From Syntrophomonadaceae bacterium (GTDB lineage: Bacteria > Bacillota > DSM-12270 > Thermacetogeniales > Thermacetogeniaceae): a stretch of DNA of 64,000 nt. Shown piece by piece: positions 1 through 64,000 of the stretch (positions are counted from its first letter, which is position 1; every line of letters starts with the position of its first letter). A program made the position numbers and the translations under genes. A model generated the notes under the pieces. It searched no databases. It was not told where the DNA came from and saw only the letters and a list, made by a program, of their open reading frames with translations. The stretch is taken from positions 1-64,000 of the forward strand of contig DULK01000028.1 in NCBI GenBank assembly GCA_012840385.1, written 5' to 3'.

Positions 1-143
1 GTCCTGTCCGGCCCGGCACTCAAAGATACTTAATCAGTTAAAAGCAATTTATTTCATAAATATATTCTGTTGCTAGCTCGGCTACCTTAGCGCCCGTATT
101 GAGTGCCGGGGAGTCGAGCGGTAGACCGGCGGGTGTATTCGAT

Positions 144-425
144 GTATTTTCAGGGCAGACCACCACGCCGCCATCGGCGGCACCAACAGAGGAAAGAAAA
201 GCGGTTTATCCTTGGATGCGCAGCGACCTACGGAGGTTGTTACTCGCCCTTGACGAAGGAGCAGCTAACGGCAGCCGAAGCGAAACAGGAATTTGATAGG
301 CGACTCTGCGCCATGGATGGCGTCATAGGAGCCGGTCGGCTGCCGTCTGCGACAAGTCTTAGGGCGAGTTAAACCGGAGTCCGGGAGCAAGCGCAAGGAT
401 AAACCGAAACGTATTTTCAGGGCAG
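144..425. mobile_element. Structured MITE-like repeat, copy 1
   Basis: No protein is evident here. The core (about 202-406) is bounded by a perfect 13-bp inverted repeat (202-214 with 394-406) and contains further nested complementary arms: ACTCGCCCT near 241 with AGGGCGAGT near 361, and GCAGCCGA near 271 with TCGGCTGC near 335. A central hairpin lies at 309-322. The same core recurs at about 37325-37531. Copy 1 is flanked by a 15-bp direct repeat, GTATTTTCAGGGCAG, at 144-158 and 411-425. The right-hand copy is the reverse complement of the outer left end of copy 2, so the full element probably had about 30-bp terminal inverted repeats. It is either a non-autonomous transposable element, a structured RNA gene carried by one, or both. 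Confidence 0.7.
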
Positions 426-469
426 TGTATAATGTTTAAAATTAGAAATTACTGCAAGGGAGGAATGCG

Positions 470-1546
470 ATCATAAAAAACTTTTACTCTGGATTCATCA
501 AGCCTTACCGGCCGCAGATATCTCTTATCGCCGTCATTATCCTGTATATCGCCAACGCCCTCACCCTTTTCCCGCACTACTACTCCTATCTTGCCATGTA
601 CCTGACCGTTGTCGCTGCCGCCTTCTTTTTGTTGAACAAAAGTCCCCTCCGCTGGTTTCGGATTGGCCTGGCGGTCCTGTTGATGTTCATAACGGCAGCA
701 GGAACCACATACCATCTGGTTCCACAGCTGGGAGATGCCTTTAAACTCGGGATATTCGGCGATTATTTCAACTTTGGTATTTCAGTTTTTTTCATAACCG
801 GCGCTTTACTGGCCATCCTGTTAGGTTATCCCGAGCCGGCCCGGCTTGAAAAAGCGGTCGGCGTCACTCTTCTCGTTGCGTTTTGCACGGGTATGTTATC
901 GGTGATATTTCTGAATATCACGGAACCAAACCGCGGCAAATCTAGGGCGCGCATTGTTTTTCAGGAGCAGGTTGCATCCAAGAATTCGAAATACTCCTCT
1001 TGTCCCGCAGTATCACGGGATTTTAAAACCCGCGGCGGTTTGCTGTACTTTTTGGGTTCGTCACGCAATGGAATTAAGATGTTCTGCTTAAACCTGGACC
1101 AGGGAAAACTGGAATACTCCCTGAAGCTGGAGTTTCCTCCGGGCGCGGAACCCAACTATACCCCGGGGCTTGAACAGCGTGTGCTGAATCTGAAGGACGG
1201 ATTCCTTGAAGTCGAATATCCGGCGGCCTGCGGGCCGCCGGAAAGGGGCGAGTATCTTACCGTTACAAATGAAATAGACCTTGTAAAACGGAGAGTAGTC
1301 AGGCAAGATGCAAGGCCTCTTGCAGGTGAGACCATCATACCGATGAGATACCCTGACATAACCCCTTATAAAGTAACGACCATTTCGCTGGGAAAATACT
1401 CCGCCCTGCAGGTAACCGGCCGGTCGGTGGATTTTCGTTTTAAAATCGACCGGTTTGCCGAGCCTTCCATCGGTTATTATCACAAAGGCAAGATAGCAAT
1501 TGTAACCGATACGGGTAAGGCCTATATTATCGATGTATCAAATTAG
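470..1546 (+). CDS. Polytopic membrane protein with C-terminal extracytoplasmic domain, unknown function
   Basis: About 358 aa. Roughly five hydrophobic segments occupy the first 150 residues; a soluble beta-rich domain of about 200 residues follows. I do not recognise the family. The reading frame stays open well upstream of the first ATG (596) and already encodes membrane-protein-like sequence there. The only good ribosome binding site (AAGGGAGG, 456-463) sits 6 bases before an ATC codon at 470. Either this gene starts on a rare non-AUG codon, or the true ATG at 465 has been put out of frame by a small indel; translation from 596 would lose the first helix. It stands alone, with the structured repeat directly upstream. 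Confidence 0.6.
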   Translation: MIKNFYSGFIKPYRPQISLIAVIILYIANALTLFPHYYSYLAMYLTVVAAAFFLLNKSPLRWFRIGLAVLLMFITAAGTTYHLVPQLGDAFKLGIFGDYFNFGISVFFITGALLAILLGYPEPARLEKAVGVTLLVAFCTGMLSVIFLNITEPNRGKSRARIVFQEQVASKNSKYSSCPAVSRDFKTRGGLLYFLGSSRNGIKMFCLNLDQGKLEYSLKLEFPPGAEPNYTPGLEQRVLNLKDGFLEVEYPAACGPPERGEYLTVTNEIDLVKRRVVRQDARPLAGETIIPMRYPDITPYKVTTISLGKYSALQVTGRSVDFRFKIDRFAEPSIGYYHKGKIAIVTDTGKAYIIDVSN

Positions 1547-1655
1547 GCACAACAGATATACCTGGTGGCCTTCCGGAGGCTGAGTTAGCCGGTGCAGCAG
1601 CCCTGCCCTTCCGGTGAATAGCCACCCCTATTCTTAATTGGGTGTGCCGGTTAAC

Positions 1656-2543
1656 TTAGTTCTTCCGCTTTTGCAGTTTTTCAAATGCCCTGAATTCGCC
1701 GGCCTTATATAATGCCAGGACGATGACGATCATGGATACGGCCAGGGAAATGTCCGCCAGGGCCTGGTTGTCGATGCTGACCCAGTAGGAGAACGCCCGG
1801 GAGGCATTGTTGATGGTGCCGTGCAGGATCGAAGGGATGAAGATGTTGCCGGTCTTGACGTAGGCGTAGGCCAGGACGGTAAAGGTGGCGATGGAACCGA
1901 GTGCCAGGAAAAGGAGGCGGAGCGCATCCACCACCGCTGGGTAGCTGCTGACCGCGGGTGACAGCAGGGAAAGGGGCAGGTGCCAGAGGAACCAGATCAA
2001 GCCCCCGGCGATGAAGCCCGCCCACGGCCTGAGCCGATACAAAGCGGGAAACAGAAAGCCGCGCCAGCCGAACTCCTCCCCGAAGCCGAAGATGATGCCC
2101 GGGAAGACGTTGAAGATGGTCAGCCCGCCGATGGTGTAGAGGAAGAGCATTCCCCGGGGGGTAATACCTTTCGGGAGGGGCATCTGCTGGCCGGAGGCCG
2201 CCAGAATTTTATCGAGTTGGGCGAGGAAGGCCTCCCCGCTGAAGTCCCAGTGGACCGCCCCGGCGATGGTGAAGGCCAGGTAGTTTACGGCGGCGATCCC
2301 GATGCCGCCCAGCCAGAAGTAGAAGTAGTCCTGCCACCTTCCAAGCTTCAGGCCGGCGTCCCGGAACTTTTCTCCGTAAAAAAATGCTCTCGTGATCACC
2401 GCTGCCAGGGCGGGTGTCAGCATGTAAAACCCGGCGAGATATGCCCCGCTTTGGCCCAACGCCCTGGCGCCGGTAATGAATGCCCCCGACAGGGCAGTGA
2501 CGATTACCAAGTAAGCAATCAACCCCTTGGTGTTCCTGCTCAT
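1656..2543 (-). CDS. CPBP family intramembrane metalloprotease
   Basis: About 295 aa with seven or eight hydrophobic segments. The family signature is visible: an EExxxR motif in GFGEEFGWRGFLFPAL, then a downstream helix with the conserved histidine in WFLWHLPL. CPBP (Abi/CaaX-type, Rce1-like) proteins are membrane-embedded glutamate-dependent proteases; bacterial members act in prenylated-peptide processing, bacteriocin immunity or unknown roles. Two adjacent ATGs (2546, 2543) follow a GGAGGGG ribosome binding site, and 2543 has the better spacing. An ATG further upstream at 2576 is also possible. It is monocistronic, and nothing nearby suggests a substrate. Confidence 0.85.
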   Translation of the reverse strand: MSRNTKGLIAYLVIVTALSGAFITGARALGQSGAYLAGFYMLTPALAAVITRAFFYGEKFRDAGLKLGRWQDYFYFWLGGIGIAAVNYLAFTIAGAVHWDFSGEAFLAQLDKILAASGQQMPLPKGITPRGMLFLYTIGGLTIFNVFPGIIFGFGEEFGWRGFLFPALYRLRPWAGFIAGGLIWFLWHLPLSLLSPAVSSYPAVVDALRLLFLALGSIATFTVLAYAYVKTGNIFIPSILHGTINNASRAFSYWVSIDNQALADISLAVSMIVIVLALYKAGEFRAFEKLQKRKN

Positions 2544-2678
2544 CATACCCCTCCTGCAACCGGCTTCTCCGGCCAACCGGCGCCGGTTGTTTGTTATTTA
2601 TATACCCGGAAAAATACCTGTCTATGCTAGAGTAGGGTAAAAATGGCAGGTTGTCAACCATATGATGGCAGCAAAACA

Positions 2679-2728
2679 GACCCGCCGGCTAGTGTACCCT
2701 CAGTTCAGGGTGCTGGCCGGCGGGTCTT
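2679..2728 (-). terminator. Rho-independent terminator
   Basis: A long GC-rich hairpin, GACCCGCCGGC(T)AG with CTGGCCGGCGGGTC, is followed on the minus strand by a short T-rich stretch. It sits 50 bases downstream of the 58-aa gene at 2779-2955 and would end its transcript before the CPBP gene. Confidence 0.7.
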
Positions 2729-2778
2729 GGTCACCGGTAATCAAGTTTTTCACCTCTCGGAAGGGGTTGTTGCCCCGT

Positions 2779-2955
2779 TCAGAAGGGGTTTTTGATTCCA
2801 AGCTCTTTTAAGGCGTACTCGTAGAAGGTTGCCAGGTCGTCGTAGGGGAATTCGAGAACGACCTTTTTGTTGTCATCCCGCTCTTTCCCGGTTTCCACGA
2901 GCTTTACGTTCTCCTTCTTCCTTTCCTCTTCGACGATTCTCAGTGCCACCGCCAT
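2779..2955 (-). CDS. Small hypothetical protein, 58 aa
   Basis: ATG at 2955 follows a good GGAGGGAACGG ribosome binding site and the frame ends in TGA at 2779. The protein is highly charged: a Lys/Glu-rich N-terminal helix (EEERKKENVK) leads into a C-terminal segment ending in KNPF. There is no signal peptide or membrane segment. The family is not recognised. A strong terminator immediately downstream and a clear Shine-Dalgarno sequence support it as a real gene. Confidence 0.6.
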   Translation of the reverse strand: MAVALRIVEEERKKENVKLVETGKERDDNKKVVLEFPYDDLATFYEYALKELGIKNPF

Positions 2956-3255
2956 CTCCGTTCCCTCCTTTCGTTATTAATTTCTTCTGCCAATAGCTAC
3001 ATGCAAATCCCGTGCCAGCAGGTGAAAAATTTCTCAAACCCGAGTTGTTTTGGAGAATGGGAGTTCTAATACGCTGTGCCCGCTGGGGTACGGGTTAAGA
3101 ACAGATCGGTTAAAGCGGGGGGGCTGCAGGCCCTGGGCGGTGCCATCCTCCTCCCAGGAGCCACCCTGGTTGCTGGCGAAAACGGTGGAATGAACAGGAG
3201 CAAGTTCCATTTTTCGTGATAGTAAGTTCCGTAATTTCGGCACGGGCTGCCGCGT
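2956..3255. other. Intergenic, no gene recognised
   Basis: No reading frame here has a convincing ribosome binding site or family resemblance. A short plus-strand frame (about 3079-3210) contains an alanine/leucine-rich stretch that could be a relic of a secreted protein's signal region, but this is too weak to call. The upstream leader of the pst genes begins just after it. Confidence 0.4.
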
Positions 3256-3295
3256 TTGTGAAATAATTAACGAAAATTTGTGAAATATTTAACGA
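3256..3295 (+). promoter_or_regulatory. Tandem Rex-like operator repeats
   Basis: Two 18-bp copies, TTGTGAAATAATTAACGA (3256-3273) and TTGTGAAATATTTAACGA (3278-3295), lie 22 bp apart, two helical turns. Each is an imperfect palindrome, TTGTGAA-N4-TTAACGA. This resembles the clostridial Rex consensus TTGTTAA-N4-TTAACAA bound by the NADH-sensing repressor Rex. The repeats are directly visible; assignment to Rex is inference. Confidence 0.5.
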
Positions 3296-3336
3296 GCCGA
3301 TCCCTGTTTCTTGCTGTCGAAAAAGAAAATACGCCG

Positions 3337-3364
3337 TTAATAAATCCTTAATAAATCCTTAATA
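3337..3364 (+). promoter_or_regulatory. Pho-box-like direct repeats upstream of pstC
   Basis: Three TTAATA hexamers at an 11-bp period (TTAATAAATCC twice, then TTAATA). PhoP boxes of Gram-positive bacteria are TT(A/T/C)ACA-like hexamers repeated every 11 bp, so spacing and sequence both fit. Location about 120 bp upstream of a phosphate permease gene supports control by phosphate starvation. Confidence 0.6.
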
Positions 3365-3487
3365 TTGAACGGATAGAATAAATAAAGGACAAATCGCCTA
3401 TATATGAGGCGTTTACCCGCCTGCAGTGCGGATGACATGCTTTATTCTGACATTCAGGTATTAATTGCAGGGAGGGGAAGGCGGGAA

Positions 3488-4384
3488 ATGGCCCTTCAAC
3501 CTCAAGAAAAGGTTTTTCCCTTACTTCTTCTGATTTGTGCCCTGACTTCCATCCTCGTTGTAATTCTGGTGGGCGTCTTTGTCTTTCTTCAGGGTTACCC
3601 TGTGCTGGCAAAAACGGGCTTCTTCACCTTCCTGTTGGGCCGCAGCTGGCAGCCCGGACAGGGGGTCTACGGTATTCTCCCGATGGTGGTGGGTACCGTT
3701 GTGGTGACGCTGCTTTCCCTGATCATCGGGGTTCCGCTCGGGATTGCCACGGCCATTTTTCTCGCCGAGCTAGCCCCGGAGGGGGCGGCTGCCTGGACGC
3801 GGCGCGCCATTGAACTGCTGGCCGGCATCCCGTCGGTGGTTTACGGCCTGTTCGGCATGGTCACCATCGTACCCCTGGTGCGCTACATCGCCTCCAACTG
3901 GTTTGGGGCATGGCTTTCCCCGGAAATGAAAACAGGGTACGGCATCCTGGCCGCATCCCTGGTCCTGGCGATCATGATCCTGCCGACCATTGTCAGCATT
4001 TCGGAGGATGCCCTCCGGGCGGTGCCCCGAGAATACAAAGAGGGCTCCTTTGCCCTGGGCGTGCCCCACTGGCAGACCATCGTCCACGTCCTGCTTCCGG
4101 CGGCGCGTTCGGGTATTATCGCCGGGGTGGTGCTCGGGATGGGCAGGGCGATCGGCGAAACCATGGCGATCCTGATGGTGGCGGGGAACGCCCCCGCCCT
4201 GCCGCGTTCAATTTTTTCCCCGGTGCGCACCATGAGCGGGAATATAGGCCTGGAGATGGGGTACGCCTCGGGTTCCCACGCCCAGGCCCTTTTCGCCACA
4301 GGCATTGTCCTGTTCCTGGTGATCATGCTGCTGAACGGCTTTGCCCTGCTCTTCACCGGCAGGCGGGCGGTGAGAACCCCATGA
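3488..4384 (+). CDS. pstC: Phosphate ABC transporter permease PstC
   Basis: About 298 aa inner-membrane permease, one half of the channel of the high-affinity phosphate importer. It has six hydrophobic helices and the binding-protein-dependent permease EAA-like loop (ALGVPHWQTIVHVLLPAARSG). A PstC-typical stretch, AIGETMAILMVAGNAP, is near residues 220-235. I chose the ATG at 3488 because GGAGGGGAAGG precedes it and the protein then starts just before the first helix; the in-frame ATG at 3404 would add an unlikely hydrophilic leader. It overlaps pstA by 4 bp (ATGA), implying translational coupling. Tandem Pho-box-like repeats lie upstream. Confidence 0.93.
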   Translation: MALQPQEKVFPLLLLICALTSILVVILVGVFVFLQGYPVLAKTGFFTFLLGRSWQPGQGVYGILPMVVGTVVVTLLSLIIGVPLGIATAIFLAELAPEGAAAWTRRAIELLAGIPSVVYGLFGMVTIVPLVRYIASNWFGAWLSPEMKTGYGILAASLVLAIMILPTIVSISEDALRAVPREYKEGSFALGVPHWQTIVHVLLPAARSGIIAGVVLGMGRAIGETMAILMVAGNAPALPRSIFSPVRTMSGNIGLEMGYASGSHAQALFATGIVLFLVIMLLNGFALLFTGRRAVRTP

Positions 4385-5229
4385 TGAGCATGCAGGCCAA
4401 GGAGAGGCTGGCAAAAGCGGTGATCTGGGGCGCTGCTCTGATCACGGTGTGCATCCTGGCATTGATCATCGGCTACATCCTGGTACAGGGTATCGCCAAA
4501 CTGAGCCTTTCCTTTTTCCTTGAAAATCCCCGCCGCATGGGAAGCGAGGGAGGTATCTTCTCTCCCCTCATCGGCACCATCTACTTCACCTGCCTGACCA
4601 TGCTTCTGGCCGCCCCGGTGGGGATTGGCGCCGCCGTCTACCTGACCGAATTCACCCGCGAGGGTCCCCTGGTGAGGGTCATCAGGTTTGCCACGGATGC
4701 CCTGGCGGGGATACCCTCCATCGTGATCGGGCTTTTCGGCTTCGCCTTTTTCGTGGTCTTCCTGAAGCCGCTGACAGGGGGCTGGTCGATTTTGTCCGGC
4801 AGCCTGACCGCTTTCTGCATGATCCTGCCGACCGTCGTGAGGGCCTCGGAGGAGGCGATCAAGGCCGTTCCGGCGGCCTACCGGGAGGGCAGCCTTGCCC
4901 TCGGGGCCAGCAAGTGGCAGACGGTTCTCTGGGTCGTCCTGCCGAGCGCAATGCCGGGCATACTGACAGGAGTACTGCTGGGAGTGGGCCGCGTGATCGG
5001 GGAAACCGCCCCTCTCCTGCTGACCCTGGGGGGCTCCCTGCTGATCCCCCGCTCCATCTTTCAACCGGCGCGCACCCTGTCCATGCACCTCTACCTTGTG
5101 GCCATGGAGACCGGCGAGTTCTCCGTGGCTTTCGGGACCGCGGCGGTCCTGGTGATCGTCATCCTGTTGTTAAACCTGCTGAGCCACACCCTGATGCGGC
5201 GCCTCATGATCAGGATAGGGGGGCGATGA
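4381..5229 (+). CDS. pstA: Phosphate ABC transporter permease PstA
   Basis: About 282 aa, the second permease of the phosphate importer. Six helices; the cytoplasmic coupling loop (ALGASKWQTVLWVVLPSAMPG) and a GETAPLLLTLGG segment are typical of PstA. Translation begins at the ATG that overlaps the pstC stop. The ATPase gene pstB, the phosphate-binding protein pstS and phoU, which usually follow or precede, are absent: the next gene is an unrelated dehydrogenase 80 bp downstream. The transporter must obtain those parts from elsewhere in the genome. Confidence 0.93.
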   Translation: MMSMQAKERLAKAVIWGAALITVCILALIIGYILVQGIAKLSLSFFLENPRRMGSEGGIFSPLIGTIYFTCLTMLLAAPVGIGAAVYLTEFTREGPLVRVIRFATDALAGIPSIVIGLFGFAFFVVFLKPLTGGWSILSGSLTAFCMILPTVVRASEEAIKAVPAAYREGSLALGASKWQTVLWVVLPSAMPGILTGVLLGVGRVIGETAPLLLTLGGSLLIPRSIFQPARTLSMHLYLVAMETGEFSVAFGTAAVLVIVILLLNLLSHTLMRRLMIRIGGR

Positions 5230-5307
5230 CAGGATAAACCGGAATTTCAAGGCCGGTGTTATTTGGTAAATTTTCTAATCACCTAAATATGAAGAGGAGA
5301 TGAAGCC

Positions 5308-6360
5308 TTGCAGCAAGAGATATTTCCCTCCGGGGTATTGAAAGAGTTTGCCGTCCGGGTGTTGGAGGCCGCCGGGGTAGATCCGGAGGAGAGCGAGGTG
5401 GTTGCCGATAACCTGGTTACCGCCAACCTGCGGGGGATCGACTCCCACGGGATCGTGCGCCTCCCTCTCTACGTGGAGCGTCTCGAGGCCGGGCTCATCG
5501 CCCGCCGCACGAAGATCGACGTGGTGCGGGACGCCCCTGCGGCCTGTGTCCTGGATGCCAACAACGGATGGGGTGCGGTGGCAGGCCTGGCCGGGATACG
5601 GCAGGCCATCGAAAAGGCGCGCCGGAGCGGTGTTGGGGTGGCGGTGGTCAGGAATTCAAACCACTTTGGGATTGCCGCCTATTACGCCCAGGAGGCGGTG
5701 GCAGAGACCATGATCGGGGTTTCCATGACCAACGCTTCTGCCAACATGGCGCCCTGGGGGGGCTGCGACCCCTACTTCGGGACAAACCCGATCTGCGTGG
5801 CCGTTCCGGCAGGTAAGGAAAGGCCGGTTATCTACGATGGGGCGACCAGCGTTGTGGCCATCGGCAAGATCGTGCTCGCCGCCAAGAAAGGGGAGCCGAT
5901 TCCCCTTGATTGGGCACTGGACGGCCGGGGGAACCCGACCACAGATCCCGGTGCCGTCATGGCCGGGGGAACCTTGCTTCCCCTGGGCGGCTACAAGGGT
6001 TACGGCCTTGCCCTGATGGTGGACGTCCTGAGCGGGATCCTCTCGGGCGCGGCCTTCGGCCCCTATGTCAGCAACCTGCGGCGCATGGACGCCCCGCAGA
6101 ACGTCGGGCACTTTTTCGCCGCCCTCAACATCTCGGCCTTTCTTGACCCGCAGGAGTTCCTGGAAGACATGGAGCGCCTGGTGGAAGATATCAAGCACGC
6201 CCGCCTTGCTGCAGGCAGCAGGGAGATCTACCTGCCCGGGGAGATCGAGTGGAACTGGGAGGAGAGGCGGCGGCGGGAGGGCATCCCGGTTCCGGAGGGG
6301 GTGCTGGAGGAACTGCGCGCCCTCGGAGAGCGCTACCGGGTTGATCTGCCTTGTGAATAG
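5308..6360 (+). CDS. Malate/L-lactate dehydrogenase family oxidoreductase (Ldh_2)
   Basis: About 350 aa, full length for the Ldh_2/MDH2 family of NAD(P)-dependent 2-hydroxyacid oxidoreductases (malate, sulfolactate, ureidoglycolate, L-lactate). The N-terminal DSHGIVRLPLYVERL block (about residues 49-63) carries the conserved DSHG. A conserved NxxHFG block (NSNHFGIAAYYA) sits near residue 115, and the GGYKGYGLALMVDVLSG block near 228-244. The TTG start at 5308 follows GAGGAG. The exact substrate cannot be told from sequence. The stop codon lies at the edge of a dispersed repeat (6357-6440). Confidence 0.85.
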   Translation: MQQEIFPSGVLKEFAVRVLEAAGVDPEESEVVADNLVTANLRGIDSHGIVRLPLYVERLEAGLIARRTKIDVVRDAPAACVLDANNGWGAVAGLAGIRQAIEKARRSGVGVAVVRNSNHFGIAAYYAQEAVAETMIGVSMTNASANMAPWGGCDPYFGTNPICVAVPAGKERPVIYDGATSVVAIGKIVLAAKKGEPIPLDWALDGRGNPTTDPGAVMAGGTLLPLGGYKGYGLALMVDVLSGILSGAAFGPYVSNLRRMDAPQNVGHFFAALNISAFLDPQEFLEDMERLVEDIKHARLAAGSREIYLPGEIEWNWEERRRREGIPVPEGVLEELRALGERYRVDLPCE

Positions 6361-6440
6361 ATGTCTGAGGCAGGATGTCGGATGGGAAGCTTGCAGGAAC
6401 TAGCTAACGCCGGTTCCGAATCAACCTCCAAACCTGACTG
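6357..6440 (+). repeat. Dispersed repeat, copy 1 (inverted relative to 59540-59623)
   Basis: An 84-bp stretch whose reverse complement matches 59540-59623 over its whole length with scattered substitutions; both share the end CTGCCTCAGACATCTAT. It begins at the stop codon of the dehydrogenase. No coding function is apparent. Confidence 0.7.
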
Positions 6441-6529
6441 CCTTAAAAATTGTCTGCTCCCCCGGGAATTATCATCGGAGGCCGGCATAAAGATTAGGGA
6501 GACCACTTTTCTGTGGGGAGGAGTATCCC

Positions 6530-6802
6530 CTGGAGCCACTTCAAGCGGTACAGACCCTGATCTTCATGTCAGTGGTGGTGGAGGCCCTGACGGCGGTTTT
6601 CCGGCAGTTCGTAAGCAAAAAGGCCACCCAACTGGTTTCCATGCTGGTCGGGGTCACCCTCTGCTTTGCCTACCAGGTCGGCATTTTTACCGGCCTCGGA
6701 CTCCGGTCGAACTACCCTTTTGTCGATTACTTCGTCTCCGGCATCATCATTTCCCAGGGTTCCAACGCCCTTTCCGAACTCTTCAAGCTCAGGTATAAAT
6801 AG
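6530..6802 (+). CDS. Small integral membrane protein, unknown
   Basis: From CTG 6530 about 90 aa; from ATG 6566, 78 aa. Two hydrophobic helices (around VSMLVGVTLCFAYQVGIF and YFVSGIIISQGSNALSEL) with a short loop between them. This topology resembles small phage-holin-like or accessory membrane proteins, but no family is recognised. GGGGAGGAG (6515-6523) lies 6 bases before a CTG codon, whereas the first ATG is 43 bases from that site. Either translation starts at CTG, or the ATG is used without a clear ribosome binding site. Confidence 0.55.
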   Translation: MEPLQAVQTLIFMSVVVEALTAVFRQFVSKKATQLVSMLVGVTLCFAYQVGIFTGLGLRSNYPFVDYFVSGIIISQGSNALSELFKLRYK

Positions 6803-6928
6803 CCACGTTGACATTTTTCCAGAATTAGGTTAAGCTTAAGCCAGGTATCCCGGCGTAGGTGATATTATATCCCTCCCACAATATGACTTGTGACGGGTTT
6901 TTTCCCAGGATATTCTCCGGGAGGTGGC

Positions 6929-7645
6929 GTGAGGGTGAATCTTATTGACGGGATAATCCTGCTGCTGCTGGCGGCAGGAGCCTGGCAGGGCTATCGCAGG
7001 GGCCTGATCTGCACGGCAGGCGGCCTGATCGGTTTTTTCGCCGGGGTCTGGCTGGCGGGACGATACTATCTCCCCTTTGCCCGCTTCCTGGGGGAGCGCC
7101 TGGGGCTGGAAAAGCTGCTGACGGCAATTTTTATTCCCTTATGCGCAGGGATTCCGGCAGGCGGCGCGGGAATTTTGCCCTTTATGACGGGGATGGGCCC
7201 TGGAGCCGTCGATCCCTCCGGCTTCCCACCCCCCCTTTGGGAGCCGGTGATAGCCCTGCAGTCCGGCCTGTCGGCGGCCACCCGTGCCCATCTCCTGGCG
7301 GGTGCGGTGACAAAGTTGATTGCCTTTTTTATTATCTGGGGATGCGTTACCTATCTCACCGGCCTGGCTGCCGCCGTTCTGACCCGGGTCGCCCACCTCT
7401 TCTTTCTGGGCGGCCTCAACAGGCTGGGCGGTGTGGGGCTCGGCCTTGTTGAGCGAACCCTTGCCGTCACCGTTGCCGTGGGGATGCTGACACCTCTGGT
7501 GTTCAGTTTTGCACTGAACGCCTCCGGCTCCGGTGTTGCGGCAGGGATTGCGAAGGCCTGGCGGACCTCCCTCCTGATACCCTATTTCACGAAGGGCTGG
7601 AATGCGGCGGCGCCGGTGCTGCAGCAGTTTTTTCATATGATCTGA
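6929..7645 (+). CDS. CvpA family membrane protein
   Basis: About 238 aa with four main hydrophobic segments. The N-terminal pattern NLIDGIILLLLAAGAWQGYRRGL is characteristic of CvpA/colicin V production proteins, which are found beside DNA-repair or cell-envelope genes and whose biochemical role is unsettled. A long loop (about residues 85-130) contains a Pro/Gly-rich stretch. Start GTG 6929 (or GTG 6935) follows GGGAGG; an in-frame ATG further upstream would add an unlikely leader. The gene appears monocistronic; selD has its own promoter downstream. Confidence 0.75.
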   Translation: MRVNLIDGIILLLLAAGAWQGYRRGLICTAGGLIGFFAGVWLAGRYYLPFARFLGERLGLEKLLTAIFIPLCAGIPAGGAGILPFMTGMGPGAVDPSGFPPPLWEPVIALQSGLSAATRAHLLAGAVTKLIAFFIIWGCVTYLTGLAAAVLTRVAHLFFLGGLNRLGGVGLGLVERTLAVTVAVGMLTPLVFSFALNASGSGVAAGIAKAWRTSLLIPYFTKGWNAAAPVLQQFFHMI

Positions 7646-7736
7646 CCGGTCGGACGGTTTGAACCCTATGGAAAATAGTCCGGGGTGGCGCAGGCGCATC
7701 CTGGAGGAAGCGGGGTGTGTTTCCGATCACCGACCC

Positions 7737-7745
7737 TGGTATAAT
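7737..7745 (+). promoter_or_regulatory. Extended -10 promoter for selD-yedF
   Basis: TGGTATAAT: a consensus TATAAT at 7740-7745 with the extended TGn element, about 70 bp upstream of the selD start. No strong -35 is seen, as is usual for extended -10 promoters. Confidence 0.55.
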
Positions 7746-7813
7746 GTTAATTGACGGTCAAACAAATTTTAACCGACCGCCGGGCAGAATAACCTTGAAG
7801 GGGGTGACTGGCG

Positions 7814-8872
7814 GTGCCTGAAAGAACAGAGAAGATCAAGCTGACGAACTACACCCAGGCCTCGGGCTGAGCCGCCAAGCTGGGGCCGGGCGCCCTTGAG
7901 AAGATCCTGAAAGACCTGCCCCGGTTTGAACACCCCGATCTGCTGCTGGGCTGCGGCGTGCCTGACGACGCCGGTGTCTTCCGGCTCCGCCCCGATCTTG
8001 CCCTGGTGCAGACGGTGGACTTCTTCACCCCGGTGGTGGACGACCCCTACCTCTTCGGGCAGGTTGCGGCGGCGAATGCCCTCAGCGACATTTACGCTAT
8101 GGGAGCCACACCTCTTACCGCTTTAAACCTGGTGGCCTTCCCCTCCTGCACCCTGGGGGCGGAGGTTTTGAGCGAGATCCTGCGCGGGGGATGCGACAAG
8201 GTGGCTGAGGCGGGAGCCGTGGTCCTGGGAGGGCACTCGGTGGAGGACGACGAGCCCAAGTACGGGCTGGCCGTCACCGGTGTCATTCACCCCGATGAAT
8301 TGATCACCAACCACGGGGCGCAGGGAGGGGACCTGCTGGTTCTGACAAAGCCACTGGGAACGGGTATCCTGGTAACGGCCTTGAAGGGAGGGCTCCTGGG
8401 ACCGGCGGAAGAAAAGGCCCTGGGAGAGACGATGGCGGCCTTGAACGAGGGAGCCGCCCGGGCGATGCGGGAGGCGGGGGCTACCGCCTGCACCGATATA
8501 ACCGGGTTCGGCCTGCTGGGACACCTGCGGGAGATGGCTTTCAACAGCGGAGTGGATGTGGAGATCGAAGTGGCAGCCCTGCCCCTGTTGCCGCAGGCCA
8601 GGGAGTTCGCGGCCCAGGGGATGGTGCCGGCCGGAGCCTATAGAAACAGGGAGCACCTGGCTCCCTATGTGGAGATTGTGGGGGAGGTCACGGCCGCGGA
8701 CCAGGACCTGCTTTACGATCCCCAGACCTCGGGAGGGCTCTTGATCGCGGTGCCCGAGGAGCGCAAGGACGAGCTTCTGAGCGCCCTGCGGAGGGAGGGA
8801 ATCTCCAGGCCGCGGGTGATCGGGAGGGTTATCGGAAGCGGAAGCGGAAAAATTACGATAAGGGGGATCTAG
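7814..8872 (+). CDS. selD: Selenide, water dikinase, selenocysteine-containing
   Basis: About 352 aa when an in-frame TGA at 7868-7870 (codon 19) is read as selenocysteine. SelD makes selenophosphate from selenide and ATP, the selenium donor for Sec-tRNA and selenouridine. The N-terminus reads TQASG-Sec-AAKLGPG, matching the family's catalytic Cys/Sec followed two residues later by the essential Lys. Downstream lie GVPDDAGVFRL, TVDFFTP and a GGHSVEDDEPKYG block that binds ATP/metal. The frame is open on both sides of the TGA, and the protein without its N-terminus would lack the active site. GTG 7814 follows AAGGGGGTGAC. yedF begins 1 base after the stop, giving a selenium operon. The second Cys usual in GCGCK-type motifs is Ala here. 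Confidence 0.95.
7868..7898 (+). promoter_or_regulatory. Sec UGA codon with candidate bacterial SECIS hairpin
   Basis: Immediately after the TGA, CAA (7876-7878) can pair with TTG (7896-7898) and GGGC (7883-7886) with GCCC (7892-7895), closing a small G-containing apical loop about 17-21 nucleotides past the UGA. This is the position expected for SelB-binding SECIS elements. Folding is by eye. Confidence 0.55.
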
Positions 8873-8873
8873 G

Positions 8874-9461
8874 ATGGAAAAGCATGAAGAGATCGTCGAC
8901 GCCCGGGGGCTTGCCTGCCCGCAGCCGGTGATCCTGACGCGGCGGGCCCTGGAAGCCGCAGAGAAAGGGAGCATCACTGCGGTGGTTGACAGCGAGGTGG
9001 CCCGGGACAACATCGTCAAGATGGCCACCGCCCTTTCCTGCAGTGTCGATGTGAACCGGCAGGGGAAAGATATCTACATTCATATCACCAAGCCGGAGCA
9101 CTTCGGCACGGCGCTGGAAGCCCACGAGAACCTTTTGTTCTTCGTCACCTCCGACACCCTCGGCAAGGGAAGCGAGGATCTCGGCAGGCTCCTGATGAAG
9201 AACTTCTTCTACGCCCTGACGGAGCAGGGCGGGCTGGGGAAGGTGATCATCTTTATCAACAGCGGGGTTACCCTGGCGTGCTCCGGCTCTCCCGTACTGG
9301 ACTACTTGTACGAACTCCAGCAGGACGGTGCCGAAATCCTGTCCTGCGGCACCTGCCTGGATTATTACAGGCTGCGGGACAGGCTGGGCGTGGGCCAGAT
9401 CACCAATATGTACACGATCCTGGAGTATCTTCAGAAGGTTCCCCGGGTGATCTACCTCTAG
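8874..9461 (+). CDS. yedF: Sulfurtransferase-like selenium metabolism protein YedF
   Basis: 195 aa in two parts. Residues 1-75 are a TusA-like domain with the CPxP signature (VDARGLACPQPVI). The C-terminal part is a DsrE/F-like domain containing a cysteine pair region (ILSCGTCLDYY). This two-domain architecture is the YedF form linked to selenium metabolism and usually found beside selD, as here with one intervening base. It probably carries or delivers selenium/sulfur as a persulfide or perselenide; the enzymatic role is not established. Confidence 0.92.
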   Translation: MEKHEEIVDARGLACPQPVILTRRALEAAEKGSITAVVDSEVARDNIVKMATALSCSVDVNRQGKDIYIHITKPEHFGTALEAHENLLFFVTSDTLGKGSEDLGRLLMKNFFYALTEQGGLGKVIIFINSGVTLACSGSPVLDYLYELQQDGAEILSCGTCLDYYRLRDRLGVGQITNMYTILEYLQKVPRVIYL

Positions 9462-9484
9462 ACTCAACAGGATGAGGGTTGTGC

Positions 9485-10381
9485 ATGGACAATATGTACA
9501 GGTTCATGGATATCTGGAACGGGCTGCTGACATCATTTCCTGAAAAGCAGCTCGCTGTGTACGGGAAAACCCTGGTACGGATCCTCTTTATTGTTGTAGC
9601 CCTGATGATCGCCGGGCGGATTGGCCGGCACCTGATCGACGGGTTGCTGCGGCCCGACCGGGTGCCCGGCAGCTGGGACGAACGCCGGGTGCGCACCGTC
9701 CAGGGGCTGCTGAAAAGCCTGCTCCGCTACAGCCTGTACTTTTTCGGGACGATGATGGTGCTCGGTGAGCTTGGAGTCAAGACCGAGTCCATCCTGGCCG
9801 GTGCCGGCATTATCGGCCTTGCCGTCGGTTTCGGGGCCCAGAACCTGGTGCGGGACGTGATCACAGGGTTCTTTATACTCTTCGAGGACCAGTACGCGGT
9901 GGGGGATTACGTTACTGTAGCAAACGTTACCGGCACCGTGGAAGAGATCGGCCTGCGGGTGACCAAGCTCAGGGAAGGGAGCGGCCAGCTTCACATCGTC
10001 CCCAACGGGGAGATCAAGCAGGTGACCAACTTCTCCCGTGGGGGGATTGCCGTCGATATCGATGTGGTGGTGGCCTATGAGGAGGACCTGACCCGCGTGA
10101 TCGAGGTCATCAACCGGGTTTGCCGCCAGGCCTCGGTGGGGAACCCGGTGGTTTTGGAGGAGCCCCGGGTGCTGGGGGTGAAGCGGCTTGGGAAGCTGGG
10201 GGTCACCCTCCAGGTCTTCGGCAAGGTGAAGCCGATGGAGCAGTGGTCCTTTGCCCGGGAGTTGCGAATGCGGATCAAGGATGCCCTTGACGAGGCCGGC
10301 ATCAAGCGCCCCGACCCCCGCCGGATGATCCTGTGCAGCAAAGACAAAGGAGCAGAGAGCGATGGCCCCGATGCAGTTTAG
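9485..10381 (+). CDS. MscS family mechanosensitive ion channel
   Basis: About 298 aa. Two or three N-terminal helices lead to the pore-lining TM3 (ILAGAGIIGLAVGFGAQNLV), followed by the beta domain motif (FILFEDQYAVGDYVTV) and the C-terminal alpha/beta domain with GEIKQVTNFSRG. These are hallmark MscS features. It releases solutes on hypo-osmotic shock. ATG 9485 follows GATGAGGG; it starts 24 bp after yedF and may belong to the same transcript. Its end overlaps the next gene by 20 bp. Confidence 0.93.
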   Translation: MDNMYRFMDIWNGLLTSFPEKQLAVYGKTLVRILFIVVALMIAGRIGRHLIDGLLRPDRVPGSWDERRVRTVQGLLKSLLRYSLYFFGTMMVLGELGVKTESILAGAGIIGLAVGFGAQNLVRDVITGFFILFEDQYAVGDYVTVANVTGTVEEIGLRVTKLREGSGQLHIVPNGEIKQVTNFSRGGIAVDIDVVVAYEEDLTRVIEVINRVCRQASVGNPVVLEEPRVLGVKRLGKLGVTLQVFGKVKPMEQWSFARELRMRIKDALDEAGIKRPDPRRMILCSKDKGAESDGPDAV

Positions 10382-10565
10382 CCTTGGAGATATTGTCCGC
10401 ATGAAGAAACAGCATCCCTGCGGCAACTTCGAATGGGAGATCCTGCGGGTGGGGATGGATTTCCGGATCCGCTGCACCAAGTGCGGCCGCATGGTGATGA
10501 TCCCCCGCACCAGGTTTGAGAAGAGCGTCAAGGCCGTGGTCAAACCCGCAGGGGAGAGTGAGTGA
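10362..10565 (+). CDS. DUF951 family protein
   Basis: 67 aa. The sequence begins FSLGDIVRMKKQHPCG, followed by a CTKCGR motif, matching DUF951, a small conserved protein of Firmicutes near rpsF with a probable metal-binding Cys set (C20, C37, C40) and nucleic-acid-binding-like basic character. Its start lies inside the 3' end of the mscS-like gene, with AAGGAG just upstream, so the two are translationally coupled. Function is unknown. Confidence 0.85.
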   Translation: MAPMQFSLGDIVRMKKQHPCGNFEWEILRVGMDFRIRCTKCGRMVMIPRTRFEKSVKAVVKPAGESE

Positions 10566-10779
10566 TGTCTAAACCCGGCCCGCAGTTCGATTTCTAATAC
10601 AGGGCGTGGAAGGGTAATAGGCTCCATCAGCCGCTCACTGGTAGGCTCAGTCGTGCATTTTCATACGCTTCGGTGCTGCCGGAAGCGACCTGGGGGTCCG
10701 GCGAAAAAGAAAGAGGTTTTGGGAAAGTGAAAAAAAGTTTATCGAACCTTCGTAATTTCAGGATTCAGCCTAATCAAAG
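10566..10779. other. Intergenic, no gene recognised
   Basis: About 210 bases without a supportable gene between the DUF951 gene and a decayed nucleotidyltransferase relic. Nothing structured stands out. Confidence 0.4.
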
Positions 10780-10893
10780 AAAGGCGGTTTTAGAGGAAAA
10801 AAGAGATTAGCGGCGGCCTTCCCAATTAGAGAAGTGATTGTCTTCGGTTCCGTGGCACGGGAAGAGGCAACAGAAGATTCTGAAGTGCGGGAA
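10780..10893 (+). pseudogene. Fragment of a MNT-type nucleotidyltransferase
   Basis: One frame reads REVIVFGSVAREEATEDSEV, a clear match to the GSxARGxxxxxSDxDL active-site region of minimal nucleotidyltransferases (MntA-type antitoxins). The metal-binding DxD has decayed to EV, no start precedes it, and the frame runs into the rpsF promoter. It is a relic of a HEPN/MNT-type module such as the intact one at 61.1-61.8 kb. Confidence 0.6.
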
Positions 10894-10899
10894 TTCCGG

Positions 10900-10928
10900 T
10901 TGTTTCCCCAGGCAGGATGTGGTATAAT
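10900..10928 (+). promoter_or_regulatory. Promoter of rpsF-ssb-rpsR
   Basis: TTGTTT (10900-10905), a 17-bp spacer, and an extended -10 TGGTATAAT ending at 10928. It lies about 60 bp upstream of the rpsF start. Confidence 0.7.
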
Positions 10929-10989
10929 TCCATCGTATATCCCTGCCCCTTTATGGGGGCCTTAGTCCAGAGGGAGGAGGTGTAAGGCA

Positions 10990-11280
10990 TTGCGGCCTTA
11001 CGAGGTTCTTTTCGTCCTCAAGCCCGATCTTGAGGAGGATGCGATCAACGCCGCCATCGAAAAGTTCGCAAACCTGATCCAGCAGAACCAGGGCACCGTG
11101 GAGCAGGTCAACCGGTGGGGAAAGAAGCGGATGGCCTACGAGATCAAGAAATACCGGGATGGGTACTACACCCTGATCCTCTTCCAGGGCGAGCCCGCTA
11201 CTGCCAAGGAGCTGGACCGGGTGATGCGCCTCTCCGACGAGGTGCTGCGGCATATCATTGTACGCCGTGAGGCGGCATAA
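10990..11280 (+). CDS. rpsF: 30S ribosomal protein S6
   Basis: 96 aa, full length. Begins LRPYEVLFVLKPDLEEDAI (TTG read as Met) and contains the S6 signature GKKRMAYEIKKYRDGYY. Binds the 16S rRNA central domain together with S18. TTG 10990 follows a strong GGGAGGAGGTG ribosome binding site. First gene of the classic rpsF-ssb-rpsR operon; an extended -10 promoter precedes it. Confidence 0.98.
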   Translation: MRPYEVLFVLKPDLEEDAINAAIEKFANLIQQNQGTVEQVNRWGKKRMAYEIKKYRDGYYTLILFQGEPATAKELDRVMRLSDEVLRHIIVRREAA

Positions 11281-11303
11281 GAGAGGCTGGGGAGGAGAGA
11301 GCA

Positions 11304-11741
11304 GTGGCTTCATCTTTAAACCGGGTTATTCTCATCGGGCGGCTCACCAGGGAACCGGAGATGCGCTTTACCGCATCGGGTGCCGCTGTGGCAAACTTTA
11401 CCCTGGCCGTGGACCGTCCGTTTCTGAACGCCCAGGGGCAGCGCGAGGCTGACTTCATCCGGGTTGTGGCCTGGAGGAAGCTGGCGGAAAACTGCTCGAA
11501 CTATCTGGGAAAGGGCCGCCTGGTGGCCGTCGAGGGGCGCCTCCAGGTGCGCAGCTACCAGACACCGGACGGCCAGACCCGTACGGTTTCGGAAGTGGTT
11601 GCCGATAACGTGCAGTTTTTGGACCGGGCCCGGGAAGGAACGGCGCCGGTGCCCGGGGTTGAGCCACCGGAGGCCGATCTGGGATACCCCGGTGGGGATT
11701 TCGGCGATGAAGATTTCGGCTCCGAGGAACCGCCCTTTTAA
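11304..11741 (+). CDS. ssb: Single-stranded DNA-binding protein
   Basis: 145 aa. N-terminal OB fold (NRVILIGRLTREPEMRFT; VVAWRKLAENCSNYLGKGRL) and an acidic flexible tail ending EEPPF, the interaction tip for replication and repair partners. GTG 11304 follows GGAGGAGAGAGC. Lies between rpsF and rpsR as in most Firmicutes; it coats ssDNA during replication, recombination and repair. Confidence 0.98.
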   Translation: MASSLNRVILIGRLTREPEMRFTASGAAVANFTLAVDRPFLNAQGQREADFIRVVAWRKLAENCSNYLGKGRLVAVEGRLQVRSYQTPDGQTRTVSEVVADNVQFLDRAREGTAPVPGVEPPEADLGYPGGDFGDEDFGSEEPPF

Positions 11742-11768
11742 GATTCGGAACAGCAAGGAGGTATTGGC

Positions 11769-11996
11769 TTGAAGCGCGAGCGTGGTAAAAAGCGCAAGAA
11801 GGTCTGCAGCTTCTGTGTGGACCATGCCACTTCGATAGATTACAAGGATGTCTACAAGCTCCGGAAGTACATCACCGAGCGGGGCAAGATCCTGCCGCGC
11901 CGTATTTCCGGGAACTGTGCCGGGCACCAGCGCCAGCTGACCATCGCCATCAAACGGGCGCGCAACGTTGCCCTGCTGCCCTTCACGGTGGAGTAG
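11769..11996 (+). CDS. rpsR: 30S ribosomal protein S18
   Basis: 75 aa, full length. Contains the S18 core [20 protein letters not shown] and [15 protein letters not shown], and a zinc-ribbon-type Cys set (CSFC near residues 13-16 plus a later Cys), so this is the zinc-binding C+ form. TTG 11769 follows AAGGAGG. A terminator follows at 12019-12044. Confidence 0.98.
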
Positions 11997-12018
11997 CAGA
12001 GCGAGTCCGGTCGAGCCT

Positions 12019-12044
12019 AAGGGAGCTCATGCTCCCTTTTTTTA
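12019..12044 (+). terminator. Rho-independent terminator after rpsR
   Basis: AAGGGAGC-TCAT-GCTCCC followed by seven T residues. Its position rules out a long reading frame starting at 12029 as the true start of the next gene. Confidence 0.9.
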
Positions 12045-12172
12045 TTCCTGAGGAATATTCTCCTTTTGGCGGAACCAAAATACCAGCGAAAGAGTTTTGT
12101 CGATTGCAGGAATCGCCTTTTGTGATGCCGAAATCTATGCAGGTCCAGCGGAAAAGAAAGCGGGGGGTTTGC

Positions 12173-13879
12173 GTGGAGTCTTCTTTTTACCGGAAGTATA
12201 AACAGAGGTTTTTTGTCGGTATGGGGCTGCTGCTCGCCATCATTTGTGTGGCCCTGGCGGCAAGCAGCCGCTTAAGCGATACCTTGTTGCTGGCGGTGTT
12301 CGGTTTCCTGCTTACGGCCATGGCAATGTCGGGGCTTGCCTACATCGACAAAAAAGAGGCGGAGGCCCGGGAACGGGAACTCCGGGAAGAGATTGCCGGC
12401 GCCGTGGAGAAGGTGCCTGCCGGGCCGCGCTCCTCCGGGCAGCAGCTTGCCCTGGCCCTGCTGCAGGTTGACGACTACGACGAGGTTTTCCAGGGGATCC
12501 CGGACGAGAAGCGCCCCCTACTTGTGGCTGCCGTGGATAAATTCCTGAGGGACTGGGCTTCGGCCGGGAATGTTTACCTCCGGAAAGACGGGAGAGACCG
12601 CTACCTGGCCCTGCTGCCGGCGGAAACGCTGGCGAATCTGGAAGAAAGCGGTTTTTCCGTTTTCGAACAGCTTAAACAGGTAAGGGTGGGAGACCATCTT
12701 CCCGTCACCATGAGCATCGGGATAGGCAAGGACGTCGGGGAAAAGGACCCCGCCTGGCTCGGCCAGCTGGCCCATCAGGCCGTGGAACTCGCCCTGGCCC
12801 GGGGAGGGGATCAGATCGTCGTCAAGAGCCCGGACCACACCTGGTTTTACGGCGGGCGCAGCGAGGCGGTCGGCAAGCGCAATCAGGTGCGCGCCCGCAT
12901 CGCGGCCACCGAACTGAACAGGCTTTTTAAATTGTGCAACTCGGTTGTTATAATGGGGCACACCCGCATTGATTTTGACGCCTTCGGAGCCGCCGTGGGC
13001 CTGGCCGAGGCCGCCCGCCGCTACGGGAAAGAGGTGCGCATCGTGATCGACCACCCGGGCGGGGCGGTCGAGAGGCTCTTTGATGTGATCCGCCAAAAAA
13101 GCCCGGGCCTGCTTGGAGAGGGCAGAGAAATCGAGGAAAAAGTCTCCTCGCAGACTCTCCTGCTGCTGGTCGATGTCCACCGTTCGAAGATGGTTCCACA
13201 GCCAACCCTTGTCAACCGTGCCGGCTACGTCGGGGTGATCGACCACCACCGGAGGGGAGAGGAATTCCTGGAGCGGACGAACCTTTCCTACATAGACCCG
13301 GCGGCCTCCTCCACCTGTGAAATGGTGGCGGAACTGCTGCGCTATTTCCCGGAAGAGATCCCGCTGACGCCCCTGGCGGCCACGGCGCTCCTGGCAGGCC
13401 TGGTGGTGGATACCAAGAAGTTCACCTTTGCCACCACCGCCCGCACCTTCCGGGCGGCCGCCCTGCTGCGTGATGCAGGCGCCCGGCCGGGCCTGATCAG
13501 GGACCTCTTTACCGACAGCCTGGAGGTTATGCGCTACCGGGCGGAACTGCTGCAGAGGGCGGCCGTAGTTCACGGGAAGTACGCCATCACCGGATCGGAA
13601 GCGGAGTTTCCGGGGGCGCAGGTTGCCGCATCCCGGGCCGCCGATACCCTGCTGGAGGTGGAGGATGTGGCAGCGTCCTTCGTGTTTTACCCGATCGATG
13701 GAGGGGTCGGCATCAGCGCAAGGTCGAACGGTTCCGTGAATGTCCACCGCATCATGGAAAAAATGGGAGGCGGGGGGCACTTTACGGTGGCCGGTGCGAA
13801 ACTGCAGGGAACAGGCCTTGCCGCCGCCCGGGCCCGGCTCCTGGAAATTCTTGAGGGCGAACAAGAGGAGGAACAGTGA
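12173..13879 (+). CDS. DHH/DHHA1 phosphodiesterase, GdpP (YybT)-type
   Basis: About 568 aa. Order: two N-terminal membrane helices (about residues 10-60), a linker, a degenerate GGDEF-like domain (about 110-250), then a DHH domain with MGHTRIDFDAFG and VIDHHRR, and a C-terminal DHHA1 domain with the glycine-rich GGGGH. GdpP-type proteins hydrolyse cyclic di-AMP at the membrane and set potassium, osmotic and cell-wall homeostasis. I chose GTG 12173 because an upstream frame extension runs into the rpsR terminator; ATG 12125 is an alternative. It is shorter than Bacillus GdpP by about 90 residues; a PAS region seems reduced. It sits just before rplI, as in Bacillus. Confidence 0.88.
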   Translation: MESSFYRKYKQRFFVGMGLLLAIICVALAASSRLSDTLLLAVFGFLLTAMAMSGLAYIDKKEAEARERELREEIAGAVEKVPAGPRSSGQQLALALLQVDDYDEVFQGIPDEKRPLLVAAVDKFLRDWASAGNVYLRKDGRDRYLALLPAETLANLEESGFSVFEQLKQVRVGDHLPVTMSIGIGKDVGEKDPAWLGQLAHQAVELALARGGDQIVVKSPDHTWFYGGRSEAVGKRNQVRARIAATELNRLFKLCNSVVIMGHTRIDFDAFGAAVGLAEAARRYGKEVRIVIDHPGGAVERLFDVIRQKSPGLLGEGREIEEKVSSQTLLLLVDVHRSKMVPQPTLVNRAGYVGVIDHHRRGEEFLERTNLSYIDPAASSTCEMVAELLRYFPEEIPLTPLAATALLAGLVVDTKKFTFATTARTFRAAALLRDAGARPGLIRDLFTDSLEVMRYRAELLQRAAVVHGKYAITGSEAEFPGAQVAASRAADTLLEVEDVAASFVFYPIDGGVGISARSNGSVNVHRIMEKMGGGGHFTVAGAKLQGTGLAAARARLLEILEGEQEEEQ

Positions 13880-13885
13880 GAGGCC

Positions 13886-14338
13886 ATGAAGGTGATTTTA
13901 CGTGACGACGTCAAGGGTTTGGGCAAAAAGGGGGACGTGGTGGACGTATCCGAGGGGTACGGCCGCAACTACCTGATCCCGCGGAATCTTGCCGTCCCGG
14001 TCACCGAGGGGAAGATCCGGGAGGCCAACCTGATCCAGGAGTCCCGTGCCAAGAAGGAGGCCCGGGAGAAGAAGAACGCCGAAGAGCTGGCCGCCAGGCT
14101 GAAGGGCATGACGGTCACGGTGGCCGGCCGGGCAGGCGAGGGGGGCAGGCTGTACGGGGCTATCACGAGCCGGGACATCGCCGCGGAGCTGGAAGCCGTC
14201 CTGCATAAGCCCCTGGACAGGCGCAAGATCGAACTTCCCGAACCCATTAAAACCCTGGGTACCTACCCTGTTGTTATCCGTCTCTACCCCGGAGTCAATG
14301 CCGAAATAAAGGTACAGGTTATTGCCGAACAAAAATAA
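13886..14338 (+). CDS. rplI: 50S ribosomal protein L9
   Basis: 150 aa. N-terminal KVILRDDVKGLGKKGDVVDV and GYGRNYLIPRNLAV are diagnostic of L9; a long charged helix and a C-terminal domain follow. The ATG is 6 bp after the previous stop, with GAGGAGG upstream, so translation is coupled to the phosphodiesterase gene. Binds 23S rRNA and supports ribosome fidelity. Confidence 0.98.
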   Translation: MKVILRDDVKGLGKKGDVVDVSEGYGRNYLIPRNLAVPVTEGKIREANLIQESRAKKEAREKKNAEELAARLKGMTVTVAGRAGEGGRLYGAITSRDIAAELEAVLHKPLDRRKIELPEPIKTLGTYPVVIRLYPGVNAEIKVQVIAEQK

Positions 14339-14437
14339 CCGGAGTTTTTATGCCCAGAGTATGGTTATACCACCCAACATTGCTGCCCGGAGACTCAAAC
14401 AGTAACAGCAGCTATTTGCTTTAAGGGAGGCTGGAGG

Positions 14438-16375
14438 ATGCCCAGATCAGGCAAAAAGGAGGACCTGGCGCCGAAGGGCCAGATAGGTTCCGAAAAAACG
14501 GATGCAAAAAGATACGGAGTTCAACACCGGGTGGCCGCTCTCTATGCCATTCTCGGGGAGATCTACGGCCGCGAGCGGCTGGTTTTGAGGGCGAGCAAGC
14601 TGGGAGTTCTCGAAGCAATGAATTCTTCCCGCCTGGGCGACCGGGTGCTCGCCCTGCAGAAGCTGATCCACGGGGATCCCACCCTGGAAAAAGCGCCTCC
14701 GGCCGGGCAGATCCCCGCTATCCTGGACGAACTGGAGGACGTCCTGGCCCAGATTATGGCGCGCCGGGTTGTGGAAGAGGATATCGAGAAAAAGATTGTC
14801 GAAAAGATCCAGGAGCGCCAGGACCAGTACCTGAGAGAAATGAGGGTGCAGGTGCTCAAGGAGCAGAGCTCACCTGAAAACGCCGCCACCCTGAAAAAGC
14901 TGGCGGTTTTAGAAAAGATGAAGCAGATCCGGCTGAACGCCCCGGTTTCGGAGATCCTCCGGCCGCGCAGCGCCGGGGAGATCATCGGCCAGGAGCGCCC
15001 GGTGCGGGCGCTCATCGCCAAGCTGTCTGCTCCCTATCCCCAGCACATCCTGCTCTACGGGCCGCCGGGGGTAGGCAAGACCTCCGCAGCCAGAATCGCC
15101 CTGGAGCACGTCAAGGCCATGGGCAAGGGCCCTTTCCGCCCCGATGCTCCCTTCATTGAGGTGGACGGGACAACCCTGCGCTGGGATAACCGGGAGATCA
15201 CCAACCCCCTGATCGGTTCGGTGCACGACCCCATTTACCAGGGAGCCAGGCGCGACCTGGCGGAGAGCGGCGTCCCGGAGCCCAAGCTCGGCCTGGTGTC
15301 GGAGGCCCACGGTGGTATCCTGTTCATCGACGAGATCGGGGATGTCGACCCCGTTTTACAGAATAAATTGTTGAAAGTGCTTGAGGACAAAAAGGTCACC
15401 TTCGAGTCCTCCTATTACGATCCCCACGATCCCCAGGTTCCCCAGTACATCAGGCAGCTTTTCGAGGAGGGGGCGCCGGCGGACTTCGTCCTGATCGGGG
15501 CCACCACCCGGGAGCCGGAGCAGATCAACCCCGCTTTCCGTTCCCGGTGCGCCGAGATCTTCTTCGACTGCCTGAACCCCTGGGAGATCCAGAAGGTGGT
15601 CCGCCAGGCCGCCCGCAAGCTGAACGTGGCCCTGGCGCCCGGGGTGGCCGAGACCATCGGCGAATACACGGTGGATGCCCGCAAGGCCACCAACATCCTG
15701 GTGGATGCCTACGCCATGGCCCTCTATCTGCGGGGAAGCACCCGGCAGAGAAAGAAAGTGACAGTGACCATGGGCGACCTGCAGGAGGTCCTGCAGGTGA
15801 GCAGGCTGACTCCCTATGTCACCCAGCATGCCGGGGAGCGTGGGGAGATCGGGAAGGTGTTCGGGCTGGCAGTGTCCGGTTTTGTGGGGACAGTCCTGGA
15901 GATCGAGGCCATCGCCTTTCCCGCCCGGGAGCCGCGGCACGGCACCGTCAGGTTCAACGACGCCGCCGGGGCGATGGCCAGGGACTCCGTTTTCAACGCC
16001 CTGGCCGTCCTCAGGAAGGTAACCGGCAAGGACGCCGCCGACTTTGACATCCACGTGAACATCATCGGCGGCGGCCGGGTGGAGGGGCCCTCCGCCGGGT
16101 CGGCGATCTTCCTCGCCATCTACAGCGCCGTGGAGGGTATCCCCCTGCGCCAGGACGTGGCCGTGACCGGGGAACTCTCCATCCAGGGCCGGGTCCGGGC
16201 GGTGGGGGGTATTCCCGAGAAGATCTACGGGGCGCGCCAGGTTGGGGCGAAGAAGGTGATCATCCCCTTGGAAAATGCCCGGGATCTCCCCTCCGAACTC
16301 TGGGGTACGGAAATAGTCGGCGTGGGAGAGATCACGGAAGCCTTCCCCCACATCCTGATGGAAGGTGGGAGATAG
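14438..16375 (+). CDS. Lon family ATP-dependent protease, LonC type
   Basis: 645 aa. An N-terminal helical, partly coiled-coil region (1-170) replaces the usual Lon substrate domain. An AAA+ ATPase follows: Walker A YGPPGVGKTSAAR near 207-219, Walker B GGILFIDEIGD near 290. The C-terminal Lon protease domain has the catalytic Ser in VEGPSAGSAIFLA and the Lys in GAKKVIIP. The domain order and position between rplI and dnaB fit the LonC family, known mainly from endospore formers; LonB is the alternative. ATG 14438 follows AGGGAGGCTGGAGG. No membrane segments are evident, so it should act in the cytoplasm on damaged or regulatory proteins. Confidence 0.85.
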   Translation: MPRSGKKEDLAPKGQIGSEKTDAKRYGVQHRVAALYAILGEIYGRERLVLRASKLGVLEAMNSSRLGDRVLALQKLIHGDPTLEKAPPAGQIPAILDELEDVLAQIMARRVVEEDIEKKIVEKIQERQDQYLREMRVQVLKEQSSPENAATLKKLAVLEKMKQIRLNAPVSEILRPRSAGEIIGQERPVRALIAKLSAPYPQHILLYGPPGVGKTSAARIALEHVKAMGKGPFRPDAPFIEVDGTTLRWDNREITNPLIGSVHDPIYQGARRDLAESGVPEPKLGLVSEAHGGILFIDEIGDVDPVLQNKLLKVLEDKKVTFESSYYDPHDPQVPQYIRQLFEEGAPADFVLIGATTREPEQINPAFRSRCAEIFFDCLNPWEIQKVVRQAARKLNVALAPGVAETIGEYTVDARKATNILVDAYAMALYLRGSTRQRKKVTVTMGDLQEVLQVSRLTPYVTQHAGERGEIGKVFGLAVSGFVGTVLEIEAIAFPAREPRHGTVRFNDAAGAMARDSVFNALAVLRKVTGKDAADFDIHVNIIGGGRVEGPSAGSAIFLAIYSAVEGIPLRQDVAVTGELSIQGRVRAVGGIPEKIYGARQVGAKKVIIPLENARDLPSELWGTEIVGVGEITEAFPHILMEGGR

Positions 16376-16386
16376 GAGAAACCGGC

Positions 16387-17778
16387 ATGGAACTGCTTGA
16401 TCGCATACCTCCGCACAGCATCGAAGCGGAACAGGCGGTGCTGGGGGCGCTGCTCCTGGCCCCGGAGAGCTTCGCCACCGTTGCGGAGATCCTCAAACCT
16501 TCGGATTTTTACGGCGAGGGGCACCGGGAGATCTACCGGGCCCTCCAGGAACTGGCCGAGACCGGCCGGCCGATCGACCTGGTCACGGTCACCGAGTCTT
16601 TGAAACAGAAGGATCTGCTGGACAAGGTGGGAGGGGCCAGCTACCTGGCATCCCTGGCAGGGGCGGTGCCGACTGCCGCCAACGTGGGGTATTACGCCCG
16701 GATCGTGGCGGAGAAGGGCTTGCTTCGCACCCTGATCGGCACCTGCACGCAGCTGGTTGCCAGGGCATACGACGAGGGGGTGGAGAGCGAGCGGCTCTTC
16801 GACGAGGCGGAGCAGATGATCATGGAGTTGAGCGTCCGCCGCCAGAGCCGGGGCTACCGTTCCCTGAAGGAACTGCTGGTCAGCACCCTGGAGCAGATCG
16901 AGCAGATGTACATCAACAAGGGTGCGGCCACCGGCCTGTCCACCGGCTTCGACGCCCTGGACAGGATGACCCTGGGGATGCAGCCCAGCGACCTGATCCT
17001 GCTGGCGGCGCGCCCGTCCATGGGCAAGACCTCCCTCGGCCTGAACATCGCCCGCAACGTGGCGGCGAGTGGAGTTCCGGTTGCCATCTTCAGCCTGGAG
17101 ATGTCCGGGGACCAGGTGGTCCAGCGCCTGCTCTGCGCCGAGGCCCTGATCGACCAGCACCGCCTGCGAACCGGGCGTCTCACCGAGGACGACTGGTCGC
17201 GCCTCTTGCACGCAGCCACCAGGCTTTCCGAAGTCCCCATTTTCATCGACGACACACCTGCCATCAGCCTGCTGGAGCTGCGGAGCAAGGCCCGCCGCCT
17301 GAAGATCGAGCACGGGATCGGCTTCCTGGTGATCGATTACCTCCAGCTCATGCAGCTCGGCAAGCGGGTCGAGAACCGCGTCCAGGAGATCTCGGAGATT
17401 TCCCGCTTCCTGAAGTCCCTGGCCCGGGAGCTGGACATCCCGGTGCTGGCCCTTTCCCAGTTGAGCAGGGCGGTGGAGCAGAGGATGGATAAGATCCCGA
17501 TGCTCTCCGACCTCCGGGAGAGCGGCAGCCTGGAGCAGGACTCGGACGTGGTGCTGTTCATCTACCGGGACGATTACTACAACCCCGATTCCGAAAAAAA
17601 GGGAATCGCCGACATCATCATCGCCAAGCAGCGCAACGGCCCCACCGGAACGGTGGAACTGGCTTTCTTAAAAGAGTTCACGAAGTTCGCCAACCTGGAG
17701 AAGTCCGAACCGCCGGCCTTCGGCGGGGAGGCGCCGGAGCCTCTTGACGGAGACGGTCCTTCCGGGGCCGTCCGGTAG
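16387..17778 (+). CDS. dnaB: Replicative DNA helicase DnaB
   Basis: 463 aa. N-terminal DnaB domain (PPHSIEAEQAVLGALLL) and RecA-like C-terminal ATPase: Walker A ARPSMGKTSL near residue 208, Walker B region FLVIDYLQLM near 315, and an SLEQDSDVVLFIYRDDYY block. Hexameric 5'-to-3' helicase at the fork. It begins 11 bp after lonC and is likely co-transcribed. Confidence 0.98.
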   Translation: MELLDRIPPHSIEAEQAVLGALLLAPESFATVAEILKPSDFYGEGHREIYRALQELAETGRPIDLVTVTESLKQKDLLDKVGGASYLASLAGAVPTAANVGYYARIVAEKGLLRTLIGTCTQLVARAYDEGVESERLFDEAEQMIMELSVRRQSRGYRSLKELLVSTLEQIEQMYINKGAATGLSTGFDALDRMTLGMQPSDLILLAARPSMGKTSLGLNIARNVAASGVPVAIFSLEMSGDQVVQRLLCAEALIDQHRLRTGRLTEDDWSRLLHAATRLSEVPIFIDDTPAISLLELRSKARRLKIEHGIGFLVIDYLQLMQLGKRVENRVQEISEISRFLKSLARELDIPVLALSQLSRAVEQRMDKIPMLSDLRESGSLEQDSDVVLFIYRDDYYNPDSEKKGIADIIIAKQRNGPTGTVELAFLKEFTKFANLEKSEPPAFGGEAPEPLDGDGPSGAVR

Positions 17779-17949
17779 GATGAACACCTGCCGCCGGCCC
17801 GGCAAACCGCCGGGAGCGGGTGCTGGGCGGGGCCGCACCTTAGCTTGACACTGCAGGCGGCTTTTGTTAATATTTAGTCGGTTGAGAGTGTTTTTCTTGC
17901 AAAGCGTCCCGCTTTTTTTATTTTTAGCCGGTTGAGGGGGGCTGCTTTT

Positions 17950-19347
17950 TTGGAAAAATACGACTGCATCATCGTTGGAGCCGGTCCCGCCGGAATTTTC
18001 TGTGCTCTGGAACTGATAAGACGGAATGAAAGCATAAATATTCTCATGCTGGAGAAGGGCCGGGACCTCCAGGACCGGACATGCCCGTCCCGGGAAAAGA
18101 GGGCGCCCTGTTTCGGCTGCCCCTCCTGTGCGGTTGTGTCCGGGTGGGGTGGGGCCGGCGCCTTCAGCGACGGCAAGCTCGCCCTCTCCACCGAAGTCGG
18201 CGGTATGCTCGGCTCCTACCTCGATAGGGAAGAGTTCGAGGATGGCATCCGGTCCGTCCACGAGATTTACCTGGAGTTCGGGGCGCCGCAGGAAGTCTAC
18301 GGGCTGGAGAACCAGGATGAGATCGACACTCTGGCAAAGCGCGCCGCCCTGGCGGGGCTGCGCCTTGTGCCCGCTCCTGTGCGCCACCTGGGAACCGGCA
18401 GGACCCAGAGGATCCTGCAGCAGATGCAGGATTACCTGGTCACAAAAGGGGTGGCCATCAGGACGAACACAGCGGTAGATTCCCTGCTGGTAAGAGACGG
18501 AGCCGTTGCCGGCGTGGTCACCGGGAAGGGAGAGGAAATAGCCGCTTCCTACGTGGTCTGCGCCCCCGGGAGGCAGGGGGCGGAATGGCTCGTCAGACAG
18601 GCGGAAAAGCTCGGCCTGAAGATGGCCATCAACCCGGTGGATATCGGCCTCAGGGTCGAGCTTCCCGCAGTGGTGATGGAACCGCTGACGAAGCTGACCT
18701 ATGAGGCGAAGTTCCTTTTTACCTCGCCGACCTTTGAGGACCGGGTGCGGACCTTTTGCATGAACCCGTATGGGGAAGTGGTCATGGAGAATACGGATGG
18801 AATCGTTACGGTGAACGGCCACACCCATGCGGAATACAAGACCGATTACACAAACTTTGCCCTGCTTGTGAGCAAGAATTTCACCGAACCCTTCAAGGAG
18901 CCCATCGCCTACGGGAAGTACATAGCCAGCCTGGCCAACATGCTGGGCGGCGGGGTCATCGTCCAGCGCCTGGGCGACCTGATGCACGGCAGGCGCTCGA
19001 CCCCGGAGCGGCTTGCCAAGGGGCTGGTGGTGCCCACCTTGAAGGAGGCAACACCCGGCGACCTTTCCCTGGTGCTGCCCTACCGTCACTTCCTGGCCAT
19101 CATCGAGATGCTCAAGGCGATGGATCAGGTGACACCGGGTGTTTATTCCCACCATACGCTCCTTTACGGGGTTGAAGTGAAGTTCTACTCATCCCGCATA
19201 GAGGTAACGAATGTCCTGGAAACCGGGGTTCCGAACCTTTTCGTTGCCGGGGATGGTGCCGGGGTCACGCGCGGGCTGGCCCAGGCCTCTTTGAGCGGAA
19301 TGATCGTTGCCCGTGAGATCACACGCCGGAAGAACTCTGCCGCTTAA
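17950..19347 (+). CDS. FAD-dependent dehydrogenase, uncharacterised (COG2509-like)
   Basis: About 465 aa. A Rossmann FAD-binding motif starts at once (DCIIVGAGPAGIFCALELIRR); a GD motif near the C-terminus (LFVAGDGAGVTRG) completes the FAD site. A cysteine cluster CFGCPSC near residue 55 could bind a metal or act in redox. The family is widespread in clostridia and has no proven substrate. TTG 17950 follows GAGGGGGG; TTG 17932 would also be in frame. It lies between dnaB and purA. Confidence 0.8.
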   Translation: MEKYDCIIVGAGPAGIFCALELIRRNESINILMLEKGRDLQDRTCPSREKRAPCFGCPSCAVVSGWGGAGAFSDGKLALSTEVGGMLGSYLDREEFEDGIRSVHEIYLEFGAPQEVYGLENQDEIDTLAKRAALAGLRLVPAPVRHLGTGRTQRILQQMQDYLVTKGVAIRTNTAVDSLLVRDGAVAGVVTGKGEEIAASYVVCAPGRQGAEWLVRQAEKLGLKMAINPVDIGLRVELPAVVMEPLTKLTYEAKFLFTSPTFEDRVRTFCMNPYGEVVMENTDGIVTVNGHTHAEYKTDYTNFALLVSKNFTEPFKEPIAYGKYIASLANMLGGGVIVQRLGDLMHGRRSTPERLAKGLVVPTLKEATPGDLSLVLPYRHFLAIIEMLKAMDQVTPGVYSHHTLLYGVEVKFYSSRIEVTNVLETGVPNLFVAGDGAGVTRGLAQASLSGMIVAREITRRKNSAA

Positions 19348-19395
19348 AGCGGTTGGTACTCACCGGTACATGGGAAAGAACAGGAGGCGGAGTCA

Positions 19396-20676
19396 TTGTC
19401 GTGTGTAGTGATTGTAGGGGCCCAGTGGGGGGACGAAGGCAAAGGGAAGGTCACCGATTACCTGGCCAGCCGGGCGGACGTTGTGGTCCGCTACCAGGGG
19501 GGCAACAACGCCGGGCACACCGTGGTGATCGGTTCCCAGGAGTTTCGCCTGCACCTGATCCCCTCCGGGATTTTTTACCCCGATAAGGTCTGCATTATCG
19601 GCAACGGGTTGGTGGTCGACCCCGAGGTATTATTCCAGGAACTGGACGGGCTGCTTGCCCGGGGCGTTAAAAACGGGAGGCTCTGCATCAGCGACCGGGC
19701 ACACATCCTGCTGCCGTGCCACAAGCGGCTCGACGAGGCCCAGGAGGATGCCCGGGGGAACCAGAAGATCGGGACAACCCGGCGCGGCATCGGCCCGGCT
19801 TATGTAGACAAGGTCTCCCGCGTTGGGCTCCGAACCGGAGAACTGCTCGAACCCGGCTGGGAAGATTATGTTTCACAACTGGTGGAGCAGAAAAACGCGG
19901 TCTTTGAAAAGCTGTACGGGGTCCCTGGTTTCGATCCCGCGGAAATCGTGGTCTGGCTCAAGCCTTACGCCGAAAGGATGCGCCCCTTTATCACCGATAC
20001 CTCCCTTCTTCTCTCCCGGTACCTGGCGGAGGGGAGGCACGTGCTGTTTGAAGGTGCCCAGGGAACGCTGCTTGACCTGGACCACGGCACCTATCCGTTC
20101 GTGACCGCTTCCAGCCCGGCGGCAGGCGGCGCCTGCACCGGTTCCGGGGTTGGCCCGACCGCCATCGACCGGGTCCTGGGAGTGTGCAAGGCCTACCTGA
20201 CCCGGGTCGGGGAGGGGCCCTTCCCCACCGAGCTGATGGGTGTGGACTGCGAGGATCTCCGGCAGCGCGGCATGGAATTCGGGACCACCACCGGGCGTCC
20301 CCGCCGGTGCGGCTGGCTTGACTTGGTGATGCTCCGCTATGCTGCCCGGATAAACGGCCTGAGCGGGCTGATCATCACCAAGCTCGACGTGCTCGACCAT
20401 ATGCCGAAAGTCAGGCTGTGCACCGCCTACCGCCGGGGCGGCGAGGTCTTGAAGGAGTTCCCGGCCAGCTTGAGAGTGCTCCGGGAGTGCGAGCCGGTCT
20501 ACGAGGAACTGGACGGATGGCAGCAGGACACCTCCGGAATCAGAAGGTACGAGGACCTGCCCGAAGCCGCCCGCAGGTATCTGCAGAGGATTTCGGAAAT
20601 AACAGGCGTCCCGGTGGTGATGGTTTCTGTTGGCCCCGACCGGGAGCAGACCATCGTCCTGCAGGAGGTGTTCTAG
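19396..20676 (+). CDS. purA: Adenylosuccinate synthetase
   Basis: 426 aa, full length. The GTP-binding signature QWGDEGKGKVTDYLA at the N-terminus, the NNAGHT motif, and FEGAQGTLLDLDHGTYPFVT are all present. Converts IMP and aspartate to adenylosuccinate using GTP, the first committed step to AMP. TTG 19396 follows GGAGGCGG. tRNA-Lys follows. Confidence 0.98.
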   Translation: MSCVVIVGAQWGDEGKGKVTDYLASRADVVVRYQGGNNAGHTVVIGSQEFRLHLIPSGIFYPDKVCIIGNGLVVDPEVLFQELDGLLARGVKNGRLCISDRAHILLPCHKRLDEAQEDARGNQKIGTTRRGIGPAYVDKVSRVGLRTGELLEPGWEDYVSQLVEQKNAVFEKLYGVPGFDPAEIVVWLKPYAERMRPFITDTSLLLSRYLAEGRHVLFEGAQGTLLDLDHGTYPFVTASSPAAGGACTGSGVGPTAIDRVLGVCKAYLTRVGEGPFPTELMGVDCEDLRQRGMEFGTTTGRPRRCGWLDLVMLRYAARINGLSGLIITKLDVLDHMPKVRLCTAYRRGGEVLKEFPASLRVLRECEPVYEELDGWQQDTSGIRRYEDLPEAARRYLQRISEITGVPVVMVSVGPDREQTIVLQEVF

Positions 20677-20789
20677 AAGACCAGACGGGCCACCATCACC
20701 CACCGGGCGGAAATAACACGGGCAGCCTGCCGCGCAGCTCATGGGGGATGTGTTGCTGTGCGCGGCGTGTACTGCCTGCATGTGGGCTG

Positions 20790-20818
20790 TTGACAAAAGC
20801 ACTGACCCATTGTAAGAT
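20790..20818 (+). promoter_or_regulatory. Promoter of tRNA-Lys
   Basis: TTGACA (20790-20795), 17-bp spacer, TAAGAT (20813-20818), 28 bp before the tRNA. Confidence 0.75.
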
Positions 20819-20845
20819 ATTTGATGTAACAAAAATAAGATATGT

Positions 20846-20921
20846 GAGCCATTAGCTCAGTTGGTAGAGCACCTGACTTTTAATCAGGGTGTCCCGCGTT
20901 CGAGTCGCGGATGGCTCACCA
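20846..20921 (+). tRNA. tRNA-Lys (anticodon TTT)
   Basis: 76 nt cloverleaf: acceptor GAGCCAT/ATGGCTC, D arm GCTCAGTTGGTAGAGC, anticodon arm CTGACTTTTAATCAG with TTT, T arm CCGCGTTCGAGTCGCGG, and an encoded CCA end. Own promoter upstream and a terminator downstream. Confidence 0.98.
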
Positions 20922-20930
20922 TTTGATAAT

Positions 20931-20962
20931 AAAGGGTTTCCGGAAACGGGAACCCTTAGTTT
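20931..20962 (+). terminator. Terminator after tRNA-Lys
   Basis: AAGGGTTTCC-GGAAAC-GGGAACCCTT hairpin followed by AGTTTT. Confidence 0.75.
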
Positions 20963-21094
20963 TCCCCGAAAATATGATTATTTTATTGTTCCTCTGCATA
21001 CTGTCTGTGTCTGATTTGAAGGGAAATGTTGCGAATTTAGATCCTGGTAAGTGGGGTTAGGATATAATAATTAACAGAAAGGGGGAACCACATC

Positions 21095-21322
21095 ATGCTG
21101 CGAAGGTTTAAGGTTATCTTAGAAAAAAATGAAAGTAACGGCTATACTGTCACCGTTCCCGCTCTGCCTGGCTGCGTTACTCAAGGTAAAAATAAGGATG
21201 AAGCCCTGGAAAGAATCCAGGAGGCCATTCAAGGATACCTGGAGGCACTGGAGATCGAAGGACTGCCTGTACCCGACAGCGATATAGATGTTGCCGAGGT
21301 CGAGGTGGCTTACGGGGCATGA
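21095..21322 (+). CDS. hicB: HicB family antitoxin
   Basis: 75 aa. A typical short HicB: RRFKVILEKNESNGYTVTVP, then LPGCVTQGKNKDEALERIQEA, the partial RNase-H-like fold that binds HicA. No separate DNA-binding domain is visible. A TATAAT at 21063-21068 and an AAAGGGGG ribosome binding site precede it. It overlaps the following toxin gene by 4 bp. Antitoxin-first order (hicB-hicA) is shared with the 40.2-kb pair. Confidence 0.9.
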   Translation: MLRRFKVILEKNESNGYTVTVPALPGCVTQGKNKDEALERIQEAIQGYLEALEIEGLPVPDSDIDVAEVEVAYGA

Positions 21323-21543
21323 CCAGGCTGCCACGGGTTAGCGGTAAAGATGTGGTGAGAGCTCTTAAACGGGCGGGTTTTAGAGTAACCCATATCCGTG
21401 GTAGCCATTATTATTTACGGCGTTCCGGCGGCAATCTTGTAACAGTTCCCGTTCATACGGATGAGATTCTCGATTTAAAGACTTTAAAGTCAATCCTTGA
21501 ACAGGCAGGACTTACTATTGAAGAATTAATTGATTTGCTATAA
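21319..21543 (+). CDS. hicA: HicA family mRNA interferase toxin
   Basis: 74 aa. A dsRBD-like small protein: VSGKDVVRALKRAGF, then the catalytic-His segment THIRGSHYYLRR and VPVHTDEILDLKTLKSIL. HicA cleaves mRNA and is held inactive by HicB. All family residues appear intact, including the His of the GSHY motif. Translationally coupled to hicB (ATGA overlap). Confidence 0.92.
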   Translation: MTRLPRVSGKDVVRALKRAGFRVTHIRGSHYYLRRSGGNLVTVPVHTDEILDLKTLKSILEQAGLTIEELIDLL

Positions 21544-21568
21544 GGCCGTGCTGAAAAAGGTGTTAGCC

Positions 21569-22017
21569 GTGGAAAAGTATAAAAAGCTGTTAATGCGTAT
21601 AATGAGTGGTCAATCAGATTCAAACATACCTTTTATAGAACTTTGCGATCTTCTCCTTGTGTTGGATTTAAGGAGCGTGTAAAGGGAGATCACCACATTT
21701 TCTACCAGGACGGAATCGAAGAGATTCTTAATTTGCAGCCCAAGGGCACACTTGCCAAGGCTTATCAGGTTAAGCAAGTAAGAGCTGTTATCCTCAAGTA
21801 CCGGATGGGGGCAAGATTAATCAGAAAATTCAAGGCTTCTAAGCCTTTCCGATATACGCCGGAATCCCTGCGGCGTTTTGGTGTCTCAGTCAGGCTGTCG
21901 GCCAGGATGAATTTTATCGCTTCAATTGCACTCGCAGCAGGCGGATGCGCCGCAACTGGGTTGATCATCTCGTTTCATCTCCAGAAAAAAGAAAAAACCG
22001 CTATAAAAGCGGTTTAA
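21569..22017 (+). pseudogene. Frameshifted HicA-type toxin of a second subfamily
   Basis: GTG 21569 starts a protein reading VEKYKKLLMRIMSGQSDSNI and on to ELCDLLLVL, the usual start of the longer HicA subfamily. After about 29 codons the frame breaks near 21660 (GTGTTGGATTTAAGG). The following frame continues FKERVKGDHHIFYQDGIEEI and KAYQVKQVRAVILKYRM, the rest of that HicA. Inserting a single G would restore it. The second half also runs on past the normal stop into unrelated sequence. No HicB partner follows, so the module is dead. Confidence 0.75.
21995..22015 (-). terminator. Hairpin terminator
   Basis: AAACCGC-TATAAAA-GCGGTTT. The minus-strand side continues into six T residues, so it would work best for leftward transcription; rightward activity is weaker. 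Confidence 0.5.
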
Positions 22018-22079
22018 TAACGGTTATATATTTCTATAAGATATTGGGATATAATTACAGTTAAAGGAGGCGAAGTCTT

Positions 22080-22295
22080 ATGTCGATTGAGCGTTTAGAA
22101 AATGAAATAAGAAAATTAAGGCCACATGAGAGAGAAGAACTTTTCCGGCGATTGGGTATCCTCAAAGGAAAAGAAGAGAAACGCCGCGGCGGGCCTGACG
22201 ATCCTTTAGCAAAATTGATTGGAATAGTTGAAATTTCATCTGACAGCTCAAAAAGATACAAGGAGGACCTCTATGGAGGCCGCACACCTCTCTAA
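22080..22295 (+). CDS. Probable VapB-like antitoxin of a broken PIN module
   Basis: 71 aa, Glu/Lys/Arg-rich. The start, MSIERLENEIRKLRPHEREE, resembles small helical antitoxins paired with PIN toxins. It overlaps a truncated PIN reading frame downstream by 23 bp. TATAAT at 22050-22055 and AAAGGAGG precede the start. It appears intact while its toxin is truncated. Confidence 0.6.
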   Translation: MSIERLENEIRKLRPHEREELFRRLGILKGKEEKRRGGPDDPLAKLIGIVEISSDSSKRYKEDLYGGRTPL

Positions 22296-22380
22296 GCTAT
22301 TCATTGATACAAGCGCTTTTGTTGCCCTGGTAGATAAAAAAGACGATTTACACGCAAACAAATATGGTTCCGCTGCTTAA
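22273..22380 (+). pseudogene. Truncated PIN-domain toxin (VapC-like)
   Basis: 35 aa only. The N-terminal PIN motif is clear (KLFIDTSAFVALVDKKDDLH) with the first catalytic Asp, but the frame stops after residue 35 and the remaining catalytic acidic residues are missing. A terminator-like hairpin follows at once. Confidence 0.75.
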
Positions 22381-22407
22381 GCATATCTCTAAATTCTCCC
22401 GCCGTTA

Positions 22408-22436
22408 ACCCGGCGAAAAATCCGGGATGTTTTTAT
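22408..22436 (+). terminator. Terminator
   Basis: CCCGG-CGAAAAAT-CCGGG followed by ATGTTTTTATT, between the TA relic and the methyl-transfer cluster. Confidence 0.7.
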
Positions 22437-22469
22437 TAAAATTTGTATAGTCAATATAATAATTTATTG

Positions 22470-22497
22470 TTGACACCTATTTACTACATGATATAAT
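22470..22497 (+). promoter_or_regulatory. Promoter of the methyl-transfer cluster
   Basis: TTGACA (22470-22475), 16-bp spacer, TATAAT (22492-22497). Overlapping and following it is an AT-rich palindromic stretch (ACATGTATATATAGG, about 22500-22514) that resembles the perfect palindrome at 26906-26919, a candidate operator for the GntR regulator encoded at 27689. Confidence 0.75.
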
Positions 22498-22544
22498 ACA
22501 CATGTATATATAGGTAATATCAAAAATATACAGGGGGAATCGCC

Positions 22545-23357
22545 TTGATTATCATCGGTGAAAAAATCAACGGAACCATTCCCAGCGTGAAGCAGGCCAT
22601 AACGGAAAGGAATGAACAGTTTATCCGCGACCTGGCCGTCCGGCAGGTCGAAGCCGGTGCCGACTATGTGGATGTGTGTGCCGGCACCGCACCGGAAGTC
22701 GAGGTAGAGACGCTGAAGTGGTTGATGGATATCGTGCAGGATGCGGTTGATAAGCCTTTATGCATTGACAGCCCTAACCCGAAAACGATCGAACAGGTTT
22801 TCGAATACGCCAGGCGCCCCGGAATCATCAATTCGGTGTCGGAAGAGGGCGATAAGTGCGAGGTTATTTACCCGTTGATCCAGGGTACGGAGTGGCAGGT
22901 CATTGCCCTGACCTGTGACAACAACGGAATTCCGTCGGATGTCCAGACGCGGGTGGAGATAGCAAAGACGCTGGTGGAAAAGGCCCAGAAATATGATATA
23001 GCCCCTGAAAGAATCTACATCGATCCTCTGGTAATGGCCCTTTCCGCAGACAATAAATCCCTCCTCAACTTTGTTGAAACCTTAACAACCGTCAAAAAAA
23101 TGTACCCAACCGTTAAGTTTACCTCCGGTCTCAGCAACATCTCCTTCGGCATGCCGCTGAGAAGGGTTGTGAATCAGGCTTTTCTGACCATTGCATTTTT
23201 TGCCGGAATGGACTCGGCCATTATGGACCCCTGCAACAGGGAGATGCTGGCAACACTGCTTGCCACAAGGGCTTTGCTGGGACAGGACCGCTACTGCCGG
23301 AACTACTACAATGCTTACCGCAAGAACAAGATAGGCCCGGTTAAAGAGGAAAAATAA
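22545..23357 (+). CDS. Methyltetrahydrofolate:corrinoid methyltransferase (MtrH/MtgA-like pterin-binding)
   Basis: 270 aa. A TIM-barrel pterin-binding protein: the first strand IIIGEKINGTIPSVKQAI, then VEAGADYVDVCAGTAPEVE, then LCIDSPNPKTIE, are the conserved Asn/Asp pterin-site segments. Such enzymes move a methyl group between a corrinoid protein and tetrahydrofolate; examples are MtgA of glycine betaine and the O-demethylase methyltransferase II. It is followed by a corrinoid protein and a URO-D-type methyltransferase, so it most likely takes the methyl group off the corrinoid onto THF. TTG 22545 follows CAGGGGG. First gene of the cluster. Confidence 0.88.
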   Translation: MIIIGEKINGTIPSVKQAITERNEQFIRDLAVRQVEAGADYVDVCAGTAPEVEVETLKWLMDIVQDAVDKPLCIDSPNPKTIEQVFEYARRPGIINSVSEEGDKCEVIYPLIQGTEWQVIALTCDNNGIPSDVQTRVEIAKTLVEKAQKYDIAPERIYIDPLVMALSADNKSLLNFVETLTTVKKMYPTVKFTSGLSNISFGMPLRRVVNQAFLTIAFFAGMDSAIMDPCNREMLATLLATRALLGQDRYCRNYYNAYRKNKIGPVKEEK

Positions 23358-23500
23358 TTCCGTTCATTTTGACGGTATACCCGTAACTCAATAGGGTTAA
23401 CAGGGGGTGAGCTCCGGCTGTAACAAGCTGTAACGAAAAGCAAGTCTGGGCTTCAGGGATGTAATTTCAACTTTACATTCTTAAAAGGAGGATCTGATTG

Positions 23501-24139
23501 ATGGCAGACTTACAGGCTTTGACTCAGGCAGTGGGCGAACTGGATGAGGAAAAGGTTTTGGGGCTTTTGAGGGAATTTGTGGCCACAAACCCCGGGGTGG
23601 AGGAAACCCAGCAGGTCGTCAATGCATGCCAGCAGGGAATGGCCATCGTGGGGGATCTGTTTGAAAAGAACGAGTACTTTGTCGGCGATTTGATTTTTGC
23701 CGGTGAACTGCTCACCGCGGCCATTGATATCCTAAAACCCGTCCTGGGCGGCGGCAGCTCCGAGAAGGTAGGTTCGATAGTTCTGGGTACCGTAGAAGGC
23801 GATTTGCACGATATCGGCAAAAACATTTTCAAGAGCATGGCCGAAGCGGCGGGCTTTGAGGTTTACGACCTCGGCATCGACGTCCCCGCCGGTGCATTCG
23901 TGGAAAAGGTAAAAGAGGTAAAGCCGCAAATAGTGGGAATGAGCGGTGTGCTCACCCTTGCCCTGGATTCGATGAAGAAAACGGTGGATGCCCTCAAAGA
24001 GGCGGGGCTGCGCGACCATGTTAAAATCATCATCGGTGGAAACCCTGTTACAGAGGACGCCTGCAGGCAGATCGGGGCGGACCGGTTTACCACCAACGCC
24101 GCCGAAGGCGTTAAAATATGCCAGGGGTGGGTGAAGTAA
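23501..24139 (+). CDS. Corrinoid (cobalamin-binding) methyl carrier protein 1
   Basis: About 212 aa. Two domains of the MtaC/MtbC/MtvC type: an N-terminal helical cap (residues 1-85) and a Rossmann-like B12 domain with the cobalt-coordinating His in GDLHDIGKN, followed by the LGIDVP and GGNPVT segments. The methyl group is carried on the cobalt between substrate-specific and THF-specific methyltransferases. ATG 23501 is 8 bp after AAAGGAGGA. The next gene starts one base after its stop. Confidence 0.93.
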   Translation: MADLQALTQAVGELDEEKVLGLLREFVATNPGVEETQQVVNACQQGMAIVGDLFEKNEYFVGDLIFAGELLTAAIDILKPVLGGGSSEKVGSIVLGTVEGDLHDIGKNIFKSMAEAAGFEVYDLGIDVPAGAFVEKVKEVKPQIVGMSGVLTLALDSMKKTVDALKEAGLRDHVKIIIGGNPVTEDACRQIGADRFTTNAAEGVKICQGWVK

Positions 24140-24140
24140 C

Positions 24141-25295
24141 ATGACCGACGTTGCGGCTCTTGCCCGGGAAAGAACTCAGCTGTTTCATGATGTGCTCGAT
24201 GGCAAAATTCCTAAAAGAGTACCTGTCTTCGCATCCTTTCCGGTTGAATTTTGCATCCAGTACGCCGGAAAAGATCTGGTAGAGGTTCAGTGGAACCATG
24301 AGATGCTGGAGGAAGTATTCGATAAGGTATGCCGGGATTTTTATTCGGACATGCTTCCGGTAAACGCTTTCAGGCTTCCTTCTTTTTATAAACTGCTTGG
24401 TGCGAGAAACTTTGTAATGAGTTCCGGAGGTTTTTTACAGCATCCTGAAGTTGAGGGGATGGCGCCGGAAGACTATGATGACTTCATTGCATCACCGTAC
24501 AACTGCATTGTAGAGAAGATACTGCCCAGGATTTACAGCGAACTGAATACCGACTTGAACACAAAAGCAATAGCCTTTGCAAAAGCATTCAAGGCCTTCT
24601 ATGACGAAATGGGCTATCTCGGAATGCTGTACGGCAAGCTGACTCAGAAATACGGCTATGCCGTTGTGAACTTATTTGCAGGATTCACCGAGGCGCCCTT
24701 TGACTTCATGTCCGACCAGTTGAGGGGTTTCAAGGGTATTTCCATCGATGTCAGGAGGATTCCCGAAAAAGTCGAGGCGGCCGTCGAAGCCGCCCTGCCG
24801 CTGTTGATTAAAGCGGGGACGCCGCCGGTTGTAAATAAAAACGATTCAACCTTTATCCCACTGCATATGGCGCCGTACCTGCGCGGCAAAGACTTTGAAA
24901 GATTTTACTGGCCTACCTTCAAGAAGCTGGTTGAAGCTCTGGCAGAAAGAGGGTTATCATCATACTTGTTTGTTGAGCAGGATTGGATGCGCTATCTGGA
25001 TTACTTATACGAGCTGCCGGAGAATACAAGGATGAGGTTCGAGTACGGAGATCCGAAGCTCGTTAAAGAAAAGCTGGGGAAAAAGCACATCATCTCCGGC
25101 TTCTATCCCGTATCTTTGTTGAAAACCGGAACAAAGCAGCAGTGCATCGATAAGGCGAAGGAGCTCCTCGGTATTCTGGCACCGGGCGGCAGGTATTTCT
25201 TTGATTTTGACAAGGTTCCGGTAACCCTGGACAGCATCAATGTCGACAACGCAAGGGCAGTGCTGGAGTATGTGGCTGCCAATGCCGATTATTAA
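24141..25295 (+). CDS. Uroporphyrinogen-decarboxylase-fold methyltransferase (substrate:corrinoid)
   Basis: 384 aa of the URO-D superfamily, the fold of MtaA, MtbA and the MtvB/O-demethylase methyltransferases, which bind zinc and activate methyl donors for transfer to a corrinoid. No porphyrin-pathway genes are nearby; corrinoid proteins flank it, so demethylation of an organic substrate (methoxylated aromatic, methylamine or betaine type) is far more likely than heme synthesis. A conserved VPVFASFPVEF start and a KHIISGFYPVSLLKTG segment are notable. The substrate cannot be read from sequence. The start is 1 bp after the corrinoid gene stop. Confidence 0.85.
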   Translation: MTDVAALARERTQLFHDVLDGKIPKRVPVFASFPVEFCIQYAGKDLVEVQWNHEMLEEVFDKVCRDFYSDMLPVNAFRLPSFYKLLGARNFVMSSGGFLQHPEVEGMAPEDYDDFIASPYNCIVEKILPRIYSELNTDLNTKAIAFAKAFKAFYDEMGYLGMLYGKLTQKYGYAVVNLFAGFTEAPFDFMSDQLRGFKGISIDVRRIPEKVEAAVEAALPLLIKAGTPPVVNKNDSTFIPLHMAPYLRGKDFERFYWPTFKKLVEALAERGLSSYLFVEQDWMRYLDYLYELPENTRMRFEYGDPKLVKEKLGKKHIISGFYPVSLLKTGTKQQCIDKAKELLGILAPGGRYFFDFDKVPVTLDSINVDNARAVLEYVAANADY

Positions 25296-25309
25296 AGGAG
25301 GGTGCCGTT

Positions 25310-25453
25310 GTGAATACGAAATATTACAAAACATGGGATGAGTATAAAGCAGAGCATCCGGAAATAGACGAAAAGCAGGAAAAAGCCATGGCCCGCAAAA
25401 TGCAGTCTTATGAAGAGATGATGTTCAGTTTCATTATGTTTCTGTTGATGTAA
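25310..25453 (+). CDS. 47-aa protein of the methyl-transfer operon
   Basis: GTG 25310 follows AAAGGAGGGTGCCGTT and the frame ends at TAA 25453. The protein is acidic/basic and helical (DEYKAEHPEIDEKQEKAMAR) with a hydrophobic, Met-rich tail (MMFSFIMFLLM) that could insert in the membrane or pack on a partner. It sits 14 bp after the URO-D gene and before a terminator, so it belongs to the transcript. I do not recognise a family. Confidence 0.7.
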   Translation: MNTKYYKTWDEYKAEHPEIDEKQEKAMARKMQSYEEMMFSFIMFLLM

Positions 25454-25496
25454 AGCCGGACCCAACGTTGGGCAATGCAGCAGATTTATCCGGATT

Positions 25497-25527
25497 AAAA
25501 GAGAGAGGCCTGCCTCTCTCTTCTTTT
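25497..25527 (+). terminator. Terminator after the first methyl-transfer operon
   Basis: AAAAGAGAGAGG-CCTG-CCTCTCTCTTCTTTT, a strong symmetrical hairpin. Confidence 0.9.
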
Positions 25528-25607
25528 GACCATCGGAGTTGATTAAGGGTTTTTAATCCCGGAATATTCCCGATTGTAAAATTTATAAAAAAGGATGATT
25601 GCAGTTT

Positions 25608-26819
25608 ATGGAAGATTCCAAACCCGTTCTCTCACCCTATCGCTGGGTGATTCTGGCAATAATGTGGTCTGCTGTGTTTATCGGCCTTGCTGCGCAGTTT
25701 CAGGTGGCGGCTCTGGCTTATAAAATTATCCCCGCTTTTAAATTGACATCCGGGCAGTATTCCATGATACTGACGGCACCCATGCTGGCGGGGGTATGTT
25801 TCAGCTTCGCGGCGGGTGCCTTGGCCGACCGGTTTGGTGTTAAGAGGGTGGTGGCGGTAGGGTTTGCCTTTTCGGTCATAGGAGTGTTTTTCCGGTATGC
25901 CGCCCACAGCTTTTGGGAGATGTTTGCCCTGATGTTTCTGGCAGGAATATGCCCCGGCCTCTTGAATGCCAATGCCTCAAAGCTGCTGGGGGCATGGTTT
26001 CCCGGCGAGCAGATGAACACCGCCATGGGCATCTATTTTTCTGCCAGCGGTGTGGGGATGAGCGTCGGTTTGGCCACATCGGCATTGTTTCCGACAACGA
26101 AAAGCGCCTTTGAAACCGCGGGTTTCGTCATGCTGGTAATATGGCTCCTGTGGCTGGCTTTTATTAAAGCCAGCCCCGAGGGGGCCCCGGGCCTGCCGGC
26201 CATGCCCGTGACCGGGTATATTAAGGTGGCTGCCGGGAGCAGAAACGTCTGGCTGGTGGGCCTGGCGTTGATGTTTTTGATGGGTTCTTCCATGGTCTTT
26301 TCCGGTTTTCTGCCGAATGCCCTGAATAAGGTGCATGGGATGAGTCCGGTGGCGGCGGGCTTTATGACATCGATAGTAACGTTTGGTACCATTGTAGGGA
26401 GCCTTGCAGGACCTTTTCTGTCGGACCGGGTGGGCAAAATCAAGCCTTTTATCACCCCTGTGGCGGTATTGGGAGCAATCGCCGGATACGGTTCCTGGCT
26501 TTTGCCTCAAGGTGCGGGGATGGCTGCGATGCTCGCCCTTTTCGGGATCTTTTTGGGAATATGCACCCCATTGCTTATGGCATTTCCGATGCTGCTTCCG
26601 GAGATCGGCCCTGTTTATGCCGGGAGCGCCGGGGGGATTATCGGTACCCTCCAAGTTATCGGTGCCGTCTTTATCCCGTCTTTTATTGTCGCACCGTTGG
26701 CCGGCCAGAACTATGACCTTTTATTCGCATTGGGCAGCCTGTCCTTCTTAATGGTGGGCGTTGTGTCCCTGCTGCTGCCTGAATTGGGGGCCGCGGCCCG
26801 GAGGAGAAACATCTCTTAA
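25608..26819 (+). CDS. Major facilitator superfamily transporter
   Basis: About 403 aa with twelve hydrophobic segments. The MFS loop 2-3 motif is visible (GALADRFGVKRVVAVG) and its second-half counterpart (GPFLSDRVGKIKPF). Placement between the two corrinoid gene groups suggests uptake of the methylated substrate or export of the demethylated product. ATG 25608 (or TTG 25599) follows AAAAAAGGA. Confidence 0.88.
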   Translation: MEDSKPVLSPYRWVILAIMWSAVFIGLAAQFQVAALAYKIIPAFKLTSGQYSMILTAPMLAGVCFSFAAGALADRFGVKRVVAVGFAFSVIGVFFRYAAHSFWEMFALMFLAGICPGLLNANASKLLGAWFPGEQMNTAMGIYFSASGVGMSVGLATSALFPTTKSAFETAGFVMLVIWLLWLAFIKASPEGAPGLPAMPVTGYIKVAAGSRNVWLVGLALMFLMGSSMVFSGFLPNALNKVHGMSPVAAGFMTSIVTFGTIVGSLAGPFLSDRVGKIKPFITPVAVLGAIAGYGSWLLPQGAGMAAMLALFGIFLGICTPLLMAFPMLLPEIGPVYAGSAGGIIGTLQVIGAVFIPSFIVAPLAGQNYDLLFALGSLSFLMVGVVSLLLPELGAAARRRNIS

Positions 26820-26837
26820 AAATGTTTGAGGTTTTAC

Positions 26838-26858
26838 GGCGCCCGGTGGGGCGCCTTT
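26838..26858 (+). terminator. Hairpin after the MFS gene
   Basis: GGCGCC-CGGTGG-GGCGCC followed by TTTAAAG; weak T tract. Confidence 0.5.
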
Positions 26859-26900
26859 AAAGCAAATTGGCAGATTAGACTTTATTTAAATAGGATATTG

Positions 26901-26920
26901 CTGTATATATACGTATATAG
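26901..26920 (+). promoter_or_regulatory. Palindromic operator candidate
   Basis: A perfect 14-bp palindrome TATATACGTATATA (26906-26919) flanked by GTA and GG, about 90 bp upstream of the second corrinoid gene. A related AT palindrome overlaps the promoter at 22.5 kb. Binding by the adjacent GntR regulator is inference. Confidence 0.5.
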
Positions 26921-27006
26921 GGAGCCGATCCTTCGGTTTGGCCGGAGGAGAGAGCGGTCCCGCCGGTGGTAAAGAGGCAGCCGGGCCTTGAGATTATGAT
27001 GCGGGG

Positions 27007-27696
27007 GTGATCGGCGTGAAGGGCTTAAGGCAAAAGGAAGAATTATTGATCAAACATGTAGAGCAGTTGGACGAAGAAAAGGTCCTGCAGCTGGCCGGTG
27101 AACTGTTGGATCAAGGCATGGATCCCCTGCACCTGCTGGAACTGATCAACGAAGGCATGAACAGGGTCGGGAAACTGTATGAGAGCAAGGAGTATTACAT
27201 CGCCGATCTGATTATGGCCGGAATTATTTTTAAGCAGGTGCTGGCACTGGAAAAGATGGTCGCCCATTTTAAGGTCCGGCACAGCAAGAGAATCGGCAGA
27301 GTTGTGCTCGGCACCGTCTCGGGGGACATACATGACATCGGCAAAGATATCTTCAGGGGGATGATGGAGGCAAACGGGTTCGAGGTTATCGATCTCGGGG
27401 TGGATGTGCCCAAGGAGCTGTTTGTCAAAAAGGTAGCGGAGTATAAACCCGATATCGTGGGGCTTAGCGGGATTTTGACAAACACCATAGAGGCAATGAA
27501 AGAGGTAATAGAAGCTTTGGCAGAGGCCGGGTTAAGAGACAAGGTGAAGGTTATCGTAGGCGGCAACCATCTTACGGAGGAGGCATGCGCATACATCGGT
27601 GCCGATAGCTTTGCTAAAGATGCCTCCGAGGGAGTCAAAACATGCATGGAATGGGCTGAATCCGGCAGTGGAGAGGGAGTACGCGGCAATGACTAA
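27007..27696 (+). CDS. Corrinoid (cobalamin-binding) methyl carrier protein 2
   Basis: 229 aa, same two-domain plan as the protein at 23501: a helical cap, then the B12 domain with the cobalt ligand in SGDIHDIGKD, LGVDVP and GGNHLT. The two proteins are clearly homologous but well diverged, so they are likely to serve different partner methyltransferases rather than be a recent duplication. GTG 27007 (or 27016) is the start. It overlaps the GntR gene by 8 bp. Confidence 0.9.
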   Translation: MIGVKGLRQKEELLIKHVEQLDEEKVLQLAGELLDQGMDPLHLLELINEGMNRVGKLYESKEYYIADLIMAGIIFKQVLALEKMVAHFKVRHSKRIGRVVLGTVSGDIHDIGKDIFRGMMEANGFEVIDLGVDVPKELFVKKVAEYKPDIVGLSGILTNTIEAMKEVIEALAEAGLRDKVKVIVGGNHLTEEACAYIGADSFAKDASEGVKTCMEWAESGSGEGVRGND

Positions 27697-28387
27697 TCCG
27701 CTCTATCTTCAAATAGTCGAGGACATAAAAAATAAGATAAGCATCGGAGAATTAAAACCCGGCGATGCCATAGCTTCGGAATCGGCATTGTGCAAAGAAT
27801 ACAATACCAGCCGCATGACTGTGAGAAAAGGGCTGGCGGTGCTGGCGAATGAAGGCTACATTTATTCGATACCCGGGAAAGGCAACTTTGTGGCAAAACC
27901 CGAACTCAACAAGTATACCGTTTACTATGACGAAATGCACAACTCGATCAACAGCGTGGATAAAACAAAACTGCTGGAGGTCAATATCATCATCCCCGAT
28001 GAAAATCTGGCCGCCGACCTGCAGACCACCAGAAACAAAAACGTCATCGTGATCCGCAGGCTGTTCTACACCGAGGGCTGCCCTGTGGCCTATGACGTCA
28101 AATATCTGCTCTATCAGAAGGGGATGCCTGTGGTGGAAAAGGAGATCGAGCAGGCCACCTTTCCTGAGATGATGTCGAAGAGCGTTTCCCTTTTTGCCTT
28201 AAAGAAAGAAATCGTGATCTATGCCAGACAGCCGGATGAGGAGATAAAAAGGTATCTGAATATTTACGATGAGCTTCCCCTGCTGGTGGTGGAGCAAAAG
28301 CTCTATAATAAAGACAACAAGCCGGTGGGCATGGGGATAACCTATTTTCGGGGAGATTCCATCAAACTGCAGGGCATCAGCCAGTAA
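27689..28387 (+). CDS. GntR/HutC family transcriptional regulator
   Basis: About 232 aa. N-terminal winged helix (YLQIVEDIKNKISIGELKPG; the recognition helix segment NTSRMTVRKGLAVLANEG) and a C-terminal UTRA ligand-binding domain. HutC-type regulators release DNA on binding a small molecule, often the pathway substrate. I use ATG 27689, preceded by GAGAGGGAG; an upstream in-frame ATG (27599) lies deep in the corrinoid gene. It probably controls the 22.5-28.4-kb genes. Confidence 0.9.
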   Translation: MTNPLYLQIVEDIKNKISIGELKPGDAIASESALCKEYNTSRMTVRKGLAVLANEGYIYSIPGKGNFVAKPELNKYTVYYDEMHNSINSVDKTKLLEVNIIIPDENLAADLQTTRNKNVIVIRRLFYTEGCPVAYDVKYLLYQKGMPVVEKEIEQATFPEMMSKSVSLFALKKEIVIYARQPDEEIKRYLNIYDELPLLVVEQKLYNKDNKPVGMGITYFRGDSIKLQGISQ

Positions 28388-28392
28388 ATCTT

Positions 28393-29508
28393 TTATTTTA
28401 AATTCTCGGGGTTCAGCCCCTGCAGCTCCGGCAGGACGAACCTGCCGTCCTTTCTCACCAGCACGCCGTCGAAGTAGATTTCCCCTCCCCCGTACTCGGG
28501 CGTCTGGATGAGCACCAGGTCCCAGTGGATGGCCGACCTGTTCCCGTTGAAGCAGTCGTCGTAGGCGCTGCCGGGGGTGAAGTGGATGGAGCCGGAGATC
28601 TTCTCGTCGAAGAGGGTGTCCCGGATCGGCCGGTGGATGTGGGGGTTCAGCCCGAAGGAAAACTCTCCGACATACCTTGCTCCTTCGTCGGTATCGAAGA
28701 CCCGGTTGATCCGTTCGGTGTCGTTGGCGGTCGCCCGGACAATTCTCCCCTTCCGGAACTCCAGCCTGATGTTCTCGTAGGTAAAGCCGTGGTATTGGGC
28801 GGGGGTGTTGTAGGTGATGCAGCCGTTGACCGAGTCCCTGACCGGTGCGGTGTAGACCTCCCCGTCCGGGATGTTCGCCCTCCCGTCGCACTTGACCGCG
28901 GGCAGTCCCTTGATGGAGAAGGTCAGATCGGTGCCCGGGCCGAGGATCCTCACCCGGTCGGTCCTGTTCATCAGCTCCACGAGGGGGTTCATCGCCCTGG
29001 ACATCCCGGCGTAGTCCAGATTGCAGACCTTGAAGTAGAAATCCTCGAAGGCCTCGGTGCTCATGCCGGCGGCCTGGGCCATGGAGGGGGAGGGGTAGCG
29101 CAGGACCACCCACTTGGTCCTGGGAACCCGGATCTCTCCGTGCACCGGATGCCAGAAGTACTTCTGATAAAGCTCCATCCTGTCCGCGGGGACGTCCGAA
29201 AGCTCCGCCGCATTGTCACCCGAGCGCACGCCGATGTAGGCGTCCATGTCCCTCATCCTGGCCGCTTCGTATTTGGCCATCAGCTTGATCTGCTCCACGG
29301 TGGCTCCCAGCAGCAGCGCCCTGTCCACCGTCCTGTCCTTGATGGTCACAAAGGGGATGCCTCCCGCCAGGTAGACCTGGCGGATCAGCTCCCTCACCAG
29401 CGGCCGCTCCAGTCCCACGGCTTCTATTAAAACCTTTTCGCCTTTCTGCAGCCGGCAGGAATAGTGGACCAGGTTCCCGGCCAGCCGGCTGACTCTCGGG
29501 TCGGTCAT
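28393..29508 (-). CDS. M29 family aminopeptidase
   Basis: 371 aa, the usual length for thermophilic aminopeptidases of the AmpS/M29 type, which use two metal ions and remove N-terminal residues. Conserved features: ADRMELYQKYFWHP, the metal-ligand Glu in the GRANIPDGEVYTAPV block, RLEFRKGRIV, and the His-containing GLNPHIHRPIRD and the C-terminal SAIHWDLVLI. ATG 29508 follows GGAGGTAGTCAAC. Convergent with the GntR gene, with 5 bp between the stops. Confidence 0.9.
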   Translation of the reverse strand: MTDPRVSRLAGNLVHYSCRLQKGEKVLIEAVGLERPLVRELIRQVYLAGGIPFVTIKDRTVDRALLLGATVEQIKLMAKYEAARMRDMDAYIGVRSGDNAAELSDVPADRMELYQKYFWHPVHGEIRVPRTKWVVLRYPSPSMAQAAGMSTEAFEDFYFKVCNLDYAGMSRAMNPLVELMNRTDRVRILGPGTDLTFSIKGLPAVKCDGRANIPDGEVYTAPVRDSVNGCITYNTPAQYHGFTYENIRLEFRKGRIVRATANDTERINRVFDTDEGARYVGEFSFGLNPHIHRPIRDTLFDEKISGSIHFTPGSAYDDCFNGNRSAIHWDLVLIQTPEYGGGEIYFDGVLVRKDGRFVLPELQGLNPENLK

Positions 29509-29535
29509 GTTGACTACCTCCAGGCAAGTATTGAA

Positions 29536-29567
29536 GACCCCCGGCTGAAATGGGGGTCTTGTTTTGC
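29536..29567 (+). terminator. Hairpin, bidirectional terminator candidate
   Basis: AGACCCCC-GGCTGAAAT-GGGGGTCT followed by TGTTTT on the plus strand. It lies between two minus-strand genes, so it may act as an intercistronic structure rather than a full terminator. Confidence 0.5.
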
Positions 29568-29586
29568 AGACGCTTTTTGCGTCTTT

Positions 29587-30216
29587 TCACCGGACTGCCC
29601 GCTCTTCCTGAGCAGTTAGCCTCCTATCGAGCTTGCCGATATCCTCCCAGACACACCGCAACTCTCTTTTGATATCGGTGATGTCTTTCTGCATTTTCTT
29701 TTGGCCTTCTTCCAGGTTGTCCAGGCGCTTGTTTATCACGGCGAATTGGCCGCCGAACTCGTCCCTGACCTGATTGATCTGCCCCTGCAGGTCGTCTCTG
29801 ACCTGGTTGATCTGCCCCTGCAGGTCGTCTCTGACCTGGTTGATCTGCCCCTGCAGGTCGTCCCTGACCTGGTTGATCTGCCCCTGCAGGTCGTCTCTGA
29901 ACTGATTGATCTGCCCCTGCAGGTCGTCTCTGACCTGATTGATCTGTCCCTGCAGGTCGTCTCTGAACTGATTGATCTGTCCCTGCAGGTCATCTCTGAA
30001 CTGGTTGATCTGCCCCTGCAGGTCGTCCCTGACCTGGTTGATCTGCCCCTGCAGGTCGTCCCTGACCTGGTTGATCTGCCCCTGCATGTCATCTCTGAAC
30101 TGATTGATCTGTCCCTGCAGGTCATCCCTGACCTGGGCGATCTCCTGGCGGACGGGTTTTAGTTCTTCCTTGATAACAGAGCGCAGCGTTTCTATAAGTT
30201 CAGTATCAATAGGCAA
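29587..30216 (-). CDS. Hendecad-repeat coiled-coil protein
   Basis: 209 aa. Residues about 25-156 are twelve tandem 11-residue repeats of consensus QINQVRDDLQG (V or F at position 5). An eleven-residue period fits a right-handed or straight coiled coil (hendecad), unlike the common heptad. A further helical coiled-coil region (NKRLDNLEEGQKKMQKDI) follows. No signal or membrane segment. TTG 30216 follows AAAGGAGG. The repeat-bearing architecture resembles small coiled-coil scaffolds of unknown role in Firmicutes. Confidence 0.8.
   Translation of the reverse strand: MPIDTELIETLRSVIKEELKPVRQEIAQVRDDLQGQINQFRDDMQGQINQVRDDLQGQINQVRDDLQGQINQFRDDLQGQINQFRDDLQGQINQVRDDLQGQINQFRDDLQGQINQVRDDLQGQINQVRDDLQGQINQVRDDLQGQINQVRDEFGGQFAVINKRLDNLEEGQKKMQKDITDIKRELRCVWEDIGKLDRRLTAQEERAVR
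29749..30144 (-). repeat. Twelve tandem 33-bp coding repeats
   Basis: Units of 33 bp, each containing a CTGCAG, encode the QINQVRDDLQG units. Neighbouring units are nearly identical at DNA level, implying recent expansion by slippage or recombination and possible length variation between strains. Confidence 0.9.
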
Positions 30217-30290
30217 TGCATTTCCTCCTTTCAATTCAATGCATTGCAATAAGATAATTCGCCGCCTGGGAAGGAAATCCTGCAGCTTAA

Positions 30291-31238
30291 TTATTCGGCA
30301 AGGGTGCCGAAAGTAAATCCTTGCTCCTTCAGGGTTTTGATGATCACCGGGAGGGCCGCCACATCTGCTTCCCGGTTCTTGGCGTAGATGTAGCCGGGAG
30401 TGCCGGGGGCGGGGTGTCCACCCGTCTGGGTGCCGTCGTGCATCAGGATGACAGCCGGCACTCCTTTCCGGGAGACTCTCGCCACCCCGTGCAGCACATT
30501 GTTGATCAGCTGCTCCGGAGTCACGCCGTGGGGGTCGGTATCGGCGCTGGAAACATTCCAGCCTGCAATGCGGTAACCCCTTTCTGCAAGGATCTCCCGG
30601 CATACGTGATTCAGGTTGGCGGTCCCCCCCGGGGGCCGGTAAAGGACGGGTCGGGTTCCCGTCACCGCCTCTATTGCTTCCGCAGCCAGTTCCAGATCGG
30701 AGGCGAAGGCCGCCTGGTCCCGGTAGGCGGCGTAATCGTGGCGGTAGGAATGGTTGCCGATGGCGTGCCCCTCCTCCCGGATGCGCCGCAAAACCCCGGG
30801 GTTGAGCCTGGCGTTACAGCCGGTGACGAAAAAGGTGGCCTTCACACCGTGGCTCTTCAGGATGTCAAGGATTTGCGGGGTGGTGACGGTGTTGGGGCCG
30901 TCGTCGAAGGTGAGGTAGACGACGCGGGAGTGTTTCTCCGGCTGCTCCGCCGGCTCTTCCTGGTGCCCGGCCTGCTGCGCCGGCTCCCGTCCGGCCTGCC
31001 GTTCCCCGTGCCCGGCTGCGGGCTGCGTTTCTGCTTCTGTGTCGGGCTTTTCGGCGGTTTCGCCGTTCCCGGCCGGAAAAACGGCGGTATCCCGCGGCTC
31101 TTTCTTGAACTGCTCGCCGGCAGCCTGCTTCACTTTTAAACCCCAGAAATTCAAGTCTAAACGCACGCTGAGCAGGGCGGCGGGGATCAGGATTGCTATT
31201 CCGATCAGGAGGGTTGCCAGAAAACTGCGCCAGTTCAA
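30291..31238 (-). CDS. Polysaccharide deacetylase, membrane-anchored
   Basis: About 315 aa. N-terminal membrane anchor (FLATLLIGIAILIPAALL), a Glu/Gln/Ala-rich linker (about residues 50-105), then a NodB domain: TFDDGPN with the catalytic/metal Asp pair, the HSYRHD metal-binding His motif, RPPGG, and a late catalytic LMHDG. Family members remove N- or O-acetyl groups from peptidoglycan or other wall glycans. TTG 31238 follows AAGGTGG; TTG 31274 is an alternative. Confidence 0.9.
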   Translation of the reverse strand: MNWRSFLATLLIGIAILIPAALLSVRLDLNFWGLKVKQAAGEQFKKEPRDTAVFPAGNGETAEKPDTEAETQPAAGHGERQAGREPAQQAGHQEEPAEQPEKHSRVVYLTFDDGPNTVTTPQILDILKSHGVKATFFVTGCNARLNPGVLRRIREEGHAIGNHSYRHDYAAYRDQAAFASDLELAAEAIEAVTGTRPVLYRPPGGTANLNHVCREILAERGYRIAGWNVSSADTDPHGVTPEQLINNVLHGVARVSRKGVPAVILMHDGTQTGGHPAPGTPGYIYAKNREADVAALPVIIKTLKEQGFTFGTLAE

Positions 31239-31401
31239 ATAACAAGGCCACCTTTTTGCGAATGGTTCGCACAATTGTAAATATTCGACGGTGAACGAAG
31301 ATTCCTGCCGCCCGGGCGATAGTTATTTTTTCATAAGTCTCTTCATCCCCCAGCCGATACAGCCTGACAATGCCGTGCTAATACTTCTCGCCTGGTTCAG
31401 T

Positions 31402-33372
31402 CTAGCCTTCCTCCAGGTAGATGTCGAGGGTGTTGCTGCTGGCGCGCCATACCGTGTCGTCGATAATGAATTCTTCATTATCGATACGCACCTTAGTGTT
31501 TATAAGGGAATAACCGGAATCCCCGTAGCTGAACCGGGCCGGGTCGATAATATTTATCCTGTCAAAGTCTCTCCAACTGCCGCCGGCGTAAATAGAGACA
31601 TCGTCCGTCCCGCTGTGGTAGATCGACCCCTGGAAGTAAAAGTTGAAATGATCCGGTTGGTTGGCGCCCTGGTATCCGGTGTCTTCGATGACCTTCATGG
31701 TCACCATCTCCAGTTTGGTGTCGTAGTCGATGCTTTTGATCTTATAGAATTTTCCGTCGAAACGGCATCTGAAGACGGAATCACTTCCGCCCACCTCGTA
31801 CTGGCGCCCCTTGATGCGCAGCAGATTGCGGCTGACCACCAGGACGTCATCCAGATCGTAGCTTTCGCCGTCCTTAAGGATCTTAACATCATCGGCATTG
31901 TGGTATTTGTCGTTAATAACGACCCAGTTGGAGTTGTTGGTCTCCGTGCAGTAAATTATGAGCTTGCCTCCCCGCATCTTAACCTCATCGAGTTGATAGT
32001 AGTTTCCGTCCACCAGCATGATTATCTGCGACGGCGAGTAGATGTTGTCATCGGCTTCGAAATTGCCGGATGAGTCAATGATCACACTGGATAGGTTGTA
32101 CTTTTCCCCGTCGATGAAAAAGTCGATGCGGGATATGGAGTCCAGGTCAAGGGTCTCCGGGCCCGCAAAAATAGCCAGGATGTCGGATATCTCCGGATTT
32201 TCGATCAGGACCGGGTCGGTTTCTACCAGCTTCAGGGTAGTTTCCCGGTCACCGAAATTAATTCCCGTTATCCTGTAAAACTTCCCCTCGAGGGCAAGGG
32301 AGACCTTGTCTGCAGACAGGTCGTAAGAGGTACCGGAGATCCTGAGCGTGCTTTCATCCACAAGCTCGGCGTCCGAAAGGTAGAGCTTGCTCTTGAGGTT
32401 GCCGGTATAGAGCCTCAGGTAATCTGCGTTGTAAGTATGGCCGCCGAAGGCCATCTTGTACAGCTTCCTGCACCTGGTTGTTGCTACCAGGTTGCTTCCG
32501 CTGACACTCATACTGCTGATGCAGTAGCGGTTGGTGCCGATGACCAGATCCGGGTTGCCGGATGAACTGTTCAGAGGGAAGCGGATTGTGCCGTTGACGT
32601 AGAGGAAACCTGAAATTGCCTTTAGGTAGCTTACGGGAATCTCGCTCAGATCCTGTTTGATCAACAGCGGGGTGGTGCTGAGGTCGTAGCGTTTTCCGTC
32701 CAGCACCAGCGCCGAGATGGAGTCTGACGTGGATGGATAAGACGTGCCGGGCGAAGATGAAATTCCCAGCTTTGCGAGGAATTTATTAAACATGATGCAG
32801 GCCTGGGCGCGGGTAACCTTTTCGAAGGGTTTGAACTCGCCGTCGGGGTAGCCGGAGACGAGCCCGAGTTCGGAGGCAGCCTTGATATAGCCGCGGTACA
32901 TGCTTTTGTTCAGGCTGGTGCGGTCCGAGAAGGCCGGTTCCCCGGCAGACGGTTCCTTCCCCAGCGCTCTCACCAGCATGGCTGCCGTTTCGCTGCGCAG
33001 GATGGGCCCGTTGGGGTTGAGTCCGCCGGGATACTCCGCGGGTACCAGTACGCCGCGTTTGACCATCTCATTGATCTGGGCCAGTGCCCAGTGATTTCTG
33101 GTATCGGAGAAATAAACGGTAGTTGCACCGTCCGGCTTGATGCCCAAGCAGGCGGTTAGAATCGCCAGGAATTCCGCCCGGCTGACGGTGTTATCGGGGC
33201 GGAAGGTGCCGTCGGGATACCCCTTGATATACCCCTTTTCGGCGAGCGCAGCGATGCTTTCCTCTGCCCAGTGCCGGTTTATATCTTTGAAAACCGCAGC
33301 GGCGCTTGCGCTCAGGGGGATGGCCGCAACTAACGTTAAAACCAACAGGAAGTTCGTTATTGTCCTTCTCAA
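31402..33372 (-). CDS. S-layer-homology domain surface protein
   Basis: 656 aa. A signal peptide (ITNFLLVLTLVAAIPLSASA) is followed by three SLH domains (about residues 28-75, 85-140 and 145-200: FKDINRHWAEESIAALAEKG, FSDTRNHWALAQI, FSDRTSLNKSMYRGYIKAA). The remaining 450 residues are a series of beta-rich repeats with recurring DGKxYDLS or DGExYDLD elements, of unknown function. SLH domains bind pyruvylated wall polymers, so the protein lies on the cell surface. TTG 33372 follows GGAGGTC. Confidence 0.93.
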   Translation of the reverse strand: MRRTITNFLLVLTLVAAIPLSASAAAVFKDINRHWAEESIAALAEKGYIKGYPDGTFRPDNTVSRAEFLAILTACLGIKPDGATTVYFSDTRNHWALAQINEMVKRGVLVPAEYPGGLNPNGPILRSETAAMLVRALGKEPSAGEPAFSDRTSLNKSMYRGYIKAASELGLVSGYPDGEFKPFEKVTRAQACIMFNKFLAKLGISSSPGTSYPSTSDSISALVLDGKRYDLSTTPLLIKQDLSEIPVSYLKAISGFLYVNGTIRFPLNSSSGNPDLVIGTNRYCISSMSVSGSNLVATTRCRKLYKMAFGGHTYNADYLRLYTGNLKSKLYLSDAELVDESTLRISGTSYDLSADKVSLALEGKFYRITGINFGDRETTLKLVETDPVLIENPEISDILAIFAGPETLDLDSISRIDFFIDGEKYNLSSVIIDSSGNFEADDNIYSPSQIIMLVDGNYYQLDEVKMRGGKLIIYCTETNNSNWVVINDKYHNADDVKILKDGESYDLDDVLVVSRNLLRIKGRQYEVGGSDSVFRCRFDGKFYKIKSIDYDTKLEMVTMKVIEDTGYQGANQPDHFNFYFQGSIYHSGTDDVSIYAGGSWRDFDRINIIDPARFSYGDSGYSLINTKVRIDNEEFIIDDTVWRASSNTLDIYLEEG

Positions 33373-33673
33373 GTTATTGACCTCCTCTCATGAAACAAAT
33401 TGATGTGCTTCAGGCTCAAAGAGCCAGGAGTTGCCCCAAAAACCGGCTCAAAGATTTATTCAATATAATTACGTATATAAAGGGCTCCGGCTTACAAACA
33501 TCCCTCCTTTCAGGGCAGTTAGCCGCATTTCTTACTTTAAATCTTCTCGATAATGGATGACTTTACCTCTTTTTACGAAACGTATTGCACTAAATGATTG
33601 TGACTTTCCACAGCTGGCAGCTTGAGTAGTTAATGGGCGTATTAATGAAAGGGTTAACAACTGTCACATAAAA
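33373..33673. other. Intergenic between divergent genes
   Basis: About 300 bp upstream of the SLH gene; AT-rich. It contains a TTACGTATATAAAGG stretch (about 33469) similar to the palindromes of the methyl-transfer cluster, and a CAGGGCAG near 33511 that recalls the end of the structured repeat. No gene is seen. Confidence 0.4.
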
Positions 33674-33702
33674 TACACATATAGCAGTAATTATGGTATA
33701 AT
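33674..33702 (+). promoter_or_regulatory. Extended -10 promoter giving a probable leaderless mRNA
   Basis: TACACA (33674-33679), 17 bp, then TGGTATAAT ending at 33702. The ATG of the transposase gene is at 33709, only 7 bases after the -10, so the transcript should start at or within a base of the ATG. Confidence 0.65.
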
Positions 33703-33708
33703 GTCTAC

Positions 33709-34281
33709 ATGAAACTCAGTGAGTGGGCAAGGAAGCAAGGAATTAACTACAAGACCGCCTGGAAGTGGTACAAAGAAGGAAAGCTGCCTGTCCCGGCTTA
33801 TCAAACACCAACCGGCACGATACTGGTCAAAGTCGGCGAAGAAAAGGAAGGAGGAAGGACGGCCATATATGCGAGAGTATCCAGCGCCGACCAGAGAGCA
33901 GATTTAGACAGGCAGGTAGCCAGGCTTTTGGAATTTGCGAACAGCAAAGGATTGGCCGTAGCAAAGACGATAACTGAAATTGGTTCCGGATTAAATGGGC
34001 ACCGCAGGAAACTTATGCGTCTTTTATCCGACCCGGAGGTTACAACCATAATTGTCGAACACCGTGATAGATTAGCCCGGTTCGGTTTTGAGTACATCGA
34101 GGCGGCATTGATGGCTCAGGGCAGAAGGATTATGGTTATGGAGCCAGGCGAAGTCAAAGACGATTTGGTTCAGGACATGATCGAAGTATTAACCTCGTTC
34201 TGCGCTCGTCTGTATGGGAGAAGATCGGCGAAGAACCGTGTGAAGAGAGCTATGGAGGCCATAGAGAATGCTGGTGAATAA
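33709..34281 (+). CDS. tnpA: IS607 family serine recombinase TnpA
   Basis: 190 aa. An N-terminal MerR-like helix-turn-helix (MKLSEWARKQGINYKTAWKW) precedes the serine resolvase catalytic domain: YARVSSADQRADLDRQ holds the active Ser, and VEHRDRLARFGFEYIE the conserved Arg pair. This reversed order (DNA-binding first) is typical of IS607. Length and motifs are intact. Its stop overlaps the ATG of a broken tnpB. Confidence 0.93.
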   Translation: MKLSEWARKQGINYKTAWKWYKEGKLPVPAYQTPTGTILVKVGEEKEGGRTAIYARVSSADQRADLDRQVARLLEFANSKGLAVAKTITEIGSGLNGHRRKLMRLLSDPEVTTIIVEHRDRLARFGFEYIEAALMAQGRRIMVMEPGEVKDDLVQDMIEVLTSFCARLYGRRSAKNRVKRAMEAIENAGE

Positions 34282-34490
34282 AGCCTACCGCTACGAGCTT
34301 AAACCGAACAAAAACCAGCTTGTGCTTCTCAAGAAGCACGCCGGATGCGCCCGCTTTGCCTGGAACTGGGGGCTGGCTGAAAGGAAAAGGCTCTGGAAGA
34401 GGAGAGAAAATCTACCAACGCAATAGAACAGCACCGGAAACTAAACAGGATAAAGAAAACAGATTTCCCTTGGATGTATGATGATGGGCT
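34268..34490 (+). pseudogene. TnpB N-terminal fragment (IS607), frameshifted
   Basis: From ATG 34268 the frame reads NKAYRYELKPNKNQLVLLKK and GCARFAWNWGLAERKRLWK, the typical TnpB start, then hits TAG after about 52 codons. Another frame continues IEQHRKLNRIKKTDFPWMYD, the next TnpB block, so a frameshift is present. The RuvC nuclease part and the 3' omega-RNA are missing; the sequence changes just before the terpene synthase-like gene. Confidence 0.85.
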
Positions 34491-34545
34491 TTAACCTTGG
34501 TTTTACGCGGTTCCGGTCAATGTTAATGGATGGGGGACTTTTTCG

Positions 34546-35622
34546 ATGATTGAGACACTCATGGCGAGGAGCGAACGGGGGCGGCGCCTGGCCCTGGTTA
34601 CCCGGTTCGTCATCCGGGTCTTTCCCCAGGTGGAAAGGGAACTCGGGCGCTGGCGGGAGCGCATCGCCGGAGCGGGGGACCGGGAACTGGCGGCCCAGGG
34701 GGTGGCAAGCATCAAAAAGAAGCGCTTCCACTGCCAGGGGGGAAGCGTTTACGCCCTGGCCGGTGGGGCGGACGGCGAACTCGTCCCGTTCATCGTCGCC
34801 TTCCAGACCATCAGCGACTACCTGGACAACCTGTGCGACCGCACCGGCTGCCTGGAGGCGGATGCCTTCCGGCAGCTGCACACCGCCTTCACCGATGCCC
34901 TGGACCCGGACCGGGAGCCGGGGGACTACTACCGCCTCTTCCCCCACCGGGACGACGGGGGGTACCTGGCGGCCCTTGTGCAGGAATGCCGCAGCGTCCT
35001 GCGCAGTCTCCCCTCTTACGGGGTGGTGAAAAGGGATGCCCTGTGGCTGGCCGGCCTTTACAGCGACCTCCAGACCTTCAAGCACGCCCATCTCCCCTTG
35101 AGGGAAACCCTGCTCAAGAACTGGTTTGCCGCCCATTCCGGCGGCTTCCCGGAACTGGACTGGTGGGAGTTTGCGGCGGCCACCGGCTCCACCCTGGGGA
35201 TTTTCGCCCTCTGCGCCGCCGCCGGACGGCCCGGCCTAACCGCCGCCGAGGCCCGGGCCGTTACCGCAGGCTATTTCCCCTGGATCTGCGGCCTCCACAT
35301 CCTGCTTGACTATCTTATAGACCAGGAGGAGGACCGGAAAGGCGGGGACCTCAATTTCGTCTCCTATTACCCCGGCCCTGCCGCCTGCCGGGAGCGCCTC
35401 GCCTTTTTCCTGAAGCGCGCCCTGGAGGCAGCCGCGGCCCTCCCGGAACCTCTTTTCCACACAACGGTGGTGCTCGGCCTCCCGGCCTTCTACCTGTCCG
35501 ATCCGAAGGTGCGGGCTCAAGGGCTTGAGGAGACGGCGGAACTGCTCCTCTCCACCGGGGGAAGGGAAACGCTGTCCATGTACCGGCTCTGCCGGATTTT
35601 AAGGGCGCTGGGGAAGATCTAG
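34546..35622 (+). CDS. DUF2600 family, YtpB-like tetraprenyl-beta-curcumene synthase homologue
   Basis: 358 aa. Matches the DUF2600/YtpB family, large-terpene synthases that cyclise C35 polyprenyl diphosphates. Acidic motifs expected to bind Mg-diphosphate are visible: TISDYLDNLCDR near residue 85-96 and LDYLIDQEEDRKGGDLNF near residue 245-265. It is convergent with, and overlaps by 4 bp, a polyprenyl synthase gene that could supply its substrate. Cyclic C35 terpenoids are reported from Bacillus spores; the product here is unknown. The ribosome binding site is weak (GGGG). Confidence 0.85.
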   Translation: MIETLMARSERGRRLALVTRFVIRVFPQVERELGRWRERIAGAGDRELAAQGVASIKKKRFHCQGGSVYALAGGADGELVPFIVAFQTISDYLDNLCDRTGCLEADAFRQLHTAFTDALDPDREPGDYYRLFPHRDDGGYLAALVQECRSVLRSLPSYGVVKRDALWLAGLYSDLQTFKHAHLPLRETLLKNWFAAHSGGFPELDWWEFAAATGSTLGIFALCAAAGRPGLTAAEARAVTAGYFPWICGLHILLDYLIDQEEDRKGGDLNFVSYYPGPAACRERLAFFLKRALEAAAALPEPLFHTTVVLGLPAFYLSDPKVRAQGLEETAELLLSTGGRETLSMYRLCRILRALGKI

Positions 35623-36608
35623 CTCTTTCGGGAGACCACCCGGCCGGCGAGGGCGAGCAGCATCTCCCGGGAGGGGAGGTACGGGATGGAGGCGAGGCAG
35701 TCACGGGCCTGACCGGCGAAATGAAGGGCTTTCTGGTAGGCGTAGGCGAGGGCGGCCGTTTCTTCGGCGGCTTTTTTTATGCGGGCGAAGCCCTCCGGAC
35801 CGCAGGCCCTTCCGGCTATGATTTCTTCTACGGCCGCCCGGTGGCTCCCCTCCTGCAGGAGGTAGATCACCGGGAGGGTCAGGACGCCCCGGGCGAGGTC
35901 GGAGTTGGCCGGCTTCCCCAGGGTGCAGTCGTCCGAACTGAAGTCCAGCAGGTCGTCCACGATCTGGTAGGCGAGCCCCAGGTTGCGCCCGAAGGCCGCA
36001 AGGGCTGCGGCAGTCTCCGGGGAGGCGCCTCCTGCCAGGGCTCCGGCGCCGCAGCAGGCGGCCAGGAGGGATGCGGTTTTCTTTTCGATATGGGCGATGT
36101 ATGCATCCTCGGTGAGGGATGTTTGGAAGAGGGACTCGCCCTCCTCCATTTCCCCCTGGCACATGGCCTGCACCGCCTCGGTCATCAGGGCCATCGCCCC
36201 GCGGGTCTGCTCACCGGCCAGCAGGCCGAAGGCGGCGGCGAACAGAAAATCCCCCGTCAGCACCGCCGCATGGTTGCCCCAGAGGGCATTGATGGTGGGC
36301 ACCCCCCGGCGCGTGTCCGCCCCGTCCAGAATGTCGTCGTGGATCAGGGATGCGGTGTGGATCAGTTCCGCCGCCACGGCCACGTCGAGGACGGGTTCCC
36401 GATCGGGACCCGGCCCGCCGCAGAGGATCACCAGCAGCGGGCGCAGGCGCTTGCCGCCGGCCTGGATGACGTGGGCGGCCAGCCTGGCGCATAAGCCCTC
36501 CCGGGCCGCGGTCAACCGGTGGAGCCTTCGCTCCACTTCGTCCAAAGCGAAAAGAACGGCGGATTCCCGGTGAGCTGCCTCGAATATCGTCTCAAGTGTC
36601 ATGTTCAT
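35619..36608 (-). CDS. Polyprenyl diphosphate synthase (heptaprenyl/octaprenyl type)
   Basis: 329 aa. Both aspartate-rich motifs are present: first LIHDDILDGADTRRG, second QIVDDLLDFSSDD. A conserved GGKRLRPLL lies near residue 52-60. Such trans-prenyltransferases condense isopentenyl diphosphate to C35-C40 chains for menaquinone or terpenoids. Chain length cannot be set by eye. Start ATG 36608 or 36602. Its location beside the YtpB-like gene suggests a role in C35 terpenoid supply. Confidence 0.92.
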   Translation of the reverse strand: MNMTLETIFEAAHRESAVLFALDEVERRLHRLTAAREGLCARLAAHVIQAGGKRLRPLLVILCGGPGPDREPVLDVAVAAELIHTASLIHDDILDGADTRRGVPTINALWGNHAAVLTGDFLFAAAFGLLAGEQTRGAMALMTEAVQAMCQGEMEEGESLFQTSLTEDAYIAHIEKKTASLLAACCGAGALAGGASPETAAALAAFGRNLGLAYQIVDDLLDFSSDDCTLGKPANSDLARGVLTLPVIYLLQEGSHRAAVEEIIAGRACGPEGFARIKKAAEETAALAYAYQKALHFAGQARDCLASIPYLPSREMLLALAGRVVSRKS

Positions 36609-36650
36609 AGCTTTACCGGGATTGCCGTTCTTTATCCCATATCTTTTTAT

Positions 36651-36992
36651 TTATATCCTTCGAATGCGAATGTGATTTGTAGACACAATGATTATATTAC
36701 TTAGATCATCAGCATGTTCTTGTAAGACTCGCTTTATAAGGCTTTTTCTTTTATCAAACGGTACGTCTGCAACACGGATGATACCACAATGCATTTTGCC
36801 TTTTCTTATATAAAGTTCTCCGAAGTCCTTGTCAGCAGTAATGATTATACGCTTTTATATTAAAGCCAATTCCATTATTTCCTCATCAGACATAGATGGA
36901 TTTATAGAACGTACTTCCTTGACATCATGGCCAATCTCGGATAGCCAAACTGACAGTCTTCCTCCAACACATACATCAATTAAAAATCTCAT
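36651..36992 (-). pseudogene. DUF5615 PIN-like toxin with in-frame stop
   Basis: Reads MRFLIDVCVGGRLSVWLSEI and on, then a TAA at 36855-36857 (codon 46), then IIITADKDFGELYIRKG and VPFDKRKSLIKRV to a normal stop at 36651. The whole 113-codon DUF5615 frame is otherwise intact, and a single base change would restore it. ATG overlaps the upstream antitoxin stop by 4 bp. Compare the intact homologue at 57955. Confidence 0.85.
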
Positions 36993-37240
36993 TGCGCAGC
37001 CTCACTATTAATTGCTTCTATGCTCTCATTTGCAACCAGGGCACGAGCAAAAGCCAGGCACGCTCTAATATCATCTAACTCCAAATCGGGGTATTCCTCC
37101 AGTAATTCTTGTATGGTTACCCCTTGTTCAAGAAGCGCCAAAATGTTCTCTACTTTAATACGCATACCACGGATAATGGGTTTACCTCCGAATATTACTG
37201 GATTAATTGTAATTCTTTTTAAGAGATCTGTATCATCCAT
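36989..37240 (-). CDS. DUF433 family antitoxin
   Basis: 83 aa. DUF433 signature: TINPVIFGGKPIIRGMRIKV followed by LLEQGVTIQELLEEYPDLELDD, a helix-turn-helix-like fold used as antitoxin to DUF5615 toxins. ATG 37240 follows AAAGGAGGAA. Its cognate toxin is disrupted by a stop, leaving an orphan antitoxin. Confidence 0.9.
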   Translation of the reverse strand: MDDTDLLKRITINPVIFGGKPIIRGMRIKVENILALLEQGVTIQELLEEYPDLELDDIRACLAFARALVANESIEAINSEAAQ

Positions 37241-37306
37241 ACCGTGGTTCCTCCTTTCATAATAGGATAACTGTTATTTCTAATTATACTACATTTTGTT
37301 ATATAA

Positions 37307-37531
37307 CTGCCCTGGAAATACGTTCTGGTTATCCTTGCAGGCGTAGCGACCTACGGAGGTTGTTACTCGCCCTTGACGAAGGAGCAGCTAACGGCAGCCG
37401 AACTGAGACATGGATGCCGAAGTAGCCGACTCCGCTGCATGGATGCAGCGTAGGAGGCGGTCGGCTGCCGTCTGCGACGAGTCTTAGGGCGAGTTCAACC
37501 GGAGTCCGGGAGCAAGCGCAAGGATAACCAG
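37307..37531. mobile_element. Structured MITE-like repeat, copy 2
   Basis: A perfect 14-bp inverted repeat (37325-37338 with 37518-37531) encloses the same arms as copy 1 and a central 8-bp hairpin (37433-37450). The left outer end CTGCCCTGGAAATACG (37307-37322) is the reverse complement, with one mismatch, of the copy 1 right end. The right outer end is missing. Relative to copy 1, paired positions change together, both in the central hairpin and in the terminal stem. Confidence 0.75.
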
Positions 37532-37580
37532 ATTTCATCCTCTGCTGGTGTCACCGGAGGTGACGTGAAGGTCTGTCTTG

Positions 37581-38564
37581 TTATAAGCCATCCCCGCGCT
37601 GCTCGGCCTTTTTCTCCGGTACGTAGATGCTCCGGCCCAGGCGGCGGTCGAAGCTCGTCCAGGCGTCGGGGCCCTTGTGGGACTTCACCATCTGCCCCAC
37701 CTGGTTGATGCGGGCCGACATCAGATCGGCGTGGTGCAGGGCGACCGCCTCGATGGTGCGCGGCTCCTCCACCGCCCCCCACTCCCGCTGGCCGTGGTGG
37801 GAGAGGATCAGGTGGTCCAGGTGCAGGGCCAGCCCCTCCGGGAAGCCCTCGATCTCCGCCAGCTTCTCCCGCAGAAAGTCATGCCCCAGGATGACGTGCC
37901 CCCCCAGCAGCTGTCCTACCCCGGTGCGGCGGAAGGTGAGTCCGGACTGGTCGTACTCCCACAGCTTCCCCACGTCGTGGAGAACCGCCCCGGTCAGCAG
38001 CAGGTCGCCGTTCAGCCTTTCCCCCTGCACCTCAATGACCTTGGAGCAGTACTCCATCACCTCGAGGGTGTGCTCCAGGAGGCCGCCCCCGTAGGCGTGG
38101 TGCACCTGCCGGGCTGCCGTGGCCGTGGAAAAGGAGTCGAGGAAGCCGGGGGTGAAGACCGCCTCCAGCAGCCTTTTCAGGTGGGGGTCGCTCACCCTCC
38201 CGGCCAGGGAGGTGAACTTCGCCCGCATTTCCGGGATGTCCCGTTCCGTCACCGGGCGGAAGTCGTTCAGATCGAGCTCCGATTTGTCGGCCTTCAGACA
38301 GACCTCGATGTTTACCTGCAGGCCGTTGAACTCGGTGACGGTCCCGTGGACGATGGCCACGTCACCGGGGGAAAGCTCCCGGTAGAGGTCCTCCGCCAGG
38401 GCCGGGTCCCAGACGCGCCCCTCCACCGTTCCGGTGCGGTCCCCGATCAGCAGCTTGAGGAACTTCGCCCCGCTTTTCGTTTTCCCGATGCTCATGTCGA
38501 AAATGCCGAAATAGGTGGCCACATCGTGCCCCGGCTGCAGGCCTTTCACCCACTGGGTCTTCAC
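37581..38564 (-). CDS. OB-fold/HD-domain protein, YhaM-like 3'-5' exoribonuclease
   Basis: 327 aa. N-terminal OB-fold nucleic-acid-binding region (SGAKFLKLLIGDRTGTVEGR) and a central HD phosphohydrolase domain: HHAYGGGLLEHTLEVMEYC, LLTGAVLHDVGKLWEY with the HD pair, and LSHHGQREWG. This is the YhaM/CBF1 arrangement, an exonuclease that trims RNA and ssDNA in Gram-positives. GTG 38564 is the start, with GAGGGGG upstream. Monocistronic. Confidence 0.88.
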   Translation of the reverse strand: MKTQWVKGLQPGHDVATYFGIFDMSIGKTKSGAKFLKLLIGDRTGTVEGRVWDPALAEDLYRELSPGDVAIVHGTVTEFNGLQVNIEVCLKADKSELDLNDFRPVTERDIPEMRAKFTSLAGRVSDPHLKRLLEAVFTPGFLDSFSTATAARQVHHAYGGGLLEHTLEVMEYCSKVIEVQGERLNGDLLLTGAVLHDVGKLWEYDQSGLTFRRTGVGQLLGGHVILGHDFLREKLAEIEGFPEGLALHLDHLILSHHGQREWGAVEEPRTIEAVALHHADLMSARINQVGQMVKSHKGPDAWTSFDRRLGRSIYVPEKKAEQRGDGL

Positions 38565-38847
38565 CCGAACTCCCCCTCGCCTTGTCGATCTGCTTCGCCA
38601 TAGTTTAAACTACCGCGGCGGCACCTTTGCCGCCGTCCGGTTTTTTCCGCCGCGGCCGGGTCTCCGCTGCCGCCCGGTTCCCGCCGGGGCGGCCCGATCC
38701 GCGGCGCCCCTGCGGTTATTATAACAGAACGGCACTTACTGCGGAATCGGGCATAATCTTGACGAAGGTTAATAGTATACCAGGCTGCACCGGCACACTG
38801 GGGGAATGCCTGCAAATGGTAAATAATAGTGCATTATCCGGAGAGCG

Positions 38848-38856
38848 GTGTTATAA
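38848..38856 (+). promoter_or_regulatory. Extended -10 promoter of the Uma2 gene
   Basis: TGTTATAAT, with consensus TATAAT at 38851-38856, 34 bp before the start codon. Confidence 0.6.
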
Positions 38857-38889
38857 TCTGATCAGCAAGCGAAAAGGAGGTGCCGGTTC

Positions 38890-39486
38890 ATGGGCGCAAA
38901 CATCCCCCCGGCAGGCGAGATATTCGTCACCTACGAGCAGTACGCCCAGATGCCCGATGACGGCCGGCGTTACGAGGTCCTGGAGGGGGTGCTGCAAATA
39001 ACGCCTTCGCCCACCACAAGGCATCAGAGAGTCTCGGGAAACCTGTATTTTATTTTGAGAAGCCATGTTGCAGAACGTGATTTGGGGGAGGTGTTCGACG
39101 CCCCGCTCGACGTGGTCCTCAGCAGCACCTGCGTCCTCCAGCCGGACCTGGTTTACGTATCCCGGGCGAGGGGGCAGGTTGTCAACGAGGAAAACATCGC
39201 CGGCGCCCCCGACCTGGTGGTCGAAATCGTCTCCCCCGCCACTGCCAGCCTCGACCGGGTGACCAAGGCCCAGCTCTACGCCCGCCACGGCGTCCCCTAT
39301 TACTGGGTGGTCGACCCCGACCGGCAGACGGTAGAGGAGTTCCGCCTGGAACGCGGGATCTACATGCCGGTGCGGCAGTGGGAGGGCGGGGACAGGTTGC
39401 CCCGGAGCTCTTCCCCGGCCTGGAGATCGAGCTGTCCGGCCTCTTCGGCAGGTGAGGAAAACCGTTCCGTGGCGGATTGCCCGTGA
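38890..39486 (+). CDS. Uma2 family endonuclease-like protein, C-terminus frameshifted
   Basis: 198 aa as read. The PD-(D/E)XK-like Uma2/DUF820 fold is clear: FVTYEQYAQMPDDGRRYEVL, LEGVLQITPSPTTRHQRV, LQPDLVYV, PDLVVEIVSPAT, and KAQLYARHGVPYYWVVDPD. After about residue 168 the frame changes: the alternative frame from about 39396 reads APELFPGLEIELSGLF and stops at 39455, as in the family. A 1-bp change near 39394-39400 therefore altered the last about 17 residues; the catalytic core remains. ATG 38890 follows AAAAGGAGG. Confidence 0.82.
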   Translation: MGANIPPAGEIFVTYEQYAQMPDDGRRYEVLEGVLQITPSPTTRHQRVSGNLYFILRSHVAERDLGEVFDAPLDVVLSSTCVLQPDLVYVSRARGQVVNEENIAGAPDLVVEIVSPATASLDRVTKAQLYARHGVPYYWVVDPDRQTVEEFRLERGIYMPVRQWEGGDRLPRSSSPAWRSSCPASSAGEENRSVADCP

Positions 39487-39491
39487 GTCCC

Positions 39492-39884
39492 ATGAACAAC
39501 GGCCTCTGCTGGAAAGATGTTTTGAGAGAGACGGCTGCTCTGCTCCTGGAAAGAGGGGAAGCGGCGGTTGCCGCCCGGCTCGAAAAATGCGAGATCGAGG
39601 CCCGCTTCTGCGCCCGCGCCTCCGGCTGCGACGCCTACACCGTCGTCCTGGTGACCGGGGAAGAAGCGGAGGTGGATTACCTCTACAACAGGTGCGAACT
39701 GATCCAGGAAGCCCTGAACGAGGTGCTTCCGGCCAAAGGATGCCTCTGCACCGATCTGCTGGTGCGCCTGCCCGCTCCCGGGGGGCCCGAACACCTGCTA
39801 GAGGGGCTGCGGGCCTTATGCGCCGCAGTGGAACGGGAAGGCCGGCAGCCCCCTTCCGGCCGGAGCGGGGCGGGGCAGAGCTAG
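39492..39884 (+). CDS. Hypothetical protein, 130 aa
   Basis: Soluble alpha/beta-like protein with several cysteines (ARFCARASGCDAYTVV, GCLCTDLLV). Sequence such as YLYNRCELIQEALNEVLP suggests a compact helical domain. No family is recognised. Start ATG 39492 is poorly supported; GTG 39483 is an alternative. Confidence 0.5.
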   Translation: MNNGLCWKDVLRETAALLLERGEAAVAARLEKCEIEARFCARASGCDAYTVVLVTGEEAEVDYLYNRCELIQEALNEVLPAKGCLCTDLLVRLPAPGGPEHLLEGLRALCAAVEREGRQPPSGRSGAGQS

Positions 39885-39934
39885 GCCGCCGGATTCACCC
39901 GGTCGCACACGAGATTTTGTCAACGAGATTTTGT

Positions 39935-39963
39935 TTGACTGGGAGGGAATTTCGAGTTATAAT
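39935..39963 (+). promoter_or_regulatory. Promoter of tRNA-Gly
   Basis: TTGACT (39935-39940), 17 bp, TATAAT (39958-39963), 22 bp upstream of the tRNA. A direct repeat ACGAGATTTTGT occurs twice just before the -35. Confidence 0.8.
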
Positions 39964-39984
39964 TATATTGCACCAATTGCACGA

Positions 39985-40059
39985 GCGGGAGTAGCTCAGT
40001 GGTAGAGCACCGGCTTCCCAAGCCGGGTGTCGCGGGTTCGAATCCCGTTTCCCGCTCCA
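39985..40059 (+). tRNA. tRNA-Gly (anticodon CCC)
   Basis: 75 nt cloverleaf: acceptor GCGGGAG/TTCCCGC, D arm AGCTCAGTGGTAGAGC, anticodon arm CCGGCTTCCCAAGCCGG with CCC, T arm CGCGGGTTCGAATCCCG, encoded CCA. Confidence 0.98.
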
Positions 40060-40208
40060 TTTTTATTTGCCCCTGAAATCCGGGTTTGCAAGAAGCATAG
40101 ACTTTCAAGTGCTTCCACGAGGCATGGACACGAAGAGGGTAGCCGCTGCCGTTTTCTGTATTATACGTTTTCCGGTATGATATAATTTTACCAGGGGTGA
40201 TAACAACG

Positions 40209-40424
40209 ATGGCATTGAAGCGCTTTACAGCAGCTGTTACCAGGGAAGGTAAGTGGTATGTTGCCCGCTGTTTAGAGGTAGAAGTTGTGTCTCAGGGAGA
40301 AACTTTGGAGGATGCCTTGGCCAATCTAAAGGAAGCATTAGAACTTTACTTTGAGGACGCCGATGAACCGGTAGCAACGGAAACACCGATTATAGCACCT
40401 TTAGAAGTAGAGATTGCTTTATGA
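40209..40424 (+). CDS. hicB: HicB family antitoxin
   Basis: 71 aa. RFTAAVTREGKWYVARCLEV, then EVVSQGETLEDALANLKEAL, the short HicB fold. An extended -10 (TGATATAAT, ending 40186) precedes it. Overlaps hicA by 4 bp. GTG 40197 is an alternative start. Confidence 0.88.
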   Translation: MALKRFTAAVTREGKWYVARCLEVEVVSQGETLEDALANLKEALELYFEDADEPVATETPIIAPLEVEIAL

Positions 40425-40648
40425 GCCAATTGCCTGTTCTATCCGGGAAAGAAATTATTCAACTACTGAAGAGCATTGGCTTTTCAGAAGTGAGTTGTAA
40501 AGGGAGCCATGTTAAGCTTAAGGGCTTCCGGGATGGAGAAAAAAGAATCGTAATTGTTCCTTTACACGATGAACTTGCCTTCGGAACACTCCGCTCTATT
40601 TTACGACAGGCCGGATTGACCGTGAAAGATTTACGCAATTTAATATAA
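40421..40648 (+). CDS. hicA: HicA family mRNA interferase toxin
   Basis: 75 aa. LSGKEIIQLLKSIGFSEVSC, then the catalytic CKGSHVKLKG, then VPLHDELAFGTLRSILRQAG. All expected HicA positions are present. Related to, but clearly different from, the pair at 21.1 kb. Its 3' end meets the remains of a PIN gene on the other strand (overlap 40640-40648). Confidence 0.9.
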   Translation: MSQLPVLSGKEIIQLLKSIGFSEVSCKGSHVKLKGFRDGEKRIVIVPLHDELAFGTLRSILRQAGLTVKDLRNLI

Positions 40649-40762
40649 ATTTAATATAACTGAGCGTTTCGCCCAATTCCCCGCCTCAAGGTAGTAAATA
40701 AAACAGTTGGTATCCAGGGCAATCACTTTGTGGCCCTGCAGCGCCTGCTTCAGCTTTCCCAT
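40640..40762 (-). pseudogene. Truncated PIN toxin
   Basis: Starts MGKLKQALQGHKVIALDTNC and FIYYLEAGNWAKR, the PIN N-terminus with its first catalytic Asp. It then runs into unrelated sequence and stops after 40 codons where the hicBA module lies. It looks like a vapC cut by arrival of hicBA. Confidence 0.75.
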
Positions 40763-40863
40763 TGCTCCCTTTCCTTCCTGACATAGAAATCAGGGTCAAC
40801 ACCCTCCCAGACCTGCCGGTGCAGGCCCGGCAGGCGATCGGCGAAACTCTTGGGCCTGGGAGG
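40750..40863 (-). pseudogene. Antitoxin C-terminal fragment (VapB-like)
   Basis: The frame ending at 40750 reads KSFADRLPGLHRQVWEGVDP and DFYVRKEREQWES, a typical VapB/AbrB-type tail (FYVRKERExW). It overlaps the ATG of the truncated PIN gene in the usual vapB-vapC way. No N-terminal domain remains. Confidence 0.55.
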
Positions 40864-40876
40864 GGTGCTATTCCTT

Positions 40877-41128
40877 CTAGCGCTGTGCCTCAAGGTACCG
40901 TTTAACCGCCATTCTGACAAAGGTAGAGCGGTCCATTCCCAGCCGACGCGCTTCCCTGCTGATGGCCAGCATGTCTCCGGCATCGAAACGTACTGTCAGG
41001 ACCAGGCGTTTCGGCTTGTATTCCACCGGTTCTATTTCGCCAACGGCGAACTCGGTGGTGTCATGGTTATCCCAGAACTCTGCCATCTCTTCTATGTTTC
41101 TAAATTCAGGAATCCTTTTTTTCGTCAC
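40877..41128 (-). CDS. CopG/ribbon-helix-helix antitoxin-like protein
   Basis: 83 aa. EEMAEFWDNHDTTEF at the N-terminus and LTVRFDAGDMLAISREARRL with RSTFVRMAVKRYLE at the C-terminus form the CopG antitoxin pattern (BrnA-like, RHH). GTG 41128 start. No intact toxin gene adjoins it; a VapB/VapC relic is downstream. Confidence 0.75.
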   Translation of the reverse strand: MTKKRIPEFRNIEEMAEFWDNHDTTEFAVGEIEPVEYKPKRLVLTVRFDAGDMLAISREARRLGMDRSTFVRMAVKRYLEAQR

Positions 41129-41167
41129 CTTTAGTCACCCCCATAACGGGATTTTAAAAAATGCAAA

Positions 41168-42385
41168 TTAGCCGCTCGCCATCATCCTGCCGCTCTTCCC
41201 GGGATAGGCCGGCCCGCCGTTCACCGCAAGGCCGTGCTCCACGGGGGAATTCCTGCGCCTGGCGAACGCCAGGGCGAGCAAAAGGGAAGCGGCGGCCATC
41301 ACGCCCATCACCGCAACTGTTATCCAGGCATCCCCGGCGCCCAGCTCCTTGAGCGTCACCAGGCGGAACCCCTCCGCCATCCAGGTGTAGGGGAGCGCCC
41401 GGGCCAGGGCGTTCAGTGCCGCCGGGATGTGCGATCCCGGCCAGGTGTAGCCGGATATCAGAAACAGCGGAACCGAAAGCAGCATCAGGTAGCGGGTGAC
41501 CTGAAGGGAATTGGGCGCTACGGCGGAAAGGAAAAACCCGAACGAGGTAATGATGATGTCGTAAAGCAGGCCGAGCAGGAGGATCAGGGGGAGCGAGCCC
41601 CAGATCTTCACGTGGACGAACCGTGCCGCAAACCAGAGCAGCAGGCCGTAATTGAAAAAGCCGGCAATGAAGTAGGGAAGGGCCTTACCCAAAAAGATCT
41701 TCCACCCGGGGACGGGGGCGGCAAGGTACTGGATCCAGCTGTTGCGCTCCTTTTCCCTGGTGATGGTCAGGCCGGCGCTGAGCAGGCCCAGCTGGTGGAG
41801 GATCATCATCACCAGGCCCATGTACAAAAAGTTGGTGTAGCTGAGGGTGGGGTTGTACCAGATCTCCGTGGTGCACGACACCGTATCCAGGACGTTCCGG
41901 ATTTCCCGCTTGGTCATGCCCAGCCCGGCCAGGTATTCCGCCGTATGTCCGGCGTTGAACTGGTTGAGCACCTCCAGGGCGTATTTCCTGATGTTGTAGC
42001 CCCAGATCAGGTTGGAGGCGTCGTAACAGATCATAACCCTTGTTTTCTGGTGCAGCTCCGTCTTTTTTTCAAAGTTTTCGGGGATGACGATCCCGGCCCT
42101 GACGGTGCCGTCCTTCATCCCCTCCTCCAGCCGGGAATAGGTCCCGAACTCCTCCACGATTTGGAAGCGGGGGCTGTTGCGAAAGGCCGTGACAATCTCG
42201 TGGCTAAGCCGGGAATCGTCCAGGTCGACGATCCCCAGGGGAATGTCCGTCAGGGTTCCGGCCACGTAAACCGCCCCGAAAAGTGCGGCGTAACCCAGGG
42301 GGACCAGGAAAACCATTAAAAAGAGGATAAAATCCTTGAAAATGTGGGCGACTTCGTAACAGGCGATGTTGTAAACCTGCCTCAA
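41168..42385 (-). CDS. ABC-2 type transporter permease (multidrug, YhgE/NatB-like) 2
   Basis: About 405 aa. One N-terminal helix, a large extracytoplasmic region (residues 40-190), then five C-terminal helices, the ABC-2 membrane architecture. The VSCTTEIWYNPTLSYTNF segment recurs in shortened form in the neighbouring permease. TTG 42385 follows TTAGGAGGGAATCC. A longer upstream frame extension is an artefact of overlapping the next gene. Last gene of a five-gene exporter operon. Confidence 0.88.
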   Translation of the reverse strand: MRQVYNIACYEVAHIFKDFILFLMVFLVPLGYAALFGAVYVAGTLTDIPLGIVDLDDSRLSHEIVTAFRNSPRFQIVEEFGTYSRLEEGMKDGTVRAGIVIPENFEKKTELHQKTRVMICYDASNLIWGYNIRKYALEVLNQFNAGHTAEYLAGLGMTKREIRNVLDTVSCTTEIWYNPTLSYTNFLYMGLVMMILHQLGLLSAGLTITREKERNSWIQYLAAPVPGWKIFLGKALPYFIAGFFNYGLLLWFAARFVHVKIWGSLPLILLLGLLYDIIITSFGFFLSAVAPNSLQVTRYLMLLSVPLFLISGYTWPGSHIPAALNALARALPYTWMAEGFRLVTLKELGAGDAWITVAVMGVMAAASLLLALAFARRRNSPVEHGLAVNGGPAYPGKSGRMMASG

Positions 42386-42396
42386 AGGATTCCCTC

Positions 42397-43536
42397 CTAA
42401 CTCCTGGAGATGAACAAGGCGGCGAGGGCGTAGCAGCAGGCCGCAATTGCCGCCATGATCAGCATGTATTGTGTCATCATGCCCCAACCGGCATTCTTGA
42501 AGGCGAAGCAGTTGATTCCCTGAAAGAACCAGGTATGGGGAAAGGCCTTCACCACCGGATGGAGCCAACGGGGCATGGCCTCCACCGGCCAGGTGTAGCC
42601 CGAGAGGACGAAGGAGGGCAGGGCCACAAGCATCCCGAACCGGGAGGAGTCCACGGCGCTGCGGGCAAAACTCGACATCAGGGTTCCGATGCTGTGGACG
42701 GCCACGGCAAAGACCAGGGTGAACAGCAGCAGTGCCGGAAAGCCGCAGCGGAGCGGAAGTTTGAAAACCTGAAAGGCCAGCAGGTAGACGGGAAGCACGG
42801 TAATCATAAAGACAATTATGTGGACGAGAGACTTGCTGAGAAAAAGCTGCAGTTTGGAGACTCCCGCCGCCCGGATCTGCCGCCAGCTGTCCAGGCCTGT
42901 TTCGCCGATCACGTTCATGCAGGCCGTCAGGGTGCAGCACTGCTGCCAGATGTTCAGGGCCAGGGCCAGCACCAAAAAGTAAGCGTAGTTGAGGGTGGGG
43001 TTGAACCAGGGCTCCTCCTCGATGTCGACGCCCCGGTAGGCGTCTTCGGCCTGGCTTAAAGGAACCCCCCTGGCCAGCAGTGCTGCAATTCCAGCCCGGG
43101 CGCCGATGGTCCTGGTCACCGTCAGGATGGCGGTGCTGGCATTGGTGGCGTAGATGATGTTGGAGCCGTCCACCACCATCAGGACCCTCACCTGCCGGTG
43201 GAGGGAAACCTTTTTCCCGTAGTCCTCCTGGATGACGACCCCGACGACGGCCCTGCCTTTTTTGATCATCTCCTCCATTGCCTGAAAGCTTTCCGGCACG
43301 GCGACGATTTTCAGGTACTCGGCGTTCCGTATGCCGTCAACCAGCTCCCTGCTCTGCTTTGTCCTGTCGAGGTCCACGACGGCGGTCGGGATCTCCTTTA
43401 AGACCTGGGCGCTGTAAATCCCCCAGAACAGCAGGATGCCCACCAGGGAGCCCAGCAGGAGAATGTGCCGCAGCCCCCGGTCCCGCCACAGATAGCGCAC
43501 CTCGCGGCCCATGATCGCCAGGCTCTGCCTAAGCAT
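42397..43536 (-). CDS. ABC-2 type transporter permease 1
   Basis: About 379 aa, same topology as the next permease: N-terminal helix, periplasmic-type domain with VVDLDRTKQSRELVDGIRNA, then five helices including LPSFVLSGYTWPVEAMP. Probably forms a heterodimeric channel with it. ATG 43536 overlaps the ATPase gene by 8 bp; GTG 43548 is possible. Confidence 0.88.
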   Translation of the reverse strand: MLRQSLAIMGREVRYLWRDRGLRHILLLGSLVGILLFWGIYSAQVLKEIPTAVVDLDRTKQSRELVDGIRNAEYLKIVAVPESFQAMEEMIKKGRAVVGVVIQEDYGKKVSLHRQVRVLMVVDGSNIIYATNASTAILTVTRTIGARAGIAALLARGVPLSQAEDAYRGVDIEEEPWFNPTLNYAYFLVLALALNIWQQCCTLTACMNVIGETGLDSWRQIRAAGVSKLQLFLSKSLVHIIVFMITVLPVYLLAFQVFKLPLRCGFPALLLFTLVFAVAVHSIGTLMSSFARSAVDSSRFGMLVALPSFVLSGYTWPVEAMPRWLHPVVKAFPHTWFFQGINCFAFKNAGWGMMTQYMLIMAAIAACCYALAALFISRS

Positions 43537-44272
43537 GGGCTTCACCACTCAGCGGGGAAGAGGATCTCTCCAGTTCATTCCATTTCTCCCCGGCCGCCTG
43601 AGGGGAATAGACGGTGATCTCCCCGTTTTCAAGCCACCCCACCCGGCTCATCAGACCGGCAAACTCCATGCTGCTGAAGGACCAGACACAGGCCCCGCCT
43701 CTTTCCAGGTAACCGGCGAGTTCGTCCAGGATCAGCCGTCGGGAATTGAGATCAAACCCGGTGATCAGCTCGTCGGCGAGCAGCAGCCTGGGTTCGTTCA
43801 GCAGGGCGCAGGCCAGGGAGAGGCGCTGATATACCCCGGCCTCCAGCCGGCTGACCGGCGTTTTCAGGTAATCTTCAAGGGCCAGCCGCTCCACCAGGGG
43901 CGGGATCGCCTCCCGCCCGGCATTCTTCAGGGCGGCTATGAAATCCAGGTTTTCCCCGGCGGTCAGGTCCTGAAAAAGGCTGCGCTTCTGGGTGACCAGC
44001 CCGGTGTACTGCTTGAACTTTTCCGTTTTCCCGATGTCATGGCCAAGGATCTCCACACTGCCGGAGGTGAACCTGTCGACACCGGCCAGGATATGGATCA
44101 GGGCCGTCTTTCCGCTCCCGGCCAGGCCGAAGATCCCGAAGCACTCTCCGGGGAATACCTCAAACGACACATTCCTCAGAACGGCCCGGCGCCCTATCCT
44201 CTGCTGCAGGGAAGCCACCCGGAGGAGCGGCTGAACGGGGGCCTCCTTCGGGCCTTGCTCCGTTTCGCCCAT
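43529..44272 (-). CDS. ABC transporter ATP-binding protein, degenerate
   Basis: 247 aa. Walker A is intact (GLAGSGKTALIHIL), and the Q-loop (GLVTQKRSLFQDLT). The signature motif is VSRLEAGVYQRLSLA in place of LSGGQ, the Walker B reads LLLADELITGFD, and the H-loop His is replaced by Ser (WSFSSMEF). It may be a slow or regulatory ATPase. In-operon with the HlyD-like gene (3 bp apart) and permeases. Confidence 0.88.
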   Translation of the reverse strand: MGETEQGPKEAPVQPLLRVASLQQRIGRRAVLRNVSFEVFPGECFGIFGLAGSGKTALIHILAGVDRFTSGSVEILGHDIGKTEKFKQYTGLVTQKRSLFQDLTAGENLDFIAALKNAGREAIPPLVERLALEDYLKTPVSRLEAGVYQRLSLACALLNEPRLLLADELITGFDLNSRRLILDELAGYLERGGACVWSFSSMEFAGLMSRVGWLENGEITVYSPQAAGEKWNELERSSSPLSGEAHA

Positions 44273-44274
44273 GC

Positions 44275-45348
44275 CTACCGCCCCTCCTCCAGGATCCTGA
44301 CCCTGGCGGTCATCCCCGTCTTCAGGACGAGGCCCGGGTTCGGAACGTCTATTTTTACCTCGAAGCTGCGGATATCGTGGTCGTACTGCTCGTTGACCGC
44401 CTTGCGGACGGCGAATTCTCCGGCGTCGTTGATCCAGACCACCTTTCCCTTGAAGACCCGGCCGGGGAAGGAGTCCACCCTGACTTCGGCGGCCTGGTTG
44501 AGGTGCACGCGGCCGATCTTTTTCTCGTCGATGTAGACCTTCACATAGGTGTGGGCGAGATCGGTGATCTCGAAGACCGGCGTCCCGGCGCCCGCCATCT
44601 CTCCCGCCTCCAGCAGCTTCTGGGTGATGTAGCCGGAGATGGGCGCCTTCAGCCGGGTGTTGCGGAGATAGGTTTCGGCCTCCCGGACCTTGCCCGCCGC
44701 CGCCTGGCTCATCCCGAGGGCGGCCTCGTATTTCGACCGGGCGAGATCCACATTCTTTTTCGCCGCCAGGGCCTCCGCCAGCTGGGCCTGAGCAGCCTTC
44801 AGCCCCTCCTGAGCCGCCTGGTATTTGTTCGTGATGTCGTCAAAGGTGCTGTCCGGAATTGCCCCGTTGTCGTGCAGATATTTCATTCTGTCATACTGCT
44901 CTTTGGCATAGTTGAAATCGCTCTCCGCCTTGGCCAGAGCCGCCTCGGCCTGCCGGATCTTCGCTTCCACCGTCCGGCCGGTCAGGGTTATGGCCTCGCC
45001 CGCCTCACTGGCCTGTCCCAGGGCGCCGGCGTAGTTCCCCTGCGCCTGCATGAGCTGGGCGGCTATCTCATCGTCCTCCAGGCAGGCCAGTTCCTGCCCC
45101 TCTTCCACCTTGCTTCCTTCGTCGACAAAGAGCTTTTCGATCCTCCCGGGGACTTTGAAGGAGGCAAGGACGGATCTCGCCTCGATGGTCCCGGTGGCGC
45201 TCAGGCTGTTGTGCTCCTGTGCAATGGCGGTGTGGTTTTTGTAAAAATAGCCGTAAAAGATTCCGACGGCTGCTGCAAAGATTGCCAGAAACAAAACGGC
45301 AATACCCGTTTTCTTCAGGTCAACGGCTCTCAGTGCCTCTTTCGACAA
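44275..45348 (-). CDS. HlyD/EmrA-like membrane fusion protein
   Basis: 357 aa. N-terminal membrane helix (GIAVLFLAIFAAAVGIFYGY), a biotinyl/lipoyl-like hairpin (VPGRIEKLFVDEGSKVEEGQ), a long alpha-helical hairpin rich in Ala/Glu (residues 95-210), and a beta barrel (RLKAPISGYITQKLLEAGEM). Links the inner permeases to the cell exterior. TTG 45348 follows GGGAGGGG. Confidence 0.93.
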   Translation of the reverse strand: MSKEALRAVDLKKTGIAVLFLAIFAAAVGIFYGYFYKNHTAIAQEHNSLSATGTIEARSVLASFKVPGRIEKLFVDEGSKVEEGQELACLEDDEIAAQLMQAQGNYAGALGQASEAGEAITLTGRTVEAKIRQAEAALAKAESDFNYAKEQYDRMKYLHDNGAIPDSTFDDITNKYQAAQEGLKAAQAQLAEALAAKKNVDLARSKYEAALGMSQAAAGKVREAETYLRNTRLKAPISGYITQKLLEAGEMAGAGTPVFEITDLAHTYVKVYIDEKKIGRVHLNQAAEVRVDSFPGRVFKGKVVWINDAGEFAVRKAVNEQYDHDIRSFEVKIDVPNPGLVLKTGMTARVRILEEGR

Positions 45349-45374
45349 GTGAAACCCCTCCCAATAGCGTTAAT

Positions 45375-45998
45375 CTAAATTCGAGCAGCCTGTTCCCGGC
45401 ATGTCCCTTCAAAGAAGATTTTTGCGATTCCGGCGCAGACCTCGCCGTAATTAATCGGCCTGCCCTGGCTTATAAAGTGAAAGGCGGTAACGGTGACCAT
45501 GCCGAAAAGCGAGGAGGTGGAGATCTCCAGGTCGACTTCCCGCAGGGTACCGTCGCCGATCCCCTCCGCGATCACCGAGCGGATTACCTCCAGGCAGCTG
45601 GAGAGCATATCGATCGCCAGCCTGCCGCGATGGGCGTCTCTGCCGAAGAACTCGGTCAAAAAGAGGAGCACCAGGTCCTTTTCCTGCTCGAAAAAGCGCA
45701 GCTGGCTCTCGATCAGGTTCATGATCTTCTGCCTGGCGTTTTTGCCCCGGGCGGCGGCCTGGCTCAGCCGCTCCTGCAGCAGGTCGACACCCCCGCGGAT
45801 GACCGCCAGATAAAGGTCCTCTTTACCGGCGAAGTGGTTGTAAATGGTGCCCTTGGCAACCCCCATCGCCCTGGCGATTTCGTCCACGGTGGTCTGATGG
45901 TACCCTTTCCGGACGAAGATGTCGGCGGCGCTTTTCAAGATTTTCGTCCTGCCTCCCTGCCCGTTCTTCAGGGTTTTGTGGAACTGCGGCTTTGTCAT
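45375..45998 (-). CDS. TetR family transcriptional regulator
   Basis: About 207 aa. N-terminal helix-turn-helix GRTKILKSAADIFVRKGYHQ and VDEIARAMGVAKGTIYNHFA. C-terminal ligand domain. ATG 45998 follows GGGGGGAGGTG; an upstream in-frame ATG (46028) is less likely. Upstream of it is the palindrome at 46052, so it most likely represses itself and the exporter operon. Confidence 0.94.
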   Translation of the reverse strand: MTKPQFHKTLKNGQGGRTKILKSAADIFVRKGYHQTTVDEIARAMGVAKGTIYNHFAGKEDLYLAVIRGGVDLLQERLSQAAARGKNARQKIMNLIESQLRFFEQEKDLVLLFLTEFFGRDAHRGRLAIDMLSSCLEVIRSVIAEGIGDGTLREVDLEISTSSLFGMVTVTAFHFISQGRPINYGEVCAGIAKIFFEGTCREQAARI

Positions 45999-46051
45999 GT
46001 CAGCACCTCCCCCCGACCGGAGGATCATACATTAAAAATATTCAAAATTAT

Positions 46052-46065
46052 ACTGACCGGTCAGT
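46052..46065 (-). promoter_or_regulatory. TetR operator, palindrome
   Basis: ACTGACCGGTCAGT, a perfect 14-bp palindrome of the GACCGGTC class typical of AcrR/QacR-like TetR regulators, 54 bp upstream of the tetR start codon. Confidence 0.8.
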
Positions 46066-46199
46066 CTAATTTATACGCCAGGCAGGGCAATCAAGTCAAG
46101 CGCCGTTACCGGGCTTCCGGCGGCGTGAAGCGCTTTTTTCGCCGCCTTGCATTCTTAATCGAGCTTTACCCAGGCCGCAAACACCAAATTTGGTCAGGT

Positions 46200-46310
46200 G
46201 GAGGAGAATTTGCTAGAAGGTGGGATCTTGAGAAGACAAGAAAAAAGTGGAAGATCATCGTCTTCCACTGGCCACCCTACTGCGCTAAAATAAACTGCCC
46301 TTATGAATAA
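46200..46310 (+). pseudogene. Metallophosphoesterase fragment, copy A
   Basis: Reads EFARRWDLEKTRKKWKIIVF then HWPPYCAKINCPYE and stops. This is the Q/RW-DLE-KTRKKWKIVF-H-PPY region of purple-acid-phosphatase-like metallophosphoesterases, without the start, the metal ligands before it or the GHDHE block after it. 65 bp of it (46222-46286) is duplicated at 48401-48465. Confidence 0.65.
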
Positions 46311-46386
46311 CCCATTCCGATTTAATTCCAAGACAGTGGGCTGATCCTGGCGAGGTTTTCGACGCCCCGCAGTCCCCCCGTAGTTT

Positions 46387-46530
46387 CTACCCGAGTTCTT
46401 CCCATTCCTGCAGGTCGATTTTGCGCTTAATGACTTTTTCAACCTCTTCCAGCCTCATTCTCAACTGCGGCACAGAGTACGCGACATTGGATGGTATGTC
46501 AAACGGTATTCACCATAAATCATGAATTGG
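46387..46530 (-). pseudogene. Small decayed ORF, unknown
   Basis: Minus-strand frame ends MRLEEVEKVIKRKIDLQEWE plus ELG. Upstream it reads FDIPSNVAYSVPQLR and is broken by a frame change from a nearby MVNTV start. The composition resembles small antitoxin-like helical proteins; the identity is unknown. Confidence 0.35.
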
Positions 46531-46596
46531 TGACGTGTCCCGCTGTAAGGCCCCCGGAACCCTAGTTTGCGGAGGCGGCTGAAAAAGTCGCGGCGT

Positions 46597-46866
46597 TTAC
46601 AGGGAGCCCAGTGACTCATGGCATGGCTCCTGGTTCAGATCAATATTACCGATTACAGGCAGCGGGTGTTTGAGTTTCAGTCCCAACAGGATCCATTCCT
46701 CGAGCGTAGAGCGCAGTTCGTTATCGCATTCCCGCAGTGTTTTCCCGAAGGCCACGACCCCTGGACATATCGGGATGCGCCCGGCAAAGGTTCCATCTTC
46801 CAGTTTATCGTAGTTGGCGAGCTTCATCGCTTGCTCAATATAATCGGTGAGCACAAAGGAAATCAT
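46597..46866 (-). CDS. HicB-like antitoxin, orphan
   Basis: 89 aa. Contains YDKLEDGTFAGRIPICPGVV and LRECDNELRSTLEEWILLGL and the C-terminal PVIGNIDLN. It is homologous to the three copies at 58.5-62.3 kb. No HicA-type toxin gene adjoins it in either direction. The ribosome binding site is weak. Confidence 0.75.
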   Translation of the reverse strand: MISFVLTDYIEQAMKLANYDKLEDGTFAGRIPICPGVVAFGKTLRECDNELRSTLEEWILLGLKLKHPLPVIGNIDLNQEPCHESLGSL

Positions 46867-47105
46867 CTCAGTCTAACCCCATATTCTTTCTCTTTTAGAG
46901 TAATACCTTTTTCGGATAAATACAACCAGCGGAGCCCGGCATAACCTCACCCTAAATATAATTTCTTCCGGGCGGAGCTTTTTCCGGCGCGGCGTTCGGA
47001 TATTCTTAAATACGGCTGCAGGTCCATTTGCCGGCTGGCGCGGCGCAGGCTATTAATGAAAAATAGAAGCTACCGGATAAGGATAACAGTAGTATGGGGG
47101 TGGCG

Positions 47106-47183
47106 ATGATGCGGCGATTTACCGTTATCTTAGAAAAAGACGAAGACGGTCTGTGGGTTGGCACTGTTTCGGCACTGGCCTGA
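47106..47183 (+). pseudogene. Truncated HicB fragment
   Basis: Reads MMRRFTVILEKDEDGLWVGT then VSALA and a TGA where VPALPGC would be expected. A copy of the HicB type at 21.1 kb, cut at residue 25. GTGGCG upstream; no HicA follows. Confidence 0.75.
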
Positions 47184-47241
47184 CTTTCGGCATATCCGCA
47201 CCAATATGGCTACGGCCGGTATGAGCAGGGAACGCTCCACA

Positions 47242-47697
47242 TTAATGTTGGTCCACCTGAAACTCGGCGGGTGTGTAAACCTTGATGCTGGTGCGCCCGA
47301 CAAAGTGTTTTTTGTTCCACGTAACTATAGCCGAAGCCCGGTACATCTCGGCTTCTCTTAAGAATACGGCGTCACCGATGGTCATTTTTTTGGTGATAAA
47401 CCTGTTCAGATCCGATAAGAAATTTCCTATATCAACATTTTGACCGCTTATAAGACTGCAGGGATCGAGAACTTCGACGGGATAGACTTCGCCGAATAAA
47501 TAAAGCCATTTTTCCAGTTCCTCTTCGTTTAGATTAAAAGATGCCACCCCGCAAATCTCCAAAAGGGTGTAATAAGGCAAAGCGCCCTTGATCCGCGCCT
47601 CTTTTAAAGAAGAGAGAAATTGTCTGTTAACAGGGTAATTCTGGTCTCTTGGGAAAAAGCGATCTATGATAAACACGTTGCTATCAAGAAAAACCAT
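47242..47697 (-). CDS. PIN domain toxin (VapC-like)
   Basis: 151 aa. Starts VFLDSNVFIIDRFFP with the first catalytic Asp, has the Glu in LPYYTLLEICGVASF, and ends with the TIGDAVFLREAEMYRASAIV block and a TWNKKHF, so the three or four acidic active-site residues appear retained. ATG 47697 overlaps the antitoxin gene by 14 bp. Member of an intact type II pair. Confidence 0.9.
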   Translation of the reverse strand: MVFLDSNVFIIDRFFPRDQNYPVNRQFLSSLKEARIKGALPYYTLLEICGVASFNLNEEELEKWLYLFGEVYPVEVLDPCSLISGQNVDIGNFLSDLNRFITKKMTIGDAVFLREAEMYRASAIVTWNKKHFVGRTSIKVYTPAEFQVDQH

Positions 47698-48019
47698 AAC
47701 GATCTCCCTTAGCAACTCTTTCCATCTCCTGCCATGAAGCAAACTCCGTTACTTTGCTGGAGATGCTGTCAGCGAGCTTTTGGAGTTCTTGAGGTGACAT
47801 GGTCAGCAATGCAGGATACTTTCTACCGATATTTTCTCTTAATTTTTGGTAAAGAGAGTCGCGCGGGTGCTTCTGTAAATCTTCTTCGCTGTATGGTTTT
47901 ATTGTAACAATTGGTTTGCCGTGGCGGGTAACAACAAAAATTTTCTTCTCCGCAGCACGAAGAATTTCATTGGTTTTATTTTTCAAATCTCGCGTATTAA
48001 TAAAATTGATATCACTCAC
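47684..48019 (-). CDS. Phd/YefM family antitoxin
   Basis: About 111 aa. INFINTRDLKNKTNEILRAA and VVTRHGKPIVTIKPYS are the Phd/YefM fold. GTG 48019 is the likely start, with AGAGGTGTT upstream; an upstream ATG would add a hydrophobic leader that does not fit. Operon partner is the PIN toxin that follows. Confidence 0.9.
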   Translation of the reverse strand: MSDINFINTRDLKNKTNEILRAAEKKIFVVTRHGKPIVTIKPYSEEDLQKHPRDSLYQKLRENIGRKYPALLTMSPQELQKLADSISSKVTEFASWQEMERVAKGDRYGFS

Positions 48020-48173
48020 CAGCAACACCTCTGTAGCTATAATTGTAGCTATTAGCCTGGACATTGTCAATAATTTAACCCCCCCCCGTGATGCCTTAAC
48101 TCTAACGAGAAGTATGCTATACTGAAAACGCCTTTCCGGACAGGGATTTCAGGCCGGCAAAAGGAGGGAAAAG

Positions 48174-48341
48174 ATGAATCTGTTTTATTATCCAGAAAGA
48201 GATTCCCTTTATATTGAGCTTTCAGAAAAAGTAAGCGTCGATTCCAGGGAGGCCGCCCCAGGAGTAGTTCTCGACTTTGACTCCGAGGGTTGCCTGGTTG
48301 GTATTGACATCGAGGCTCTCAGTGCCTCTTTCGACAAGTGA
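48174..48341 (+). CDS. DUF2283 family small protein, altered C-terminus
   Basis: 55 aa. The DUF2283 pattern is clear: FYYPERDSLYIELSEK, then VAPGVVLDFD-like EAAPGVVLDFDSEGCLVGID. ATG 48174 follows AAAGGAGGGAAAAG. The last about nine residues (LSASFDK) are encoded by a duplicated sequence from the start of the HlyD-like gene on the other strand, so the native C-terminus has been replaced. Function of DUF2283 is unknown; such proteins often sit among TA genes. Confidence 0.8.
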   Translation: MNLFYYPERDSLYIELSEKVSVDSREAAPGVVLDFDSEGCLVGIDIEALSASFDK

Positions 48342-48388
48342 AACCCCTCCCAATAGCGTGAATCTAAATTCGAGCAGCCTGTTCCCGG
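48314..48388. repeat. 75-bp duplicate of 45325-45399
   Basis: Identical to the hlyD-start/tetR-end junction except for one base. Followed 12 bp later by a 65-bp copy of 46222-46286, so the intervening tetR region has been left out. Confidence 0.9.
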
Positions 48389-48400
48389 ACCGGCTGAAGG

Positions 48401-48624
48401 GGGATCTTGAGAGGACAAGAAAAAAGTGGAAGATCATCGTCTTCCACAGGCCACCCTACTGCGCTGAGGTAAACCGCCCTGATGACGATTTAAAGGATGC
48501 GTTCTGTCAGGAGGAAAACCACGTGGATCTTGTCATCAACGGACATGACCATGAGGTGATGTGCGCATATCCCATTGCAGACGGCAGGATTGCCGGCCCG
48601 GCCGGAGGAAACCGTTTACCTTAA
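48401..48624 (+). pseudogene. Metallophosphoesterase fragment, copy B
   Basis: Reads DLERTRKKWKIIVFHRPPYC then DLKDAFCQEENHVDLVINGHDHEV in pieces, ending AGPAGGNRLP. The GHDHE block binds the metal pair of calcineurin-like phosphoesterases. The N-terminal metal-binding half and the C-terminus are absent, and the stop leads into the PIN gene on the other strand. Confidence 0.75.
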
Positions 48625-48633
48625 ATATAGTTA

Positions 48634-49074
48634 TCAGGTCTTTGGCGGCTTTTTTCTTAGCGGCACCGCGGGTAAGCGGATGAAACCCGCGGCATCAAAA
48701 TGGCCGTCAAAAGCGGCTGCCTCGTTAATCCCCAGGCGGCGCATGAGAGCAAAGCTGGTGCAGTCAGTAAAACTGAAATTCTGATCGCTGTACTTAAGGA
48801 AAAGCGCCCAAGCTGTTTCTTCATCCTCGGCGTTCAGGCGTACCAGAGTGCAGATCTTGCTCTCCCGCAGGTGTTTCCCGTATTTAACGGCTACATGGTG
48901 GCCGAAGTCATACCGCAGGATAGTCATTAATTCGTCAAAAACGAAGTTAGAAGTTACAAGGGGAGCAGGTAGATGGCTGAGAAAAGCTGCCGCTTCCTGG
49001 TGATGGGGGTCACCGGCGAAGGCATGAGCGTACCAAAAGCTTGTATCTACGAATATCTGCCGCATTTTACTCAC
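48634..49074 (-). CDS. PIN domain toxin (VapC-like)
   Basis: 146 aa. IFVDTSFWYAHAFAGDPHHQ with the first Asp, VTSNFVFDELMTIL with a conserved Glu, FSFTDCTSFALMRRLGI with the third acidic site, and FDGHFDAAGF at the end. All catalytic sites look intact. GTG 49074 overlaps the antitoxin stop (GTGA). Confidence 0.9.
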   Translation of the reverse strand: MSKMRQIFVDTSFWYAHAFAGDPHHQEAAAFLSHLPAPLVTSNFVFDELMTILRYDFGHHVAVKYGKHLRESKICTLVRLNAEDEETAWALFLKYSDQNFSFTDCTSFALMRRLGINEAAAFDGHFDAAGFIRLPAVPLRKKPPKT

Positions 49075-49298
49075 GCCTTGTAGAGGCGTTCGTCAATTGT
49101 TTCACTAGCCAGCTCTTTTTCCGGCGGCGCCTGGGCTATCCCGGCAACTTCCAGCAGGGGGTCTTTGCCAGAGGTTTCGCTAATCTGGCTGGAGATTATC
49201 TCCCTCAAGACGGCCGATACCGACTTCCCCTGCCGCTCGGCAATTGCCCGCAGAACCTCGTACTGCCATTCTTCAACTACGACCTGCATTCTACGCAT
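49071..49298 (-). CDS. Ribbon-helix-helix antitoxin (VapB-like)
   Basis: 75 aa. VVVEEWQYEVLRAIAERQGK then SVSAVLREIISSQI is an RHH DNA-binding domain; the C-terminal ERLYKA-type tail should wrap the PIN toxin. ATG 49298 follows GGAGCGACGG. Confidence 0.85.
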   Translation of the reverse strand: MRRMQVVVEEWQYEVLRAIAERQGKSVSAVLREIISSQISETSGKDPLLEVAGIAQAPPEKELASETIDERLYKA

Positions 49299-49401
49299 AT
49301 CCGTCGCTCCTTACAGCAAATTACACATTCATTATTACACATTCATGCGTTATTAGTCAATAACGAATAACGGAAATCTTGCCGCTTTCGCTATTTGATT
49401 A

Positions 49402-49690
49402 TTGAACCTCTCCCCACTGAAGCGGGAAGATTCCGGGTTTTACTTCCCGTGGACCTTCTCCTGCCCGGGGTGCACGGGCGTAGAAGTCGTTGGGTCGTAG
49501 GCCCGACTGCATACCAGAGATGGACCTGCCGTGCCGGTTTACGCCGCATTTTACCGGGTGCAAGATTTAGCGGGGTCGTGCCTGATCCCCGACACCACCG
49601 TATAGGTGGCACATCTCCTGCCGTTTTTCGCCCACTGCCGCGGTGCATTTGCCCTTTCACTTCATGTTTGAGTTTTAGCGGCGGTAGAAA
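49402..49690 (-). ncRNA. Orphan omega-RNA-like right end of an IS605/IS607 element
   Basis: On the minus strand a GC-rich segment full of complementary arms ends with CTTCCCGCTTCAGTGGGGAG followed by AGGTTCAAT. That terminal hairpin plus TTCAA resembles the 3' end of TnpB-associated guide RNAs (reRNA), directly followed by the guide. No tnpB reading frame lies upstream. If functional, bases just below 49402 would be the guide. Assignment is by appearance only. Confidence 0.5.
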
Positions 49691-49789
49691 AGGATTTCCT
49701 GCCGCCGCGCAGAAGAATAATCAGCGGGAAGTTTGCTCCTCCCACAGGCGAAGTTTGCCACATCAAAAATTCCGAAAAGGATGCCGCCT

Positions 49790-50959
49790 ATGCCTGTTCT
49801 GGAAAGCTTGCGAAAATCACTGCGGCCCCGCAGCCTGAAGCGGGTCTTCGCCGTCACCCTGGTCCTGCTTTTGCAGGCTGAATTCGCCATCCCCTTCTTC
49901 CTGGCGGAATACTACCGGAGGCAGGGCGAGCACTATGTCTTCGCCGGCCGCCTGCCGCGCAGTTTCGAGCAGATCCACCGGGATTTCCCCCTGGCTCTGG
50001 ACTACATCCGCCGGAACCGTTCCCGCTACGACATCAACGTTCTTTTCCTGGGTGACTCGGTGGCCTACGGGGCGGAAACGGGGGAGGGGGAGAGCATCCC
50101 GGCCCGTTTGGAGCGGGAACTGCAGGGGCGCTTCCCCGGTAAGAAAGTGCGCGTTTGGAACCTGGCGATACCGGGCAGCGAACCGGGCGACCTCTACTGC
50201 GTCCTGCGCCGGGTTGAAGGCCTCAACCCCGACCTTATCGTCGCCGACTTCAACATGATCTTCTATGGCAAGGCCAGCGTTGAGGACCCCATTGCCTTTG
50301 ACTGGCTTTATCTGGACGAGGGCTTGCCGGGAGACGCCGCCAGGGCCGTAGACCGGATTTATCGCCGCAGCGGGAAGGAACGCGTGCCGGAGTTCTTCGC
50401 CCGCCACTGGAAGCTCTACGGGAAGAGGGAGGTCCTGAATGCCGTCCTTTTCGGCGGCCATCCCCGCAAGAAGCTGGATGAGCTGGTGCGGGGATACCTG
50501 ATCGGCATTTCACCGGCCGCCCCCGGTTCTGAAAAAGCGGGAGCAGGCGCCGGGGCGGGAAAGCAGTTCGGGGATGCGGAGGCCCGCCGGCAGCAGCGGG
50601 AGAGCGTGGCCTTCATGTACAACCCGGCACCGGTGGACCCCGCCACCAACCGGGCCTACCTCTTCACGAAGGAGATCCTTTCCTGCCTTAAGGGCGGCAG
50701 CGCACGCTCCCTGGTATTTATGACCGATCAGAACCCGGAGATACTGGGGGGGCTGATTACGAACAGGGGCTTCCGGCATAACGTGCATGTGGTGGACGGG
50801 CTCCTCCGGAAAAGCGGTGTCCCTTATATCAGCTTCTACGGGAAAGTTCCCTCCCGGATGTTCGCCGACCACGTTCACCTCACCCCGGAGGGAAACAGCT
50901 TCGTTGCCAGGAGGCTGGCGGACGGGATTGTGCCTCTGCTGGGGGGCGGTGAAAGGTGA
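49790..50959 (+). CDS. SGNH/GDSL-type acyl hydrolase-like membrane-anchored protein (DltD/AlgX-like)
   Basis: About 389 aa. One N-terminal membrane helix (VFAVTLVLLLQAEFAIPFFL), then an extracytoplasmic SGNH domain: nucleophile block VLFLGDSVAYGAETG, and the late catalytic block ADHVHLTPEGNSFVA with the Asp-His pair. An Ala/Gly-rich linker (about residues 245-265). Such proteins transfer or receive acyl groups in wall-polymer acylation. Its stop overlaps the MBOAT start (GTGA), so they act together. ATG 49790 follows AAAAGG; 49781 is possible. Confidence 0.8.
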   Translation: MPVLESLRKSLRPRSLKRVFAVTLVLLLQAEFAIPFFLAEYYRRQGEHYVFAGRLPRSFEQIHRDFPLALDYIRRNRSRYDINVLFLGDSVAYGAETGEGESIPARLERELQGRFPGKKVRVWNLAIPGSEPGDLYCVLRRVEGLNPDLIVADFNMIFYGKASVEDPIAFDWLYLDEGLPGDAARAVDRIYRRSGKERVPEFFARHWKLYGKREVLNAVLFGGHPRKKLDELVRGYLIGISPAAPGSEKAGAGAGAGKQFGDAEARRQQRESVAFMYNPAPVDPATNRAYLFTKEILSCLKGGSARSLVFMTDQNPEILGGLITNRGFRHNVHVVDGLLRKSGVPYISFYGKVPSRMFADHVHLTPEGNSFVARRLADGIVPLLGGGER

Positions 50960-52233
50960 TCTTCACCACCGGAATCTTTGCCGTCTTTCTTGCTGTGGTG
51001 CTGCCGGTCTACTGGCTGCTTCCGGCGCGGCCGCGCAAGGTCTTTCTCGCCGTAGCGGGGATGGTCTTTTATTTCTATTCTTATCCCCTGCACCTGCTGC
51101 TGGTTCTGGTGATGACGGCGGCGACCTACGTTATTGCCGTGGGGATCCTGCGGGCGCGGGAAACGGGGGAAGCGCCGCGCTCTGCTGAAGATGGCGGGCT
51201 GAACGAAGCGCCGGCGGCGGAGAGGCGTGGCCTCCTGGCGAAAATTCTGGCGGCCCTGGGGATCTGCCTTGCTGCAGGTGTGCTCGGCTACTTCAAGTAC
51301 TGGAAGATGGTTGTGGCCACCCTGAACGGAATCTCCCGGCACCTGCACCACGAGGCGATTTTCCGGCAGCCGGAGATCCTGGTGCCCCTGGCCATCTCCT
51401 TTTTCACCTTTGAATTCATCCATTTCCTGGTGGACGTCTACCAGGGGAAGATCCCCCGGGAGAAGATCGGCTTCCTGGATTACCTCCTTTTTATCTTTTT
51501 CTTCCCCACCCTGGTGAGCGGCCCCATCAAGCGCTACCAGGGGTTCCGGGAGCAGTCGGAAGCAATGCCCGGCTTCCGGGTTGACGACTTTCTGGACGGA
51601 GCGCGGAGGGTGATCCTCGGCCTGGCGCAGAAATTCATCCTGGCCGACACCGCCGGGCAGTTTACGGGCGCCCTGGCGGCACCGGACCAGGTGGCGGCCC
51701 GTGTTCTCATCCTGGCTGTCTATGCCTATTCCCTGAAGATCTACTTTGACTTCGCCGGTTATTCCGACATGGCCATCGGCCTTGCCAGGATGCTGGGCTT
51801 CCGGGTGCCGGAGAACTTCGACCGTCCGTACTTCCAGCCGGACATCGCCGCCTTCTGGCGACACTGGCACATGTCCCTCTCCACCTGGATCAGGGACTAC
51901 CTCTACATTCCTCTGGGAGGGAACCGCAGGGGCTTCGGGCGCACCCTTTTCAACCTGGTGGCGGCCTTCGCCATCTGCGGCCTCTGGCACGGCTCCGCCT
52001 GGAATTTCGTGGTATGGGGCCTCTGGCACGGTTTCGGGCTGGCGGGGTACCGCATCTGGCGGCGCTGCTTCGGGGACCGCCTCCCCCGCGGGGGAGTTTT
52101 GCTGCGGGCGGTGAACGTTTTCATTACCTTCCATTTCGTCACCGCCGGGTGGATCCTCTTCGCCTCCCCTTCGCTCGGGCGTGCCCTGATCACCTTTCAG
52201 AAGATCATCGGGGCCATATGGCGGGTGCTTTGA
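50956..52233 (+). CDS. MBOAT family O-acyltransferase (AlgI/DltB/PatA-like)
   Basis: 425 aa with about ten helices. The MBOAT signature is clear: DIAAFWRHWHMSLSTWIRDY and LYIPLGGN, and the catalytic His in CGLWHGSAWNFVVWGLWHG. MBOAT proteins pass acyl groups across the membrane to extracytoplasmic acceptors such as alginate, teichoic acid or peptidoglycan. Coupled to the SGNH gene, and followed after 110 bp by a 44-aa membrane protein. Confidence 0.94.
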   Translation: MIFTTGIFAVFLAVVLPVYWLLPARPRKVFLAVAGMVFYFYSYPLHLLLVLVMTAATYVIAVGILRARETGEAPRSAEDGGLNEAPAAERRGLLAKILAALGICLAAGVLGYFKYWKMVVATLNGISRHLHHEAIFRQPEILVPLAISFFTFEFIHFLVDVYQGKIPREKIGFLDYLLFIFFFPTLVSGPIKRYQGFREQSEAMPGFRVDDFLDGARRVILGLAQKFILADTAGQFTGALAAPDQVAARVLILAVYAYSLKIYFDFAGYSDMAIGLARMLGFRVPENFDRPYFQPDIAAFWRHWHMSLSTWIRDYLYIPLGGNRRGFGRTLFNLVAAFAICGLWHGSAWNFVVWGLWHGFGLAGYRIWRRCFGDRLPRGGVLLRAVNVFITFHFVTAGWILFASPSLGRALITFQKIIGAIWRVL

Positions 52234-52344
52234 GATGCGTGAGGCCGGATGTGATGCCTCCGGAAGCCGCAGCTTTCATCCGAAGGCGCAGCCGCTTTCC
52301 GGTTGGCGGAAGAGCGCTTTTACAGCTGTAAAGGGGGGATACCT

Positions 52345-52479
52345 GTGCGGGCGCTCATGAACTTTTTCCTCGGCCTGGGCATCGACCTGGGCTGGGGATT
52401 TCTCCTCTTCGTCCTGATCGTCCTCTGCGTCCTCTTTTCCACCGGCGTTGAGGCGCGGTTCATCTACACCGACTTTTAG
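52345..52479 (+). CDS. 44-aa DltX-like membrane protein
   Basis: GTG 52345 follows AAGGGGGGAT; TAG at 52479. One transmembrane helix (GFLLFVLIVLCVLFSTGV) and the C-terminal tail RFIYTDF. Small DltX-type partners of DltB end in an aromatic F-x-Y-x-x-F-like motif whose Tyr is reported to carry the acyl group. The tail here, F-I-Y-T-D-F, fits that pattern, and the position after MBOAT supports it. Homology cannot be shown at this length by eye. Confidence 0.75.
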   Translation: MRALMNFFLGLGIDLGWGFLLFVLIVLCVLFSTGVEARFIYTDF

Positions 52480-52604
52480 GTTCCGTTAATGTTTCCTTGC
52501 CCGGCTGAGGCGGGCCGCATGGCCCCGGTTTCAGTTTCCCTGTTTTTCCATAAAAAATTTTTTCCGCGGCCGGGAACTTTTTGAAGCCTTTTGGTGTCTA
52601 ATAA

Positions 52605-52761
52605 AATGTGAGAGTCGAGGAAGGCCCGTCCAGCTAAAGCAGGAATTTGGCGGAGGACGGAGAATATACCTTCCGCGGCAGTTCCTGGTTAGAGCGCCGG
52701 CAGAGCGCCGCCGGCGGCAGGGCCGCAGGCTCTCCCCGCCGGAGCCGGGAACACTCACATT
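52605..52761 (+). ncRNA. Highly structured leader RNA candidate upstream of surface protein
   Basis: Four sets of complementary arms nest in about 157 bp: AATGTGAG (52605-52612) with CTCACATT (52754-52761); GGAAGG (52619) with CCTTCC (52669); CCGTCC (52626) with GGACGG (52655); GTTCCTGG (52681) with CCGGGAAC (52745), enclosing AGAGC/GCTCT. It resembles a two-branched riboswitch-like or regulatory leader. It may instead be an inserted inverted-repeat element. Located 166 bp before the surface protein start. Confidence 0.5.
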
Positions 52762-52927
52762 AAAGGAGCCGCCAAATTCGATACCAGAAAGGGAAGGAGG
52801 GATGCGGTGACCCGCAGGCCGACCACCTGCAAGGAAGCCGTGAGGTAAAGCCTCAAAACACCTAAAGCCTGAGAATACCTCAACCAAATCAAATCTTTGA
52901 GGAGAAACTTAAAGGAGGGAAATTAGC

Positions 52928-55186
52928 TTGTTAAAGGCACGCAAAAGATGGATCAGCCTGCTCGTAACCCTGGCCATGCTGGTGGCGTTTGTGGTGCCGT
53001 TTGCAGGGCCGGCAAGCGCAGGTGCAGCATCTTATACCGCGGTTACAACTATTCCCCAATTCGATCCGGGAGCAACTAATGCAAGCAGCACATGGTCCGC
53101 AACCGTACAAGTCAAGTTTGATCCAGCAATAAGTGGTCAACTATCTGAAGCTTATGTAGAGGTTCTAGATAGCAGTGGTGCACAACTGGATATTAACGGT
53201 TATAATGTATTGAGTGCTACAACAGTTGGTGCTGTCTATTTAAATGATGGACAAATTAATAGCCCAACTGGAGAGGTTTCTTTACAACCAAGCGTAAAAA
53301 AGATTAAGTTAGGGATACTTCCAAATAATTCAACTGACCCAACGGCCAAGGCAACCGTCAATTTAAAGCTTAGATTTGATGCCAAAGACTGTGCCGCTGG
53401 CGATGTTAAGTTCAACGTCTTCGGCTCCACCGGTCAATTCGAAGATGGTCAGGTCGTTGTAGCCAGGGCCACGGGTGGTGCTGTAACAGTAGCGCTTGTA
53501 GGCAGTGTTCCGACAATTGGCTCTGATTCTACAAAGAATATCACATTCCGTTTAAGCGAGAGCAGTGGCGGTGCTCTCAAGGCGTACACGGGTAGTCCAT
53601 CGCCGTCAGTAAAAATTAAACTTCCGGCTGGCTTCAAGTGGGTTGGTGCGTCATCGTCAAGTGGGAATGTTTATGCGCAACCCAAGAGTGGGGATAACAG
53701 AACATTAGAGATTTATTGCAGTAGCGCTTCCTCTGACAGATCAATATATGATATTACAGCGACCATTGCAGTTGCCGATACAGATGTTGCGAAATACGGT
53801 GATGTGGTGGCTACAGTAGAGGGTGATAATGATACTACAGTTTCGCCGTCTGAAATAACGGTTGCTACCTACGCAGATTATGGTGTGAATGTTTCTGTTG
53901 CCAGTGTTCCTACATTAATTGCAGGTAAATATGACCAAAAAACTGATAAAATCACCATTGAAGAAAAGATTCCAGGCTCACTGATCAGTGGTCGGAGGAT
54001 CACGATCGAATTGCCGAGTTGGGTTAAGATCGAATCACTTACTGATAAATCAACAAGCAATGTAGATGAAGGAACAAATAAATTCCAGTGGCCGGATAAC
54101 GCACAGATCGATTATACAGATAATAAGATCGATCTTTATATGAACGGGCTTAAGTCCGATAAAGCTAAGTTTGAATTCAAGATGAAGTTAAACATCGAGG
54201 CTAACCACAGCGGCGACTTGGTAGCGACTGTGAGCGGAGCAGGTATACCCGAAACCAGTGTTACACTGGCAAAAGTAGTTCCTGCTGTAACCGCAGCAGC
54301 TACAGCTTCAGATGTTAAGATAGGCGTTCAGGATCAGGCAGCACCAGACATTATCTTAACCGAAAATGTAGCAGGTGCTATTGTGAAACAATATAATGAG
54401 GCAGCTCCAACTACAACAGACGGTTTTGTTACGAAGACTGTAGATGGTGGCAAGCTGTCTGTAATCCTGCCAGATGGTGTTCAGTTCTCCGGAACACCGA
54501 AAGTTGAGGTAACATCCGGTGATATTGATATCAAAGCGGATCAAGCACGTGTGGTCGATGATCCTGGTTACAAGAGGGCTTTTGAAATTCCCATTAAATC
54601 CGAGAGTCTGAAAGCCAGTACTATTAAGATCTCGGGTATTAAACTGACGCTCGACCGGACAGTGCCGGAAGGGCCACTCACAGTGAAAGTAATTGGCAAT
54701 GCTGTTGTCGAGAATTCAGGTTCTGCGGATTACGAATTCACGACAGATAAGGCTACTGAATTTGTTCTGGCCAACTGCGTGACTCCGGCTCCTGGCGAGC
54801 AGAAGGGAACCGCCGTTTTCAAGATCGGCGAGACCAAGTACACCGTCAACGGAAAGGAAGTTACCATGGACGTTGCTCCAGTCGCTGAAGCCGGACGCAC
54901 CTACCTGCCCGCACGGTTTGTAGCCAACGCGATGGGCGTGCCCGACAGCAACATTATCTGGGATCAGGCCAACCAGACCGTCACCGTCATCAGGAACGAG
55001 CGCATCGTCCAGATGAAGGTCGGCAGCAACCAGATCCTTGTGAACGGTATTGCCCTGACCATGGATGCTGCTCCGAAGGTGGTCCCGGGCCGTGTGCTGA
55101 TTCCGTTCCGCTTCCTTGCCCAGGCTCTCGGTGCGGAAGTGGTTTGGGATCCTGCTGACCCGAACACCATCACCCTTAACTTCTAG
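52928..55186 (+). CDS. Large secreted protein with C-terminal copper-amine-oxidase-like domains
   Basis: 752 aa. Signal peptide (WISLLVTLAMLVAFVVPFAG, cleavage after ASA). A long beta-rich, Ser/Thr/Asp-rich region (residues 30-610) of low GC relative to the flanks, likely a stalk or S-layer-like array. The last 125 residues are two copper amine oxidase N-domain-like repeats (FKIGETKYTVNGKEVTMDVA; MKVGSNQILVNGIALTMDAA), which act as wall-binding or structural modules in clostridia. TTG 52928 follows AAAGGAGGG. Strong leader and terminator suggest high expression, possibly the major S-layer protein. Confidence 0.88.
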   Translation: MLKARKRWISLLVTLAMLVAFVVPFAGPASAGAASYTAVTTIPQFDPGATNASSTWSATVQVKFDPAISGQLSEAYVEVLDSSGAQLDINGYNVLSATTVGAVYLNDGQINSPTGEVSLQPSVKKIKLGILPNNSTDPTAKATVNLKLRFDAKDCAAGDVKFNVFGSTGQFEDGQVVVARATGGAVTVALVGSVPTIGSDSTKNITFRLSESSGGALKAYTGSPSPSVKIKLPAGFKWVGASSSSGNVYAQPKSGDNRTLEIYCSSASSDRSIYDITATIAVADTDVAKYGDVVATVEGDNDTTVSPSEITVATYADYGVNVSVASVPTLIAGKYDQKTDKITIEEKIPGSLISGRRITIELPSWVKIESLTDKSTSNVDEGTNKFQWPDNAQIDYTDNKIDLYMNGLKSDKAKFEFKMKLNIEANHSGDLVATVSGAGIPETSVTLAKVVPAVTAAATASDVKIGVQDQAAPDIILTENVAGAIVKQYNEAAPTTTDGFVTKTVDGGKLSVILPDGVQFSGTPKVEVTSGDIDIKADQARVVDDPGYKRAFEIPIKSESLKASTIKISGIKLTLDRTVPEGPLTVKVIGNAVVENSGSADYEFTTDKATEFVLANCVTPAPGEQKGTAVFKIGETKYTVNGKEVTMDVAPVAEAGRTYLPARFVANAMGVPDSNIIWDQANQTVTVIRNERIVQMKVGSNQILVNGIALTMDAAPKVVPGRVLIPFRFLAQALGAEVVWDPADPNTITLNF

Positions 55187-55226
55187 CATCTGAGGCATCA
55201 ACAGCAGCAGGCTACGGAATACTGGG

Positions 55227-55262
55227 AGGGCTCGAGTTATAAACTCGGGCCCTCATTTTATG
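55227..55262 (+). terminator. Terminator after surface protein
   Basis: GAGGGCTCGAGTT-ATA-AACTCGGGCCCTC followed by ATTTTATG. Confidence 0.9.
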
Positions 55263-55343
55263 TGTGCCCGGCATGGGTGCTGTTTCTAGAGTAAGAGCCC
55301 CGAACGGCGAAGGCAGCATCGCTGAATAGGGCTCTGGTTCTCG

Positions 55344-55372
55344 TTGACAATTTTTATGGGCTGCTATATATT
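55344..55372 (+). promoter_or_regulatory. Promoter of TolC-like gene
   Basis: TTGACA (55344-55349), 17 bp, TATATT (55367-55372). A hairpin AGAGCCC/GGGCTCT (about 55294-55335) precedes it. Confidence 0.75.
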
Positions 55373-55423
55373 GTGGTTGAATTAGTTAATGCAGTTAAGT
55401 ATTTCTGAGAGGGGATGGCCGGT

Positions 55424-57037
55424 TTGCTGATGAGGAAAATTTACGGTGCAGTTATATCCTTGACTGTGGTTATAAGCCTGCTGGCAGGCCCTTTGCTGCC
55501 GGCGGCCTGGGCGAAGGAGCCGGCAGCACCTCAGCTCACCCTTAAAGATGCCATCCAGAAGGCTTTGTCGAGCAGTGAGGATGTGAAGGCGCAGGAATAC
55601 GCTGCGGAGAAAGCCGAGGAGCAGCGTAAAGATGCATTAGATGCTGTAGATTTTATCCCCGCGCCTCTTTCTGCTTCACCACAGGGTGATGTCGCATGGT
55701 CGTCGTTCATGAAAGCCGATTACAACTGGCAGATCCAGAAAAAAAAGCTGGAAGCTTCTAAGGATAAGGTAACCCAGGCGGTCGTCCAGGCTTATTACGA
55801 TGTCATTTATAAAAATGAGAGTTTGAAGAATGCCCAGGCGGCCCTGGCGCGTGATGAAAAGGCCCTCCAGGTTGCCAGGGCGGTGTACGCCGCGGGCGGT
55901 ATCCCCTCGACGACTGCAAGTACAGGTGGCATTCCGCCGGGGACCAGGGCCAGCCTGCTGGCGGCGGAGGCCAAAGCGCAGGATTCGAGAAAGGCGGTTG
56001 AAAGCGCCAAAGCAGAACTTGACAAGGCATACATTACCTTTAACCGGCTGGTGGGGCTCTGGCCGGAGGACCGCCCGGTGCTGACAGAGCCCTTGACCTT
56101 TGCCCCGCTGAAAATCGACAGCGTCGATGCTGAGGCCGAACGCGCCGTGGAATCGAGCAAAGAGATTGATATCAAAGAGAAATTGAAAGATATCGCCAAG
56201 GTCGATGTCGATTATCCGTACACTCTAAGTACGAGCGGTTTTGTCTGGCAGGAGCTGGACATCACCGGGCCGGAGGTTAACATCAAGGAACAGGATATAG
56301 CCAAGGCGAAAAACGATACCAGGCAAAACCTGCGTACCCTTTACAACGACATCCGTGCGCTGGAGGAGAAGTATGCCGCCCTGCAGGATGCCTTGAGAGC
56401 CGCCGAGGAAGGGCTGAGAATTACGAGGGCGTTGTATGATGCCGGTATGACCACGCAGGATAAAGTGGCGGAGGCGGAGGCAAGCTACACGGACCTGCGC
56501 ACAAAGCTGGTCGGCCTGACAGCACAGCATACGGTACAGCTTGCCAGCTTTTGCCTGATGACCGGGCGGCCCGTGACAGACGGGTCGTTCCTGGACGCTG
56601 TGGTGGATAAGGGGAGCGCGCAGGTGATTACAGCCGGTGACGCCCGGACGGAGGCCGGGAACGTGGCCGTCTTCCGGATCGGCGAGGCGAAGTACAGCTT
56701 GAACGGCAGGGAGATTTCCATGGACATTGCGCCGGTTGGAGAAGATTTTCGCGCTTTTCTGCCTCTGCGTTACGCCGCCAATGCCCTGGGAGTGCCGGAT
56801 ACGGGCATAACCTGGGACGCGGAGAGCCGGAAGGTTACCCTTGTAAAGGGCGATCGCCGGGTTGAGGTGACGGTGGGCAGCAGGGAACTGCTCCTGAACG
56901 GCAGTGCGGTCACCATGGACGTGGCGCCAAAGATCAGCAACGGGCGAGTCATGCTCCCGGTCAGTTTTCTGGCAAAGGCCCTCAATGCCGACGTTCAGTG
57001 GGACAGCGCCACCCAGACCGTAACCATTAAGTACTAA
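55424..57037 (+). CDS. TolC/outer-membrane-efflux-like protein fused to copper-amine-oxidase-like domain
   Basis: About 537 aa. Signal peptide (IYGAVISLTVVISLLAGPLL). Residues about 35-400 are long amphipathic helices with TolC/OEP character: LTLKDAIQKALSSSEDVKAQ, a repeated ITRALYDAGMTTQDKVAEAE that matches the canonical OEP duplicated helix, and VQLASFCLMTGRP. The C-terminal about 120 residues are two copper-amine-oxidase-like repeats (FRIGEAKYSLNGREISMDIA). TTG 55424 has the best spacing to GAGGGG. It shares its C-terminal module with the preceding surface protein. Confidence 0.85.
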   Translation: MLMRKIYGAVISLTVVISLLAGPLLPAAWAKEPAAPQLTLKDAIQKALSSSEDVKAQEYAAEKAEEQRKDALDAVDFIPAPLSASPQGDVAWSSFMKADYNWQIQKKKLEASKDKVTQAVVQAYYDVIYKNESLKNAQAALARDEKALQVARAVYAAGGIPSTTASTGGIPPGTRASLLAAEAKAQDSRKAVESAKAELDKAYITFNRLVGLWPEDRPVLTEPLTFAPLKIDSVDAEAERAVESSKEIDIKEKLKDIAKVDVDYPYTLSTSGFVWQELDITGPEVNIKEQDIAKAKNDTRQNLRTLYNDIRALEEKYAALQDALRAAEEGLRITRALYDAGMTTQDKVAEAEASYTDLRTKLVGLTAQHTVQLASFCLMTGRPVTDGSFLDAVVDKGSAQVITAGDARTEAGNVAVFRIGEAKYSLNGREISMDIAPVGEDFRAFLPLRYAANALGVPDTGITWDAESRKVTLVKGDRRVEVTVGSRELLLNGSAVTMDVAPKISNGRVMLPVSFLAKALNADVQWDSATQTVTIKY

Positions 57038-57047
57038 ATGGTTTGAG

Positions 57048-57140
57048 GAGACACGGGGACGGTTCTTTTGTCTGTACTTTTGATCGTGGAAATCCACTTG
57101 AGGCCGCAGCACCTTGCGGTGCAGCGGCTTTTATTGATAA
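57048..57140 (+). repeat. REP-plus-terminator repeat, copy 1
   Basis: GACACGGGGACGGTTCTTTTGTCTG, an imperfect palindrome, followed by a variable spacer and a hairpin (GGCCGCAGCACC-TTGC-GGTGCAGCGGC) with a T tract. It lies directly after a stop codon, so it can serve as terminator. Related copies: 58340 and 60576. Confidence 0.75.
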
Positions 57141-57299
57141 ATTTATTTGTTTTATCTTGGACGATTGCTTCTCTGTGTGGGGTGGAAAATAAAAATATGT
57201 GTTAGAATATATCCACAGGAAGTTTGATTGGGAAAGATTTTTCATATAAGCTATTTGCTAATTTATATTACGTCCGGTAATTTGAGGGGGTGTACTAAA

Positions 57300-57518
57300 G
57301 TGGCCATCGAAAAATTGTTCGATGAAATCAAGAAACTTTCTCTGTGGGAACGAAAAAAAATATTGGAAATGTTAGAGGGTCAAGTAAATACCGGTAAAGA
57401 TATAAAAGAGTTCATAGAGGCCGCGGGTTCGTGGACGGACTTCGATGAAGAGAGTTTTATCAAGGATGTTTATTCATACAGACAAAAATTACCTGAACGA
57501 GAAGAGGCAAACTGGTGA
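57300..57518 (+). CDS. Antitoxin-like protein (VapB type)
   Basis: 72 aa. VAIEKLFDEIKKLSLWERKK then a C-terminal AAGSWTDFDEESFIKDVYSYR, which is typical of antitoxins paired with PIN toxins. GTG 57300 follows GAGGGGGTG. Overlaps the toxin gene by 4 bp. Confidence 0.75.
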   Translation: MAIEKLFDEIKKLSLWERKKILEMLEGQVNTGKDIKEFIEAAGSWTDFDEESFIKDVYSYRQKLPEREEANW

Positions 57519-57712
57519 TTGCAAAATATCTTGTTGATACCGATTGGGCTGTCTATTATCTGCGCGGCAAGGAACCTTTCGTAACAAAGTTACAGGAATA
57601 TCTCCCTCATGGGCTAGGTTTGAGCATTATTACTGTTGCTGAGCTTTATGAAGGAATTTTTAGAAGCACTAGACCTGATGACAGTATACTTGCTGCACAT
57701 CAGGTGTTATAA
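57515..57712 (+). pseudogene. Truncated PIN toxin
   Basis: 65 aa. YLVDTDWAVYYLRGKEPFV then LGLSIITVAELYEGIFRSTR contain the first Asp and the Glu, but the frame stops before the third and fourth acidic residues. A VapC toxin is normally about 130 aa. Probably inactive, although a C-terminally truncated form may still bind the antitoxin. Confidence 0.8.
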
Positions 57713-57733
57713 TCCTAGCAGGGGGGGACATTT

Positions 57734-57958
57734 GTGAAATTCAAGCGAATTACCGTTGACCCGACGGTTTGCACCGGGAAGCCCTGTATCAGAGGGCTTC
57801 GCTTTCCTGTCTCTCGTTTATTGGGGCTCCTGGCTGCGGGTGAAACAAAAGAGAGCATCCTGCAGGCCTATCCTTACCTGGAGGCCGAGGATATTGACGA
57901 GGCTCTCATTTTTGCAGCATTTTTAGCCGACGATGAAACGGTGGAATTTTTGCAGTGA
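57734..57958 (+). CDS. DUF433 family antitoxin
   Basis: 74 aa. KRITVDPTVCTGKPCIRGLR and LGLLAAGETKESILQAYPYL, the DUF433 signature. GTG 57734 with GGGGGG upstream. Followed by, and overlapping, an intact DUF5615 toxin gene. Confidence 0.92.
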   Translation: MKFKRITVDPTVCTGKPCIRGLRFPVSRLLGLLAAGETKESILQAYPYLEAEDIDEALIFAAFLADDETVEFLQ

Positions 57959-58317
57959 AATTTTTGATTGATATGCCCCTTTCACCAGGACTTGCCAGTT
58001 GGTTGGTTGAACATGGATACAATGCGGTTCACGCGCTTGAAGTCGGCCTTGACCGGGCTTCTGATACAGTAATACTTGAGCGGGCGCGTAGGGAAAAACG
58101 CGTGGTTATAACGGCTGACCTGGATTACCCGCAATTGCTTGCATCATCGCATACAGAGGGGCCGGGATTGATTCTTTTTCGAGGTGGCAACTACAGTGAA
58201 GCGGATGCGCTTTACTACCTCCGCAAGGTGCTCGCATCAATTACACCCGAAGTTCTTTGTAAAAGTATAGTGGTAATCGAAAAGAACCGTATCCGGTTCA
58301 GAAGCCTGCCGCTATGA
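57955..58317 (+). CDS. DUF5615 family PIN-like toxin
   Basis: 120 aa. MKFLIDMPLSPGLASWLVEH (first Asp), RREKRVVITADLDYPQL (the ADxDF-like acidic motif), and the C-terminal SIVVIEKNRIRFRSLPL. Intact homologue of the broken gene at 36651-36992. GTG 57955 overlaps the antitoxin stop. Confidence 0.9.
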   Translation: MKFLIDMPLSPGLASWLVEHGYNAVHALEVGLDRASDTVILERARREKRVVITADLDYPQLLASSHTEGPGLILFRGGNYSEADALYYLRKVLASITPEVLCKSIVVIEKNRIRFRSLPL

Positions 58318-58339
58318 GATACGTAAGACACGTCAGATA

Positions 58340-58436
58340 CGGAGGATACAGGGACGGTTCTCTTGTCTGCGCTATTTATTATGTGATGTGAATAACGTTT
58401 AAGGCCGCTTAACCGCAAGGTTGGGTGGCTTTTATT
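58340..58436 (+). repeat. REP-plus-terminator repeat, copy 2
   Basis: Copy of the unit at 57048: ACAGGGACGGTTCTCTTGTCTG, then AAGGCCGCTTAACC-GCAA-GGTTGGGTGGCTTTTATT. Ends the DUF433/DUF5615 operon; continues into a duplicated promoter-leader-hicB segment. Confidence 0.75.
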
Positions 58437-58504
58437 GCTCTTTCACCGGGTGTAATCTATAATGAGCTTGACAGTGAATATTTGTGTTGAATAGGGAGGC
58501 TGCT

Positions 58505-58609
58505 GTATACTGATTCTAACTGCTTTTGTGGCAGCGGCTCTGGCGGAGGCTCGTTACAAGCTACTGGAGGACGGACGAGAGACCGTTAATATCATTGTAG
58601 CAGAAAGTT
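58505..58609 (+). pseudogene. HicB-like fragment, copy 1 of the triplicated module
   Basis: Matches 60735 and 62073 from a start codon changed to ATA through ILTAFVAAALAEARYKLLED, then loses homology (GRETVNIIVAES, stop). Missing start and most of the protein. Confidence 0.8.
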
Positions 58610-58718
58610 AGTGGGGCAGTACGGAACCAGGTCATTGACTCCGGCTGCTTGGGGTTTACAATCAGGGCAAGGAAGACATTAGGGAGGTAATTTAAGGTTA
58701 ATCGAAGAAGGGAGAAAA

Positions 58719-59021
58719 ATGGGTGTTTTGGTTGAGCTCAAAAAGCTGCAGCAAGTTGTTGAAAGCTTCGGAAGCAACCCTCTCATTGAGAAGACCATCC
58801 GCAAGTTAATAAGTTTGAGAAAGCAAGAGCTAAAGCGGACCCTGCGGCATCTTTCAGAAGAGATCAGGGCTCTGGAGCAGCGCTATCAGTTGAGCTCTTC
58901 TGATTTCCAAAAGCGCTATGCCGAGGGGACTCTTGGCGACGATGTGGACCTCATCAAATGGGCCAGCTTCTTAGACATGCAACAGCGTGTTCAGGCGCAG
59001 CTGGAGTATCTCGAGAAATGA
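58719..59021 (+). CDS. TumA-like antitoxin of a TumE pair
   Basis: 100 aa, mostly helical and charged (LVELKKLQQVVESFGSNPLI, LISLRKQELKRTLRHLSEEI), with a coiled-coil region. It overlaps the TumE-like toxin gene by 4 bp, the normal antitoxin-toxin layout. ATG 58719 follows GAAGGGAG. Confidence 0.75.
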   Translation: MGVLVELKKLQQVVESFGSNPLIEKTIRKLISLRKQELKRTLRHLSEEIRALEQRYQLSSSDFQKRYAEGTLGDDVDLIKWASFLDMQQRVQAQLEYLEK

Positions 59022-59410
59022 CCACTGCACGCTATTTTGAAAGACTAAAAATGATGTTGTTGCAGCTGGAATTTGTGGATGAAGTGATTGTCCGCGAAGA
59101 ATTAATCACTGATGACTTTGGATACCTCTGCCTGCGTTTCACTCTGAGCAATGGAGATATTGTAGAATTGTTTGAATACGTGGTAAAGGAGCAGAATGCG
59201 ATAAGAACGGTTAATTATAGCTTTCATCTGCAGGATGCGAATGCCGTGTTGCTTAAAAGATGGGATAATGCCCCTCATCACCCGGAGCTGGAGAGTTTCC
59301 CGCACCATTTACACCATGGGAAAGAAGTTTTACCCCCTCGGCCAATGAACAGCTTTGCTTTCTTGGCTTTTTTGAAGCGGCACTTTAGGGAAGGGCGCAG
59401 GAGCGGGTAG
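59018..59410 (+). CDS. TumE-like toxin (DUF6516)
   Basis: About 130 aa. The family end motif is clear: TVNYSFHLQDANAVLLKRWD, then NAPHHPELESFPHHLHHG. LRFTLSNGDIVELFEYVV is the other conserved strand set. TumE toxins are reported with TumA antitoxins in type II systems. ATG 59018 overlaps the antitoxin gene. Confidence 0.85.
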   Translation: MTTARYFERLKMMLLQLEFVDEVIVREELITDDFGYLCLRFTLSNGDIVELFEYVVKEQNAIRTVNYSFHLQDANAVLLKRWDNAPHHPELESFPHHLHHGKEVLPPRPMNSFAFLAFLKRHFREGRRSG

Positions 59411-59539
59411 TGCTTACTGCCTGACAGACCTCAAAGATTGTATACTTTTGGTGATTTTGCCTGCCTTGTGAAGAAAGGGGCGGGCTTTATATTTTATAAT
59501 CGGGTGGACGCCAATGACGACCGGGCGGCACCATCAGAA
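59411..59539. other. Intergenic
   Basis: No gene recognised; leads into the dispersed repeat at 59540. Confidence 0.4.
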
Positions 59540-59623
59540 AGCCAGGTTTGGGAGGTTGATTCAGAACTGGTGTTAGACAGTTCTTGCAAACTTCCGACAT
59601 CTGACTCCTGCCTCAGACATCTA
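59540..59623 (-). repeat. Dispersed repeat, copy 2 (inverted relative to 6357-6440)
   Basis: Reverse complement of 6357-6440 with scattered mismatches. Ends in CTGCCTCAGACATCTATAC. Confidence 0.7.
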
Positions 59624-59821
59624 TACTACAGGGTAGATGCAAATGGTTGAGATATCTAGCCGAAAAGCAGAGTAGGCATTAATTTGGTTCTTTCGGCATC
59701 CTTCAAAGGCAACCATCCTCACATAGTTTTGATTAGCCAGATTTTGCTCCAGAATGCTATACATTAAAGTATAGTACGTTTGGTAAAGGAAATCTATTGC
59801 CACATGGCAGGGGAGCCCCGG
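59624..59821. other. Intergenic with a decayed minus-strand frame
   Basis: A minus-strand frame reads FLYQTYYTLMYSILEQNLAN then QNYVRMVAFEGCRKNQINAY. The pattern faintly recalls the C-terminal helix of ATP-synthase gamma subunits, but no start or flanking blocks exist. I do not call it a gene. Confidence 0.25.
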
Positions 59822-59850
59822 TTGACACTTCCCTCTTAATCTGATATTCT
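59822..59850 (+). promoter_or_regulatory. Promoter of the AbrB/PIN pair
   Basis: TTGACA (59822-59827), 17 bp, TATTCT (59845-59850), just upstream of a GGAGG ribosome binding site. Confidence 0.65.
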
Positions 59851-59870
59851 GAAAATCGGAGGTGCTGGCA

Positions 59871-60170
59871 TTGCCGGAGAATGAAATGATTCGTGTTGGG
59901 AAGAGAGGCACTATAGTGATCCCGGCTGCACTGCGCCGCGCCTATAACCTGAAAGAAGGGACGCTTCTCGCTGCGGAGATGCGGGAGGAGGGTATTTTAC
60001 TGTACCCGGTGGTAGTATTGCCGGTAGAGAGCTATACCCCACAGCGCAAGGCGGAGTTTCTGTTAAACAATGCTATTACCCCTGAGGATTACGACTGGGC
60101 AGTGAAAGAAGTACGAGAACTCGGGCTTGATCCGGAGAAAATCCCACACGAAAGACCGGAGAGGCGCTAG
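59871..60170 (+). CDS. AbrB/SpoVT-domain antitoxin
   Basis: About 99 aa. MIRVGKRGTIVIPAALRRAY and NLKEGTLLAAEMREEGILLYP are the swapped-hairpin AbrB fold; the C-terminal half ends ELGLDPEKIPHERPERR, the toxin-binding tail. TTG 59871 is 6 bp after GGAGG. One base separates its stop from the PIN toxin start. Confidence 0.9.
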   Translation: MPENEMIRVGKRGTIVIPAALRRAYNLKEGTLLAAEMREEGILLYPVVVLPVESYTPQRKAEFLLNNAITPEDYDWAVKEVRELGLDPEKIPHERPERR

Positions 60171-60171
60171 G

Positions 60172-60573
60172 ATGCACCGCCTCTTTCTAGACGCTAACGT
60201 GCTGTTTTCGGCGGCCTACGGGAGTACCGGACTGCTGAGGTTATGGGACCTGGCGAGGGCCGGTGAGGCTGTTCTTCTCAGTTCGGGTTACGCCATAGAA
60301 GAAGCCAGGCGGAACCTCGGCAAAAGGGAACAGTTATGCCGTTTGGATGAACTGGTTCGGGACGTGACTCTTGTGCCCGAAGCTCCCGCGGATTTTTCCT
60401 GCCCGGTGGCCTTACCGGAAAAAGATAGGCCGGTGCTTGCAGCGGCAATTCAAGCAGGTGCCACGCATTTTTTAACAGGAGACCTGCGTCATTTTGGACC
60501 ATATCGCGGCCGCAGGATTGACGGTGTCGTGATCTGTACACCGCGGGATTATCTGACAAAAAGAAAAGAATAG
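60172..60573 (+). CDS. PIN domain toxin
   Basis: 133 aa. RLFLDANVLFSAAYGSTGLL (first Asp), LLSSGYAIEEARRNL (Glu), VALPEKDRPVLAAAIQAGAT and HFLTGDLRHFGPY (third and fourth acidic sites). All active-site residues are present. About 58 bp of this gene is duplicated at 62533-62590. Confidence 0.9.
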   Translation: MHRLFLDANVLFSAAYGSTGLLRLWDLARAGEAVLLSSGYAIEEARRNLGKREQLCRLDELVRDVTLVPEAPADFSCPVALPEKDRPVLAAAIQAGATHFLTGDLRHFGPYRGRRIDGVVICTPRDYLTKRKE

Positions 60574-60575
60574 GG

Positions 60576-60664
60576 AAGACAAGGGGACGGTTCTCTTGTC
60601 TGCACCTTTGTCTGTGTAAACCCACTTAAGGCCGTTCTACCGTAAGGTAGTGCGGCCTTTCTTG
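60576..60664 (+). repeat. REP-plus-terminator repeat, copy 3
   Basis: GACAAGGGGACGGTTCTCTTGTCTG, then AAGGCCGTTCTACCGTAAGGTAGTGCGGCCTTTCTT. Ends the AbrB/PIN operon. Confidence 0.8.
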
Positions 60665-60734
60665 CCCTTTTTAACGGGGAGGCTCTACAATAAGCTTGGC
60701 AGTGAAGTTTTTGTAGAAACAGAGGTGCTGCTGT

Positions 60735-60902
60735 ATGCCGGTTCTAACTGCTTTTGTGGCAGCGGCTCTGGCGCAGGCTCGCTACAAGCTCCTGGAGGAT
60801 GGTACATTTTTTGGTGAAATACCGCCTTGCCCGGGAGTTTGGGCGAACGAAACCAGCCTGGAAAATTGCCGCGAGGTGCTGCAAGAAGTGTTGGAAGAGT
60901 GA
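60735..60902 (+). pseudogene. HicB-like, truncated copy 2 of the triplicated module
   Basis: 55 aa: PVLTAFVAAALAQARYKLLE, then FFGEIPPCPGVWANETSLEN, then EVLQEVLEE and a stop (TGA) where the intact copy at 62073 has the Trp codon TGG. The last 27 residues are lost. Confidence 0.85.
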
Positions 60903-60960
60903 GAATCGCCGGGTAAAAAACCGGAGAATCAGGTTAGATTGAAAAAAAGGGGGATAGAAA

Positions 60961-61005
60961 ATGGACAGCAGAAATTTGCTCAAGAGGATTACAGTATCTC
61001 CTGAA
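60961..61005 (+). pseudogene. DUF433 antitoxin N-terminal fragment
   Basis: Starts MDSRNLLKRITVSPE like the DUF433 genes at 36989 and 57734 and then loses homology. A good AAAAAAAGGGGG ribosome binding site remains. Confidence 0.6.
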
Positions 61006-61091
61006 TTTTTGCTTTTGGCTGCTTATAGGGCAAGAAGTCGAAATAGGGAAGAAAGCCTCCGCCAGTTGTATGTTAGGACTGGGGTGTCGGG

Positions 61092-61424
61092 TTATAATTC
61101 CATATGCCGGGTGGGGTCGCGGGCCAGGGCTGCAATGAAACTTAGAGGCGGCAACTTCTCAAATTCCTCCGGGGTATACGCAAGTGGTTCGATAGGTTCC
61201 ATCGTTTCTGCCACTGCTTCACCCAGAATGGCGCATCTTTTTTCGAAGGTGAGAGTGCAAAAATCTCGGGAAATCACCACAAGATCGATGTCGCTGTATT
61301 CTGAAGGGGTGCCACTGGCGTGGGAACCGAAAAGAATTATCCGTTCTGGATTAATCCCTTTTGCCTTGAGGATACTCCGAAAACGCCTGACTATTGTTTC
61401 AATCTCGGATCTTGACGCAGGCAT
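61092..61424 (-). CDS. MNT-type nucleotidyltransferase (MntA-like antitoxin)
   Basis: 110 aa. The active site is intact: RIILFGSHASGTPSEYSDID followed by LVV, i.e. GSxAxG...SDID. A C-terminal ALARDPTRH follows. MNT antitoxins adenylylate the HEPN toxin. ATG 61424 lies inside the 3' end of the HEPN gene (34 bp overlap), so the toxin gene comes first. Confidence 0.9.
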   Translation of the reverse strand: MPASRSEIETIVRRFRSILKAKGINPERIILFGSHASGTPSEYSDIDLVVISRDFCTLTFEKRCAILGEAVAETMEPIEPLAYTPEEFEKLPPLSFIAALARDPTRHMEL

Positions 61425-61789
61425 TTTATCACCTCTTCGGTCGATTTAATATAGCTTTTGGTCATCTTCCGGTCGTATTGTTTCAGTGCCTGAGCAAGCT
61501 CTTGCGGGTAACGCGTTGCAATGCTTGCCGTGTTTAGAGTAGCCAGAAAAGTAAGCTGTTCGTGATTTAGATTTGGCTTCGCCAGTTTTACAAGCAAAAT
61601 CAGGTTGTGCGTACGAGGTGGAGGCTCTCCGGTGCTTGCTGCAACAAGCCCTTTAAGGGCTTTTTCAAGTGCCAGGTGACACAGAAATACGGCGTAGATG
61701 TATCTTTTGCTGCGAAGCATTGCTTTTGCGGTATGAAGGTCGTAGTCGGCCTGGAGGAACCACTCTTGTTCCGGTGGTATCTTGCTCAT
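61391..61789 (-). CDS. HEPN domain protein (toxin of a HEPN/MNT pair)
   Basis: 132 aa, helical. QADYDLHTAKAMLRSKRYIY and LCHLALEKALKGLVAA, the PPPRTHNLILLVKLAK block and SIATRYPQELAQAL match the HEPN family. These act as RNases. The RxxxxH-type catalytic set of other HEPN groups is not obvious by eye. ATG 61789 is the start. Confidence 0.88.
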   Translation of the reverse strand: MSKIPPEQEWFLQADYDLHTAKAMLRSKRYIYAVFLCHLALEKALKGLVAASTGEPPPRTHNLILLVKLAKPNLNHEQLTFLATLNTASIATRYPQELAQALKQYDRKMTKSYIKSTEEVIKCLRQDPRLKQ

Positions 61790-61930
61790 TTCGGAAAGCT
61801 CCCTTAAAACATGTTTGTAGTTATTATATCTCTTTTTCTTTCCCTGAGAGAAGCTATTTCCGGATGCGAAATGAAAACAGGTGTCAACGGGATGGTTCTC
61901 TCCGGTTTGTAGGTATATAGTGCGGAATCA

Positions 61931-62002
61931 TTACGGTTCGAGGCGGGTTATCCCATCCACCCTGTCGAAATCGCGGTCGGAGGAGTAAATCGGGTATTTC
62001 TC
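61931..62002 (-). pseudogene. PIN domain C-terminal fragment
   Basis: Reads EKYPIYSSDRDFDRVDGITR then LEP and stop. SDxDFDxxxGI is the end of typical PIN toxins. The rest of the gene is gone. Confidence 0.6.
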
Positions 62003-62072
62003 GCACTTTCATCGGGGAGATTCTATAATAAACTGGATAGTGAAGATTTTTGCTGAACAGGGGTGCTGCATT

Positions 62073-62321
62073 ATGCCGATTCTAACTGCTTTTGTGGCAG
62101 CGGCTCTGGCGGAAGCTCGCTACAAGCTCCTGGAGGATGGTACATTTTTTGGTGAAATACCGCCTTGCCCGGGAGTTTGGGCGAACGAAACCAGCCTGGA
62201 AAAGTGCCGCGAGGTGCTGCAAGAAGTGTTGGAAGAGTGGCTTGTCTTAAAACTACGAGATGGCGATCCTCTGCCGCCGGTAGGTGGAATTGACCTTAAC
62301 CGTACGGTGGCCGAGGCATGA
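62073..62321 (+). CDS. HicB-like antitoxin, intact copy 3 of the triplicated module
   Basis: 82 aa. PILTAFVAAALAEARYKLLE, FFGEIPPCPGVWANETSLEK, EEWLVLKLRDGDPLPPVGG and IDLN are all present. ATG 62073 follows AGGGGTGC; the in-frame ATG at 62040 is less likely. It overlaps a nonsense-mutated hicA by 4 bp. Upstream promoter-leader sequence (TCTATAATAAACTGGATAGTGAA) is shared with the other two copies. Confidence 0.88.
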   Translation: MPILTAFVAAALAEARYKLLEDGTFFGEIPPCPGVWANETSLEKCREVLQEVLEEWLVLKLRDGDPLPPVGGIDLNRTVAEA

Positions 62322-62524
62322 AACTGGTTAGCAGACAAGAGTTGATTAGGCGCTAGCGTCTGTTCGGATTTGAAGGGCCTTTTTCCGGCGGTAAACATTC
62401 GTTCATGCGTCGGGGGCCGTTAAAACTACGAATACCAAGTCCACATCAGAAAGACATAGGTATTGCACTCTTGAAAGAAATAGTCAAGCAAGCCGGCATT
62501 TCTCGGGAAGAATGGATTGGATAG
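62318..62524 (+). pseudogene. HicA toxin with in-frame TAG
   Basis: Starts MKLVSRQELIRR, TAG at 62354-62356, then RLFGFEGPFSGGKHSFMRRG, RIPSPHQKDIGIALLKEI and stop at 62524. The catalytic His (GGKHSFM) and the rest are intact. One base change from TTG or CAG-like codons would make the stop. The antitoxin remains intact. Confidence 0.85.
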
Positions 62525-62532
62525 ATTGATTT

Positions 62533-62590
62533 CTGTCAGCGGCCTACGGGAGTACCGGACTGCTGAGGTTATGAAGCCTGGCGAGGGCCG
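62533..62590 (+). pseudogene. Duplicated fragment of the PIN gene
   Basis: About 58 bp nearly identical to 60215-60270 inside the PIN toxin (GGCCTACGGGAGTACCGGAC is shared). It marks the far end of a tandem-duplicated region. Confidence 0.85.
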
Positions 62591-62675
62591 GCCTTATTTT
62601 TTGCCGGGCCGGGCTTTATGCCTGCGGCGGCGGTATGATAAGATTTAAAGAAACAGAGAGAGGGGAGCTGGGTTC

Positions 62676-63560
62676 ATGGACTACATCCTCCTGCTCAGGC
62701 CGAAGCAGTGGGTGAAGAACTTCTTCGTCTATGCCGCCCTCATCTTTTCCCGGAATGCCTTCGACCCCCTGCTGCTGGGGGTGACCACCGCCGCCTTCGC
62801 CCTCTTCTGCCTGCTGAGCGGCGGGGTCTACGTTTTGAACGACATCTGCGACCGGGAGCGCGACCGCCTCCACCCCGTCAAGTGCGGCCGGCCCGTCGCC
62901 TCCGGGAGGGTTCCGGTGGGAACGGCCCGGGTCTATGCGGCAGCACTGCTCGGCGGCGGCATTTTTGCCTCCTTTGCCGTAACCCCGCTCCTGGGGATCG
63001 TCGCCGTGGCCTACACCGGGCTGATGATCGCCTATACCCTCTGGCTCAAGGAGCAGGTGATCCTCGACGTTTTCTCCATCGCCGCCGGTTTCATCCTGCG
63101 GGTGGTGGCGGGGGTTGCCGCCACGGGGGTGAGCCTCTCCCCCTGGCTGATCCTCTGCACCCTTTTCCTCTCCCTCTTCCTGGCCCTGGGGAAGCGGCGC
63201 CACGAGCTCTACCTGCTCAAACTGGAGGCTCAGGAGCACCGCCCGGCCCTGGATCACTACTCCTTCGGCTTCATCGATCAGATGGTCTCCATCGTCACCT
63301 CGGCTACGGTGCTGTCCTACTCCCTCTACACCTTTCTCGCCCCGACCAGCCGGCTGATGATGCTCACCATTCCCCTGGTGCTGTACGGCATGTTCCGCTA
63401 CCTCTACGTCATTTACCGGGCCAACGGCGGGGGCGCCCCCGAGGATGTCCTGATGAACGACCTGCCGCTGCAGGTGACGGTGCTCCTCTGGATCGCCGCC
63501 TGCCTCTTGATCCTTTACCTGGGCGGCACCCCGGGGCAGCCGGTGGTCACCCTTTATTGA
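62676..63560 (+). CDS. UbiA family prenyltransferase (decaprenyl-phosphate phosphoribosyltransferase-like)
   Basis: 294 aa with nine hydrophobic segments. The first Asp-rich motif is VYVLNDICDRERDRLHPVK, followed by GRPVASGRVP, matching the subgroup of 5-phospho-alpha-D-ribosyl-1-diphosphate:decaprenyl-phosphate transferases (DPPR synthase), which start wall arabinan or other polyprenyl-phosphate pathways. A menaquinone prenyltransferase role is less likely. ATG 62676 follows GAGGGGAGC. Confidence 0.85.
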   Translation: MDYILLLRPKQWVKNFFVYAALIFSRNAFDPLLLGVTTAAFALFCLLSGGVYVLNDICDRERDRLHPVKCGRPVASGRVPVGTARVYAAALLGGGIFASFAVTPLLGIVAVAYTGLMIAYTLWLKEQVILDVFSIAAGFILRVVAGVAATGVSLSPWLILCTLFLSLFLALGKRRHELYLLKLEAQEHRPALDHYSFGFIDQMVSIVTSATVLSYSLYTFLAPTSRLMMLTIPLVLYGMFRYLYVIYRANGGGAPEDVLMNDLPLQVTVLLWIAACLLILYLGGTPGQPVVTLY

Positions 63561-63582
63561 CCGGCGGTAAATTATTGATTAA

Positions 63583-63780
63583 ATGACAGCAGGGTACCTG
63601 ATCCGTGATGATGAGGAGTTGTTTTCCCTGGCTTCCCGGGTTATGGAGATGGCCGAACGGGGGGAAGCGAGGCTGCACCTGTCGCCGCTTACAGCGGCGG
63701 AACCGGTCTGGGTGCTTGATTCTTTCTATGATTATGTAATTCGACAAAAGGAACGCCTCCGGTATGGTATAATGTATTGA
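63583..63780 (+). pseudogene. PIN domain internal fragment
   Basis: 65 aa: LIRDDEELFSLASRVMEMAE and ARLHLSPLTAAEPVWVLDSF, the middle of a VapC-like PIN protein. The N-terminal DTN motif and the C-terminal acidic sites are missing; the tail runs into the next promoter. Confidence 0.75.
63765..63773 (+). promoter_or_regulatory. Extended -10 promoter
   Basis: TGGTATAAT (TATAAT at 63768-63773), 41 bp before the ATG of the last gene. Confidence 0.55.
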
Positions 63781-63813
63781 AATAATCAAGGAAAGTTTCA
63801 GTCGGGGAGAGAG

Positions 63814-64000
63814 ATGGCATTGCTGCGGATGTTCCGGGAGAAGCGTTTTTTCGCAAAACTCGTTCTGTGGGTGCTGGTGGGGATGCTGGCGGTCGGTGTG
63901 CTGATCACGACAATACCCAGCCTCCCGTGGGTGAATACCGGAAGCGTGCCGGACGGAGCCCGGCAGCCCGCTCCGGAGCAGCAGGAGCAGCAGACCCGGC
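63814..64000 (+). CDS. Membrane-anchored protein, truncated by window end
   Basis: At least 62 aa. N-terminal basic segment, one membrane helix (LVLWVLVGMLAVGVLITTIP), then a Pro/Gln/Glu-rich start of an external domain (PEQQEQQTR). GGGGAGAGAG precedes ATG 63814. The family cannot be told from this much. Confidence 0.75.
   Translation, partial: MALLRMFREKRFFAKLVLWVLVGMLAVGVLITTIPSLPWVNTGSVPDGARQPAPEQQEQQTR

Follow-up and report, generated by a model that had tools for sequence, protein, structure and literature searches.

A candidate MBOAT/SGNH acyltransferase cassette with a separate acyl-shuttle microprotein in a Syntrophomonadaceae bacterium

The cassette and its surroundings

The window, the stretch of 64,000 nucleotides analyzed here, belongs to contig DULK01000028.1 of a Syntrophomonadaceae bacterium (GCA_012840385.1). 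As listed in Table 1, it contains a three-gene cassette encoding an SGNH/GDSL-type protein, an MBOAT, and a 44-aa microprotein. Such a cassette, with a single-helix small protein ending in FIYTDF, had been described in the first-pass annotation, and the coordinates given there for the three ORFs were correct. The SGNH and MBOAT genes overlap by 4 nt, and the small ORF begins 111 nt 3' of the MBOAT stop codon. Its product, VRALMNFFLGLGIDLGWGFLLFVLIVLCVLFSTGVEARFIYTDF (44 aa), has one hydrophobic helix and the C-terminus ARFIYTDF. The MBOAT ends in ...FQKIIGAIWRVL without an FxYxxF tail, and a genome search identified it as the one MBOAT in the entire 2.7 Mb genome. Pfam assigned the MBOAT to PF03062 (4.5e-29) and the SGNH protein to Lipase_GDSL (1.1e-5, above the cut-off); for the small ORF, neither Pfam (E<=0.001) nor NCBIfam gave a match. 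A promoter scan found none, nothing was found by Rfam over the intergenic region 52470-52940, and the Rfam search over the right part of the window yielded one tRNA only.

Table 1. Features of the cassette and of the adjoining gene (positions in the window)
Feature	Position	Strand	Basis or remark
SGNH/GDSL-type protein, 389 aa	49790..50959	+	N-terminal membrane helix (~aa 16-47) and extracytoplasmic SGNH domain; proposed final acyltransferase
SGNH catalytic Ser90 codon (GDS motif)	50057..50059	+	invariant column
Asp360-x-x-His363 codons of the SGNH catalytic triad (DHVH)	50867..50878	+	invariant columns
MBOAT, 425 aa, GTG start	50956..52233	+	without C-terminal FxYxxF tail
MBOAT conserved His305 codon (WHMSLS motif)	51868..51870	+	invariant, 27 sequences
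MBOAT conserved His345 codon (WHG motif), candidate catalytic His	51988..51990	+	invariant, 27 sequences; aligned with DltB WHG
Shine-Dalgarno-like aaagggggga, 5 nt 5' of GTG	52330..52339	+	sequence; G-rich stretch at the same position in two relatives
Putative DltX-like acyl-shuttle microprotein, 44 aa, with a short N-terminus, a single membrane helix, and a hexapeptide at the C-terminus	52345..52479	+	GTG start at 52345; purifying selection; counterparts at 43/44 tail-less non-Dlt MBOAT loci
Microprotein predicted membrane helix, aa 13-31	52381..52437	+	hydropathy; positive-inside bias over 43 relatives
FIYTDF, putative C-terminal shuttle motif	52459..52476	+	FxYxxF is the exact C-terminus in all 43 microproteins found
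Tyr41 codon, proposed acyl carrier	52465-52467	+	within the FIYTDF motif
Candidate intrinsic terminator 3' of the cassette	52561..52576	+	consensus scan only
Secreted S-layer-like protein, Cu_amine_oxidN1 domains	52928..55186	+	PF07833, 2.6e-44; neighbor, outside the machine

The MBOAT model (pLDDT 92) had its best fold matches in DltB (6bug and 8jem, TM about 0.7), and the same DltB entries were recovered by a profile search (6bug at 6.6e-51). His305 and His345 were invariant in 27 split MBOATs, a type described below. In the model of the SGNH protein (pLDDT 80), an SGNH domain follows an N-terminal helix. A small GDSL esterase was the top fold match; when targets of similar overall length were considered, DltD (3bma and 7dxm) was matched weakly (TM about 0.4). 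Ser90, Asp360, and His363 were invariant in 18 relatives. Within the cassette, an MBOAT with the conserved His345 adjoins an SGNH protein with all three of these residues, as in bacterial MBOAT/SGNH envelope acyltransferases in general.

The gene for the S-layer-like protein has a homolog 3' of the cassette in genomes G001 and G005, and the arrangement is kept in three related genomes including the window. The signal peptide of the S-layer-like protein was retained in the window and at loci L144 (4458-6527) and L141 (10108-12261). In two congeneric genomes with MBOATs 96% identical, the S-layer-like proteins shared only 45% identity, as in a fast-diverging surface protein. Adjoining the S-layer-like gene, positions 55415-57037 encode a secreted protein with outer-membrane-efflux-type (OEP) and Cu_amine_oxidN1 domains. 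Small toxin-antitoxin-like genes (PIN, Phd/YefM-like, and DUF433/DUF5615) are densely clustered at 47242-49074 and 57228-60573, flanking the cassette and the S-layer-like genes, and positions 48277-48624 hold a calcineurin-like phosphoesterase fragment (the domain end only), apparently a broken gene. At 62676-63560, a decaprenyl-phosphate phosphoribosyltransferase-like UbiA protein was detected in this clostridial genome, its score of 255 bits exceeding the NCBIfam cut-off (234), with a counterpart at the same relative position in G005; this gene may hint at an unusual envelope glycan that contains pentose. On the minus strand, an ORF at 29587-30603 contains near-identical short repeats (QINQVRDDLQG) and encodes a repetitive, coiled-coil-like protein.

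The small ORF and its counterparts at other MBOAT loci

The small ORF is significant because the window MBOAT lacks the shuttle tail that is fused to other non-Dlt MBOATs, a feature absent from the first-pass annotation. We compared the ORF with its homolog in another genus of the same family (genome G005, locus L004). The 23 nucleotide differences fell on codon positions 1, 2, and 3 in a ratio of 7/0/16, comprised 14 synonymous and 5 conservative codon changes, and were accompanied by no indel. The sequences 3' of the stop codon were apparently unrelated. The codon-position pattern, the kind of codon changes, and the lack of indels indicate that the small ORF is a translated, constrained protein under purifying selection.

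The MBOATs compared came from the window genome and 60 relatives, from 80 loci of a public set, and from 398 genomes within the phylum. Two kinds were found: proteins of ~450-570 residues ending in FxYxxF (e.g., NPFLYFRF), called fused here, versus tail-less proteins of ~380-430 residues, called split where the motif is on a separate microprotein. Among the 398 phylum genomes, the window group comprised 16 loci at 435-712 bits with frames mostly of 394-427 aa, and below a score gap the next match was at 337 bits with a frame of 497 aa. Under a strict rule, which called for a small ORF ending in aromatic-x-Tyr-x-x-Phe beside the MBOAT within an ORF-length limit and was applied to 122 related MBOATs, a separate FxYxxF microprotein was present at 33 of 48 tail-less loci versus 0 of 74 tailed loci (Fisher p=1.6e-18, with related loci treated as independent). 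The 15 exceptions included two DltB loci and one tailed MBOAT with a variant motif; at others, the small frame was hidden by the ORF-length limit (GC-rich loci) or lay ~2 kb upstream (L037 and L057). With the limit lifted, the tree set of 44 non-Dlt tail-less MBOATs had a microprotein in 43 cases. The first-pass annotation had proposed a search for small ORFs ending in F-x-Y-x-x-F at other MBOAT loci, with a non-conserved motif counting against its reading; the outcome favored that reading, as the motif was kept at these loci, in every case at the exact C-terminus, with the invariance of the Tyr and the last Phe resulting partly from selection through the rule. As a background, only 3 of 18,872 small ORFs (25-160 aa) in the fetched loci ended in FxYxxF, one of them being itself a cognate microprotein.

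An alternative reading is that the small ORF is spurious, or a relic of a lost fused tail, and that the MBOAT/SGNH pair works without it. Its GTG start, its distance from the MBOAT stop, and the sole locus without a microprotein (L029 5941-7200, a Myxococcales MBOAT with no tail and no nearby SGNH gene) are in keeping with such a reading, which is nevertheless extremely improbable given the purifying selection on the ORF and its presence at nearly all tail-less non-Dlt loci in at least eight phyla. A spurious ORF was rejected on the basis of this selection and conservation.

The carriers belong to Bacillota, Myxococcota, Binatota, Actinomycetota, Peregrinibacteria, Verrucomicrobiota, Planctomycetota, and Acidobacteriota. 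The microprotein ORF usually ends 100-320 nt downstream of the tail-less MBOAT, and at most split loci the pair is flanked by an SGNH gene with GDS/GNS and DxxH motifs. The gene order is SGNH-MBOAT-microprotein in the window and most Bacillota, and MBOAT-microprotein-SGNH in Carboxydocella, Acidobacteriota, Verrucomicrobiota, and others. Beside the Bacillota cassettes, no conserved genes other than SGNH were found. In one myxobacterial contig (L031 5869-8790), a split and a fused-tail MBOAT are adjacent on opposite strands. A phage collection and viral contigs gave distant MBOAT matches only (31-53% identity).

Over the 43 microproteins, K/R outnumbered D/E on the N side (118 vs 81), and D/E outnumbered K/R on the C side (44 vs 28), a charge bias that fits a C-terminus outside the membrane. 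In an ungapped profile comparison, the last 34 residues of the microproteins matched those of the fused tails along the full length of 34 columns (hhalign probability 96%, E=5e-9), and the microprotein looks like the detached last helix and tail of a fused MBOAT. On the tree, DltB formed a separate clade (4 rows, support 100) and the fused MBOATs formed one clade (99); the split and fused types were unmixed, both outside DltB. The split MBOATs required at most one further change, and a single split clade was not rejected (p-AU 0.78). One switch thus separates split from fused. Its direction is set by the root, and a root on the DltB side may make the split type the older one, which is a lead only because the tree sample was drawn by similarity to the window MBOAT and included only four DltB rows. 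Tentatively, the free-standing shuttle could be the original arrangement of bacterial MBOAT/SGNH machines and no special trait of Dlt, with a large split family so far unrecognized in many phyla and with fused PatA/AlgI proteins derived from it by one fusion event.

A published account from 2025 places a separate shuttle microprotein only in Dlt, with the other MBOAT/SGNH pathways carrying the motif on the MBOAT (PMC12148441). Judging by the loci compared here, the split non-Dlt cassette clearly departs from this account and is widespread, occurring in at least eight phyla; in the open-license literature we found no papers describing it. The microproteins are short and lack a family model, and they are easily missed in annotation. 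In the split cassette, a natural two-piece system, the shuttle could be deleted, altered, or exchanged while the MBOAT stays intact, so that the shuttle mechanism becomes directly testable.

Proposed transfer route, donor, and acceptor

We consider it likely that the cassette is a self-contained MBOAT/SGNH acyltransferase whose shuttle microprotein is separate, like that of Dlt, but which has no Dlt donor system, with the secondary cell-wall polymer (SCWP) as the proposed acceptor. The FXYXXF motif on DltX and PatA is described as an experimentally established Tyr shuttle motif (PMC12148441), and an acyl-Tyr shuttle mechanism is highly probable here. In the proposed route, the MBOAT would accept an acyl group at the cytoplasmic face of the membrane; this is most likely an acetyl group supplied by acetyl-CoA. 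The acyl group would pass by way of the conserved MBOAT His to Tyr41 of the FIYTDF tail, which would dip into the MBOAT lumen from outside. The tail would then swing to the membrane-anchored SGNH protein and acylate Ser90, and the SGNH protein would finally esterify an envelope glycan. The most likely glycan in this host is the pyruvylated SCWP, to which SLH-domain proteins are bound.

A different origin of the acyl group would be expected if the genes were a degenerate or relocated Dlt system, in which DltB, DltD, and DltX homologs D-alanylate a wall polymer through an unrecognized D-alanine ligase and carrier protein. The separate shuttle is itself a Dlt trait, DltB has the fold nearest to that of the MBOAT, DltD provides the full-length fold matches of the SGNH protein, and DltB TIGR04091 was the best of the curated models for the MBOAT. 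The score of this match, however, was 211 bits against a cut-off of 375. The DltX family PF12459 did not match the window microprotein (E<=0.001), and it matched four of ten relatives at 14-18 bits, below the cut-off of 25. With scores so far below both cut-offs, DltB placed apart from the split and fused MBOATs on the tree, and no dltA or dltC in the cassettes, the Dlt explanation appears improbable. The earlier remark that no dltA is near was extended to the whole window genome, where no dltA equivalog (TIGR01734) was above the cut-off (best 87 bits vs 560), and to 16 further carrier genomes with the same outcome (17 in total). Two known arrangements were rejected as such: a true Dlt operon, by the DltB score, the missing dltA, and the tree position, and an alginate-type system with a fused tail, by the tail-less window MBOAT. 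The comparative data supported the first-pass view, in which three genes form an envelope acylation unit and one of them encodes a DltX-like component. "DltX-like" holds for the proposed mechanism, in that a separate one-helix protein with a predicted outside C-terminus ending in FxYxxF stands beside a tail-less MBOAT and an SGNH protein, and does not hold for membership in the DltX family. For the self-contained acyltransferase, acetyl-CoA rather than a carrier protein is the probable donor by analogy, as the ligase is missing and PatA uses acetyl-CoA (PMC12148441). The best curated match of the MBOAT being the DltB family leaves room for an unrecognized carrier-protein donor.

The first-pass annotation named the S-layer-like protein and wall polymers as candidate acceptors. 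With csaB beside the cassette in two relatives, the wall polymer (SCWP) is favored and the S-layer-like protein itself is less favored. The cassette of G117 comes immediately after csaB (268 bits, cut-off 213) and a DUF5693 gene, and a wecA-like gene is close by. At L028, a locus from a Pelotomaculum MAG, the genes after the cassette are wecG/tagA and csaB, and those before it encode glycosyltransferases and a sugar-phosphate transferase. The window genome encodes CsaB (289 bits), and the window an SLH protein at 31402-33372. Among carriers, 16 of 17 had csaB above the cut-off, compared with 282 of 396 phylum genomes (p=0.03, a weak result from relatives that are not independent). CsaB is described as pyruvylating the SLH-binding secondary cell-wall polymer (PMC10435577), and in Bacillus anthracis PatA1/PatA2 and PatB1 O-acetylate SCWP, with loss of patA1/patA2 altering S-layer assembly (PMC7759979). 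Most Bacillota cassettes, the window's included, are not beside polysaccharide genes, so the acceptor assignment draws on the two relatives and the weak csaB co-occurrence. As most other Bacillota cassettes also lack an S-layer-like or SCWP-type neighbor, the genome context leaves SCWP with roughly balanced chances of being the acceptor. The same shuttle machine could possibly, with a smaller share of the probability, serve peptidoglycan, an exopolysaccharide, or a glycan on the S-layer-like protein. The S-layer-like gene 3' of the cassette in three genomes, the glycosyltransferase genes near several cassettes in other phyla, and the MBOAT/SGNH pairs known for peptidoglycan, alginate, and cellulose (PMC12148441) speak for such acceptors; the cassettes beside csaB in two Bacillota lineages, one of them also beside wecG/tagA, speak against them. 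If SCWP is the acceptor, the acylated wall polymer may be among the factors that determine how S-layers are attached in thermophilic Clostridia.

Comparison with known acyltransfer systems

The cassette resembles Dlt (DltB-DltX-DltD, with DltA/DltC) in combining an MBOAT, a separate one-helix FxYxxF microprotein, and a membrane-anchored SGNH protein, and its MBOAT is similar to DltB in length and predicted fold, with no extra C-terminal helices. It differs from Dlt in lacking a dltA equivalog, in an MBOAT whose score is under the DltB cut-off and whose place on the tree is outside the DltB clade, in a microprotein that follows or flanks the MBOAT and is not recognized as DltX by Pfam, and in a donor that is probably an acyl-CoA. 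With PatA/PatB, PatA1/PatB1, and AlgI/AlgJ/AlgX, it shares the nature of a non-Dlt MBOAT/SGNH pair, the expected FxYxxF chemistry, and probably the use of acetyl-CoA; PatA1/PatB1 moreover act on SCWP, the acceptor proposed for the cassette. In PatA/AlgI-type proteins, however, the tail is fused and the MBOAT reaches about 470 aa and more, whereas the cassette MBOATs are about 395-430 aa long and the tail is encoded by a gene of its own. AT3-SGNH proteins of the OatA type likewise carry out transmembrane acyl transfer via a Tyr to the SGNH Ser (PMC12148441), but their SGNH domain is fused to AT3, whose fold bears no relation to MBOAT.
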